Of a stretch of DNA of 39,156 nucleotides, positions 1 to 39,156 are shown piece by piece (positions within the stretch are counted from its first letter, which is position 1; each line of letters opens with the position of its first letter). Source of the stretch: Clostridia bacterium (GTDB lineage: Bacteria > Bacillota > Clostridia > Oscillospirales > CAG-272); contig JAFSSK010000075.1 in the NCBI GenBank assembly GCA_017451045.1, positions 1 to 39,156 on the forward strand, in the 5' to 3' direction. The notes under the pieces were generated by a model. It made no database searches. It worked only from the letters and a program-made list of their open reading frames with translations, and was not told the origin of the DNA. A program made the position numbers and the translations under genes.

Positions 1-265
1 CCGAAGAAATGATTAACAATCACTGAGGGAAGGGGCAGACGGTCAGCAACAACTGATAGTTAAAGGGAATCTTGTGTGATTGAAATCAGTTGCCCGTGAC
101 GGGATTTGTGGTTGAGGGTAGGCTGGAAGCCGAGAGTAGATGCCAAAAGGGATTAGCACAAGAGAACGGAAACATCAAAGGTTGGAACAGACCGAACCGC
201 CGAGTACCGAACGGTACGCACGGTGGTGTGGGAGGACGGGGGTTAGTCGCCCCCTCCTACCCGAT
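1..265 (+). ncRNA. Group II intron, 3' part (domains V and VI)
   Basis: The 3' end of a self-splicing group II intron. Domain V is readable at about 195-228: ACCGCCG (196-202) pairs with CGGTGGT (221-227). The upper stem GTACC (204-208)/GGTAC (213-217) closes a GAAC loop, and there is a small internal bulge at 218-220. CGC stands near the catalytic-triad position. Domain VI follows at 231-260, with GGGGG (238-242) pairing CCCCC (250-254) and an unpaired branch-point-like A at 259. The intron should end at 265 (CCGAT), giving the usual AY end. The 5' part and any reverse transcriptase lie outside the window. Bases 1-190 are presumed intron RNA, but I recognise no reading frame or domain there, and the short ORFs look spurious. 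Confidence 0.78.
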
Positions 266-290
266 TCCCCAGCCTTTGAGAAATGCATGA

Positions 291-319
291 TTGATTTTCA
301 AGAAATTTTATTGTATAAT
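291..319 (+). promoter_or_regulatory. Sigma-A promoter of the mreB gene cluster
   Basis: TTGATT (291-296) and TATAAT (314-319) are separated by exactly 17 bases. Transcription should start near 326, leaving a leader of about 25 bases before the mreB start at 352. The -35 box begins only 26 bases after the predicted end of the group II intron, so the intron sits directly upstream of the promoter and does not interrupt it. Confidence 0.75.
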
Positions 320-351
320 AACTTGAAGTATTGTGCGAAAGGGGGACCGGT

Positions 352-1440
352 ATGAAACTGCTGCAAAAGATCCTGGATTTTATCAAGCGCCTGTTCAGCG
401 GCGCCGGCTCCATTCGCATGGGCAAAAACATCGGTGTCGACCTCGGCACCTGCACGGTCCTCATCTATGAGCAGGACAAGGGGATCGTCCTGACGGAACC
501 GTCGGTCGTGGCGATGGACACGACGACCGGGGAGATCCTCCGGATCGGTTCGGAAGCAAAGGATATGCTGGGCAGGACGCCCGGACATATCAGCGCGATC
601 AGACCATTGCGGGACGGCGTCATCAGCCAGTACGAAGTGACGCTGAAGATGCTGCACTATTTCATGAACAAGGCCTGCGGAAATCTGTTCTTCCCGCCGC
701 GCGTCATGATCTGCGTTCCGTCCGGCGTGACGGAAGTGGAGGAGCGCGCCGTCATCGACGCGGCCAAGCACGCAGGCGCGGACAAGGTCTACCTGATCGA
801 GGAACCGGTCGCGGCCGCGCTGGGGGCCAACCTGAACATCATGAAACCGGTCGGTAACATGGTCATAGACATCGGCGGCGGAACGACGGACATCGCGGTC
901 ATCTCCATGGGCGGCGTCGTCGTGTCCGAGTCGATCAAGACGGCGGGCAACGAATTCGATACGGCGCTGGTACACTACGTCCGCAGACAATACGGCGTGA
1001 TGATCGGCGAAAAGATCGCCGAAGAGGTGAAGATCCGGATCGGGGCCGTCTATACGTTGGATAAGGAACTGGTGACGGAAGTGAAGGGGCGGAGCCTCGA
1101 CCAGGGACTTCCCCAGACCGTTACGCTGAGTTCCAAAGAAATGCTCGCCGCGTTCACCGATCCGCTGAAGAAGATCCTGGACGCAGTCTGCAACGTCATC
1201 GAACGGACGCCGCCCGAGCTGATCGGGGATATCCTGCGCAACGGCATCGTCATGACCGGCGGCGGAAGTCTTCTGCGCGGGCTGGACAGGCTGATCGAGC
1301 GGGTGACCGGCATCAAGACGTACGTGGCGGACCAGGCGGTGTCCTGCGTCGCGCTGGGTACTGGGAAGGCGCTTGAAAAACTGTCCACGATGACGGAGGG
1401 CGTCATCAATCTGTCCCAGGAACGGACACGGAGGCTGTGA
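352..1440 (+). CDS. mreB: MreB/Mbl-family rod-shape actin homologue
   Basis: A bacterial actin that forms membrane-bound filaments and guides the elongation peptidoglycan machinery. The 362-residue product shows the actin-fold signatures: phosphate-1 loop GVDLGT near residue 27, the EEPVAAALGA segment, phosphate-2 loop DIGGGTTDIAV, and the adenosine motif MTGGGSLLRGLD. The N-terminus MKLLQKILDFIKRLF looks like an amphipathic membrane anchor and makes the protein slightly longer than the usual 335-345 residues. ATG 352 is preferred over the upstream in-frame TTG at 331 because AAGGGGG lies just upstream at the right distance. It is not followed by mreC and mreD, so it may be a stand-alone MreB or Mbl paralogue. 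It heads a same-strand run with the next gene 5 bases away. Confidence 0.93.
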   Translation: MKLLQKILDFIKRLFSGAGSIRMGKNIGVDLGTCTVLIYEQDKGIVLTEPSVVAMDTTTGEILRIGSEAKDMLGRTPGHISAIRPLRDGVISQYEVTLKMLHYFMNKACGNLFFPPRVMICVPSGVTEVEERAVIDAAKHAGADKVYLIEEPVAAALGANLNIMKPVGNMVIDIGGGTTDIAVISMGGVVVSESIKTAGNEFDTALVHYVRRQYGVMIGEKIAEEVKIRIGAVYTLDKELVTEVKGRSLDQGLPQTVTLSSKEMLAAFTDPLKKILDAVCNVIERTPPELIGDILRNGIVMTGGGSLLRGLDRLIERVTGIKTYVADQAVSCVALGTGKALEKLSTMTEGVINLSQERTRRL

Positions 1441-1445
1441 GCAAC

Positions 1446-2315
1446 ATGAGTTTCGATAAAGAAAAGAAAAGACCGTCCGGTTATGGCCGGCAGGGAAACA
1501 AGGGCGGAGAGTTCCGCAGGGAAAACGCCGCAAGAAGACCGCAGGCCCGGGAAGCGGATCTGCCGTCCGAAGAAGAGTGCGGCAGCGGAGCCGTCATCGG
1601 AAGGAACGCCGTCAGGGAACTGCTGAAGTCCGGTAGGTCTGTCGACAAGATCCTCGTCAAACGGGGAGACCGCGAGGGATCCATCGTGGTCCTTGTCGCC
1701 GAAGCGATCGAGCGGAAGATACCCGTCATAGAAGTTGACAAGGCCAAACTGGACGAGATATCCGGTTTCGCCCCGCACCAGGGGATCGTGGCGATGGCCG
1801 CGGAAAAAGAATACTGCTCCGTCGAGGACATCCTCCAAATCGCCGCAGAACGCGGAGAGCCGCCTTTTTTGATCCTGGCGGACGGGCTGACGGATCCGTA
1901 CAATCTCGGCGCGGTCATCAGAAGCGCGGAAGCATGCGGCGCCCACGGGCTGATCATACCCAAGAGACGATCGGCAGGACTCACGCCGCTCGTTACGAAG
2001 GCTTCAGCCGGAGCCATCGAGCATCTTGCCGTCGCGAAAGTCGCCAATCTGGCCAACACAGTGCGCGAACTGAAAGAGAAGGGCGTTTGGGTGTTCGCGG
2101 CGGAAGCCGGCGGGGAGGACTACAGGAAAGTGGATTTCCGCGGCCCCTGCGCGATCATACTCGGAAGCGAAGGGAACGGCGTTTCGGATATCCTGAAGAA
2201 GAGCAGCGACAGGATCGTTTCCATCCCGATGTACGGGCATGTCAATTCATTCAACGTTTCCGCGGCTGCAGCCATACTGCTGGCGGAAGCGGCGCGGCAG
2301 CACCATTCAGACTGA
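1446..2315 (+). CDS. rlmB: SpoU/TrmH-family RNA 2'-O-methyltransferase (RlmB-like)
   Basis: A 289-residue methyltransferase predicted to transfer methyl from S-adenosylmethionine to a ribose 2'-OH, probably in 23S rRNA. A basic disordered stretch covers residues 1-45. A SpoU substrate-binding domain follows (GRNAVRELLKSGR through HQGIVAM), then the knotted SPOUT domain with all three motifs: NLGAVIRSAEACG, IILGSEGNG, and IPMYGHVNSFNVSAAAA. The last is normally SLNVS, so the Phe is a small variation. ATG 1446 is chosen because GGAGG at 1430-1434 is 11 bases upstream; a GTG at 1437 overlapping the mreB stop is possible but only 2 bases from that site. Family is certain; the RlmB or TrmH substrate is inferred. 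Confidence 0.9.
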   Translation: MSFDKEKKRPSGYGRQGNKGGEFRRENAARRPQAREADLPSEEECGSGAVIGRNAVRELLKSGRSVDKILVKRGDREGSIVVLVAEAIERKIPVIEVDKAKLDEISGFAPHQGIVAMAAEKEYCSVEDILQIAAERGEPPFLILADGLTDPYNLGAVIRSAEACGAHGLIIPKRRSAGLTPLVTKASAGAIEHLAVAKVANLANTVRELKEKGVWVFAAEAGGEDYRKVDFRGPCAIILGSEGNGVSDILKKSSDRIVSIPMYGHVNSFNVSAAAAILLAEAARQHHSD

Positions 2316-2354
2316 TCGGTACTGATTATTCTTGCGAAAGGAGGCCGGGTTCAA

Positions 2355-5300
2355 ATGGCCAAGCACCAGAGCAAAAAAAGCCAGAGACAGGAAACCATCG
2401 ATATGCTGAACCAGCTGAAGGCCTCCTTCAGCCGTCCGAACGGGCAGCAGAAAGAAGACAAGGAAAAAGAAAGCAAGGTCGACCAGGCATTTGACAACTA
2501 TCTTGCCTCCCTTCTCGGAAAAATGGATGAGGAAAGCGGGACAGGCGCCAAGGGCGAGCCGGAAAAGAAAGAAACCTATACCGCCGCCGATTTTGAACTG
2601 GAAGAAGAGAGCACGGAAGAAGATCTGAAAGCGGAGCAGGCTGATGCAAAGAAGCCGGACGAACCCGTGAAAGAAGATGAAGAGGTTTCCGTTGAAGAGA
2701 CGCCCGTTGAAGAGACGGAAGAACCCGAAGAGGAACCGGTAGAAGAATCCGAAGAGGAACCGGTAGAAGGACCCGAAGAGGAACCGGTAGAAGGACCCGA
2801 AGAGGAACCGGTAGAAGAATCCGAGGAGGAACCGGTAGAAGAATCCGTCGAGGGATCCGAAGAAGAACCTGAGGAAGACGGTACCCATACCGTTGCCGAG
2901 TCTTATGCGGATGAAGAGGAACAGGATGCCGCAGCTGAGCAGGAAGAGAAAAGCGCTGATGAGCCGGAGCCTGAGATCCCGCCAGAGGAAGATCAGATAT
3001 CTGATCCCGAAGAAACAGATATAAAAGACGGGGCTGAAGAAGAGCCCGATGAAGAGCCCGAGAAAGAACTCGAGGAAGAAGCTGAAGAAGAACCTGCGGA
3101 GTCGGCAGAAGAGACGCCCGAAGAGGAACCGGAAGAAGCACCCGAAAAGGCAGAAAAAGAATCAGAAGAAGTATCTGCCGCTGCGGATACGGCCGTTCCC
3201 GCCCGGGAAATGTCACAGCTGAAGCAGGATGACGGATTCATGTCCGGACCGATCGAAGAGGAAGAGATCGAAGAAACTGCCGGTGACGAAGGGTTCATGT
3301 CATCCGCGACAGATGAGGAATACTGGCCGGACGATGAGGATACGCAGCTGTCGATCACGTTCGACGACGAGGAACTGGAATATGTCGGGTTCATCCTTCC
3401 CATCAAGGCGGAAGACTCCGAATTTTTCAAGCCCAAGGAAGACGAGGAACAGGAAGACTACCTGCAGGGGTGGGAAATGATCTCCGCAGAAGCCGCTAAA
3501 AAAGCGGAAAAGACAAAGCCTTTGCCTGATCCTCAAAAAGACAAATCAAACCGCGCGAACCGTGTGAAGGGGCAGATCTCCGAAGCGCTCCTCAGCCAGA
3601 CGCGCGTACACCCCAAGACGAAGGACCTGTCCCAGGAGGACATGGAGCTGATGATGGATCTGGGGTATGAGAATGAACTGGCTGCCATGCACGGTCAGAA
3701 GATCGTCGAGGAACTGAAAAAGGGCGGACAGTTCGACCCCGCCACATGGCCTCCGGTCACGGAACAGTACAGAAAAGAGGAGTACGTCAGCCGCAGTCAG
3801 GAAACAGATTTCAAGCGGCGATACCATAAATACTATCTGAACGGCATCATCCGTCTGGTCGGGACGATCGTGCTGACGCTTGTGCTGCTGGCCTATGAAT
3901 CTCTCAGCCTGTTCGGCATATCCAAGATCTGGGTGTTCGACAGGGATCTCAATCCCGCCCTGTTCGCGATAGCAGGGCTGCAGGTCATCGCGATCCTGAC
4001 CCTTCTTTCCGGCAGAACGCTTCTGAAAGGATTCAAACAGATATTCAGGCTGCGGCCGTCCACCCCGTCGCTGACAGTCCTTGTGCTTTTCGTGACGGCC
4101 ATCTATGATATCGGGATGCTTTTCGCACCCGAAGGCGTGATCGTTCTGCAGATCAATACGATAGCGGCCATCAGCGTCCTGCTCCTGACAATCAGGGACC
4201 TGATGAACCTGAAATGCGAAATCAACTCGTTCAGCGTCCTGGCGAACGACCGCCAGAAATTCATCGCCGAGCCGTGCAGCGAGCAGTTATCCGGATCCGA
4301 ACCGGTGTCCGAGAACGGGAAGACGCGTCAGCGTTTCCGCGTGCGGCCTGCCGTGTTCGTCAGGAACTTCAGAAGCAGGTTCCACGAATCCGAAAACTAT
4401 GACTCGACGCTGCTTTATATGATTCCGGTCCTGATCCTTGTCTGCATCATGGTCGGCATCGTGCGGGTGGCCATGGGCGGCACCCTGTACGACGGGTTGA
4501 ACTGCGTGATCCTGACGATGCTCTGCGCGACGCCGATCTCGACCGTTCTGTACCAGGCTTTCCCGTGGTTCCGGGCCGAATATGAGCTTGCCAAAGCGGA
4601 CAGCACGATCATCGGGCGGAATTCTCCGGCAAAATACGCCGGGAAGTCGCTTTTGCTGTTTGAGGACAATCAGGTCCTGGCGGCCAGGAGCTGCACGGAG
4701 ATCCGGATGGACAAGGATTTTGACGTGACGCTTGCCATGAGCAGGCTCCGCAAGGTGTTCGACACCCTTGGCGGCGCGTTGGCTCATATGATGGACCGCT
4801 CCAGAGTCCCGTCCAGTCCCGAGCCGTGCAGGATCGTCAACGTCGGTTCGAACAGCATCCAGGCAGAGATCGTCGGGAAGACCACCATCGTGGTCGGCAC
4901 GGCGAAAGCGCTCAGAAAACTCAAGGATATCAGCATCCCGAACGAATTCGACGAGCGGCTGAGAAGGGCAAGATACGACACAGGTCTTTTATATATCCTG
5001 TTCGACTGGAAACTGAAGCTGATCCTGGAAGTCGAATACGGCGTGAAGCAGGGATTCATGAATCCGGCGGACGGCATGGAACTGTTCGGACTGCACGCCG
5101 GGATTCTCAGCTACGACCCGAATCTCAGTGCGGGATTCGTCGAGAACTGTTTCGGCCCGCGCGCCATGCCGATGCTGGTCATGAAACATAAAATGTACCA
5201 GGAGATCCCGGATGACGAGCAGTCCTCCGCATGTCTTGTCTCCTGCGGGAACCCGAGCAACATTTCCAAGGCGCTCGTTGCCTGCAACGCGCTGGAGCAT

Positions 5301-5684
5301 ATCAAACGGATCGGCGGGTACGCCCGGTGGATCTCCATGGCCCTCGGCGCACTGCTGGGACTGAGCCTGTCGCTGTTCGATTTCCTCGGAGACTATTCGA
5401 CGGCCCTGATCATCCTGTTCCAGATCATCTGGATGTCTCCCGTGTTCGTTCTGAACAAGCTCTACCTGTTCAAGGAGAATGCGCCGGATCTCCCGCGCAC
5501 GTCAGTCCTTCTGAAGACGCCTGACGAGCCGAAGGAAGAACCGCCCGCCAAGCAAAAGGACAGGGACAAGCGCGGCGCAAAGTCGAAGGCAGGGAAAAAC
5601 AACGGCAAAAAGGCAAAGATCGAAAATGAGCGAAACAGAAAAACAGGCAATAAACAGAAATACGCTTCTAAAAAGCGTCGATAA
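2355..5684 (+). CDS. Degenerate P-type (P1B-like) ATPase with acidic repeat N-terminus
   Basis: An 1109-residue membrane protein of unknown function; start ATG 2355 follows AAAGGAGG. Residues about 80-290 are Glu/Pro-rich and partly repetitive. Eight predicted membrane segments fall in a 4+2+2 pattern: about 498-519, 535-555, 572-590, 594-615, 687-708, 714-735, 992-1012 and 1016-1038. This is the P1B metal-ATPase layout. Residues 760-960 resemble the P/N domains: a LLLF strand where DKTGT should follow, then GKTTIVVGTAKALRKL like the ATPase segment after the HP motif, then a DWKLKLILEVE strand. Catalysis looks lost. The DKTGT position reads EDNQV (E770), the CPC-type ion motif reads CATP (724-727), and I see no TGE, HP or GDGxND. 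The C-terminus is strongly basic and overlaps the next gene by 59 bases. Homology is inferred from layout and local similarity. Confidence 0.7.
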   Translation: MAKHQSKKSQRQETIDMLNQLKASFSRPNGQQKEDKEKESKVDQAFDNYLASLLGKMDEESGTGAKGEPEKKETYTAADFELEEESTEEDLKAEQADAKKPDEPVKEDEEVSVEETPVEETEEPEEEPVEESEEEPVEGPEEEPVEGPEEEPVEESEEEPVEESVEGSEEEPEEDGTHTVAESYADEEEQDAAAEQEEKSADEPEPEIPPEEDQISDPEETDIKDGAEEEPDEEPEKELEEEAEEEPAESAEETPEEEPEEAPEKAEKESEEVSAAADTAVPAREMSQLKQDDGFMSGPIEEEEIEETAGDEGFMSSATDEEYWPDDEDTQLSITFDDEELEYVGFILPIKAEDSEFFKPKEDEEQEDYLQGWEMISAEAAKKAEKTKPLPDPQKDKSNRANRVKGQISEALLSQTRVHPKTKDLSQEDMELMMDLGYENELAAMHGQKIVEELKKGGQFDPATWPPVTEQYRKEEYVSRSQETDFKRRYHKYYLNGIIRLVGTIVLTLVLLAYESLSLFGISKIWVFDRDLNPALFAIAGLQVIAILTLLSGRTLLKGFKQIFRLRPSTPSLTVLVLFVTAIYDIGMLFAPEGVIVLQINTIAAISVLLLTIRDLMNLKCEINSFSVLANDRQKFIAEPCSEQLSGSEPVSENGKTRQRFRVRPAVFVRNFRSRFHESENYDSTLLYMIPVLILVCIMVGIVRVAMGGTLYDGLNCVILTMLCATPISTVLYQAFPWFRAEYELAKADSTIIGRNSPAKYAGKSLLLFEDNQVLAARSCTEIRMDKDFDVTLAMSRLRKVFDTLGGALAHMMDRSRVPSSPEPCRIVNVGSNSIQAEIVGKTTIVVGTAKALRKLKDISIPNEFDERLRRARYDTGLLYILFDWKLKLILEVEYGVKQGFMNPADGMELFGLHAGILSYDPNLSAGFVENCFGPRAMPMLVMKHKMYQEIPDDEQSSACLVSCGNPSNISKALVACNALEHIKRIGGYARWISMALGALLGLSLSLFDFLGDYSTALIILFQIIWMSPVFVLNKLYLFKENAPDLPRTSVLLKTPDEPKEEPPAKQKDRDKRGAKSKAGKNNGKKAKIENERNRKTGNKQKYASKKRR
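2733..2852 (+). repeat. Five 24-bp tandem repeats coding an acidic octapeptide
   Basis: The sequence GAACCGGTAGAAG recurs at 2733, 2757, 2781, 2805 and 2829, exactly 24 bases apart. Each unit encodes an eight-residue block of the type EPVEESEE or EPVEGPEE. The copies differ by a few bases, and the last reads GTC where the others have GAA. The repeats are in frame inside the pseudo-ATPase gene, so copy-number change would lengthen or shorten the acidic arm without a frameshift. Confidence 0.9.
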
Positions 5685-7503
5685 GCCGGGAAGGTACTCC
5701 GGCGGGGAATACGGCCAGATCATCAAGGACAAGGACCGGGTGAAAGCCAGGTTCGCTTTCCTGTTCCCGGACACGTACGAGATCGGCATGTCCAACCTCG
5801 GCGTCAGGATCCTCTACGGTGCGCTCAACAGGTTCGACGACATCTGGTGCGAGCGTGTCTACGCGCCGTGGGTCGACATGGAGGACAAGATGCGGCAGCT
5901 GGGGCTGCCGCTGACGGCGCATGAATCGAAGGACCCGGTCAGGGATTTCGATTTCCTCGGGATCACGCTGCAGTACGAGATGAGCTATACGAACGTTTTG
6001 AACTGCATCGACCTTTCAGGGATCCCGCACTTTGCGTGCGACAGATCCGAGGACGATCCGCTGGTCATCGGCGGCGGGCCCTGTGCGTACAACCCAGAAC
6101 CCGTAGCGGACTTTTTCGACCTGTTCAACATCGGCGAGGGAGAGGAGATGCTCCCCTCCATCGTCCATCTGTACATCGAAATGAAAGAGGAAGGCAGATA
6201 CACGAGAAAAGCTTTCCTTCACGAGGCCGCGGCGACCATACAGGGCGTTTACGTCCCCTCGCTCTATGAGGTGAGCTATAACGCGGACGGGACCATCGCC
6301 GCCTACAAGCCGCTTTATGACGACATCCCCAAAAGCGTCCGCAAGCAGATCGTGGAAGATATGGATACCGCCTATTTCCCGGAGCACGTTGTGATGCCGT
6401 ACATCGAGACGGTACACGACAGGATTATGCTGGAGGTGTTCCGCGGGTGCATCCGCGGTTGCCGGTTCTGCCAGGCGGGGATCATCTACCGTCCCGTGCG
6501 CGAGAAGACGCCGGAATGTCTTGACAGGCAGGCAAAATGCCTTTACGATTCCACGGGATACGACGAGATCTCGCTGACCTCTCTTGCCATCGACGACTAT
6601 TCGCAGCTGGACGAGCTGACGGACCAGCTGATGAGCTGGACGAACGAGCGGAAGATCAGTCTGTCGCTCCCGTCCCTTCGCGTGGATTCCTTTACGAAGG
6701 AACTGATGGAAAAGATCGTGTCGGTGAGGACCTCCTCCCTGACTTTCGCGATGGAGGCCGGCACGCAGCGGCTGCGCGACGTGATCAACAAGAACGTGAC
6801 CGAGGAAGAGCTGATGCGGGCGATGAACGTCGCGTTCACCGGCGGCAAGAGCCAGGTGAAGCTGTATTTCATGCAGGGACTCCCCACGGAGACACAGGAA
6901 GACCTGGCAGGCATTCCCGCGCTGGCGTCCAGGGTCCTTGATCTGTTCTACGCGACGCCGGACAGGCCGAAAGGGAAACCGCCGAAAGTCACGATCAGCG
7001 TTTCCCCGTTTATCCCGAAACCGTTCACGCCGTTCCAGTGGGAACCGCAGGATTCGCTGCAGACCATGCGGGACAAGCAGGACTACATCGGGCAGCTGGT
7101 GCATGACCCGAAGATCAGATACGAGCATCACGAGGCGCAGATCTGCCGGATCGAAGCAGTCCTTGCGCGGGGAGACAGGCGTATCGGCCGCGCGCTGGAA
7201 CTGGCCCAGAAAAAGGGATTCCGCTTCGACGCATGGAGCGAGCATTTCGACTACGACAGATGGATCTCCGTCTTCCGCGAGGCGGGCATCGATCCCGATT
7301 TCTACGCCTGCCGCAGATGGGGAACGGACGAGGTCCTCCCCTGGGACGTGATAGACTGCGGGGTGTCCAAGGCGTTCCTTTTGCGCGAGCGCGAAAAGGC
7401 TTATGCGCAGAAGACTACGCCCAATTGCCGGCAGCAGTGCTCCGGCTGCGGCGCGAACAAACTGGGAGGTGTCCGGTCATGCTGCCCCAAAGCCAGATCC
7501 TGA
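5626..7503 (+). CDS. B12-binding/radical SAM protein, TIGR03960 type
   Basis: A 625-residue radical SAM enzyme of unknown reaction. The N-terminal part (about 40-200) resembles the B12-binding-like region of this family: GMSNLGVRILYGALN, then a GGGPCAYNPEP loop and GEGEEML. The radical SAM barrel carries C275-x3-C279-x2-C282 (RGCIRGCRFCQAG) for the [4Fe-4S] cluster that cleaves S-adenosylmethionine. The C-terminus is cysteine-rich (CRQQCSGCGANK). ATG 5626 lies 59 bases inside the preceding gene. No closer start codon precedes the conserved LLKSVDKPGRY segment, so this long overlap seems real. In many Firmicutes this gene stands next to the TIGR03936 gene, as here, usually near rng and rplU; those are absent from this locus. 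Confidence 0.9.
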   Translation: MSETEKQAINRNTLLKSVDKPGRYSGGEYGQIIKDKDRVKARFAFLFPDTYEIGMSNLGVRILYGALNRFDDIWCERVYAPWVDMEDKMRQLGLPLTAHESKDPVRDFDFLGITLQYEMSYTNVLNCIDLSGIPHFACDRSEDDPLVIGGGPCAYNPEPVADFFDLFNIGEGEEMLPSIVHLYIEMKEEGRYTRKAFLHEAAATIQGVYVPSLYEVSYNADGTIAAYKPLYDDIPKSVRKQIVEDMDTAYFPEHVVMPYIETVHDRIMLEVFRGCIRGCRFCQAGIIYRPVREKTPECLDRQAKCLYDSTGYDEISLTSLAIDDYSQLDELTDQLMSWTNERKISLSLPSLRVDSFTKELMEKIVSVRTSSLTFAMEAGTQRLRDVINKNVTEEELMRAMNVAFTGGKSQVKLYFMQGLPTETQEDLAGIPALASRVLDLFYATPDRPKGKPPKVTISVSPFIPKPFTPFQWEPQDSLQTMRDKQDYIGQLVHDPKIRYEHHEAQICRIEAVLARGDRRIGRALELAQKKGFRFDAWSEHFDYDRWISVFREAGIDPDFYACRRWGTDEVLPWDVIDCGVSKAFLLREREKAYAQKTTPNCRQQCSGCGANKLGGVRSCCPKARS

Positions 7504-8213
7504 AAGAGAACGATCCGATGCAGAGACCGTTGCTGAACGAGCCTGTGATCTACCGCGTCCTGTTCTGTAAACGTAACGATGCACAGTATATATCGCATTT
7601 GGATTTACAAAGGACTATCATGCGCGTGCTCAGCCGCGCGGGCATACCCATGTGGTATACCGAGGGGTTCAATCCCCATCCGAAAGTCATTTTCGCACTG
7701 CCGCTTTCCGTCGGCGCGGAATCGGTATGCGAATTCCTTGATCTGAAGATCGCCAGACAGATCAGTTGCGAAGAGACGAAAGATCTTCTCAACAGGCAGC
7801 TGACAGCCGATATGGAAGTGAGGGACGTTTATGTCCCGGAAACGAAATTCACGGAGATCGGCTGGGCCGACTATACGGTCAGATGCGTCTGGCCCGGACT
7901 GGACACGGTCGGGGAGGAGCAGATCGTCTCATTCCTTCAGACGTCTCCCGTCCTTGTCACGAAGAAAAGCAAGTCGGGTCCCAAGACCTTCGACATCGTG
8001 CCGCTGATCGGGCGGATCAGCCTGTCCCGGGAGGATAAGCAGCTTGTGTTCCGTCTGCGTCTGTCCGCTTCCGAGAACGATTACCTCAATCCGGAACTGC
8101 TGCTGGGCGCATTGCGCGAGCAATTCGAACTCGGGCCGGAAGACCCGGCGGCCGAGACCCACACCATCATGCGGGACGAGGTCTATTTCAAAAACGGCAC
8201 AGTTTTCAGATAA
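7479..8213 (+). CDS. DUF2344 / TIGR03936 radical-SAM-linked protein
   Basis: A 244-residue soluble protein of unknown activity that regularly accompanies the TIGR03960 radical SAM enzyme. Family hallmarks are visible: a start of the form YRVLFCKRNDAQYISHLDLQ, then RAGIPMWYTEGFNPHPK and FALPLSVGAES, followed by a less conserved C-terminal half. ATG 7479 is chosen because GGGAGG at 7464-7469 is nine bases upstream; it overlaps the end of the radical SAM gene by 25 bases. ATG 7518 is an alternative that would avoid the overlap. Tight coupling suggests that the two proteins act together, perhaps in tRNA or ribosome modification, but that is inference from neighbourhoods in other genomes. Confidence 0.88.
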   Translation: MLPQSQILKENDPMQRPLLNEPVIYRVLFCKRNDAQYISHLDLQRTIMRVLSRAGIPMWYTEGFNPHPKVIFALPLSVGAESVCEFLDLKIARQISCEETKDLLNRQLTADMEVRDVYVPETKFTEIGWADYTVRCVWPGLDTVGEEQIVSFLQTSPVLVTKKSKSGPKTFDIVPLIGRISLSREDKQLVFRLRLSASENDYLNPELLLGALREQFELGPEDPAAETHTIMRDEVYFKNGTVFR

Positions 8214-8232
8214 GGAGGAAACTTTCCGATCA

Positions 8233-8262
8233 TTTTTGCGTCTGTATAGGTGAACGCAAAAA
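8233..8262. repeat. Perfect 9-bp inverted repeat before the vWA lipoprotein gene
   Basis: TTTTTGCGT (8233-8241) and ACGCAAAAA (8254-8262) form a perfect stem with a 12-base loop just upstream of the lipoprotein ribosome binding site. There is no T-tract after the stem on either strand that would make a convincing terminator. It could be an operator or an mRNA 5' structure. Confidence 0.5.
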
Positions 8263-8282
8263 AAGACAGGAGGTCTTTTGAC

Positions 8283-9620
8283 ATGAAAACAAGCACTTTG
8301 AAAATTCTGAAAATCACGGCCGTGGCGCTTCTGCTGGTCGTCGCGTGCCTTGTCCAGGCCGCATGCTCCGGGCTGGCGCCTGAAGGCGGAGCCCCCTCAT
8401 TCAAACCTTCCGCAAGAGACGATGCAGCCAGTATTTCGGGTTCCAAATCCGAAGGCGGCCCTGAAATGTGGAGCGGAGAGGTGATGGACGGCGAAGGCAT
8501 GGGCGGAGAAGCGTACTTGGGTGACGTGGATGTCGGCGGCGGGGAAGAACCGCCCGAAAACGATTTCCAGTCCGGCACGCTGACCGCTGGCGAGTGGAGC
8601 GATCTTCTGAACTGGGATTTCTGGTCCAAACATCTTTTGAAAAACGAAATTTACGCTTTGGCCGAAGGCTGGAAAATCATCGCGAGAGACAGGATCTGCG
8701 TGACAGTCCTTAACGGCGGGGAGCCTGTCCGCAACGTAAAGGTCGAACTGGCGGACGAACAGGGACAGACGGTCTGGGCATCCGTAACGGATCACAAGGG
8801 ACGCGCCTACCTGTTCTACAACCTTGACGGAAAAACGGCACAGACGAAGGAAGGCTTGTCAGTCCTTGTGAACGGGCAGAAACAGGAATGGGACGGAAGC
8901 GATTCGATCACCGTCCAGACGGGACTCGCATCACCGCAGCTCGAACTCGATCTTTTGCTGATGGTCGACACGACAGGTTCCATGAGCGACGAACTGACAT
9001 ATATCCAGAAGGAACTGGAATCGGTCCTGAAGCGCATCAACAGCGAAATAGGCGTCAGCCTTAAGATCAGCGTGAACTTCTACAGGGACGACGGCGACGA
9101 ATACGTCGTCAGATCCTATGATTTCACAACGGTGGAGGCTGCCATGAGCCAGCTGGCCAAAGAATACGCGGACGGCGGCGGAGATTATCCGGAAGCCGTT
9201 CACAAGGCGCTTGAAGACGCCGTATCCAACCACAGTTGGCGGCAGGGAAGCGTCAAGATCATGTTCTTCGTACTGGACGCTCCCGCTCACCAGGATCAGA
9301 AAGGCGTCTGCGAAAGTCTTATGAGTTCTGTCTCGGCCGCGTCTGCGGCAGGTATCAGGATCATCCCTGTGGCCGCAAGCGGCGTGGACAGTTCCACGGA
9401 GATCATGCTCCGCACGTTCGCCATTCTTACCGGCGGCACATACACGTTCCTGACGGACGACAGCGGATACGGATACAGCCATCTGGAGCCGTCGGTCGGG
9501 GATTATGAGGTCGAAAAGCTGAACGACCTGATGGTCAGACTGGTGCTGGAATACTGCGGAAAGGCTCCGGCAAAGCCGGCGCCTCAGGAACAGACCCAGG
9601 ATCAGAGCCAGGATCAGTGA
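8283..9620 (+). CDS. vWA-domain lipoprotein
   Basis: A 445-residue secreted protein, probably anchored to the outer face of the membrane. Residues 1-28 form a lipoprotein signal: a basic start, a hydrophobic core, and Cys22 (LVVAC) or Cys28 (VQAAC) as lipidation site. Residues about 30-110 are Gly/Ser-rich and probably disordered. A small beta-domain follows (CVTVLNGGEPVRNVKVEL), of the type found in carboxypeptidase-regulatory-like folds. The von Willebrand A domain starts near residue 222; its MIDAS motif is DTTGSMSDE with D229 first, and GGGDYPEAV is the second loop. The tail is Gln-rich (QEQTQDQSQDQ). ATG 8283 is chosen because AGGAGGT lies eight bases upstream. Adhesion or metal-dependent binding is the likely role; the ligand is unknown. 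Confidence 0.87.
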   Translation: MKTSTLKILKITAVALLLVVACLVQAACSGLAPEGGAPSFKPSARDDAASISGSKSEGGPEMWSGEVMDGEGMGGEAYLGDVDVGGGEEPPENDFQSGTLTAGEWSDLLNWDFWSKHLLKNEIYALAEGWKIIARDRICVTVLNGGEPVRNVKVELADEQGQTVWASVTDHKGRAYLFYNLDGKTAQTKEGLSVLVNGQKQEWDGSDSITVQTGLASPQLELDLLLMVDTTGSMSDELTYIQKELESVLKRINSEIGVSLKISVNFYRDDGDEYVVRSYDFTTVEAAMSQLAKEYADGGGDYPEAVHKALEDAVSNHSWRQGSVKIMFFVLDAPAHQDQKGVCESLMSSVSAASAAGIRIIPVAASGVDSSTEIMLRTFAILTGGTYTFLTDDSGYGYSHLEPSVGDYEVEKLNDLMVRLVLEYCGKAPAKPAPQEQTQDQSQDQ

Positions 9621-9662
9621 TCCGAGGCTGGGCCCCGGCCGGGTCCTGTATCGAATTCTTTT

Positions 9663-9701
9663 AGGAGGCAGGGTGATCCCATCACCCGCGAGAAGATAAT
9701 G
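9663..9701 (+). promoter_or_regulatory. Ribosome binding site separated from its start by a hairpin
   Basis: The only good Shine-Dalgarno sequence for the next gene, AGGAGG (9663-9668), is 30 bases from its ATG at 9699, which is too far for normal initiation. Between them GGGTGAT (9671-9677) and ATCACCC (9681-9687) form a perfect 7-bp hairpin with a three-base loop. Folding it out leaves about 13 bases. Alternatively, GTG at 9673 opens an eight-codon ORF whose TAA overlaps the ATG as TAATG, which would allow translational coupling. Confidence 0.6.
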
Positions 9702-10418
9702 GATACAATCAAATTCAACAGACAGCATGTCAAAGTCATCGCGCACAGAGGCGTCAGCGGCATCGAGAAGGAGAACACCTGCTCGGCGTTCGTCGCGGCT
9801 GGCAACCGGTCCTATTTCGGTATCGAAACGGACGTCCATATGACGGCGGACAACCAGTTCGTGATCATCCACGACGACAATACGGCCCGCGTCGGCATCG
9901 ACAATCTCGAGATCGAGAAGAGTACCTTCCAGACGCTGCGGGAACTCCAGCTGACAGACACGGACGGCGTCCGCGGCAGGACCGATCTGCGCATCCCCAG
10001 CCTTGCGGAATACGTAAGCATTTGCAAGAAGTATGAGAAAGTAGGCGTGCTCGAGCTGAAGAACAGGATCCCGACCGAGGGCATCAAAGAGATCATCCGG
10101 ATCATTCAGGGCCTGGATTATCTGGCTTCGATCATTTTCATTTCATTCGACAGGGAAAATATGTTCGACATCCGCACCCTGCTGCCCGAGCAGCCGGCGC
10201 AGTTCCTGACCCCGGCGATCGACGAGGCGGGGCTCGACCTGCTCGCGCAGTACCACCTGGATCTGGACATACATTACATGGGTGCGTACGAGGAACTGAT
10301 CCGCAAAGCGCATGACCGCGGCATCAAAGTCAACTGCTGGACCGTGGATACGGCCAAGGAGGCCGAAAGGCTGGTCGACATCGGCGTCGATTTTATCACT
10401 TCCAATATCCTGGAATAA
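9699..10418 (+). CDS. Glycerophosphodiester phosphodiesterase
   Basis: A 239-residue enzyme of the GDPD family, predicted to hydrolyse glycerophosphodiesters to glycerol-3-phosphate and an alcohol. The TIM-barrel motifs are all present: VIAHRGVSGIEKENT with catalytic His15 and Arg16, FGIETDVHMT with the metal-binding Glu/Asp pair, and VIIHDDN with the second catalytic His. Later strands include GVLELKNRI and the C-terminal VNCWTVDT segment. No signal peptide is seen, so it should act in the cytoplasm, like bacterial UgpQ. The length is normal for the family. ATG 9699 is the only start that keeps the HRG segment at the usual distance; its ribosome binding site arrangement is unusual. The next gene begins 39 bases downstream on the same strand. 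Confidence 0.92.
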   Translation: MDTIKFNRQHVKVIAHRGVSGIEKENTCSAFVAAGNRSYFGIETDVHMTADNQFVIIHDDNTARVGIDNLEIEKSTFQTLRELQLTDTDGVRGRTDLRIPSLAEYVSICKKYEKVGVLELKNRIPTEGIKEIIRIIQGLDYLASIIFISFDRENMFDIRTLLPEQPAQFLTPAIDEAGLDLLAQYHLDLDIHYMGAYEELIRKAHDRGIKVNCWTVDTAKEAERLVDIGVDFITSNILE

Positions 10419-10457
10419 TCTGGACAGTCCGCTCCGACCCGCCCGCAAGACAGCAAC

Positions 10458-13442
10458 ATGGTTTCCGACCTGTACGAAAAGACCAGAAAGATCTGGCGGA
10501 CGATGCTGAAGCCGTCCGTCCAGAACGTTCTGGCCAACAAAAGAATATACATCTCCATTCTGATCGTGTTCCTGATCCAGGAACTGATCCTGTGCTCGAT
10601 TCTTCTGGTGCACGCCAACAACGCGGCAGCTGCCGCAGGCATGCTTGAACAGGTCATGAGCGGCGGTTCCGGCGTATCGGATCAAAGCACCTTCATCCGG
10701 ATGGAACTCGGCCAGCAGCGCGCGCTATGCCTGCTGGCCTTGTCTGCATGGGCTGTCTCCTCGTTTCTTGTCATGTGGAGGATCTTTTCCGCCAACCTCG
10801 AAAGGAACCGGTATGTGTACGGACTTTTCATCACGTTCGGCGCGGACACGAGACGCATGAGATTCATCTTAAGTCTTGACGTCCTTCTGATCGCGCTCGT
10901 GTCACTGCCCGTTTCCTGGCTTCTGGCAGGATTGGTATGCAGTCTGATCTACCACGCCGGAGGGGCCGGCTGCTCATGGTCCGCGTGGACCTTTTTCGCG
11001 GCGCTGGGCCTGGAGATTGCCGTTACGGTGCTGTGCATCGGCATCCAGGTCGGGACGATGATCAGGAAACCCTGCGTCGTTCTCCTTGCCTCCCAGGGCG
11101 TGGAGGATTACGTCGTTTCACCGAGGAGATCCTATAACGTGACGGGAAAGAACCAGCCGCTGCGGCTGGCAGCCCTCGGACTTTGGCGGATGCGCAGATA
11201 CTATCTGCCGCTGTTCTTGTGCTCGGCAATTCTGTGCGGCCTTTTCTGCGGGATGACGGGACTTTCCGCGGACTCGCAGGAAATACCGGATACGGCTGCC
11301 CAGTACGTCATCCGGTACAACAGACAGGCTGATACCGCCTGGCAGGAACAGGTAACGGCCGTCGAAGGCGTGACGGGCATATCGGGAAGCGGGGATGAGG
11401 ACGCCGATATCAGGAGCGCACAGACGCTCGGAACGCATATGGTTGTCCTCCCCTCGGATACGGGGATCGAAACGGGGGCGGAGTACGACACGCTTTACGG
11501 CGTGGACGACGTGCTCGTCTATCCGGCGAACACGGAGACGAACAGCGCGCTAGGCTATACGTTCTTAGACGTTTCGCAGGGATATGCGCAGCTGATCCTG
11601 TCCACCAGCGGCCGAAATCACAGTTTCACCGCGTCCGTCGGAGAACGAATCTACCTTCGCAACGGAGAGACAGGAAGTTTGAAGCCGGTCGTGATCAGGC
11701 TCAGGTACCCCCGGTCATCCGTGACTACCCCGGTACTGCTGCTGAATCCGGCAGACTACGAGGCTGTGACCGGCAGGGACTTCTTTGACTGGATCTACAC
11801 GGAACGGGCAGACGCGTCCGCTCTGTCGATTTCAAAAGGAGAAGCGCTGATCGCGGCGCCGCGCGCCGTGCTCGAGGCGGCGGGGCTTAGCGACGGCGAT
11901 ACCGTGACACTGTGCTACAGATTCCGGGAGGAAGACGCGACGCCGTCCCCCAGCGTTTACTATTCCGGGCCGGACGAGCTGCTGGAAGCCGGTACGATCA
12001 CGCTCGAGGACGAATTCGTCTCGTTTACGGCAAGGCTTCTTGAAACGGAGGGAGGAAGATATATGATCTTCCGCCGCTCCGACAATTCCATCGGCGCGTT
12101 TGATTCGTCTTTGGACTACGGGTCCGACCTGTCGGTCCTGGATCTGTCGGATCCTGTCGTCGGGAAGTCGACGGTGTCTGTCGGAAAGACCCTTATGTTC
12201 TTCGCGGAAGGTGATATCGACACCACCGGAAGCGTGCTTTCGATCCCGGCCCGGCTGACGGCAGCGGATCTCAACAAATCGGACGACGAATATATGGCGA
12301 CTTATTACGCCTACTATAATGTCCGGCCTGTCATCGCCGTGACAGAGGCTTCCAGGAGAAAACTGGTGTTCGCGACGCGGCAGAGAAGCAGCTTCACGAC
12401 GGACAATCACGATCCCGTCATGACGTACGGGGATGCATATTATCTCAGGACGGATTCTGCGAATCTTAAAGACATAGGTTCTGCGGTGCTGATCACGGAA
12501 AACCAGTTCACGTCCTACACGCAGCCGCAGACATACGGAAAGATCCATGCCACAGACCGGTTCTCTGTGCTGGAGGACCCGGATTCGGATCCCGGCAAAG
12601 CCGTTCTGCTCCTGCCGCAGTCTTCCACATGGGAGCTTGAAACAGGGCGTACCGTCCAGCTGGCGGAGCCGAATGACGCAGACGTGAGGAAATACGCAGA
12701 CAGCGACATGCCGCTGACGGGAGATTATCTCCTTGAGCTCAGGTTTAGGAACCTTCAGTACCGGTACGTGACACTGACCCTTACGGAAGTGAAGAGAGAC
12801 CCGGATGTGATGGAGCCTGTCTTCATCCTGTCCGGAAAAGACTATCTGGCAGTCGCGGGGACAGCCGGCCAGATCAACACGCTGCAGGTCTACGTAAAGG
12901 CCGAACTTGACACGGCAAAGATCAAAAAAACGGAGGAATCGCTCACCGCCCTTGTCGCAAAGATCAGCAAAAACGATCCGGACGCAGGGATCTCGCTTGA
13001 AAAGACCGGAGAGATCTGGCAGGTGCTCGTCATGAAAGTCAGCAACCTTTCGCCCTTCTTGCTGGAACTGTCCATCCTGGTTTTGTCGATGCTTCCTTTC
13101 CTGTGGTATTTCACGTCGTCATGTTTCTATAAGAAACGGGAAAAGGAATACCAGTTGCTGTTCTACATCGGAAAGGGAAAGGCGTTTTTGAACCGTACGG
13201 CCATGACGGAATGCCTGCTGTCCGCAGCGCTTTCCGCAGTGACGACAATGGCGCTGATCCCGCTTATGCGGATCCTTCTGAACGGGGCGCTCGGCGTGAT
13301 CGGAAGCTCTTTGCGGCTGGGCCCTGTCAGCTGGCCTGTGATCGTCGCGACGATTTTGGCCAATATGTGCTGCGCATTCTTCGCGGCATGGATCAATTAC
13401 AGAATCAGCGCGGGCAACGCGCTCAGACAAAAGGAGGCTTGA
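10458..13442 (+). CDS. FtsX-like ABC transporter permease
   Basis: A 994-residue integral membrane protein, the permease half of a MacB/FtsX-type ABC system. Membrane segments are predicted at about 28-52, 85-110, 138-168, 175-200 and 245-268. A very large external region spans about 270-865. Three C-terminal segments follow (about 868-890, 915-940 and 955-980) in the typical FtsX-domain arrangement. The external part is beta-rich and contains no recognised enzyme motif. Such proteins usually work in lipoprotein release, peptide export or resistance, or as mechanotransmitters for cell-wall enzymes. The ATPase gene begins two bases after the stop. The start is uncertain: ATG 10458 has no good ribosome binding site, and ATG 10503 is an alternative that keeps the first membrane segment. 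Confidence 0.87.
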   Translation: MVSDLYEKTRKIWRTMLKPSVQNVLANKRIYISILIVFLIQELILCSILLVHANNAAAAAGMLEQVMSGGSGVSDQSTFIRMELGQQRALCLLALSAWAVSSFLVMWRIFSANLERNRYVYGLFITFGADTRRMRFILSLDVLLIALVSLPVSWLLAGLVCSLIYHAGGAGCSWSAWTFFAALGLEIAVTVLCIGIQVGTMIRKPCVVLLASQGVEDYVVSPRRSYNVTGKNQPLRLAALGLWRMRRYYLPLFLCSAILCGLFCGMTGLSADSQEIPDTAAQYVIRYNRQADTAWQEQVTAVEGVTGISGSGDEDADIRSAQTLGTHMVVLPSDTGIETGAEYDTLYGVDDVLVYPANTETNSALGYTFLDVSQGYAQLILSTSGRNHSFTASVGERIYLRNGETGSLKPVVIRLRYPRSSVTTPVLLLNPADYEAVTGRDFFDWIYTERADASALSISKGEALIAAPRAVLEAAGLSDGDTVTLCYRFREEDATPSPSVYYSGPDELLEAGTITLEDEFVSFTARLLETEGGRYMIFRRSDNSIGAFDSSLDYGSDLSVLDLSDPVVGKSTVSVGKTLMFFAEGDIDTTGSVLSIPARLTAADLNKSDDEYMATYYAYYNVRPVIAVTEASRRKLVFATRQRSSFTTDNHDPVMTYGDAYYLRTDSANLKDIGSAVLITENQFTSYTQPQTYGKIHATDRFSVLEDPDSDPGKAVLLLPQSSTWELETGRTVQLAEPNDADVRKYADSDMPLTGDYLLELRFRNLQYRYVTLTLTEVKRDPDVMEPVFILSGKDYLAVAGTAGQINTLQVYVKAELDTAKIKKTEESLTALVAKISKNDPDAGISLEKTGEIWQVLVMKVSNLSPFLLELSILVLSMLPFLWYFTSSCFYKKREKEYQLLFYIGKGKAFLNRTAMTECLLSAALSAVTTMALIPLMRILLNGALGVIGSSLRLGPVSWPVIVATILANMCCAFFAAWINYRISAGNALRQKEA

Positions 13443-13444
13443 AG

Positions 13445-14125
13445 ATGGCTATTCTTGTGGCACAGGATATAATCAAACAGTATAAGCAGTACGACCGTGT
13501 GATCACGGCTGTCAACCAGGTCTCATTTGAAATCGAAGAGGGAGAATACATCGCCGTGATGGGTCCTTCCGGTTCGGGGAAAAGCACGCTTATCCAGATC
13601 TGCGCGGGCCTTGACAAGCCGAACGCGGGACACGTCTGGCTCAGAGGACAGGATCTGACCGCCATGAACCAGGACGAGCTCTGCCGCTACCGGGGCAAAA
13701 TGGTCGGATTCGTTTTCCAGGAACACCGGCTGGTCCCGTACTATACGGCGCTGGAAAACATACTGCTGCCGCTAACGGCGGCGGGCAGAGATCTGGAGCA
13801 GTACAGGGAAAGACTCAGGAAACTGGTCGATATCCTGGGGCTTTCGGACCGGCTGAACCATTTGCCGAGCGAGTTGTCCGGTGGACAGCAGCAGAAGGTA
13901 TCCATCGCCAGGGCGCTGATCCATTACCCCCAGGTGCTGTTTGCCGACGAGCCTACGGGGAACCTGGACAAGGCGGCTTCCCTGGATGTCCTGGGCATGA
14001 TGCTGGGACTGAAGAAGGAACTGAAACAGACGCTGGTGATCGTGACGCACGATCCGGATGTAGCGGGGAAGGCGGACAGAGTCTTCCTGATGGACAACGG
14101 CGTGCTGACGCCGAAATACTCGTAA
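13445..14125 (+). CDS. ABC transporter ATP-binding protein (LolD/MacB type)
   Basis: A 226-residue ATPase that would drive the preceding permease. Walker A is GPSGSGKST at residues 40-48, the Q-loop lies in FVFQEHRLVPYYTALENI, the signature is LSGGQQQ at 144-150, Walker B is VLFADEPTGNLD, and the switch His is in IVTHDPDVA. The EHRLVPYYTALENILLP stretch is typical of the LolD/FtsE/MacB branch, which pairs with FtsX-like permeases. AGGAGG (13432-13437) lies seven bases before the ATG and inside the end of the permease gene, so the two are translationally coupled. An intrinsic terminator follows 15 bases after the stop. The substrate is unknown; no sensor kinase or response regulator is adjacent. 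Confidence 0.93.
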   Translation: MAILVAQDIIKQYKQYDRVITAVNQVSFEIEEGEYIAVMGPSGSGKSTLIQICAGLDKPNAGHVWLRGQDLTAMNQDELCRYRGKMVGFVFQEHRLVPYYTALENILLPLTAAGRDLEQYRERLRKLVDILGLSDRLNHLPSELSGGQQQKVSIARALIHYPQVLFADEPTGNLDKAASLDVLGMMLGLKKELKQTLVIVTHDPDVAGKADRVFLMDNGVLTPKYS

Positions 14126-14139
14126 CTGAAACGACTAAG

Positions 14140-14190
14140 AACGCCCTGCAGATCCGGGAGGACCGCAGGGCGTTGCAATATTTCTTTTTG
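14140..14190 (+). terminator. Intrinsic terminator after the ABC transporter genes
   Basis: AACGCCCTGC (14140-14149) pairs perfectly with GCAGGGCGTT (14165-14174) around a 15-base loop. The stem is followed by an A/T-rich stretch ending in a run of T (about 14181-14189). It ends the + strand transcript and stands between convergent gene sets. The - strand has no clear T-run after the same stem. Confidence 0.8.
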
Positions 14191-14208
14191 GTAAAGAATC
14201 ATTTGTAA

Positions 14209-14463
14209 TCATCCGTTTGATTTGTCTTTTTTGTAAATACCTTCAAACACATAGTAGTCCTTGATCAGATTATATTGATCCGCAGACAGTTTCTCCGCAG
14301 AGTCTTTAAGCCAGAATTCTATTTCATCTCTATAACAGTCTTCAAGCATACCGTCTTGCGTATTGATATATTCAAGGAATACATCGATTGCATGCGACAA
14401 TTCTTCGGAAATCGGGAATGGAAGGTCGATTTTTTTGAAAGGCCGTTTACTAATGTCAATCAT
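14209..14463 (-). CDS. Small orphan protein, unknown function
   Basis: An 84-residue protein I do not recognise. It begins MIDISKRPFKKIDLPFPISE and is rich in acidic and aromatic residues, with a probable helical middle (SHAIDVFLEYINTQDG, then a Glu/Asp/Lys-rich helix). It has no signal peptide or membrane segment. ATG 14463 is chosen because AAAAGGAAG lies a few bases upstream; a longer frame starting at 14565 has no such site and overlaps the transporter gene. It overlaps the end of the EamA gene by eight bases and is last in the - strand run. The coding sequence is visibly more AT-rich than its neighbours, which suggests later acquisition. Confidence 0.6.
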   Translation of the reverse strand: MIDISKRPFKKIDLPFPISEELSHAIDVFLEYINTQDGMLEDCYRDEIEFWLKDSAEKLSADQYNLIKDYYVFEGIYKKDKSNG

Positions 14464-15409
14464 GGTTTTCTTCCTTTTCTTGATCGGGGATGGATTTAGA
14501 TAGTTCCGTCTGCACAGGCTTTGAACGGACCGGAAGATTGAGAAGGACGATCGCACCCAGGACAAACGCTATCCCGCAAAGCGTCATCCAGTCCATCGCC
14601 TCGTGGAAGACCACTATGCCGAGGAACGCTGCCATGACAGGCTCTGTGGAGGCGAGTATGGCTGCTTTCCCGTTTTCCGTTTCGGTAAGCCCCAGCGTAT
14701 ACAGCAGATACGGCCCCACCGAAGCGATCAGGATCAGAAGGACGATCCACAGCCAGGGAGCCTGTCCCTCCCGGATGATGCCGAACAGGCCGGGAAGTCC
14801 GGCAAGCGGCGTCAGCGCCAGGGCCGAGAAGCAGAACGTGTAGAAATTGATCGTCAGGGTGTGGTAGCCCCGGTTCATCGCGTACCGGCTGAAGATGCTG
14901 TAAAGGGCATACCCGAATCCCGCCATAAGGCCCGTCAGGATCCCCAGCGGGTTCAGGACGGGGGCGGACGTCAGAACGCCCGTCACCAGTACGCAGCCCG
15001 CCATGGTGGCAGCCAGCGCGATCAGCTTTTTCGGCGTGAGCTTTTCCTTGAACAGCGGAGCGGACAGCAGCATGACGATGACAGGCGCCGTATACAGCAG
15101 GATGGCCGCCACGGAAAGAGACGTCAGGTTGATCGTCTGGAAATAGCAGTAGTTGAAGACCGTGACGCTCGCGATCCCGGTCCCCAGGAAACACCATATG
15201 TCACGCAGCCTGAATCTGAACAGGCTGCGGTCTTTTATCAGCAGGATCAGGGCAAAGAGCAGGCAGGATCCGATCGAACGGATCCAGGAGATCTGCATCG
15301 ATGTCATGCCGGCGGCCGTGAGGTGGCGGACATAGAGTCCCATCGTCCCCCACATGCATCCGGCGAGCAGTATTAACAGTGCGTACAGGCTTTTTTTCAA
15401 CGGAGTCAC
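14456..15409 (-). CDS. EamA/DMT-family transporter
   Basis: A 317-residue inner-membrane protein of the drug/metabolite transporter superfamily. It shows two EamA repeats of about five membrane helices each. The first repeat starts LLILLAGCMWGTMGLYVRHL and includes SWIRSIGSCLLFALILL. The second starts NPLGILTGLMAGFGYALYSIF and ends with EAMDWMTLCGIAFVLGAIVLL. The TEPVMAAFLG segment is typical of this family. Members export amino acids, nucleosides or other small metabolites; the substrate cannot be read here. The GTG start at 15409 lies nine bases after the aldo/keto reductase stop with only a weak ribosome binding site, so translational coupling is likely. Confidence 0.9.
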   Translation of the reverse strand: MTPLKKSLYALLILLAGCMWGTMGLYVRHLTAAGMTSMQISWIRSIGSCLLFALILLIKDRSLFRFRLRDIWCFLGTGIASVTVFNYCYFQTINLTSLSVAAILLYTAPVIVMLLSAPLFKEKLTPKKLIALAATMAGCVLVTGVLTSAPVLNPLGILTGLMAGFGYALYSIFSRYAMNRGYHTLTINFYTFCFSALALTPLAGLPGLFGIIREGQAPWLWIVLLILIASVGPYLLYTLGLTETENGKAAILASTEPVMAAFLGIVVFHEAMDWMTLCGIAFVLGAIVLLNLPVRSKPVQTELSKSIPDQEKEENHD

Positions 15410-15418
15410 TTCTTTTCG

Positions 15419-16531
15419 TCAGTCTTCATCATCTTTTTCTTTTTCGAACGTCTCGGCTACTGTGGCCATCCACTCCCGTATCGGCAGCTTCTGCGGGCAG
15501 ATCTGTTCGCATTTGCCGCACCGGATACAGTCGGAAGCCTTCCCGCGTCCCGTCGTCCGGACACCGTAGTAGTAGGAACTGTTCCAGTCGGAGAACATCT
15601 TTTTCTGGTTGTAGCAAGCGAACAGGCCCGGGATGGGAATGTTCTTCGGACAGCCGCTTACGCAGTAGGCGCACGCGGTGCACTTGATGCCGGCGGCCGT
15701 AGCCAGCTGTCCGGAAAGATCCATGGCAAGTTTCATCTCGCTGTCCGTCAGAGGCTTGAAATCTTCCATAAAAGAGATGTTGTCCAGGACCTGGCTCATT
15801 TCGCTCATGCCGGACAGCACCATCGCGACGCCGTCGAACGAGGCGGCGAACCGGATAGCCAGCGAGGCGGGGGAACCGTCGTATCTGTCCCTGACCTGGT
15901 CTCCCAGATTCTGGGGAAGCTTGGCCAAAGTCCCACCCTTGACGGGCTCCATGATGATGACGGGCTTCCCGTGTTTCCTGGCGACTTCATATACGGCGCG
16001 GCTCTGCACGTTCGGCGCCTCATAGTCCGCGTAATTGAACTGGATCTGGACGATCTCGACCTCGGGGTAGTCCGTCAGGATCTCGTCGAGCAGCTCCGGC
16101 GTGTCATGGAAGGAGATCCCCCAGTGGCGGATAAGTCCTTCCTTTTTGAACTGCATGGCCTGCTCGTACGCGCGGCACTGCTTGAACTTCGGGTAGTTGC
16201 GCGCGTTCTGCGAGTGCATCAGGTAGTAGTCGAAATAGGACACCCCGCAGGTCTTAAGCTGCGTCATGAGCAGCGGGCGGATATCCTCTTCCTTTTCGAA
16301 GAATCCGGCCGTGAGTTTATCCGTCAGCTGGTAGCTTTCCCTCGGATAAACAGACGTAAGGCACGATTTGATGGCCTTTTCGCTCAGGCCGTCAAGATAC
16401 CCCTTGGCGGTGTCAAAATAGGTAAATCCGTGTGCCAGGAAGCAGTCGAACATTTCGCGCACCGCCTCCAGGTCCACTTCGTTGCCTTTCATGGGCAGCC
16501 TCATTGCTCCGAATCCCAATGGTCCGGTCAT
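15419..16531 (-). CDS. Aldo/keto reductase with C-terminal ferredoxin domain
   Basis: A 370-residue fusion. Residues 1-270 form an aldo/keto reductase barrel: GFGAMRLPM at the start, then FTYFDTAKGYLDGLSE with catalytic Asp and Tyr, HWGISFHDT and the VEIVQIQFNYAD strand. Residues about 280-355 hold two 4Fe-4S cysteine groups, CTACAYCVSGCPKNIPIP and CIRCGKCEQICPQKLPI. Proteins of this build are common in anaerobic Firmicutes and are thought to reduce carbonyl compounds with electrons passed through the clusters; the true substrate is unknown. ATG 16531 follows AAAGGAGAAAG. It lies 69 bases downstream of the mannosidase-like gene and nine bases before the EamA gene, in one - strand run. Confidence 0.93.
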   Translation of the reverse strand: MTGPLGFGAMRLPMKGNEVDLEAVREMFDCFLAHGFTYFDTAKGYLDGLSEKAIKSCLTSVYPRESYQLTDKLTAGFFEKEEDIRPLLMTQLKTCGVSYFDYYLMHSQNARNYPKFKQCRAYEQAMQFKKEGLIRHWGISFHDTPELLDEILTDYPEVEIVQIQFNYADYEAPNVQSRAVYEVARKHGKPVIIMEPVKGGTLAKLPQNLGDQVRDRYDGSPASLAIRFAASFDGVAMVLSGMSEMSQVLDNISFMEDFKPLTDSEMKLAMDLSGQLATAAGIKCTACAYCVSGCPKNIPIPGLFACYNQKKMFSDWNSSYYYGVRTTGRGKASDCIRCGKCEQICPQKLPIREWMATVAETFEKEKDDED

Positions 16532-16562
16532 CTGTTCTTTCTCCTTTGCAAGTGGGGTTGAT

Positions 16563-16588
16563 AGGGCCGACCGTGTCCGGCCGGCCCT
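16563..16588 (-). terminator. Possible weak hairpin after the mannosidase-like gene
   Basis: AGGGCCG (16563-16569) pairs with CGGCCCT (16582-16588) in the 69-base gap between the GH38 and aldo/keto reductase genes. No T-run follows it in the - direction, so it may only pause transcription or stabilise the upstream mRNA end. Confidence 0.3.
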
Positions 16589-16600
16589 GCCATTATGATG

Positions 16601-19453
16601 TTACTGTTTCAGACGGAGTCTGAAGCTTAAGATCTTGTGCGGCCCGAGTTCGAACGCGAACTTGCCGCCCTTGAGGGCAACCGGGCCGAGATCCGTTTCG
16701 TCCATCCGGACGGATTCGACGGAAGCGACGGGCAGGATGGTCTTGACGGACGCTTTCTGCGTTTCTTCCGACGCGTTCCAGATGCGGAGGATCAGGCCGT
16801 CTTTGTCTTCAGCCTGCTTGAAGGCGGAAACCATGATGCTTCCGTTCTGCGGTTCGAAGCTGAAGAAGGATGCTTCTGTCGGGAGAGCCGGCGCGTCCGG
16901 CGTGTCGTTGTATACGCCCTGGATCGCCTTTACGGGTACCTTGTTCGCGTATGCCGCCTGGAGCACGCCTGCCTGTTTCCAGTCGCCGGCATGCGGGTAG
17001 AGGGCATATTCGTATTCCATTTTGCAGATGCTGTGCTGCCCCGTGTATTTGTCCAGTTCCTCGTAGGTCATGTTGTTGTTGGCCGTCATGTACGCGCGCT
17101 GGGTGCGGATGAGCGTCAGCTTGATCGTGCGGTCCTTGTCGTCGTCCACCTCGTATTCGCGCAGACCTTTCGTCATCGCGGCGAAGCCGACTTTGCCGTC
17201 GGAGACGTCAACGAAGTTCTGCATGGGCTGGAAGGGAAGGTACTTTTCAAAGTTGTCCTTGACATCGCGCCAGCGGATGGTCCTTCTCGCGACATCCCAT
17301 GCCGATTCGACGTCCGCCCAGTCGGCGTTGGCAACGCCGGTCGGCAGATGGACGCACAACTTGTGGTCGCGGCTGCTGTTGACGAGCACCGTGTGGACCT
17401 TGAGATAGCGGCATCCCTTTTCCAGGGTGATGACCGTGCTGATCGGCAGATCCTTGAATTCGCGGCTGCGGTTTTCGCCGGAAAGATCGGCAGCGGCCGG
17501 GATGGACATGTTGAGATCGATCTTGAACGCGCCGCGGAGCTCGTTGGACTCCAGCATGGTGATGACGGCATTGGATCCAAGGCTGGTGTAAACAGCGTTG
17601 CGCTTGGGAACGACGCTGATGTGGGCGGAACCGGTCTCTCCGGTGTCCGTGTAGTAGATCAGGTTCTTGCTCTCAAGCCCTGTTTCCTTGTTCAGCATAT
17701 CGATCGTACCGTTCTGGTTGATGGTAACCTTCAGGTATTCGTTCTCGAGGTAGCCTCCGTCGCGGGCGACAAGCTGGCGGTTTTCGCCGATCTCGGGCCA
17801 GAATGCGAATTTCGGTTCGCGCATGCGCAGCGCCAGCGTCCTGTAGCCGTACTGCGGCACTTTGACCTTGACCAGCATGACGCGGCGGCGCGCTTTGAAT
17901 TTGATGGACTTGGTGTCGACCTGACGCTCGACGCCGATGTTGATATCGTCCTGGGACAGTTCCACCGCTTCCACGATGTTTCCGTTCTCGTCCACGATAT
18001 CGTAGAATTCGTCACCCGCGGCGGCTCCGGCCACGCCGATGTCAACGGCCGTGAACGCCTTTTTGGGCGTGTCGACGCGGAGCTCCACGACTTCTTCGCG
18101 CTCATAGGGAAGTGTGTTGTACAGCGTGAGGATATGGTCGCCCGGTTTGAATTTCTTGGATGTGTCGATATGGGAGAACAGGGAGATGACGGATCTGTTG
18201 GTCACTTCCTCCGCCACGGTCTTCGCCAGCGAGAAGTTGAGCATCATGTCCTCGTGGGCACGGTCGACAGCCGCGCCGCAGATGGAGTCGTGCGCGTGGT
18301 TCTGCAGCAGGTGATGCCATGCGCGCTCTAAGTTGGTCGTGGGATATTCCTTGCCGAACGCGTTGGCCAGGGAGGCGAGCGGCTCGCCCAGGTTGATCAG
18401 ATTGTTCTCCGTGTCGTCGTTGCGGATCTTGATGATGATCCTGGAGGAGTACATGGCGCCCAGGATGGAGTTGAAGCTGCCGTATTCGGCGGTGGTGAGG
18501 CGGAGTTCGCCGTTCCACTCTCCCTTGCCCTTGAAATCCTTCCGGATGGCGTCCATGTAGCTGTCCATCGTATCCTGTACGATCTCCACGTCCGGATAGA
18601 TCTTGTTCAGGTCGTCCGTCAGTTCGGGCAGATAGCGGTAGGGCTCGTCGTTGTCCTCCATGTTCATGGCCAGCACGTGATCGCCGAGCTGGTAGGGGAC
18701 CGCCTGGGTCAGCAGGCTGTCGAGCGCCTTCTTGAGGACGGCCGGGTCATGGATGTAGTCGAAATTCTCCGTCAGCACCGTGAAGGCTTTCTCGTAGGAG
18801 TATTTGTCCGCCATGTGGACGGGCTTCTGGGTGATGTCGTAGGTATAGGTCAGGTCGCGCAGGCCCTTTCCGAGCACGGCGGGTCCGTGCACGTAGAAGA
18901 ACCAGTTGGTACGCGTTACTTCGTCGAACGTGCGCAGCGTGTCCAGCTCGGACCCGTCGGCGCCCTTACATGCGAACAGCGGCGTCGCCAGGTACTTGTT
19001 GGTCCCTCTGTAGAAGATGGCCGTGTCGATGCCGAAGTTCCTGTACAACTGGGGCAGCTGGGACGGCTGACCGTAGCTAGTCGCGGTATAGCCGGACTTG
19101 ATGGTCCCGCCGTATTCCTGGCCCATGCGCCGGCCGAGCATCAGATTGCGGACCATTGCCTCCGGCGCCACCGTGTTGGTCTCCGGCAGGGTATACCAGT
19201 TCACGATTTGCATGCGGCCCGATTCGATCAGTTTGCGGATGCGCTCCTTGTTCTCGGGACGGATGGTCAGATAGTCCTCGATGACGATCGCACCGCCGTC
19301 GACAAGGAAATAACGGTAGCTTTCCTTGGTCTCAAGGATGTTAATGATATTGTCCATCAGGTCTTCCAGGCGCAGCTTGGACTGCTCGGCAGTATGACGC
19401 CATTCTCTGTCCCAATGGGTACCGTTGATCAGGTGGACGATTTTTTTGGACAT
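16601..19453 (-). CDS. GH38-family alpha-mannosidase-like protein, nucleophile position altered
   Basis: A 950-residue cytoplasmic protein of glycoside hydrolase family 38 (no signal peptide). The N-terminal catalytic domain begins VHLINGTHWDREW, supplying zinc ligands His13 and Asp15. NHAHDSICG supplies the distal zinc His. A helical middle domain and long beta-sandwich C-terminal domains follow, as in E. coli MngB. The segment that normally reads GYLPDSFGQ, with the Asp as nucleophile and zinc ligand, reads GYTATSYGQ here, placing Thr125 at the Asp position. Activity or substrate may therefore differ. ATG 19453 is chosen because GGAGGA lies about seven bases upstream; the frame extending to 19471 starts before that site. 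The MATE gene ends 27 bases upstream. Confidence 0.87.
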   Translation of the reverse strand: MSKKIVHLINGTHWDREWRHTAEQSKLRLEDLMDNIINILETKESYRYFLVDGGAIVIEDYLTIRPENKERIRKLIESGRMQIVNWYTLPETNTVAPEAMVRNLMLGRRMGQEYGGTIKSGYTATSYGQPSQLPQLYRNFGIDTAIFYRGTNKYLATPLFACKGADGSELDTLRTFDEVTRTNWFFYVHGPAVLGKGLRDLTYTYDITQKPVHMADKYSYEKAFTVLTENFDYIHDPAVLKKALDSLLTQAVPYQLGDHVLAMNMEDNDEPYRYLPELTDDLNKIYPDVEIVQDTMDSYMDAIRKDFKGKGEWNGELRLTTAEYGSFNSILGAMYSSRIIIKIRNDDTENNLINLGEPLASLANAFGKEYPTTNLERAWHHLLQNHAHDSICGAAVDRAHEDMMLNFSLAKTVAEEVTNRSVISLFSHIDTSKKFKPGDHILTLYNTLPYEREEVVELRVDTPKKAFTAVDIGVAGAAAGDEFYDIVDENGNIVEAVELSQDDINIGVERQVDTKSIKFKARRRVMLVKVKVPQYGYRTLALRMREPKFAFWPEIGENRQLVARDGGYLENEYLKVTINQNGTIDMLNKETGLESKNLIYYTDTGETGSAHISVVPKRNAVYTSLGSNAVITMLESNELRGAFKIDLNMSIPAAADLSGENRSREFKDLPISTVITLEKGCRYLKVHTVLVNSSRDHKLCVHLPTGVANADWADVESAWDVARRTIRWRDVKDNFEKYLPFQPMQNFVDVSDGKVGFAAMTKGLREYEVDDDKDRTIKLTLIRTQRAYMTANNNMTYEELDKYTGQHSICKMEYEYALYPHAGDWKQAGVLQAAYANKVPVKAIQGVYNDTPDAPALPTEASFFSFEPQNGSIMVSAFKQAEDKDGLILRIWNASEETQKASVKTILPVASVESVRMDETDLGPVALKGGKFAFELGPHKILSFRLRLKQ

Positions 19454-19480
19454 TGTTTGATCCTCCAGCATATAATAGAT

Positions 19481-20911
19481 TCAATTATTATCAGTATCTT
19501 CAGCCGACGGGCCGTCGGACGGCCCCCGGACGGATTCTTTTCCCGGGATCCGGTCGAAACCGTGCACCCAGTCCGAAAACAGGTAGTAGCAGGCGAAAAT
19601 GACGGAGCTGATCGTCCACGTGATGGGGTACGCCCAGTAGATCAGACCGATATCGCCGATATAGAACATAACCAGTTCGATATAGATGATCCGGAACACG
19701 CACCAGACGGACAGCATGACGAGCATGGGCACGAACGCCTTGCCGGCGCCGCGGCATACGGCCGCGATGCAGTGGGAGAAAGCGAGAAGGAAATAGAACA
19801 GGGCTACGGTCCGCGCCTGCTTCGTCCCGAAGGAAAGGACCTCCGGCGTGCTGTCGAAGAGCGAGATCAGCTGGGGGGCGAATCGCCAGATGAGAAGCCC
19901 GAACGTCTCTGCGGACAGAACGCCGCAGATGATCCCGAACCGGGCGCCCGTCCTGGCTCTCTTGTGCTCTCCGGCTCCCAGGTTCTGGCTGATGAATGTC
20001 GTGATGGCCAGCGTGAAGCTGTTGATGGGCAGGAAGGCGAATCCTTCGATCTTGACGTAGGAGCCGTAGGCGGCCATGGCGAATTTGCCGAACGTGTTGA
20101 TGGACGACTGTACCAGGACGTTCGCAAATCCGATGACGGAATTCTGGATCCCCGAAGGAACGCCGTTTTTCATGATCTCACGGAACATGTCCCGGTGGAT
20201 CCGGATCTTTTTTACAGATAGAGTGTAGACGTGTCCCTTCCGGCAAAGATGGAAAAGGCAGAGCAAAACGCTCAGGGACTGCGACAGGACCGTCGCAAAT
20301 GCTGCGGACCAGACGCCCCAGCGGAAAACGGCAACGAACAGAAGGTCGAGCAGCACGTTCAGCACCGACGACACGACGAGGTAGTAGAACGGTCTGCGGC
20401 TGTCGCCTAGGGCGTTCAGCGTCCCGCGAAGGACGTTGTACATCACAAGGAATATGCCGCCCGCGAAATAGCACCTGAAATAGGAGACGGCCAGCGGGAG
20501 CACTTCCGGGTCTGTCCGCATCCAGACGAGGAAAGTCGGCACGAACAGCACGCCCGTTAGGGAAAGGACCAGACCGAAGATGAGGTTGATGGCAACGTTT
20601 GTATGGATGGCGTCGGACGTCTTCTGGCCGTCCCCCGCGCCGAAATACCGGGCGATGACGACGCCGGCGCCCGTGGACGTTCCCATGAAGAAACTGACCA
20701 TCAGAAAGATCAGCGTGCCCGAGGAGGAGACCGCGGCAAGCGCCTCCGTTCCGAGGAAGCGGCCGACGATCAGAGAGTCTATCGTATTGTACAGCTGCTG
20801 GAACACCTGGCTCAGAAGGACCGGCACGGTGAACAGCAGGATCTGGCGGAAGGGATTGCCGACCGTCATGTTGCGGGTCGTCCCTCCGCGGTTCGGTAGT
20901 GAATCAGCCAT
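19481..20911 (-). CDS. MATE-family efflux transporter
   Basis: A 476-residue, 12-helix exporter of the multidrug and toxin extrusion family. Family features include the N-terminal PVLLSQVFQQLYNTIDSLIVGRFLG, the AGVVIARYFGAGD loop, GTLNALGDSRRPFYY before helix 5, and the second-half FVSQ-like segment FISQNLGAGEHKRAR. It is of the DinF/MepA-like branch common in Clostridia, which uses Na+ or H+ gradients. ATG 20911 overlaps the end of the msrC gene by eight bases and has only a poor ribosome binding site of its own, so translation is probably coupled. The divergent TetR regulator upstream may control it. The natural substrate is unknown. Confidence 0.93.
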   Translation of the reverse strand: MADSLPNRGGTTRNMTVGNPFRQILLFTVPVLLSQVFQQLYNTIDSLIVGRFLGTEALAAVSSSGTLIFLMVSFFMGTSTGAGVVIARYFGAGDGQKTSDAIHTNVAINLIFGLVLSLTGVLFVPTFLVWMRTDPEVLPLAVSYFRCYFAGGIFLVMYNVLRGTLNALGDSRRPFYYLVVSSVLNVLLDLLFVAVFRWGVWSAAFATVLSQSLSVLLCLFHLCRKGHVYTLSVKKIRIHRDMFREIMKNGVPSGIQNSVIGFANVLVQSSINTFGKFAMAAYGSYVKIEGFAFLPINSFTLAITTFISQNLGAGEHKRARTGARFGIICGVLSAETFGLLIWRFAPQLISLFDSTPEVLSFGTKQARTVALFYFLLAFSHCIAAVCRGAGKAFVPMLVMLSVWCVFRIIYIELVMFYIGDIGLIYWAYPITWTISSVIFACYYLFSDWVHGFDRIPGKESVRGPSDGPSAEDTDNN

Positions 20912-21395
20912 TATCTGCTGTCTGGCATTTCTTGGTTTGCCACAGGCCTGTCAGCTCCCGTTCCATCAGGGAAGCGACGGCTTCAAGCCCCGCTCGGTCT
21001 TCTTCTGTGAACCGGGCCGGGATTACGCTGTCGATGTCCAGCACGGCAACGATCCTTTCCCCGTCGCGGATCGGGACCACGATCTCGGAATTCGTGCTTT
21101 CGTCACACGCGATGTGACCCGGGAAGCGGTGGACGTCCGGAACCAGCTGTGTCGATCCTGTCTGCGCCGCCTTTCCGCATACGCCTTTCCCGAACGGGAT
21201 CTCGATGCAGGCGGGTTTCCCCTGGAACGGCCCCAGGATCAGGGTCTCTCCGTCGCAAATGTAGAATCCCACCCAGTTGATACGGTCGAGCGCCCGCCAA
21301 AGAAGTGCGGACGCGTTCGCCAGATCCGCTATCAGATGCGGTACGCCGCGGATGAGAGATTGCAATTCTTTTTCGAGTTCAGCATAATCTGTCAT
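20904..21395 (-). CDS. msrC: GAF-domain free methionine-(R)-sulfoxide reductase
   Basis: A 163-residue GAF-fold enzyme that reduces free methionine-(R)-sulfoxide using thioredoxin. The three redox cysteines are C63 (GKPACIEIPFG), C73 (GKGVCGKAA) and C97 (FPGHIACDEST). Their spacings of 10 and 24 residues match Cys84, Cys94 and Cys118 of E. coli MsrC. NWVGFYICDGETLILGPFQG and NSEIVVPI are other family marks. ATG 21395 is chosen because GGAGA lies six bases upstream; the frame extending to 21422 has no such site. It is first in the - strand run and overlaps the MATE start, which suggests that the operon answers oxidative or electrophile stress. Confidence 0.93.
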   Translation of the reverse strand: MTDYAELEKELQSLIRGVPHLIADLANASALLWRALDRINWVGFYICDGETLILGPFQGKPACIEIPFGKGVCGKAAQTGSTQLVPDVHRFPGHIACDESTNSEIVVPIRDGERIVAVLDIDSVIPARFTEEDRAGLEAVASLMERELTGLWQTKKCQTADNG

Positions 21396-21426
21396 AGCAG
21401 TCTCCAAAACACATAATAACAAGATA

Positions 21427-21454
21427 ATTATATCATTTTTAACTCAATATGCAA
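21427..21454 (-). promoter_or_regulatory. Promoter of the msrC-MATE run
   Basis: On the - strand TTGCAT (21454-21449) and TATAAT (21432-21427) are 16 bases apart, upstream of the msrC start at 21395. The -10 region lies in the 12-mer AAATGATATAAT, which occurs again in the divergent regulator promoter. Confidence 0.6.
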
Positions 21455-21493
21455 TAGCAAACGGGAGGCATTGGGCGTTTTTTCATTTCACAG

Positions 21494-21522
21494 GTGACAA
21501 ACGTCCGAAGAAATGATATAAT
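21494..21522 (+). promoter_or_regulatory. Promoter of the TetR-family regulator gene
   Basis: GTGACA (21494-21499) and TATAAT (21517-21522) are 17 bases apart, upstream of the regulator start at 21566. The -10 region is within AAATGATATAAT (21511-21522), an exact inverted copy of 21427-21438 in the divergent promoter. The shared 12-mers are candidate regulator contacts. Confidence 0.65.
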
Positions 21523-21565
21523 AGAAGAAGCAAAAATCTTTCAGGCAATTGCTACGGAGACAAAA

Positions 21566-22105
21566 ATGGGAGTCTACAGAAAATCAAGTTTGTTTTTGAG
21601 AGAGTGTATAGAGGAGTTGCTTTTCGAACTGCTGAAAACGCACAATTACGAATCGATCGACATCAAGGAGCTGTGCGAGAAGGCCGGAGTCGGCAGGACC
21701 AGCTTCTATCGGTATTTCAGGGACAAGGAGACCGTCGTCCGCGCATACCTTACAAGGCTGTGGAGGAACTGGTGCGCAAGACGCGGCATCGACAGCGAAC
21801 TGAAAATGGACAGAGATACCGTCAGGAACATTCTGAGTTTTTCCAGAGAAAACGGCGAGGTGCTCACGCTGCTGTACCGGAACGACATGGACTGGGTCAT
21901 CCTGAAGGCGTTCCGCCAGGGACGCCAGGAGACCGGCCCTACCATGTATATCAACTATTTCATGACCAGCGGCCTTCTGGCCGTGCTGAAGGAATGGGTG
22001 GCGAAGGGGTTCAAGGAGTCTCCGGAGTACATTATCGGGAATCTGCTGAACAGCGCGAAAAGTTTTCTTCAGTCCGCGGAAAGCCGGGGTCAGTTTTCGC
22101 AGTGA
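21566..22105 (+). CDS. TetR/AcrR-family transcriptional regulator
   Basis: A 179-residue DNA-binding regulator. The N-terminal helix-turn-helix is clear: IDIKELCEKAGVGRTSFYRYFRDKETVV, with the YRYF segment typical of TetR proteins. The C-terminal ligand and dimerisation region (about 70-179) is helical and resembles the small-family TetR_C type that ends with a YINYFMTSGLLAVLKEWV helix. ATG 21566 is chosen because CGGAGA is five bases upstream; a GTG at 21494 in frame coincides with the -35 box. It is divergent from the msrC-MATE run, so control of that run and of itself is the simplest inference. The ligand is unknown. Confidence 0.9.
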   Translation: MGVYRKSSLFLRECIEELLFELLKTHNYESIDIKELCEKAGVGRTSFYRYFRDKETVVRAYLTRLWRNWCARRGIDSELKMDRDTVRNILSFSRENGEVLTLLYRNDMDWVILKAFRQGRQETGPTMYINYFMTSGLLAVLKEWVAKGFKESPEYIIGNLLNSAKSFLQSAESRGQFSQ

Positions 22106-22138
22106 GAATACGGTAAAAACACAGTTTGAATACAGGAA

Positions 22139-22180
22139 TTCGGCGCCTGTTCCGTTCGAAACAGGCGCCGAAAGTGTTTT
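22139..22180. terminator. Intrinsic terminator between convergent genes
   Basis: TTCGGCGCCTGTT (22139-22151) pairs perfectly with AACAGGCGCCGAA (22160-22172), a 13-bp stem around an eight-base loop, followed on the + strand by GTGTTTT. It lies between the + strand regulator (ends 22105) and the - strand phosphoesterase (ends 22180) and probably serves both; the - strand T-run is more distant. Confidence 0.85.
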
Positions 22181-23214
22181 CAGTCGAACTTACGTATGAA
22201 GTATTTGCAGCCGCCTTCGAAATAGTCCGGGTCGCGCATGGCGTCCTTCCCGAGCAGGTCGATCAGGTGGATCATACGGGTGAACATTTCGCCGTTTTCA
22301 TAGATGTCGATGATGCGGCCGCCGCGCATGTCGTCGTGCGCCGACATATCGTATCCGATGGCTCCGTCGTAGGCCAGCGTGATGCCCAGATACTCGGCCT
22401 GGAAATCGTTGAGATGGTCGTGCCCGCAGAAAATGCCGCGGACGTCTCCGCGCTCAAGACAGGCCAGGAAGATGCCCGAATTCAGTTCGGACGTGGCGGG
22501 AGATTCGCGCTTGTTGCCTACCATGTTCATCTGCTCGGGATTTTCCCCGACCAGCATGAACTCGACCGGAGGCACATGCATGAACATAAGCCCCGGGATC
22601 TTGTGGCCGGCTTTCTTTTCCCGGCGCAAAGACTCCTGGTAGTACCAGATGTTCTGATTGAACATGGTAGAGCAGTTCGGATGTCCGGAGCCGAACCCGT
22701 GCCGGAGATAGTAATTCTGAAAAGGTTCCTTTCTGCCCCACTGGGCAAGGTAGTCCGCAGGGGAGGAGAAGGAGTCCATGCCCCAGATGTGGTAGCGAGG
22801 GTCGTCCGATCCGTGCGCAAGGACCGGGATGCAGTAGTTGGGGATGCCGCTGATGCTTTTCGGCCCGCGGCTGGAAAGACACAGCGGGAACCGTTCGTAA
22901 ACGCGCTCGCTCTCCTCTTTCGTCATGACTTCTTCCGGGTCGTGGTTGCCGAACACATGCGCCCACGGAATATTCCTGTCGTGCGCCGGCTTCATGACCG
23001 TCTCAAGGAAAGTCTTCAGCAGCCTCGGCGTGATGTTGCACAGCTGATCCCCGCCCAGCATGATGAAATCGGGCCGGGTTTTTTCGATCAGCGCTTCGAA
23101 CCCCTTCTGCATCTTGGGGTTGAAGTCGGGTTTCCCGTGCATGTCCGAGACCATGAGGATCCTGAAGTGCCCGTCTTCGTGAAACCGGAGAACGGGTTTC
23201 TGAGATTTTTTCAA
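22180..23214 (-). CDS. Calcineurin-like metallophosphoesterase, second paralogue
   Basis: A 344-residue metal-dependent phosphoesterase. The metal-site motifs are all present: ILMVSDMHG, LGGDQ, VFGNHDPEE, FMHVPPVEF and IFCGHDHLND. No signal peptide or membrane segment is seen, so it should be cytoplasmic. The start is a UUG at 23214, seven bases after AGGAGG; the in-frame extension to 23238 overlaps that site. It is closely related to the other phosphoesterase two genes upstream: the start (KPVLRFHEDGHFRIL) and end (MRDPDYFEGGCKYFIRKFD) align directly. It follows the 85-residue gene by about 20 bases and is last in the operon, ending at a strong terminator. Substrate unknown. Confidence 0.9.
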   Translation of the reverse strand: MKKSQKPVLRFHEDGHFRILMVSDMHGKPDFNPKMQKGFEALIEKTRPDFIMLGGDQLCNITPRLLKTFLETVMKPAHDRNIPWAHVFGNHDPEEVMTKEESERVYERFPLCLSSRGPKSISGIPNYCIPVLAHGSDDPRYHIWGMDSFSSPADYLAQWGRKEPFQNYYLRHGFGSGHPNCSTMFNQNIWYYQESLRREKKAGHKIPGLMFMHVPPVEFMLVGENPEQMNMVGNKRESPATSELNSGIFLACLERGDVRGIFCGHDHLNDFQAEYLGITLAYDGAIGYDMSAHDDMRGGRIIDIYENGEMFTRMIHLIDLLGKDAMRDPDYFEGGCKYFIRKFD

Positions 23215-23234
23215 AGCAGAGCCTCCTTTTTGAT

Positions 23235-23492
23235 TCAAGCAGGCCAGACCTGCTTGAGCAGGATGGTGCGGATGCCTACCAGATACCGGACGAGTTCTTC
23301 TGCCGGCAGGCCGGAGATGTCTTTGAAGATGGGATCGATGCCTTTAGTCAGCTCGGCCACTTCCGGGCAGGCGGAGGTGTACTGTTTGATGAGCCTGACG
23401 GAATGAGGGACGTCAAGGCCTTTTCCCTTGCGGTACGCGTATGTGACGTGGTCGATCTCGTCGACCATCAGGTATATTTCAGAAACGTTCAT
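23235..23492 (-). CDS. Small protein between two phosphoesterases, unknown function
   Basis: An 85-residue protein I do not recognise. It begins MNVSEIYLMVDEIDHVTYAY, has a basic middle (YRKGKGLDVPHSVRLIKQY), a Cys at about residue 42, and an amphipathic C-terminal helix (LPAEELVRYLVGIRTILL). It looks soluble. ATG 23492 follows AAGGAGG at an eight-base spacing, a strong signal that supports a real gene. It lies 14 bases after the first phosphoesterase and about 20 before the second, so it is the middle gene of a three-gene operon and may be a partner or regulator of one or both. That function is inferred only from position. Confidence 0.78.
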   Translation of the reverse strand: MNVSEIYLMVDEIDHVTYAYRKGKGLDVPHSVRLIKQYTSACPEVAELTKGIDPIFKDISGLPAEELVRYLVGIRTILLKQVWPA

Positions 23493-23506
23493 ACAAACAA
23501 TCCTCC

Positions 23507-24544
23507 TTAAGGCAGGTAGCGGATGAAGTACTTGCTGCCGCCCTCGAAATAAGTCTCGTCCCTCATGGCCTCTTTGCCGATGAGATCCATCAGCCGTACC
23601 ATACGGGTCTGCATCTCGCCGTTCTCGTAAAGGTCGATGATCCTTCCGCCCCGCATGTCGTCGTGCGCGGACATGTTGTAGCCCAGCGCACCGTCGCAGG
23701 CCATCGTGATGCCGCAGTATTCTCCCTGCAGATCGATCAGGTGCTCGTGCCCGAAGAAATATCCCCGGATGTCCCTGCGCTCGAGAGAGGCCAGGAACAT
23801 GCCCGAGCTGATTTCCGACACGCCGAGCGTCGTCCGCTTGATGCCGACGGCGTTGCATTCCTCCGGATTCTGGCAGATATGGACGAACTCGGGAAGCGGG
23901 ATGTGCATGAAGACGACGCCCGGGACGACGTGGCCCTCTTGTTTCTCATATTTCTCGGACAGTTCGTAATACCACCGGACCTGGTCGAACAGGACCGTCG
24001 CGCCGTTCTCGCCCTCGTTGAAGTGACGGGGCAGCACGAAATCATCCATTTTCAGATCCTTTTCAAGCCCGAACATTTCCGGATAGTCCGTGATGTACCG
24101 GTTGGAGTCCATGGCCCATATCAGGTAGGCCGGCCTGTCCTCCTTCGAAGCCAGCACAGGGATCGCGTAATTCCCGTATCCGTGGATCTCGGCGGGACCG
24201 GACTGGTACAGGCAGCCGGGGATGCCCTCATATATTTTTTCCTGCTCTTCGAGCGGCATGGCTGTTTCACGGTCGTGATTCCCGAAGATGATTCCGAACG
24301 GCAGCGAGCGTGAAAGGATCGGCTCGATGATGTCGCTGAAGAACGCGCGCGTCTCTTCAATTGAAAAAACCGGCAGGCACTGGTCCCCTCCGATCATCAC
24401 GAAGTCCGGAGCGGTCTCGCGGACCAGAACCTCAAGGCCTTTCTTGAGTTTCGGGTTGACGGAAAGACCTCCGATATGGAAATCCGATACCTCAAGGATC
24501 CTGAAATGGCCGTCCTTGTGGAACCGCAGAACATGCTGATTCAA
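23507..24544 (-). CDS. Calcineurin-like metallophosphoesterase, first paralogue
   Basis: A 345-residue metal-dependent phosphoesterase with ILEVSDFHIGG, MIGGDQ, IFGNHDRET, VFMHIPLPEF and YFFGHEHLID motifs. It is first in a three-gene operon. UUG 24544 is preferred as start: GAAGGTGATC just upstream is a good match to the anti-Shine-Dalgarno, and the protein then begins like its paralogue (HVLRFHKDGHFRIL). The in-frame ATGs at 24568 and 24565 fall in or just beside the promoter -10 box and cannot be on the expected transcript. Compared with the second paralogue the last metal motif is GHEH instead of GHDH. Substrate unknown; nucleotide or phospholipid-type phosphodiesters are possible. Confidence 0.9.
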   Translation of the reverse strand: MNQHVLRFHKDGHFRILEVSDFHIGGLSVNPKLKKGLEVLVRETAPDFVMIGGDQCLPVFSIEETRAFFSDIIEPILSRSLPFGIIFGNHDRETAMPLEEQEKIYEGIPGCLYQSGPAEIHGYGNYAIPVLASKEDRPAYLIWAMDSNRYITDYPEMFGLEKDLKMDDFVLPRHFNEGENGATVLFDQVRWYYELSEKYEKQEGHVVPGVVFMHIPLPEFVHICQNPEECNAVGIKRTTLGVSEISSGMFLASLERRDIRGYFFGHEHLIDLQGEYCGITMACDGALGYNMSAHDDMRGGRIIDLYENGEMQTRMVRLMDLIGKEAMRDETYFEGGSKYFIRYLP

Positions 24545-24566
24545 AAGATCACCTTCTTTCCCCATC

Positions 24567-24596
24567 ATTATAGCATCCGAGACGATCGGCAGTCAA
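24567..24596 (-). promoter_or_regulatory. Promoter of the twin-phosphoesterase operon
   Basis: On the - strand TTGACT (24596-24591) and TATAAT (24572-24567) are 18 bases apart. Transcription should begin near 24560, giving a very short leader of about 15 bases before the UUG start at 24544. The -35 boxes of this and the divergent dapA promoter are about 30 bases apart. Confidence 0.75.
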
Positions 24597-24626
24597 TCGC
24601 CTAAGGGCCGGATCCGCAAAAAACAG

Positions 24627-24656
24627 TTGACAAATCCTATATATATGACTTATAAT
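24627..24656 (+). promoter_or_regulatory. Promoter of the lysine operon
   Basis: A consensus TTGACA (24627-24632) and TATAAT (24651-24656) with an 18-base spacer. The expected start near 24663 falls just before the first stem of the lysine riboswitch, as is usual for these leaders. Confidence 0.85.
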
Positions 24657-24662
24657 ATCCGT

Positions 24663-24870
24663 GCCGATAGAGGTGCATCGCATCATGAGTATCTGCAGCG
24701 TACAAGCCCGCCGGGGGTGCTGCAGGGAAAGGGGCGCTTTGCCGAAGACGGGGAACTGGCAGACCCCGATCTGGCAGCCGGAAACAAGATTCCCGCTGCT
24801 GTCGCAGCAATGCGGAGAGCTATCCAGACAATTAAAAACCAGGAGATCCCTGTTTCTGATTGTATCGGAT
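24663..24870 (+). promoter_or_regulatory. Lysine riboswitch (L box)
   Basis: The leader of the lysine biosynthesis operon carries L-box core elements: GATAGAGGTGC (24666-24676), ATCATGAGTA, GGGAAAGG with GCTTTGCCGAAG, and GCAGCAATGCGGAGAGC before the closing CTATC. P1 is GATAG (24666-24670) with CTATC (24820-24824). The alternative fold is readable: ATCC (24822-24825) plus ACAAT (24828-24832) can pair with ATTGT (24859-24863) plus GGAT (24867-24870). This uses the 3' half of P1 and the 5' edge of the terminator stem. Lysine binding should stabilise P1, release the terminator and shut off dapA expression. Confidence 0.92.
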
Positions 24871-24904
24871 GGTTGTTGATTGGCAACTATCTTTTTCTTT
24901 TTTT
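24868..24904 (+). terminator. Riboswitch-controlled terminator before dapA
   Basis: GATGGTTG (24868-24875) pairs with CAACTATC (24884-24891), with one G-U pair and an eight-base loop, followed by a T-rich run broken by a single C (24892-24904). The dapA ribosome binding site GGAGGG begins at the very next base. Confidence 0.88.
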
Positions 24905-24914
24905 GGAGGGAAAC

Positions 24915-25808
24915 ATGGAAACTGTTTTCAAAGGAGTGGGAACGGCGATCGTAACGCCGATGGATGCGCAGGGGAATGTCGATTACGAGGCGTTCGCCCG
25001 GCTGATCGACTGGCAGGTGGCCAGCGGCGTCAACGCGATCATCGTGGCCGGAACGACAGGCGAGGGGTCGACCCTGTCTGACGAGGAGCACTGTCAGCTC
25101 ATCAAATACTGCGTGGACAAGGTCGGCGGAAGGATCCCCGTCGTAGCGGGGACCGGATCCAACGATACCGATTACGCGATCCACCTGACAAAATTCGCAT
25201 GCGAGGCGGGGGCCGACGCCATGCTGCTGGTCACCCCCTATTACAACAAGGCGACGCAGCGGGGTCTCATCGAGTCCTTCACGGCGATCGCGGACGCCAG
25301 CACGAAGCCATGCATCCTGTACAACGTCCCGTCAAGGACGGGCTGCAACCTGTTGCCAAAGACCGCGCTGGCTCTGAGCGAGCATCCGATGATCACGGGC
25401 ATCAAGGAAGCCAGCGGGAACATTTCCCAGATCGCCGAGCTGATGTCGCTCGTGCAAGGGAAGATGGACGTCTATTCGGGGAACGACGATCAGATCGTGC
25501 CGATCCTGGCGCTTGGCGGCGCCGGCGTGATCTCGGTCCTTTCGAACGTTGTGCCGAAACAGACGGTTGCCATATGCGACAGCTTCTTCGCGGGAGATAT
25601 CGCGAAAAGCCGCAAACTGCAGCTGAGTCTTTTGCCGCTGATAAACGCTCTGTTCTGCGAAGTGAACCCGATCCCCGTGAAAGCCGCCACGGCAGCCATG
25701 GGATACGGGCAGAACAAACTGCGTCTGCCGCTGACGTCGATGGAAAAGGCCAACGAGGAGCATCTGTTGGCGCTGATGCGCGAAGCGGGCGTCGCGTTCG
25801 GAGGATAA
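24915..25808 (+). CDS. dapA: 4-hydroxy-tetrahydrodipicolinate synthase
   Basis: Condenses pyruvate and aspartate semialdehyde, the first committed step of lysine and diaminopimelate synthesis. The 297-residue product has normal length for this cytoplasmic tetrameric barrel. Motifs include VAGTTGEGSTLSDEE near residue 45, YNVPSRTGCNL with the catalytic Tyr and the Arg that binds the carboxylate, and GIKEASGN carrying the Schiff-base Lys. The ATG lies five bases after GGAGGG at the end of the leader terminator. It is the first gene of the riboswitch-controlled operon; the dapB start follows the stop by one base. A longer frame from 24627 runs through the promoter and riboswitch and is not the start. 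Confidence 0.97.
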   Translation: METVFKGVGTAIVTPMDAQGNVDYEAFARLIDWQVASGVNAIIVAGTTGEGSTLSDEEHCQLIKYCVDKVGGRIPVVAGTGSNDTDYAIHLTKFACEAGADAMLLVTPYYNKATQRGLIESFTAIADASTKPCILYNVPSRTGCNLLPKTALALSEHPMITGIKEASGNISQIAELMSLVQGKMDVYSGNDDQIVPILALGGAGVISVLSNVVPKQTVAICDSFFAGDIAKSRKLQLSLLPLINALFCEVNPIPVKAATAAMGYGQNKLRLPLTSMEKANEEHLLALMREAGVAFGG

Positions 25809-25809
25809 A

Positions 25810-26562
25810 ATGAACATTCTTGTTTTTGGAGCCGCAGGGCACATGGGCCGGGAGGTCGCTGCAAAATGCGAAGAGCACTATGCCGGAGCCGTCTTGAGCG
25901 CCGGCGTCGATCTTATGCTGCCGGCGTCCGACAAGGCTGCACATCTATATAAAAGCCCCTTTGAGGTGACGGAGCCCGTCGACTGCATCGTCGATTTTTC
26001 CCACCACAGCGCGACGGCAGTCCTGCTGGATTACGCAGTAAAGAAAACTCTCCCCGTCGTTCTGTGCACGACCGGGCAGACGGAAGAGGAGAACGGGCTG
26101 ATCGAAAAAGCCTGTGCGAAGATCCCGGTGTTCCGTTCTGCTAACATGTCGTTGGGGATCGCCCTTTTGGTAAAGACCGCGAAACAGGTCGCCGCGGCCA
26201 TGCCGGACGCGGATATTGAGATCGTCGAGACCCACCACAACAGGAAACTGGACGCGCCGTCAGGAACGGCGCTGATGCTGGCAAGATCTCTGCAGGAAGT
26301 CCGCGAAGGCTCAACGCTCGTATGCGGAAGGAACGGCATGGCGAAAAGGGAGAAGAACGATATCGGCATCTCCTCCGTCCGCGTCGGCAACGTGGTGGGG
26401 ATCCACGAGGTGATCATCGGGACCGCTTCCCAGACCATCACGCTGAAGCACGAGGCGCACAGCCGGGCGCTGTTTGCCGAAGGCGCGCTTTGCGCGGCGG
26501 AATTCCTTTGCGGGAAGAAGCCGGGCCTTTACAACATGAATTCAATGATAGAAAAGATGTGA
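25810..26562 (+). CDS. dapB: 4-hydroxy-tetrahydrodipicolinate reductase
   Basis: Reduces hydroxy-tetrahydrodipicolinate to tetrahydrodipicolinate with NAD(P)H, the second step of the pathway. The 250-residue protein starts with a Rossmann motif (ILVFGAAGHMGREV). It carries the catalytic ETHHNRKLDAPSGTA segment with the His pair and Lys, and the SVRVGNVVGIHEV segment. The CTTGQTEEE loop is also typical. It begins one base after dapA and has no independent promoter, so it depends on read-through of the riboswitch. The length is at the short end of the family, as in other Clostridia. Confidence 0.96.
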   Translation: MNILVFGAAGHMGREVAAKCEEHYAGAVLSAGVDLMLPASDKAAHLYKSPFEVTEPVDCIVDFSHHSATAVLLDYAVKKTLPVVLCTTGQTEEENGLIEKACAKIPVFRSANMSLGIALLVKTAKQVAAAMPDADIEIVETHHNRKLDAPSGTALMLARSLQEVREGSTLVCGRNGMAKREKNDIGISSVRVGNVVGIHEVIIGTASQTITLKHEAHSRALFAEGALCAAEFLCGKKPGLYNMNSMIEKM

Positions 26563-26567
26563 CATAT

Positions 26568-27863
26568 ATGATTGCGACCAATCTGGAGAACAGGAACGGA
26601 AAACTGTTTTTCGCGAGAACCGATACGGCAGAGCTGATCCGCGCATTCGGATCCCCGCTTTACGTGATGGACGAGGGCAGGATCCGCGCCAACATGCGGA
26701 TATACCGCGATTCGATGGCGGCCGGGTTCGGTGGCGGCGCTATGCCGCTTTACGCCAGCAAAGCCCTTTCCTTTAAGCGGATCTACGAGATCGCCCGTGA
26801 AGAGGGCATCGGTATCGACGTGGTCTCGCAGGGCGAGATCCATACGGCCGAGCGGGCAGGATTCCCGATGGAAAAAGCTTATTTCCACAGCAACAACAAA
26901 ACGGATGAGGACATCGCGTACGCCATGGACAAAGGCGTAGGCTATTTCGTGGCCGACTGCGGGGAAGAGGTGGACGCCGTTGAAAAAGAGGCGGCCAGGC
27001 GAGGCATGAGGCAGAAGATCCTTCTGCGGCTGACGCCCGGGATAGACCCGCACACCTATGAAGCGGTATCGACCGGGAAGGTCGACTCGAAATTCGGCTC
27101 CGCCATCGAAACGGGCCAGGCGGAGGCTATCACCGAAAAGGCGCTCGGCTGTCCACACATCGAGCTGGCCGGGTTCCACTGCCACGTGGGCTCCCAGGTG
27201 TTCGTTTCAGACGTATATATGCGGGCTGCCCGCGTGATGCTGACATTCATCAAAAACATGAAGGACAGGCACGGGTATGCCGCGTCCGAACTGGATCTGG
27301 GCGGCGGATACGGCGTCCGCTACACGGAAGCCGATCCCGTCATCGACATCGCAAAGCAGATAGGATCGCTTTCCGCTTTCATGAAAGAACTGTGCGGTGA
27401 ACTCGGCATCGCTCTGCCGTCCGTGCGGCTCGAGCCCGGCAGGAGCATCGTCGCTGACGCGGGGCTTACCTTGTACCGCGTCGGATCCGTCAAAAGGATC
27501 CCCGGATACAAGAACTACGTGTCGGTCGACGGCGGCATGACGGACAACCCGCGCTACGCCCTTTACCGGTCGCGCTACACCGTGCTGGCTGCCGAGAAGC
27601 TTGACGAGAAGGAGACTTTCGTCTGCTCTGTCGTCGGCAGGTGCTGCGAGAGCGGGGACATCATCCAGGAGAACGTGAGCCTCCCGGCATCCATTGCAAG
27701 GAACGACATACTGGCCGTCCTGACGACGGGCGCATACAACTATGCCATGGCGTCCAACTACAACCGGATCTGCAGACTGCCCGTCGTCATGATCAAAGAC
27801 GGCAGCCCCTACGTCGCCGTCAGGCGCGAAACGCCGGACGATCTGATCCGGAACGATCTGTGA
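26568..27863 (+). CDS. lysA: Diaminopimelate decarboxylase
   Basis: Last enzyme of the lysine pathway, decarboxylating meso-diaminopimelate to lysine with pyridoxal phosphate. The 431-residue fold-III decarboxylase shows the PLP Lys in LYASKALS, IGIDVVSQGEIHTAERAG, FHCHVGSQ, ELDLGGGYGVRY, LEPGRSIVADAG and the intersubunit CESGDI loop. ATG 26568 starts five bases after the dapB stop; the ribosome binding site is weak, so translation is probably coupled. A long upstream extension of the frame overlaps dapB and is not used. Its place inside the operon, between dapB and dapF, fits control by lysine. Confidence 0.96.
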   Translation: MIATNLENRNGKLFFARTDTAELIRAFGSPLYVMDEGRIRANMRIYRDSMAAGFGGGAMPLYASKALSFKRIYEIAREEGIGIDVVSQGEIHTAERAGFPMEKAYFHSNNKTDEDIAYAMDKGVGYFVADCGEEVDAVEKEAARRGMRQKILLRLTPGIDPHTYEAVSTGKVDSKFGSAIETGQAEAITEKALGCPHIELAGFHCHVGSQVFVSDVYMRAARVMLTFIKNMKDRHGYAASELDLGGGYGVRYTEADPVIDIAKQIGSLSAFMKELCGELGIALPSVRLEPGRSIVADAGLTLYRVGSVKRIPGYKNYVSVDGGMTDNPRYALYRSRYTVLAAEKLDEKETFVCSVVGRCCESGDIIQENVSLPASIARNDILAVLTTGAYNYAMASNYNRICRLPVVMIKDGSPYVAVRRETPDDLIRNDL

Positions 27864-27871
27864 GGAAAGAA

Positions 27872-28720
27872 ATGTTGAAATTCACCAAGATGCACGGCAT
27901 CGGCAACGATTATATCTACATCAACGGGTTCGAGCAGCCGGTGGACGATCCGGCGGGCCTTTCCGTGAAACTGTCCGACAGGCATTTCAGCATCGGCGGG
28001 GACGGGATCGTCCTGATCCTGCCGTCGGCGTACGCGGACTTCCGGATGCGCATGTTCAACGCGGACGGAAGCGAAGGGAAGATGTGCGGGAACGCCACGA
28101 GGTGTATCGGGAAATACGTTTACGAAAAAGGCATGACGGACAAGACGGATCTCACGCTTGAGACGCTGTCCGGCATCAAGAAGCTGCATCTCGGCCTGGC
28201 GCAGGACGGGACGGTTTCGTCCGTGCGCGTCGGGATGGGAAAGGCCGAATTCGCGGCGGAAAAGATCCCCGTGGACGCGGGCAAGGACGCCGAGGTTATC
28301 GGCAAAGAATTCAGCTGCGCGGGAAAAGACTGGCGCATCAGCTGCGTCAGCGTCGGCAACCCGCACTGCGTCGTTCCGACGGAGGAAGACATCCGGGGGA
28401 TGGATCTGGACCGCATCGGTCCGTGCTTCGAGCATCATGCGATGTTCCCGGAGCGCGTGAATACGGAATTCGTCAATTTCATTTCCCCCACCGAACTGTC
28501 CATGCGCGTGTGGGAGCGGGGCAGCGGCGAGACGATGGCATGCGGCACCGGCGCCTGCGCCGTGGTCTGTGCTGCGGTAAAACTGGGGATCTGCCGCCCG
28601 GACGCCTGGGTCACCGTGCACCTGCGCGGAGGAGATCTGAAAATACTTGTCACAAAGGACTGGCAGATCGAGATGGAAGGGCCCGCGGCCTTTTCGTTCG
28701 AGGGCGAAGTCAGCGTCTGA
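27872..28720 (+). CDS. dapF: Diaminopimelate epimerase
   Basis: Converts LL- to meso-diaminopimelate, needed for both lysine and peptidoglycan. The 282-residue protein has the pair of catalytic cysteines typical of the two mirrored domains: MFNADGSEGKMCGNATRC in the first half and GETMACGTGACAVV in the second. The start FTKMHGIGNDYIYI and the SVGNPHCV segment are also diagnostic. The ATG follows GAGGAAAG eight bases after the lysA stop. It acts directly after DapL, which is encoded next. Confidence 0.97.
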   Translation: MLKFTKMHGIGNDYIYINGFEQPVDDPAGLSVKLSDRHFSIGGDGIVLILPSAYADFRMRMFNADGSEGKMCGNATRCIGKYVYEKGMTDKTDLTLETLSGIKKLHLGLAQDGTVSSVRVGMGKAEFAAEKIPVDAGKDAEVIGKEFSCAGKDWRISCVSVGNPHCVVPTEEDIRGMDLDRIGPCFEHHAMFPERVNTEFVNFISPTELSMRVWERGSGETMACGTGACAVVCAAVKLGICRPDAWVTVHLRGGDLKILVTKDWQIEMEGPAAFSFEGEVSV

Positions 28721-28735
28721 CAGGAAGGAACGATC

Positions 28736-29920
28736 ATGAGCAGGATCAATCACAACTACGATAAACTGAAACCGAACTACCTGTTTTCGGACATTGCCAG
28801 AAAAGTGAAGGAATACCAGGCGGAGCATCCCGAGGCATCCATCATCAGGATGGGCATCGGCGACGTCACAAGACCGATCTGCGAAGCCGTCACGCGCGCC
28901 ATGAGCGAAGCGGTGCTTGAGCAGAGCAGGCAGGAGACCTTCCACGGATACGGCGACGAGCAGGGATACGCGTTTTTACAGGACGCGCTCAAAAACTACT
29001 ATGCCTCCTTCGGCGTAGAACTGGAAAGAGATGAAATATTCGTTTCGGACGGCGCCAAGAGCGACCTGGGGAACATCCTGGATCTGTTCGACGCCTCCAA
29101 TACCGTGCTGGTGCCTGATCCGGTCTATCCGGTCTATGCGGACACCAACGTGATGGACGGCAGGAAGATCGTCTACCTGCAGGCCAACGAGGAGAATGAA
29201 TTTCTCCCCATGCCGGACGGAACCGCCGAGGCGGATCTGATCTACATCTGCTCGCCGAACAATCCGACAGGGGCGGCGTATACGCGCGCCCAGCTTGCCG
29301 ACTGGGTGAGGTTCGCTCGGGAGCACAGAGCAGTTATCCTGTTCGACGCGGCATATGAGAGTTTCATCGTCGACAGCGACATTCCGCATAGTATATTTGA
29401 ACTGGAAGGCGCAAAAGAATGCGCAATCGAATTCGGTTCGTTCTCCAAGATGGCGGGCTTTACGGGGACGAGGTGCGGCTATACGGTCGTTCCGAAGGCG
29501 CTTGTCCGGGAGAGCATGGGACTCAACGGCATGTGGCGCCGCAGGCAGACGACGAAATTCAACGGCGTCGCCTACGTCGTCCAGCGGGGCGCGGCGGCGG
29601 TCTTTACGGAAGAGGGACAGCGGCAGATCAGAGAAGGCATCGCCTACTACCAGGAGAACGCCAAGATCATCACAAACGCGCTGGAAAGCTGCGGGATAAA
29701 GTATTTCGGCGGCCGCAACAGCCCGTACATCTGGCTGAAGTGCCCCGGCGGCATGCGGTCCTGGGACTTCTTCGACAAGCTCCTTACACAGGCAAACGTC
29801 GTTGGAACGCCCGGCGAGGGGTTCGGCAAAAACGGAGAAGGCTATTTCCGGCTTACATCTTTTTCAACGCATGAGCTGACCGCAGAGGCCATGACGAGGC
29901 TGAAAAGCATCCTTCACTGA
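28736..29920 (+). CDS. dapL: LL-diaminopimelate aminotransferase
   Basis: A fold-I PLP aminotransferase that makes LL-diaminopimelate from tetrahydrodipicolinate and glutamate in one step, bypassing the succinylase or acetylase branches. The 394-residue protein shows RMGIGDVTRPI, TFHGYGDEQGYAFLQ, the CSPNNPTGAAYT loop, the Asp of ILFDAAYESF, and the PLP Lys in SFSKMAGFTGTRCGYT. Conserved C-terminal SPYIWLKCPGG and YFRLTSF follow. It is the fifth lysine gene in the run, so the segment encodes the whole path from aspartate semialdehyde to lysine except lysC and asd. GGAAGGA lies just upstream of the ATG. Confidence 0.96.
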   Translation: MSRINHNYDKLKPNYLFSDIARKVKEYQAEHPEASIIRMGIGDVTRPICEAVTRAMSEAVLEQSRQETFHGYGDEQGYAFLQDALKNYYASFGVELERDEIFVSDGAKSDLGNILDLFDASNTVLVPDPVYPVYADTNVMDGRKIVYLQANEENEFLPMPDGTAEADLIYICSPNNPTGAAYTRAQLADWVRFAREHRAVILFDAAYESFIVDSDIPHSIFELEGAKECAIEFGSFSKMAGFTGTRCGYTVVPKALVRESMGLNGMWRRRQTTKFNGVAYVVQRGAAAVFTEEGQRQIREGIAYYQENAKIITNALESCGIKYFGGRNSPYIWLKCPGGMRSWDFFDKLLTQANVVGTPGEGFGKNGEGYFRLTSFSTHELTAEAMTRLKSILH

Positions 29921-29960
29921 GACGGAAGAACAATCATATCTTTTAGAGGTAAAACAACCT

Positions 29961-31481
29961 ATGCGCTATGTTTATGACGTTGTCGTGGTGGGCGCCGGGA
30001 ACGGCGGCCTCAGCGCGGCATCGAAACTCGCACAGGCGGGGCTGAAGGTAATCATGCTCGAAAAGCACAATCTGCCGGGAGGCGTCGCGACAAGCTTAGT
30101 CCGCGGCAGATTTGAATTTGAGGCGTCCCTGCACGAACTGTGCGACGTGGGGACGGAAGAGCAGCCCCTTGCCGTGCGGAACATTTTCAAAGGACTCGGC
30201 GTTGACGCGCCGATGGTGAACGAAAAGAACCTCTTCCGGGCGATCGTGACGGGGGAGGACGGATACGACGTGACGCTGAAGGCTGGGGAGGCTTTGTTCG
30301 AAGAATCTTTGGAAGCCGCCTGCCCGGGAAGCGGGAAAAGCATCAAAAAACTGAAGGATCTGCTTGCAAAGACGCGCGAGGCGCTGGCGTACAACGACAG
30401 GATGAACGGCAGGCCGAACAAGCTGGTCATGATCTTCAAGTACAGCAAATTCCTGATCGCGGCCTCTCACTCCGTGGACGAGGTCCTGCGGTCGCTCGGC
30501 TTTTCGAAGAAGGCAAGATCCGTGCTGGAGACATACTGGCTGTATCTGGGCGTCCCCGCGGACGAGCTGAACGCTTTTCATTATTTCCAGATGTTGCGCG
30601 GCTATATCGACAGCGGCGCGGGCGTGCCGGAGCACAAATCCTACGGGCTGTCCCTGGGACTTGCCGAGTCCGTCCTGAAAAACGGCGGAGAGATCCGGTA
30701 CAACACCGAGGTGGACAGATTCCTTTACGATGACGACAAGCGGGTGATCGGCGTCGCGGCAGGGGGAGACGAGTACTATGCGAAGCAGGTCGTTTCCAAC
30801 GTGATCCCGCACAACGTTTTCAATATGTCCGAGAGAAGAAACACGGCAGAAAAGGACAGAAAACTCCTCAACGCGCGCAGATTCGGCCTGTCTTTCGTAT
30901 GCCTTTACGTGGGCCTTGACCGCAGCGCCGAGGAACTCGGCATCAAAGACTATACGGTGTTCGTCGCCAAGAAGGACTCGTCCCGCACGCAGTACGATGA
31001 CGACGCGGACCTCGGCGTGTACGTGGTGAACTGCCTGAACGTGGCGGTCCCGGACGCGACGCCAGCCGGGACATGCAGCATGTTCTTCTCCATCCCCGTC
31101 TTCAGCGACAAGCTGATGAACGGCGTGGAGCCTGAAAACTATAAGCAGTTCAAGAGCGAGATCGCGAAACGGTATATCGCGGACTACGAGCAGGTGACGG
31201 GCATCCGCATCAGCGACTGCATCGAAGAGATATCCGTCGCGACCCCCGTCACGTTCGCCCGCTATTTCGGTTCGCCGAACGGGACGGCATACGGATACAG
31301 GCTGTCCAGATGGGACGGCCTGATGGCAAGGATCCTCAGCGCCGCCGATGAATTCAAGATCAAGGGGCTCACGTTCTGCGGCGGGCATACCGCTTCCGGA
31401 GACGGGTTCGGCGTATCCTACGCGTCCGGGCTCGAGGCCGCGGACAGGGTGCTGGCGCTTTTGAAGGAGGAAGGCGTATGA
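29961..31481 (+). CDS. Phytoene-desaturase-like FAD oxidoreductase
   Basis: A 506-residue flavoprotein of the CrtI / carotenoid-isomerase superfamily. The N-terminal dinucleotide fold is VVVGAGNGGLSAASKLAQAG, ending in an acidic residue (MLEKHNLPGG), and the C-terminal FAD segment is FCGGHTASGDGFGVSYASG. No carotenoid genes are nearby, so a carotenoid role is unlikely; related proteins in anaerobes are unassigned reductases or desaturases. It begins 40 bases after dapL with AGAGGT upstream and no visible terminator, so it may be in the lysine riboswitch operon. Its stop overlaps the start of the next, electron-transfer gene by four bases (ATGA), which suggests the two work as a pair. Confidence 0.85.
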   Translation: MRYVYDVVVVGAGNGGLSAASKLAQAGLKVIMLEKHNLPGGVATSLVRGRFEFEASLHELCDVGTEEQPLAVRNIFKGLGVDAPMVNEKNLFRAIVTGEDGYDVTLKAGEALFEESLEAACPGSGKSIKKLKDLLAKTREALAYNDRMNGRPNKLVMIFKYSKFLIAASHSVDEVLRSLGFSKKARSVLETYWLYLGVPADELNAFHYFQMLRGYIDSGAGVPEHKSYGLSLGLAESVLKNGGEIRYNTEVDRFLYDDDKRVIGVAAGGDEYYAKQVVSNVIPHNVFNMSERRNTAEKDRKLLNARRFGLSFVCLYVGLDRSAEELGIKDYTVFVAKKDSSRTQYDDDADLGVYVVNCLNVAVPDATPAGTCSMFFSIPVFSDKLMNGVEPENYKQFKSEIAKRYIADYEQVTGIRISDCIEEISVATPVTFARYFGSPNGTAYGYRLSRWDGLMARILSAADEFKIKGLTFCGGHTASGDGFGVSYASGLEAADRVLALLKEEGV

Positions 31482-32710
31482 CGGACAAAAAACGCGAAGG
31501 ACGCCGGGGACTCCGGCTGAGCATCGGGAATTTCCTGAAGATCCTGCCGATCAGAAAGAAAAAGATAGAGGACGCCCCGGATTCGGACGTCCGTAAAACG
31601 GGTTCCTACAAGCCGAACGAGCTTGCCGGGATCATCCATCCGGGCCTGCAGCACCTGATCGTGACGCAAGTGAAGGATCTTACCGAAGACGTAAAGCTGT
31701 ACAGGCTCGAGGCGGACAGAGAAAACGGCTGTGAAAGACTTGCGCCGTTCGGAGCCGGCTCATACCTGACGTTCGAGATGACGGTCGGCTCCGGCCGCTG
31801 CAGCCGTCCCTATTCCATCTGCTCCTCGCCGAAAGACGCGGAGAAAGGATTTTACGAGATCGCCGTCCGCCGCACGCCCGGAGGCGTCGTTTCGAACTAT
31901 ATCCACGAGAACTGGAAAGAGGGAACGCGCGTGACGGCCCAGGAACCCGCGGGGGAATTCTTATATGAACCCGTCAGGGACGCCAAGCACGTGATCTGCC
32001 TTGCCGGCGGGACCGGCATCACGCCTTTTCGGTCCATGGTAAAGGCTGTCCTTGAGGGCAGCGAGGATTTCAGGATCGACCTGATATACAGCGCAAGGAA
32101 AGAGAAGGAACTGCTTTTCAGAGAGGAACTGGACGGCGCTGCCGGAACGGATGAAAGGATCAGCGTCCGGTACGTGCTCAGCGACGAGGAAAAGGCGGGA
32201 TACGGGACCGGTTTCATCACGAAGGACATGGTGGCGCAGGCGGCGCAGGACGGAGAGCCCTATTCCGTATTCATCTGCGGCCCGCAGAAAATGTACAGGT
32301 ATCTGGACGGGGAACTCAAGGGACTTGACCTGCGGAAAAAATATGTGAGACGGGAACTGTTCGGGGAGATCAGGGACCTTTCGGACGAGGAGGATTACGT
32401 CCGTCCGGGCGCCGACGAGTTCACGCTGACCGTCAGCCAGAACGGACAGCGGACGGCCATCAGGTGCCGCCGGGACGAATCGCTCCTTTGCGCGATGGAA
32501 AGGGCCGGCATCGCCGCCCCGTCCAGGTGCAGGAGCGGCGTCTGCGGGTTCTGCCATTCCAAACTCGTAAACGGGTCCTGCTATACGCCCGCGCAGAGCG
32601 ATTTCAGGCGGGAGGCGGACAGGCTGTACGGATACATCCATCCGTGCTGTGCCTACCCCTTGTCGGATCTGGAGATCGACGTCCCCGCTGCCGGAAAAAT
32701 AAAGATATAA
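31478..32710 (+). CDS. Ferredoxin-reductase-like FAD/NAD protein with 2Fe-2S domain
   Basis: A 410-residue electron-transfer protein. Residues about 50-300 form a ferredoxin-NADP reductase module: RPYSICSSP binds FAD, LAGGTGITPFRSM binds the nicotinamide nucleotide, and FICGPQKMYRYL closes it. Residues about 315-405 form a plant-type 2Fe-2S ferredoxin domain with SRCRSGVCGFCHSKL and a distal Cys in HPCCAYPLS. The N-terminal 45 residues are basic and extra to the family. The ATG overlaps the previous stop as ATGA. It could pass electrons from NAD(P)H to the flavoprotein before it; the reaction is unknown. A bidirectional terminator follows the stop directly. Confidence 0.9.
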   Translation: MTDKKREGRRGLRLSIGNFLKILPIRKKKIEDAPDSDVRKTGSYKPNELAGIIHPGLQHLIVTQVKDLTEDVKLYRLEADRENGCERLAPFGAGSYLTFEMTVGSGRCSRPYSICSSPKDAEKGFYEIAVRRTPGGVVSNYIHENWKEGTRVTAQEPAGEFLYEPVRDAKHVICLAGGTGITPFRSMVKAVLEGSEDFRIDLIYSARKEKELLFREELDGAAGTDERISVRYVLSDEEKAGYGTGFITKDMVAQAAQDGEPYSVFICGPQKMYRYLDGELKGLDLRKKYVRRELFGEIRDLSDEEDYVRPGADEFTLTVSQNGQRTAIRCRRDESLLCAMERAGIAAPSRCRSGVCGFCHSKLVNGSCYTPAQSDFRREADRLYGYIHPCCAYPLSDLEIDVPAAGKIKI

Positions 32711-32753
32711 AAACAGCGACTGCGGTCCGTGTGAACGGGCCGCAGCCGTGTTT
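32711..32753. terminator. Bidirectional intrinsic terminator
   Basis: CTGCGGTCCGT (32720-32730) pairs with ACGGGCCGCAG (32735-32745), with one G-U pair and a GTGA loop. AAACA and TGTTT extend the stem as outer arms. The - strand has TGTTTTTATA after it and the + strand GTGTTTATA, so it can end both the flavoprotein run and the - strand Gfo/Idh gene. Confidence 0.82.
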
Positions 32754-32767
32754 ATAGCCAAGTCGTA

Positions 32768-33973
32768 TCAGAATTCGACCGGTTTCGCAGTTTTCCATTT
32801 TCCTTCCGTGAAGTCCGGGATCTCGACCGGCGCGGATCCGTGCGCCAGCGACCACTCCGACAGTGGGGTGATCGCCATCCAGGCGGCGGCGTCGTACACG
32901 TCTATCGGGCAGGGAAGACCCAGCCTTACGCATTCGACGAACCGGTCGTAGACAAGGCCGTCCATGCCGTCGTGACCGCCCCGGACGCCCTCGGCGATGT
33001 ATTTCTTCCAGACGGGATGCCGGTACTTCTCAGCGAATTCGTCGTGATTGTTCATATGGAAGGGAAGTTCGCCCTCCTGGTCGTCGGTCCTGTCCATGAA
33101 GAAGGTGTTGTTCTCGCCGGAGAACAGCGCTTTCGTCCCGTGCACGGTAAAGCCGCGCGAATAGTACCTGGGCAGCGTCGTGTCCAGCGTCAGGCGGATG
33201 ACCTGGCCGCCAGCGCAGCTGATCAGCGTCTCGACGATGTCGGCCTGCGCAAAATGGGCCGTAGCAAGGCTTTTGTCCACTGAACTGCAGCGGCGGGCAT
33301 ATTCGTTGAGTCCGCGGGAGGCGGTCCCCATCGAAACGAGAGAGGTCATCAGGTTCCCGCGGTTGATGTTCAGCACCATGGCGATGGGTCCCAGTTCATG
33401 GGTCGGGTAGTTCTCACAGTTGCGTCCCAGATAGTTCTCCAGCCTGTAATGACGGTTCTCTCTGCCGTGCGTGATCTCGCCCCGCAGATCGTGCATATAG
33501 CCGCCCGAGCAGGCCATGACGTCCCCGAACAGTCCCTGCCTTACCATGTTCAAAACCAGCATTTCTGTCTCGCCGAAGCAGCAGTTCTCCAAGAACATGA
33601 ACGGCGTCCCTGTCCGCTGCTGGGTCCTGACGAGATTCCAGCAGTCCTCAAGTTTGTAGGCACCGCCCACCTCGATCGCCGTCGCAACGTGGCGCTCCAT
33701 GGCGTACAGCGCAGCAGGGATGTGATTGTCCCAGCTGCTGAGGATGAAGACGGCCTCGGCCTTTCCGCTGTCCAGCACCTCTCGGTAGTCTGTCGACGCG
33801 AACGGCTTTTCCCCGTATGCCCGCAGGACGGAATCCACCCCGCGCTCCATGCGGTCCTGGTACTTGTCGCAGACGGCCGTGACGCGGACGTTGTCCATTT
33901 TGAGAAGCAGCCATTCAAGGATGGAATATCCTCTGGAGCCCAGTCCGATGACGGCGCATTTTACCTGATCCAT
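32768..33973 (-). CDS. Gfo/Idh/MocA oxidoreductase, GH109-like
   Basis: A 401-residue NAD(P)-binding protein. The Rossmann start is CAVIGLGSRGYSILEW. The second domain carries CENYPTHELGPIAMVLNINRG and, later, GGHDGMDGLVYDRFVECV followed by DVYDAAAWMAITPLSEWS. These segments resemble family GH109, where NAD assists cleavage of alpha-N-acetylgalactosaminides, but plain sugar dehydrogenases of the same superfamily cannot be excluded. It has no signal peptide. ATG 33973 follows GGGAGAG. It lies 37 bases downstream of the secreted glycosidase-like lipoprotein and probably shares its transcript, which fits use of a host or microbial glycan. Confidence 0.85.
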   Translation of the reverse strand: MDQVKCAVIGLGSRGYSILEWLLLKMDNVRVTAVCDKYQDRMERGVDSVLRAYGEKPFASTDYREVLDSGKAEAVFILSSWDNHIPAALYAMERHVATAIEVGGAYKLEDCWNLVRTQQRTGTPFMFLENCCFGETEMLVLNMVRQGLFGDVMACSGGYMHDLRGEITHGRENRHYRLENYLGRNCENYPTHELGPIAMVLNINRGNLMTSLVSMGTASRGLNEYARRCSSVDKSLATAHFAQADIVETLISCAGGQVIRLTLDTTLPRYYSRGFTVHGTKALFSGENNTFFMDRTDDQEGELPFHMNNHDEFAEKYRHPVWKKYIAEGVRGGHDGMDGLVYDRFVECVRLGLPCPIDVYDAAAWMAITPLSEWSLAHGSAPVEIPDFTEGKWKTAKPVEF

Positions 33974-34010
33974 AGTTTCTCTCCCGTAGTGTAAGTAGTC
34001 TTTTGAAGCG

Positions 34011-35522
34011 TCAGTTGACGGTGATCAGCACGCCCTGGCAGGCTTCCAGCGAGTAGTGGTACAGCCCGTCGGAGCTCTTCGTCAGCACCGTTTTCTTGTT
34101 CCCGCAGTAGGCTGTGACGGTGCCTTCGCCCGAGACGGCGAAGGAGACGTCGTAAGCGTTGTGGAGGCCGTACGCGTCAGTCGCGTCGGCGATCATCAGC
34201 GCCTCGGAGCCGTTGTCCGCCTTGGAGACCATGGTGCCGACGGCCATGGAGAATCCGTCCTCGCACGTAACGTTCGAGAAGCGGCCCGAGCTCACGGACT
34301 CAACGATGGTGTCCATCGGCGTCGGTCTTCCTTCCGTAGTCGTTTCGGCGATATGCTCATAGGCCCTGGAGCCTTCCTTGAAGCCGACAAGGCTCGTGCC
34401 CGTGTTCGTATAGTTCTGCAGCACCTTGCCGACGCTGTGCAGTTCCTTGTTCACTTTCTTCAGGATGTCGTACTGCTGCGTTTTCTGACCGGACTCGTCC
34501 AGCACGTTGTTGTACCACCAGCCGGGAGACCAGCAGGCCCAGCAGATCTGGTCCGCGCCGTATGCCATCGACATGTAGGCCTGGAAGCGCAGGTTGAAAT
34601 CGGCCATGTGGTTGTTCAGGTTGGTGTCGTTCGTGTTGACCTGCAGCACGATCATGAAGTGTCTTCCGTTCTCCCTGCATATGTCTGCGACGTCTCTGAG
34701 GTCGCAGTAGAACTGGGCGCAGTTGGCCGGGTCGTTGGACGTATAGCCGCCGTAGAAGTAATGGTCGAAGCAGACGTACGGGACGTCGACGCACCGTACG
34801 AATTCCTCAATATACTCGCGGAACGTCGCGACGCCCAGCTGCGAATACTCCTCTTTAGACGTTTCTGTCGTGGATGCGTAGCCGGGATACAGGTTCAGGT
34901 AGGCAAAGTATTTTCCACCCGTGCTGTCAAAAACGGTCTTGCAGATCTGTCCGTAGTATTCCAGATCCAGCGCGCTCGGCTCGTCGCCCACGTCGATCGC
35001 CCAGATGGCCGGATGATCCGCAACGGCTCCTGCCGCGGCGGCGTAGTTTTCAAGGCTGTTGGCCTGGCTGTACTGCAGCTGGCCCGCGTTCTGACCGCCG
35101 TCGCCCCACCAGCCGGGAACGGCGCCCGTCAGGAACACGCCCATGCCTTTTGAATCGATATAGTCCAGCAGTTCTTCCGAGAAGCCGCCGTCGATGATGT
35201 AGTCGATGCCGGCTTTCTTCATGTCGTCCACGTTTTCTTTGGTGTGCGGACCCATCACGTATGTTCCGATATGGAACGTATCGAAATCGAAATGTAGAGA
35301 GACGGGCTCCTCCGCATGTCCTGCCCCCGGATCGGTCTCCGTGTCAGTTTCCGTTTCGGAACCGGGTTGGGTTTCTGATCCGGCGCTCTGCTTTTCCGTT
35401 TCGCTCTCTGTGTTTGTATCGGTCGTTTCCGCCGGCTTCTGCGGAGTCCCGCAGGCAAGCATCGCCGCCGCGATCAAGACCAGCGCTAGCAGAAGAGCCG
35501 GGATTCGAATGATCGTTTTCAT
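34011..35522 (-). CDS. Secreted lipoprotein with glycosidase-like barrel
   Basis: A 503-residue exported protein. The lipoprotein signal is MKTIIRIPALLLALVLIAAA followed by MLAC, so lipidation is at Cys24. A Thr/Glu/Ser-rich linker covers about 25-70. The barrel-like domain (about 75-370) shows HIGTYVMGPHTKENVDDMKKAG, then IWAIDVGDEPSALD with a candidate acid/base Glu, the FDHYFYGG strand, and aromatic CWACWSPGWWYNN. A beta-sandwich ends the protein. This looks like a clan-A glycoside hydrolase, but I cannot name the family or substrate. ATG 35522 follows GGAGG; the frame extending to 35588 crosses the promoter. It is first of a two-gene - strand set with the Gfo/Idh gene. Confidence 0.83.
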   Translation of the reverse strand: MKTIIRIPALLLALVLIAAAMLACGTPQKPAETTDTNTESETEKQSAGSETQPGSETETDTETDPGAGHAEEPVSLHFDFDTFHIGTYVMGPHTKENVDDMKKAGIDYIIDGGFSEELLDYIDSKGMGVFLTGAVPGWWGDGGQNAGQLQYSQANSLENYAAAAGAVADHPAIWAIDVGDEPSALDLEYYGQICKTVFDSTGGKYFAYLNLYPGYASTTETSKEEYSQLGVATFREYIEEFVRCVDVPYVCFDHYFYGGYTSNDPANCAQFYCDLRDVADICRENGRHFMIVLQVNTNDTNLNNHMADFNLRFQAYMSMAYGADQICWACWSPGWWYNNVLDESGQKTQQYDILKKVNKELHSVGKVLQNYTNTGTSLVGFKEGSRAYEHIAETTTEGRPTPMDTIVESVSSGRFSNVTCEDGFSMAVGTMVSKADNGSEALMIADATDAYGLHNAYDVSFAVSGEGTVTAYCGNKKTVLTKSSDGLYHYSLEACQGVLITVN

Positions 35523-35555
35523 AATTTTTACCTCCGTGTGCTTTTGCACATACCT

Positions 35556-35584
35556 ATTGTAGCACATTTGAGGGAAGCGGGTAA
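35556..35584 (-). promoter_or_regulatory. Probable promoter of the lipoprotein-Gfo/Idh pair
   Basis: On the - strand TTACCC (35584-35579) and TACAAT (35561-35556) are 17 bases apart, about 35 bases before the ATG at 35522. The -10 is good and the -35 weak, which suggests an activator or another sigma factor. Confidence 0.45.
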
Positions 35585-35608
35585 GCATTTCCGCATATTT
35601 TCTTTTGA

Positions 35609-35618
35609 AAAACGTTTT
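35609..35618. promoter_or_regulatory. Possible LacI-type operator
   Basis: AAAACGTTTT is a perfect 10-bp palindrome with a central CG, as in LacI/CcpA-class operators, and lies about 25 bases upstream of the weak -35 box of the lipoprotein promoter. Flanks are only partly symmetric, so the assignment is tentative. Confidence 0.25.
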
Positions 35619-35682
35619 GATGTCAATAATTTTCTAAAAACAGATAATGATTATGTGCAATTGGCAAATTTTCAATTATGAT

Positions 35683-35727
35683 TATGAACGACATAATTTG
35701 TTCATATTTTTAGTGTATACTGTATAC
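35683..35727. promoter_or_regulatory. Inverted repeats and probable promoter of the purE leader
   Basis: TATGAAC (35683-35689) and GTTCATA (35700-35706) form a perfect inverted repeat with a 10-base spacer. The GAAC/GTTC cores recall PurR boxes, but the spacing is not the Bacillus one. Next comes GTATAC-T-GTATAC (35715-35727), which contains the best -10 candidate, TATACT (35716-35721). No good -35 box is seen, so the start site is uncertain. Confidence 0.4.
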
Positions 35728-35752
35728 ATCGAAACAAGGGGAGGTGAAGGCC

Positions 35753-35896
35753 ATGCGTCAGACTGCAGCACCCGCAAAAGTACTGTCTTGCTCCGGAGCG
35801 CACAGCAGCCGCGGGGCCGTCACTCTGTCTGCGGGGAAAGGCTGTCTGCCTGCCTGCGGCGGATCCTCTGAAAACAGAACGGAAGTGTCAAAGTGA
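35753..35896 (+). CDS. 47-codon leader ORF before purE (or structured RNA)
   Basis: ATG 35753 is preceded at eight bases by the very strong ribosome binding site AGGGGAGGTGA and opens a 47-codon frame ending at TGA 35894-35896. The product begins MRQTAAPAKVLSCSG and is Ser/Gly/Cys-rich with no recognised domain. The stop directly abuts a terminator stem, as in leader-peptide attenuators. The same stretch can also fold: CCCGCA (35771-35776) with TGCGGG (35830-35835), CAGC (35766-35769) with GCTG (35841-35844), and CAGA with TCTG below them. A non-coding regulatory RNA, possibly 6S-like, is therefore an equal alternative. Whether the ORF is translated cannot be decided here. Confidence 0.35.
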   Translation: MRQTAAPAKVLSCSGAHSSRGAVTLSAGKGCLPACGGSSENRTEVSK

Positions 35897-35928
35897 GAGT
35901 GTGCAGAACTGCGCACTCTTATCTTTTT
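35896..35928 (+). terminator. Intrinsic terminator just upstream of purE
   Basis: AGAGTGTGC (35896-35904) pairs with GCGCACTCT (35911-35919), with one G-U pair and a six-base loop, then TATCTTTTT. Only 17 bases lie between this and the purE ribosome binding site and no promoter fits there. Either purE is expressed by read-through (attenuation), or the upstream RNA is an independent unit. Confidence 0.8.
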
Positions 35929-35956
35929 GGGATCTTCCGAAGCATGGGAGGGAATT

Positions 35957-36451
35957 ATGAAAAAAATCGCGATAGTGATGGGAAGCGAAAGCGATCTGCC
36001 GGTCGTTGAAAAGGCTTTTCAGACGCTGGACAGTTTCGGCGCGCCGTACGAGGTGCATGTCATGAGCGCGCACAGGACGCCGCAGGACGTCCGCGAGTGG
36101 ACATGCGGGGCGCGCGCCGCTGGTATCGGCGTCATCATCGCCGCCGCCGGAATGGCGGCTCACCTGGCGGGAGCCATCGCGGCATCGACGACGCTGCCCG
36201 TCATCGGCATCCCGATCCAGTCCAACGATCTGGGCGGCCTTGACGCGCTGCTGTCCACCGTAATGATGCCCAGCGGGATCCCGGTCGCGACGGTCGCGGT
36301 CAACGGCGCCAAAAACGCGGCCATCCTGGCCCTGCAGATCCTGGCGCTGGAAGACGCGGAACTGGCGAAGAAGCTGGAAGGACAGCGCGAGAAGGACGCG
36401 GAAGCCGTCAGAAAAAAAGACAAAGATATTGCATCAAAATACAATCACTGA
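35957..36451 (+). CDS. purE: N5-carboxyaminoimidazole ribonucleotide mutase
   Basis: Moves the carboxyl group of N5-CAIR to make CAIR in purine synthesis. The 164-residue class I PurE shows [21 protein letters not shown] with the catalytic His, and [13 protein letters not shown]. The C-terminal 25 residues are charged and helical. ATG 35957 is chosen because GGGAGGG is five bases upstream; a longer frame from TTG 35927 lies in the terminator. It is first in the pur operon. No purK is adjacent in the window; its place is either elsewhere or the enzyme acts directly with CO2-derived substrate. Confidence 0.96.
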
Positions 36452-36472
36452 TAGAAAAAGGAGAACACTCGT

Positions 36473-37192
36473 ATGATAATCGAAAAGACCAAACAGCTGT
36501 ATGAAGGGAAAGCAAAGAAAGTGTATGAAACGAACGACGACAGGTACTACATCGTTTCGTACAAGGACGACGCGACCGCTTTTGACGGACTGAAGAAGGG
36601 GACCATCAGCGGCAAGGGCGCGATCAACAACCGCGTGACTAACAAGATGATGGAACTGCTGGAAAAGGAAGGCATCCCGACCCATTTCGTGGAGGAACTG
36701 AACGACCGCGAGACCGTCGTCAAGAAAGTTCATATCGTTCCGCTCGAGGTCATCATCCGGAATATCGCAGCAGGTTCGTTCTCCAAACGGTTCGGCGTGG
36801 AAGAGGGAACGCCTCTGCGCTGCCCGACGATCGAGTTCTGCCTCAAGGACGACGATCTGCACGATCCCATGGTGAACAACTACCATATCCTCGCGTGCGG
36901 CTGGGCGACGGAGGAGGAACTCAACACCATTACGGACTATGCGTTCCGCATCAACGACTTCATGAAGAAATTCTTCCTGAACGTGAATATCGAACTGGTC
37001 GATTTCAAGCTGGAATTCGGAAAACTGGCGGACGGGACCATCGTGCTGGCTGACGAGATCAGCCCCGACACGTGCCGGTTCTGGGACGCTACCACGCATG
37101 AAAAACTGGACAAGGACAGATTCAGAAGGGATCTGGGCCACGTAGAAGAGGCTTATCAAGAGATCTTGCGCAGACTGTTCGGCGAGAACTGA
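36473..37192 (+). CDS. purC: Phosphoribosylaminoimidazole-succinocarboxamide synthase
   Basis: Joins aspartate to CAIR using ATP to give SAICAR. The 239-residue protein starts QLYEGKAKKVYETNDDRYY, the typical ATP-grasp-like beginning. It carries the VPLEVIIRNIAAGSFSKRFG segment and the LVDFKLEFGKLADGTIVLADEISPDTCRFWD stretch, seen from residue about 175 onward. Length is normal. ATG 36473 follows AAAAAGGAG. It sits 21 bases after purE and 25 before purF, in the usual clostridial order. Confidence 0.97.
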   Translation: MIIEKTKQLYEGKAKKVYETNDDRYYIVSYKDDATAFDGLKKGTISGKGAINNRVTNKMMELLEKEGIPTHFVEELNDRETVVKKVHIVPLEVIIRNIAAGSFSKRFGVEEGTPLRCPTIEFCLKDDDLHDPMVNNYHILACGWATEEELNTITDYAFRINDFMKKFFLNVNIELVDFKLEFGKLADGTIVLADEISPDTCRFWDATTHEKLDKDRFRRDLGHVEEAYQEILRRLFGEN

Positions 37193-37217
37193 GCAGCAGA
37201 CAGAACAAGAGGTGTTT

Positions 37218-38681
37218 ATGTTTGAACAGATTCATGAAGAATGCGGCGTTTTCGGCCTCTTCTCCCCCAACAGGATCGAGGCGGCCCACCTGACCTATTA
37301 CGGTCTGTTTGCCCTTCAGCACCGCGGACAGGAAAGCTGCGGCATCGTCGTCAACGACGACGGCCTGTTCCGCTCGCACAAGGATATGGGACTCGTTCAC
37401 GAAGTGTTCACGAAAGAAAGGATCGAACAACTGGGATACGGCACGGCTGCCGTCGGACACGTTCGGTACGGAACGACTGGCGCAACGGAACGTCACAATG
37501 CCCAGCCGCTCGTCGTCAACCACATCAAGGGTCATATGGCGCTCTGCCACAACGGCAATCTCGTCAATTCCTCTGAGCTGCGCAGCGAACTGGAACTCAA
37601 GGGATCCATCTTCCACACCACGAGCGATACGGAAGTTATCACCTACGTGATCACGAACGAACGGCTCACGGCTCCTACCATCGAAGACGCAGTCTGTCGG
37701 ATGATGGACAGATTGGAAGGTGCTTACTCGCTCGTGATCATGTCGCCGTCGAAACTGATCGCGGTCCGCGACCCGCACGGTTTCCGCCCGCTCTGCTACG
37801 GACAGATGGAGGATGGGACATACGTCGTCGCGTCGGAAACTTGCGCGCTGGACACCATCAAGGCAAGATACATAAGAGACATAGACCCCGGCGAGATCGT
37901 ATGCTTTATGCCAAGCGGGATCAAGAGCATCCGCACGCACTGCAAAGAGGCAGAACCTTCTTTGTGCGTGTTCGAATACATCTATTTCGCCCGCCCGGAT
38001 TCCATTGTGGACGGCGTGCCCGTGATCGAGGCGAGGATGAGAGCTGGAAAATATCTGGCCCAGTCGGCACCGGCCGACGCGGACGTCGTTATCGGCGTTC
38101 CGGATTCCGGTATCGACGCCGCCATCGGATATGCGCATGAATCGGGTATACCATACGGCGTCGGTTTCATCAAGAACAGATATATCGCGAGAACATTCAT
38201 TTCCCCCGGACAGGCGTCCAGGGAAGACAAGGTCAGGATCAAGCTCAATCCCGTCAAGGGCGCCGTCGCGGGCAAACGCGTCGTGATGGTGGACGACTCG
38301 ATCGTCCGCGGGACGACGTGCGCCCAGATCGTCAAGCTCCTGCGGGAGGCGGGCGCGACAGAGGTGCATCTGCGCATCAGCGCGCCGCCGTTCGTGAAGC
38401 CCTGCTTCTACGGGACGGATATCGATTCGGAGGAAAGCCTCATCGCATGCCACCATACCATCGAAGAGATGACCAGGATATTCGACGTGGACTCGCTGGC
38501 CTACCTGCCGTTCGATAAAGTGACGGAACTGGCCGGCAGCTACAAAGGAAGCTGCTGCGGATACTGCACCGCCTGCTTCGGCGGCGCGTACCCGACGAGA
38601 ACACCGGTTCAGAAAGACAAGAACCGGTTCGAGTCTCCCATCTCGGACAACCCCCGTCTCAAGGACAAGAAATACAGCTGA
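37218..38681 (+). CDS. purF: Amidophosphoribosyltransferase
   Basis: Transfers glutamine nitrogen to PRPP, the first step of purine synthesis. The 487-residue protein has a short propeptide (MFEQIHEE) before the catalytic N-terminal Cys9 of CGVFGLF, so it should mature by cleavage. Glutaminase residues ([17 protein letters not shown]) and the PRPP loop [13 protein letters not shown] are present. Cysteines in [27 protein letters not shown] and [11 protein letters not shown] match the positions that bind the [4Fe-4S] cluster in Bacillus PurF, which makes the enzyme oxygen-sensitive. ATG 37218 follows AGAGG at about five bases. Next gene is purM. Confidence 0.97.
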
Positions 38682-38697
38682 AGAAGAGGATACAGCC

Positions 38698-39156
38698 GTG
38701 AAAAGCTACAGTGAGAGCTACAAGAATGCCGGCGTGGATATCACGGCCGGATATAAATCCGTCGAACTGATGAAGAAGCACATCGCAAGGACAATGACGC
38801 CGGGCGTCGTGTCGGACATCGGCGGGTTCGGCGGCCTGTTCGCCCCGGATCTTGCCGGTATGAAGGAACCGGTGCTGGTCAGCGGGACGGACGGAGTCGG
38901 GACGAAACTGAAGATCGCCTTTTTGATGGACAGGCACGATACCGTCGGCATCGACTGCGTCGCCATGTGCGTCAACAACATCGTCTGCTGCGGTGCGAAG
39001 CCGCTGTTTTTCCTCGATTACATCGCCTGCGGAAAGAACGTTCCCGAAAAGATAGCCGCCATCGTCAGCGGCGTGGCAGAGGGATGCGTGCAGTCCGGCG
39101 CCGCCCTGATTGGCGGAGAAACGGCGGAAATGCCCGGATTCTATCCGGAGAACGAA
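38698..39156 (+). CDS. purM: Phosphoribosylformylglycinamidine cyclo-ligase, cut by the window edge
   Basis: The first 153 codons of PurM (AIR synthetase), which closes the imidazole ring using ATP. The fragment begins [24 protein letters not shown] and contains [31 protein letters not shown] and the [22 protein letters not shown] core, ending in [14 protein letters not shown]. The start is GTG 38698, about eight bases after AAGAGGAT and 16 after the purF stop. The gene is open to the right edge; normal length is about 340 residues, so more than half is outside. It continues the purECFM operon. Confidence 0.96.

Follow-up and report, generated by a model that had tools for sequence, protein, structure and literature searches.

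Loss of pump motifs and conservation of rewritten loops in a P1B-ATPase-like membrane protein encoded beside rlmB in an order of Clostridia

The phosphorylated aspartate is the defining feature of P-type ATPases, and the locus considered here raises the question of what a protein may do that has the body of such a pump without this residue. The window, i.e., the whole analysed stretch of 39,156 nucleotides from a Clostridia bacterium, carries an open reading frame near mreB in which a sequence-only reading had seen the helix layout of P1B metal ATPases with every catalytic motif lost, and for which it had proposed a non-transporting scaffold or regulator. The frame at 2355-5684 is confirmed as real and the central claim of that reading stands; the neighbours are as it had described them, and are mreB, rlmB, TIGR03960 and TIGR03936/DUF2344:

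331-1440: mreB, neighbour of the pseudo-ATPase gene in the window
1437..2315, + strand: rlmB, 23S rRNA (G2251-2'-O)-methyltransferase (NCBIfam TIGR00186, 214 bits against a cut-off of 160)
2340..2344, + strand: Shine-Dalgarno sequence GGAGG of the pseudo-ATPase gene, read directly, 10 nt 5' of the ATG
2355..5684, + strand: pseudo-P1B-ATPase gene, an ORF of 1109 aa with order-wide orthologues and a predicted fold
5626..7503, + strand: TIGR03960 radical SAM protein (909 bits)
end at 8213: TIGR03936/DUF2344, downstream neighbour in the window

The first 59 nt of the TIGR03960 ORF (5626-5684) coincide with the end of the pseudo-ATPase gene, where the basic tail is encoded.

The window protein by itself gave no noteworthy Pfam, NCBIfam or PDB sequence match in single-sequence scans and did not reach any curated family score of Pfam or NCBIfam, so that its homology is visible only by profile. 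A family profile built from 41 orthologue core sequences matches the copper P1B-ATPase CopA (3rfu) best in the PDB, with an E-value of 3.5e-27, followed by further P1B pumps and then by the Na/K- and H/K-ATPases, and weak matches are also obtained with individual members, 30/41 to TIGR01525 and 20/41 to CopA (best 4.5e-17). The AlphaFold model of window residues 414-1046 (pLDDT 88, pTM 0.84) has the P1B-ATPase fold that the earlier reading had wished to see checked, and its helices, at residues ~480-629, 684-747 and 969-1038, reproduce the 4+2+2 layout described from the letters. Foldseek ranks CopA (4bbj/3rfu) first for this model at E 3.6e-15, and VIA-align superposes it on 3rfu with Z 21.3 over 478 residues at 8.9 Å, a high rmsd that is taken to reflect domain movement. 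The N-domain-like part aligns with the N domain of the Menkes protein (Z 12.6, 2.7 Å, 120 residues), and the relative L099, modelled in full length, returns the same top structural matches as the window model. Since the profile match to CopA is joined by an independent fold match, the resemblance is not due to chance. In a tree of family and pumps the family comes out on a long branch as one clade (support 0.95), while the rooted pumps do not form a single group. The parts of the window protein are as follows:

2391..2435, + strand: N-terminal short helix (ETIDMLNQLKASFSR), the window form of S/T-x-[DE]-[DE]-[LI]-L-x-x-[LFY], from the family motif and the L099 model
2577..3344, + strand: acidic, presumably disordered arm, from composition, a tandem repeat and the pLDDT of the L099 arm
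3627..3719, + strand: juxtamembrane helical motif DMELMMDLGYENEL..., in ~40 members, helices with pLDDT ~80
3792..4241, + strand: first four membrane helices, residues ~480-629 (P1B MA, MB, TM1, TM2), from model helices and pump alignment
4242..4403, + strand: remnant replacing the actuator (A) domain, without TGE, from the alignment
4404..4595, + strand: membrane helices 5-6 with conserved P727 and P737 (88% and 90% in the family), CPC replaced
4662..4676, + strand: EDNQV in place of DKTGT (family FDDk[DN]VFP) at the end of the first P-domain strand, from alignment and model
4725..4973, + strand: N-domain-like part with LGGA for SEHP and SNS for GxG, from the alignment and the Menkes N-domain match
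5109..5126, + strand: SYDPNL for TGDN (family TxDPNI, D 98%), from the alignment
5187..5243, + strand: stretch across the ~35-residue deletion that removes GDGxND, a gap in 100% of 154 members
5259..5468, + strand: membrane helices 7-8, model helices at residues 969-1007 and 1014-1038
5496..5681, + strand: basic C-terminal tail, in few members only

The loss of the catalytic and metal-site motifs is family-wide, as judged from a joint alignment of 154 members with 20 pumps, the latter recognised by their DKTGT. This motif is absent from all 171 recovered members (0/171), and thus the homologues with an intact copy that the earlier reading had asked about are not among them; the window has EDNQV (residues 770-774) at the corresponding place, as that reading had said, and in the window model E770 (model residue 357) sits at the strand end where the catalytic aspartate belongs. 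The GDGxND region of about 35 residues is deleted in 154/154 aligned members and TGE is likewise without an aligned counterpart, its G column being a gap in 98% within a shortened A domain, which bears out the reported absence of both. SEHP has become GGPL in the family, with G in 77% at the H column and H outside the five commonest residues, and its position in the window reads LGGA, in agreement with the reported lack of HP. TGDN is replaced by TxDPNI, and the P-domain lysine column is unconserved among the 154 members. The change of CPC into CATP had also been read correctly, as CPC aligns with the TPI of CATPI and the proline alone is retained; in the family this proline is kept in 88%, and cysteine is outside the five commonest residues at both columns.

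The loops which have taken the place of these motifs are conserved in their own right, as FDDk[DN]VFP, GGPLxDvF and TxDPNI. Across the 154 members D771 is kept in 88%, F775 in 90%, D921 in 98%, N923 in 86%, Y895 in 97% and G806/G807 in 84/77%. The catalytic column itself holds D in 52% of members, and the following one in 88%. Among the regions compared, mean entropy is lowest in the P-domain pieces, below that of both the membrane helices and the A remnant. The rewritten P-domain loops are the best-conserved cytosolic part, and the site looks repurposed; conservation of the new motifs, together with dN/dS values of 0.03-0.2, argues for repurposing rather than decay. The earlier reading had asked whether EDNQV and CATP are conserved as such; neither is, and the window holds a divergent form of the family's FDDk[DN]VFP, its first P-domain loop reading EDNQVLA.

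The acidic arm described earlier is present in the window, where 477 residues with 35% Asp+Glu precede the core and a 24-bp unit is repeated in tandem 6.3 times at 2718-2869. An arm of no fewer than 100 residues precedes the core in 145/153 members, and acidic residues outnumber basic ones in 137 of these 145. In the full-length model of L099 the arm is mostly disordered (residues 72-195 with pLDDT below 50) apart from a short helix near the N-terminus with pLDDT ~81. A loose form of this helix motif was found in 65/171 members against 1.3% of shuffled N-termini, an excess that is an upper estimate, the pattern having been written after viewing the sequences. Its strict form is absent from 1027 neighbouring ORFs of more than 150 aa, and hence no shared hub can be named. 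The basic tail, which had been regarded as a further addition, holds for the window (70 residues, net charge +14) but not for the family: a tail of at least 20 residues occurs in only 5/153 members, four of them clearly basic, and as a defining part it is ruled out. Of the two additions, only the long and usually acidic arm at the N-terminus holds across the family.

The spread of the family was assessed at several depths. A simple protein search gave a match in 46/59 genomes, the window's own genome included, and the window protein is 19-28% identical to its relatives. In the order-level sample the profile matched 147/147 genomes at E 1e-5, but this threshold also admits genuine pumps; a cut at about E 1e-40 divides full-length members from partial pump matches, which cover positions ~209-480 with E-values mostly between 1e-18 and 1e-30. 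With this cut a full-length member is present in 137/147 genomes of the order (counted from the result table) and in 112/117 of its good assemblies. Samples at class and phylum level yielded no member beyond the order, only partial pump-like matches. On these searches the family appears near-universal in its order and absent elsewhere among the genomes sampled. The dN/dS values, obtained among close pairs, indicate strong purifying selection. No description of the family was found in the open-licence papers searched.

The genomic surroundings are constant on one side. At 120 pseudo-ATPase loci rlmB was detected in 112, TIGR03960 in 87 and mreB in 9; rlmB is the direct upstream gene at most loci order-wide, with a median gap of ~32 nt. 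TIGR03960 is a neighbour chiefly within the window's own family, and outside it, in the same order, rlmB remains constant upstream while the downstream gene varies. The link to the cell envelope that had been drawn from mreB therefore finds no support, the conserved neighbour being rlmB, and it is rejected as a conserved feature. The linkage with rlmB may in turn reflect inherited gene order alone. In several of these other families of the order, at L164, L166, L167, L178, L189, L197, L198 and others, an EF-G-like GTPase, so called from the appearance of its N-terminal sequence only, replaces TIGR03960 directly downstream. One genome (G010) has two pseudo-ATPase copies, L053 and L054, with cores 83% identical and each with an adjoining rlmB, a pair in one assembly that represents either a duplication or a mixed assembly.

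Elsewhere in the window, 8250-9620 codes for a protein that has a von Willebrand A domain and an N-terminus like that of a lipoprotein, and a lysine riboswitch (24660-24830; Rfam RF00168, 74 bits) heads a lysine/DAP operon at 24627-29920 comprising dapA, dapB, lysA, dapF and the gene for LL-DAP aminotransferase. Straight after this operon, at 29961-32710, the gene for a phytoene-desaturase-like FAD protein overlaps that for a PaaE-like ferredoxin reductase with a 2Fe-2S domain.

Compared with the P1B ATPases (CopA, ZntA; NCBIfam TIGR01525), the pseudo-ATPase shares the fold, the 4+2+2 helices, the helix 6 proline, the order of P and N domains and the N-domain segment G..a.vdG..v.vG. It differs in the absence of DKTGT, SEHP, TGE, GDGxND and CPC, in the shortened A domain and the deleted P-domain segment, and in the added long, mostly acidic arm; family scans found no N-terminal metal-binding domain of the P1B type. 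The nearest published parallel found is human TMEM94 (ERMA), for which a role as a pump is contested. It is P-type-like in architecture but lacks the TGES motif of dephosphorylation, and a cryo-EM study, which observed binding of a nucleotide analogue with micromolar affinity and detected no ATPase activity, argued that it is not a pump (PMC12134183), while a later paper reportedly argues the opposite (PMC13322241). TMEM94 differs from the pseudo-ATPase in being eukaryotic, in having ten helices and in standing nearest to SPCA instead of P1B pumps; the two are likened by architecture. Inactive rhomboid proteases, the iRhoms, are likewise a membrane enzyme fold kept under selection without catalysis, with a long cytosolic N-terminal arm and a function as adaptors; their fold is unrelated, and the likeness is one of analogy only.

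When established knowledge of P-type ATPases is applied to the motif loss, the Post-Albers pump cycle is almost certainly absent. An aspartyl-phosphate should not form without DKTGT and GDGxND, nor should one be dephosphorylated without TGE; the usual binding of ATP is probably absent too, with SEHP missing and GxG weakened, and the metal site CPC is gone. The N-like domain may, by analogy, bind ATP weakly, and the Asp-rich loop, with D at the catalytic column in about half of the members, could bind a metal ion or be phosphorylated otherwise. From this anatomy we infer, with the absence of ATPase activity and transport, a non-transporting pseudo-P1B ATPase that probably acts as a membrane-anchored scaffold or receptor. 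Derived from heavy-metal P-type pumps, it has retained the eight-helix membrane part, which would be the anchor, along with the P/N-domain-like cytosolic head, whose rewritten loops FDDk[DN]VFP and TxDPNI would serve as a conserved docking or ligand site, and the long, mostly acidic flexible arm with its short near-terminal helix would extend into the cytosol and recruit a partner. Because of the steady linkage with rlmB, the ribosome or rRNA-maturation machinery is the first place to seek this partner, and the protein is possibly connected with the ribosome. The more elaborate idea of a lineage-wide receptor built on a defunct copper pump is quite unlikely; in it, ribosome maturation or translation would be coupled to the membrane, the acidic arm and its terminal helix would recruit RlmB or ribosomes, and a ligand would be sensed at the former phosphorylation site.

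A purely sensory role, in which the old phosphorylation pocket binds a small ligand or divalent ion and the membrane part or arm changes and signals to a partner, would suit the finding that the best-conserved cytosolic residues are Y895 and those of the acidic P-domain loops where the active site used to be (D771, D921, N923), in pieces of lower entropy than the membrane helices or the A remnant. However, no ligand or output domain was recognised and the first loop is partly lost in the window protein (EDNQVLA), and we regard this role as unlikely, though worth keeping in mind. The shared fold, and the presence of pump-like partial matches in many genomes of the order, would also allow heteromers in which the protein assists or inhibits a genuine P1B pump; such a partnership is very unlikely, given that the gene adjoins rlmB instead of metal genes at nearly all loci examined.

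Highly improbable is a protein that was rewired yet remains active, as a transporter or HAD-type phosphotransferase, through the aspartates of FDDk[DN]VFP. The frequency of D at the catalytic column and the next position and the conserved prolines in helix 6 speak for it, but all members lack the Mg-binding GDGxND segment, the lysine column of the P domain is unconserved, and TGE and the nucleotide motifs are gone. As to local gene decay, a frameshift or an assembly error in this one genome, the first loop of the window copy is indeed more divergent than the family consensus; yet the 1109-aa ORF is open, orthologues throughout the order show the same losses and relatives are under purifying selection, so that decay is rejected and this explanation retains next to no probability.

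For the debate on TMEM94 the family provides a bacterial parallel that is tractable, and it calls for caution, in that such proteins may carry a metal-pump annotation. Its retention throughout the order without the phosphorylated aspartate, under strong selection and almost always beside rlmB, suggests that an ion pump's framework can serve a different purpose, one which this lineage has not given up.

Follow-up and report, generated by a model that had tools for sequence, protein, structure and literature searches.

The closest described relatives of the enzymes considered here belong to Pfam family PF00149: purple acid phosphatase, GpdQ, Rv0805, Lmo2642, and the dimetal phosphatase of a fish (structure 2nxf). 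The metal motifs of this superfamily are DxH, GDxx, GNH(D/E), xH, and GHxH. The metallophosphoesterase MPE1 is encoded on a contig of a gut-type Clostridia bacterium (JAFSSK010000075.1), of which the whole analysed stretch of 39,156 nucleotides is referred to as the window. MPE1 resembles these enzymes in its fold (Z 20–22) and has all metal motifs in common with them, but is only 11–17% identical to them. A further difference from the solved PF00149 relatives is a probably dedicated small partner gene. A literature search on metallophosphoesterase operons, tandems, and pseudoenzymes, confined to titles and the openings of abstracts, returned no description of such a layout.

The locus occupies positions 22180–24544 on the minus strand and features MPE1, the gene of a small protein of 85 residues, and MPE2, in this order (Table 1). 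The initial annotation had described two paralogous calcineurin-like enzymes flanking an 85-residue protein, and this is borne out: MPE1 and MPE2 share 52% identity across 338 residues (E 2e-126), both pass the PF00149 cut-off of 21.5 bits (36.2 and 45.8 bits, respectively), and both keep all of the superfamily motifs as SDxH, GGDQ, GNHD, MHxP, and GHxH. The longest frame of MPE1 spans 23507–24568 and that of MPE2 22180–23238; the likely starts are TTG codons at 24544 and 23214, preceded by AAGAAGGTGATC and AAAAAGGAGG, and each has a good ribosome-binding site ahead of it. A start of MPE1 at 24568 would fall where the −10 box ends. The strong ribosome-binding site ascribed to the small gene is present as well, with AAGGAGG nine bases ahead of the ATG. 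The intergenic gaps measure 14 nt between MPE1 and the small gene and 20 nt between the small gene and MPE2. Of the operon's own promoter and terminator, the former has its counterpart in a promoter-like site matching 11 of 12 consensus positions—a type found three times in the region against 1.5 expected from shuffles—which stands back to back with a 12/12 site facing a dapA-type gene (PF00701). The terminator stands in part only: the hairpin is there, but the scan reports it for the plus strand alone, and the tail on the operon strand, TTCCTGTATT, is a poor T tract. Convergent with MPE2 lies a TetR-type regulator gene (21494–22105), and a TetR-like gene, named by eye, is found upstream of a related enzyme at L036:4167–4772. 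Further genes in the window are a GAF-domain gene (20904–21422) and, downstream of the operon on the minus strand (16601–20911), genes of a GH38-type alpha-mannosidase and a MATE transporter.

Table 1. Positions of the operon features in the window and of the c/d enzyme pairs (intact copy followed by degenerate copy)
Feature	Position	Strand	Remarks
MPE1, calcineurin-like metallophosphoesterase	24544..23507	minus	345 aa, probable TTG start; PF00149, intact motifs, model, tree
Small protein, predicted helical bundle, no known family	23492..23235	minus	85 aa, ATG start
MPE2, paralogous metallophosphoesterase, branch 'b'	22180..23214	minus	344 aa, probable TTG start
Promoter-like site TTGACT-18-TATAAT, TG before −10	24596..24567	minus	consensus scan, 11/12, predicted
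13-pair hairpin between MPE2 and convergent TetR-type gene	22139-22172		terminator-like for plus strand
c/d pair, window genome C64	L037:5155-7073		motif inspection
c/d pair	L033:93-2007		motif inspection
c/d pair	L035:4612-6533		motif inspection

The AF2 model of MPE1 (pLDDT 87.9, pTM 0.90, 24 alignment rows) features a calcineurin-like fold, as judged by its superposition on 2nxf (Z 21.9, rmsd 3.7, 264 aligned); the top matches—2nxf, purple acid phosphatases (2bq8), and GpdQ—are tied near Z 21.8. In NCBIfam, no equivalog approaches its cut-off: YaeI (25.3 bits against 188), LpxG (24.9 against 350), SbcD (15.8 against 77.65), and YfcE (17.4 against 56.25) match weakly across the metal motifs of the N-terminal part (bits 13–25, cut-offs 56–350). 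These matches do not single out a substrate class for MPE1. MPE1 is probably a two-metal phosphoesterase, presumably cytosolic, to which no family-specific name fits, and its predicted activity would be the metal-dependent hydrolysis of a phosphodiester or phosphomonoester. The N-terminal LRF..DG.F.IL..SD.H pattern of these enzymes may resemble that of the Dcr2/PAP28-type branch. The last 20 residues (YFEGG.KY.IR; MPE1 residues 335–353, window 23507–23566) are conserved in MPE1, MPE2, and the sister branches, yet this tail is modeled with low confidence, a combination that may hint at a contact formed only in an assembly. The contrast of GHDH and GHEH in the last motif, taken earlier as a hint at divided substrates, does not follow lineage. 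Within the MPE1 branch, GHEH occurs in the window and in genomes G920 and G1224, and GHDH in G851 and G860. Across the enzymes inspected, the position between the two histidines is highly variable (D, E, S, L, T, M, N, C). The GHDH/GHEH contrast is no hint at substrates and was rejected as a substrate code.

The small protein has four further members, 27–38% identical, in four other genomes (G851, G860, G920, and G1224). The first of these relatives to be found, in a goat-rumen Clostridia MAG (L032), comprises 87 residues, is 33% identical over 78, and is encoded 10 nt behind an MPE1 relative. Besides Met1, the five members have D11, I13, D14, H15, T17, R21, G23, D27, V45, L71, and R75 in common, which gives the motif D-x-I-D-H-x-T-x3-R-x-G-x3-D. 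Between G851 and G860, the one pair compared, dN is 0.152 and dS 0.728 (dN/dS about 0.21), with 17, 9, and 29 differences at the three codon positions; the adjacent enzyme genes give a dN of 0.081 and a dS of 0.724. The small gene is under purifying selection, and this ratio, together with the relatives in four other genomes, identifies the frame as a real gene. The model, built from two alignment rows only (pLDDT 86.1, pTM 0.78), is compact and consists of helices at residues 3–21, 28–41, 43–50, and 64–82. No known family accounts for it: the window protein has no significant match in Pfam, NCBIfam, PHROGs, or PADLOC, and over all five members the best E values are 0.011 (Pfam) and 0.033 (NCBIfam), each in one member only. 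PDB sequences yielded nothing convincing (best E 0.39 and 0.56), and the fold search gave no Foldseek E under 0.001 and a best VIA Z of 6.7. The CheA phosphotransfer domain 1tqg aligns with a Z of 6.2 (rmsd 3.0, 77 aligned), under the noise level of helical bundles.

The occurrence of the small gene is narrow. An initial search found it in one of 59 genomes, as the window copy only, and a scan of genome contigs for short peptide patterns did not find it. With a two-row profile, the window genome is the single positive among 395 genomes of its own family; among 295 genomes, the window genome and G1224, which belongs to the same order and a different family, are matched; among 197 genomes, the four matches are G851, G860, G920, and G862, the last of which was rejected; and among 247 genomes of relatives of G920, G920 alone is positive. 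These sets overlap, and their counts are not additive. The match in G862 (E 0.0074, 31 residues) disappeared with a four-row profile, reached an E of 0.079 with five rows, and lies in a genome without an MPE match. A final scan of 114 sequences (605,395 bases) with the five-row profile returned the small gene in the five genomes only and in the flank of no further MPE gene, the next best match having an E of 0.079. The small protein was found neither in plasmids or phages by tblastn nor in viral contigs; MPE relatives in viral contigs (two loci, 29% identity), phages (three records), and plasmids (nine records) are too distant to be counted with the pair.

In every confident locus, five of five, the small gene directly follows an MPE gene, at distances of 14, 10, 12, 10, and 11 nt (window, G851, G860, G920, and G1224), and none was found alone. 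The expected co-occurrence with an enzyme thus holds, but the conserved three-gene set proposed alongside it does not: only the window has MPE2 next to the small gene, and behind the other four pairs no MPE2-type gene was seen. In G851, G920, and G1224, the pair is followed by genes other than MPE2-type ones. The G860 contig stops 72 nt past the small gene, so that the absence of MPE2 is hardly tested there, and the G920 contig starts with the enzyme, which makes this a test of part of the locus. The conserved unit is MPE1 plus the small protein. The MPE1-type enzymes are 49–59% identical between lineages, and the neighbors vary—lysine biosynthesis genes in the window; a ligase, a distant MPE, and a His-phosphatase in G851/G860; a methyltransferase-like gene, named by eye, in G1224—which indicates that the pair was kept while its surroundings changed. 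Five-gene clusters at L032:545–4857 and L073:109–4600 comprise an AMP-binding ligase (PF00501/PF14535), a distant MPE, a histidine phosphatase (PF00300), an MPE1-type enzyme, and the small protein; Pfam was run on two of the L032 genes only.

In a tree of 38 enzymes, the five linked to a small gene, MPE1 among them, form one branch (support 99/98). Its sister consists of the enzymes of G855 and G859 (99/97 together), which are followed by another gene and have no small frame in their flanks. MPE2 groups with G063_b and G024_b (99/96) in a branch that sits in a four-enzyme array in two relatives and whose genes occur without the small gene. MPE1 and MPE2 are, hence, not recent twins: they fall into separate, well-supported branches, and a recent tandem duplication yielding both is ruled out by the trees. 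The sharp boundary between enzymes with and without the small gene allows the effect of gaining a partner to be tested on the sister enzymes. The gene after the sister enzymes in L093 and L094 resembles, by eye, diaminopimelate dehydrogenase; in the window (24915–27863), a dapA-type gene diverges from the operon, and the link between the two is possibly chance.

Four linked enzymes were compared with eight unlinked close ones, and 13 sites separate the two groups. The fifth linked enzyme, G1224, found later, deviates from the consensus of the unlinked enzymes at 11 of these (77, 93, 112, 215, 217, 223, 230, 240, 248, 280, and 291) and fails at two (191 and 233). The clearest case is residue 93, in WAHVFGNHD, which is His in all eight unlinked close relatives and Ala or Ile in all five linked enzymes. 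Seven of the 13 sites fall within the 34 residues 215–248, around the metal-motif residue His222 (p 0.0034, post hoc, with the width chosen afterwards). The control clade G851/G860 clusters more strongly (p 0.00015), and the clustering was discarded as proof of an interface; shared descent alone could produce the sites of the linked branch.

The favored reading, with about an even chance, makes the small helical protein an accessory subunit or regulator dedicated to the MPE1 lineage, which binds MPE1 and tunes access to, or the specificity of, its two-metal site. The MPE1 lineage would have gained the helical-bundle gene once, directly behind the enzyme gene; the two proteins would be made together, and the small protein would dock on MPE1, stabilizing the enzyme or shaping access to its active site and thereby affecting activity. 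The enzyme may then have been altered near its metal motifs, e.g. at the His shortly ahead of GNHD, which the unlinked relatives conserve, and in the window genome, MPE2, from the other branch and with its own ribosome-binding site, would have joined the pair to form one operon. This reading draws on five loci, and since the five enzymes form one clade, conserved adjacency and common sites may partly reflect plain inheritance. A possible if less favored account gives the small protein a role of its own in the pathway, for instance as a binder of the product or of some regulatory ligand, with co-expression as its only tie to MPE1. Adjacency and co-expression suffice to explain all data, and the conserved polar residues D11, D14, H15, R21, D27, and R75 could make a ligand or metal site; the confinement of the family to a single branch of enzymes argues against this account, as do the overlapping sets of 395, 295, 197, and 247 genomes, whose search gave no free-standing member. 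Equally tentative is the broader idea of a two-component metallophosphoesterase, in which an undescribed helical subunit, gained once by a single branch of enzymes from gut and rumen Clostridia, would have taken over some of the surroundings of the active site, replacing the His conserved ahead of GNHD, and produced a regulated or re-targeted phosphoesterase, within a family that habitually works in tandem arrays, conserved dead copies included.

The earlier reading, a three-part complex in which the small protein bridges two enzymes with divided substrates, draws on the single operon of the window with its short gaps and has become unlikely, given that no MPE2-type gene was seen behind the other four pairs, that such genes exist without the small gene, and that GHDH/GHEH fails to separate the branches. 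Still more doubtful is a phosphorylated, histidine-phosphotransfer-like carrier with His15 on helix 1, acted on by the MPE or by the His-phosphatase of G851/G860: an invariant His in a helical bundle, the CheA domain among the structural matches, and the PF00300 gene in the same cluster would suit it, but the Z of that match is within the range for unrelated helical bundles, and no profile matches. A toxin–antitoxin or defense module is highly improbable; a small uncharacterized protein adjoining a phosphoesterase in an operon invites the thought, but PADLOC gave no match for the four proteins scanned, and searches of plasmids, phages, and viral contigs returned no match to the small protein.

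MPE1 belongs to an uncharacterized group of metallophosphoesterases greatly expanded in these Clostridia, one genome alone giving 12 matches to it; intact and degenerate copies lie side by side, which poses a functional question. Small partner proteins of such enzymes are hard to spot because no profile exists for them. Ten tandem arrays were examined (G000 C15 and C64, G024, G063, G127, G033, G117, G154, and two in G768), six of which hold a copy that has lost catalytic residues or residues we take to be metal ligands. The same order, an intact copy c followed by a degenerate copy d, holds in window genome C64, G024, and G063, which represent three genera. The d copies lack the first motif (DxH), GNHD, and the last His, and form one branch (support 100/99), which suggests that a copy of dead appearance has persisted from their common ancestor onward. 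It is possibly a pseudoenzyme partner of c, and such conserved degenerate copies beside intact ones may be of equal interest. Catalytic residues are also lost (GDSD; SDLR/GTED/FQVP/GYNA) in further tandem copies at L034:5098–6078, L051:1975–3102, and L052:354–1484; the losses in G127 (GDSD) and G768 look independent. The L052 copy, from G768, is broken into two frames, which may be a sign of decay. Another close MPE paralogue (47% over 119 residues) is cut near a contig end of the window genome (C18, L038:6131–6616).
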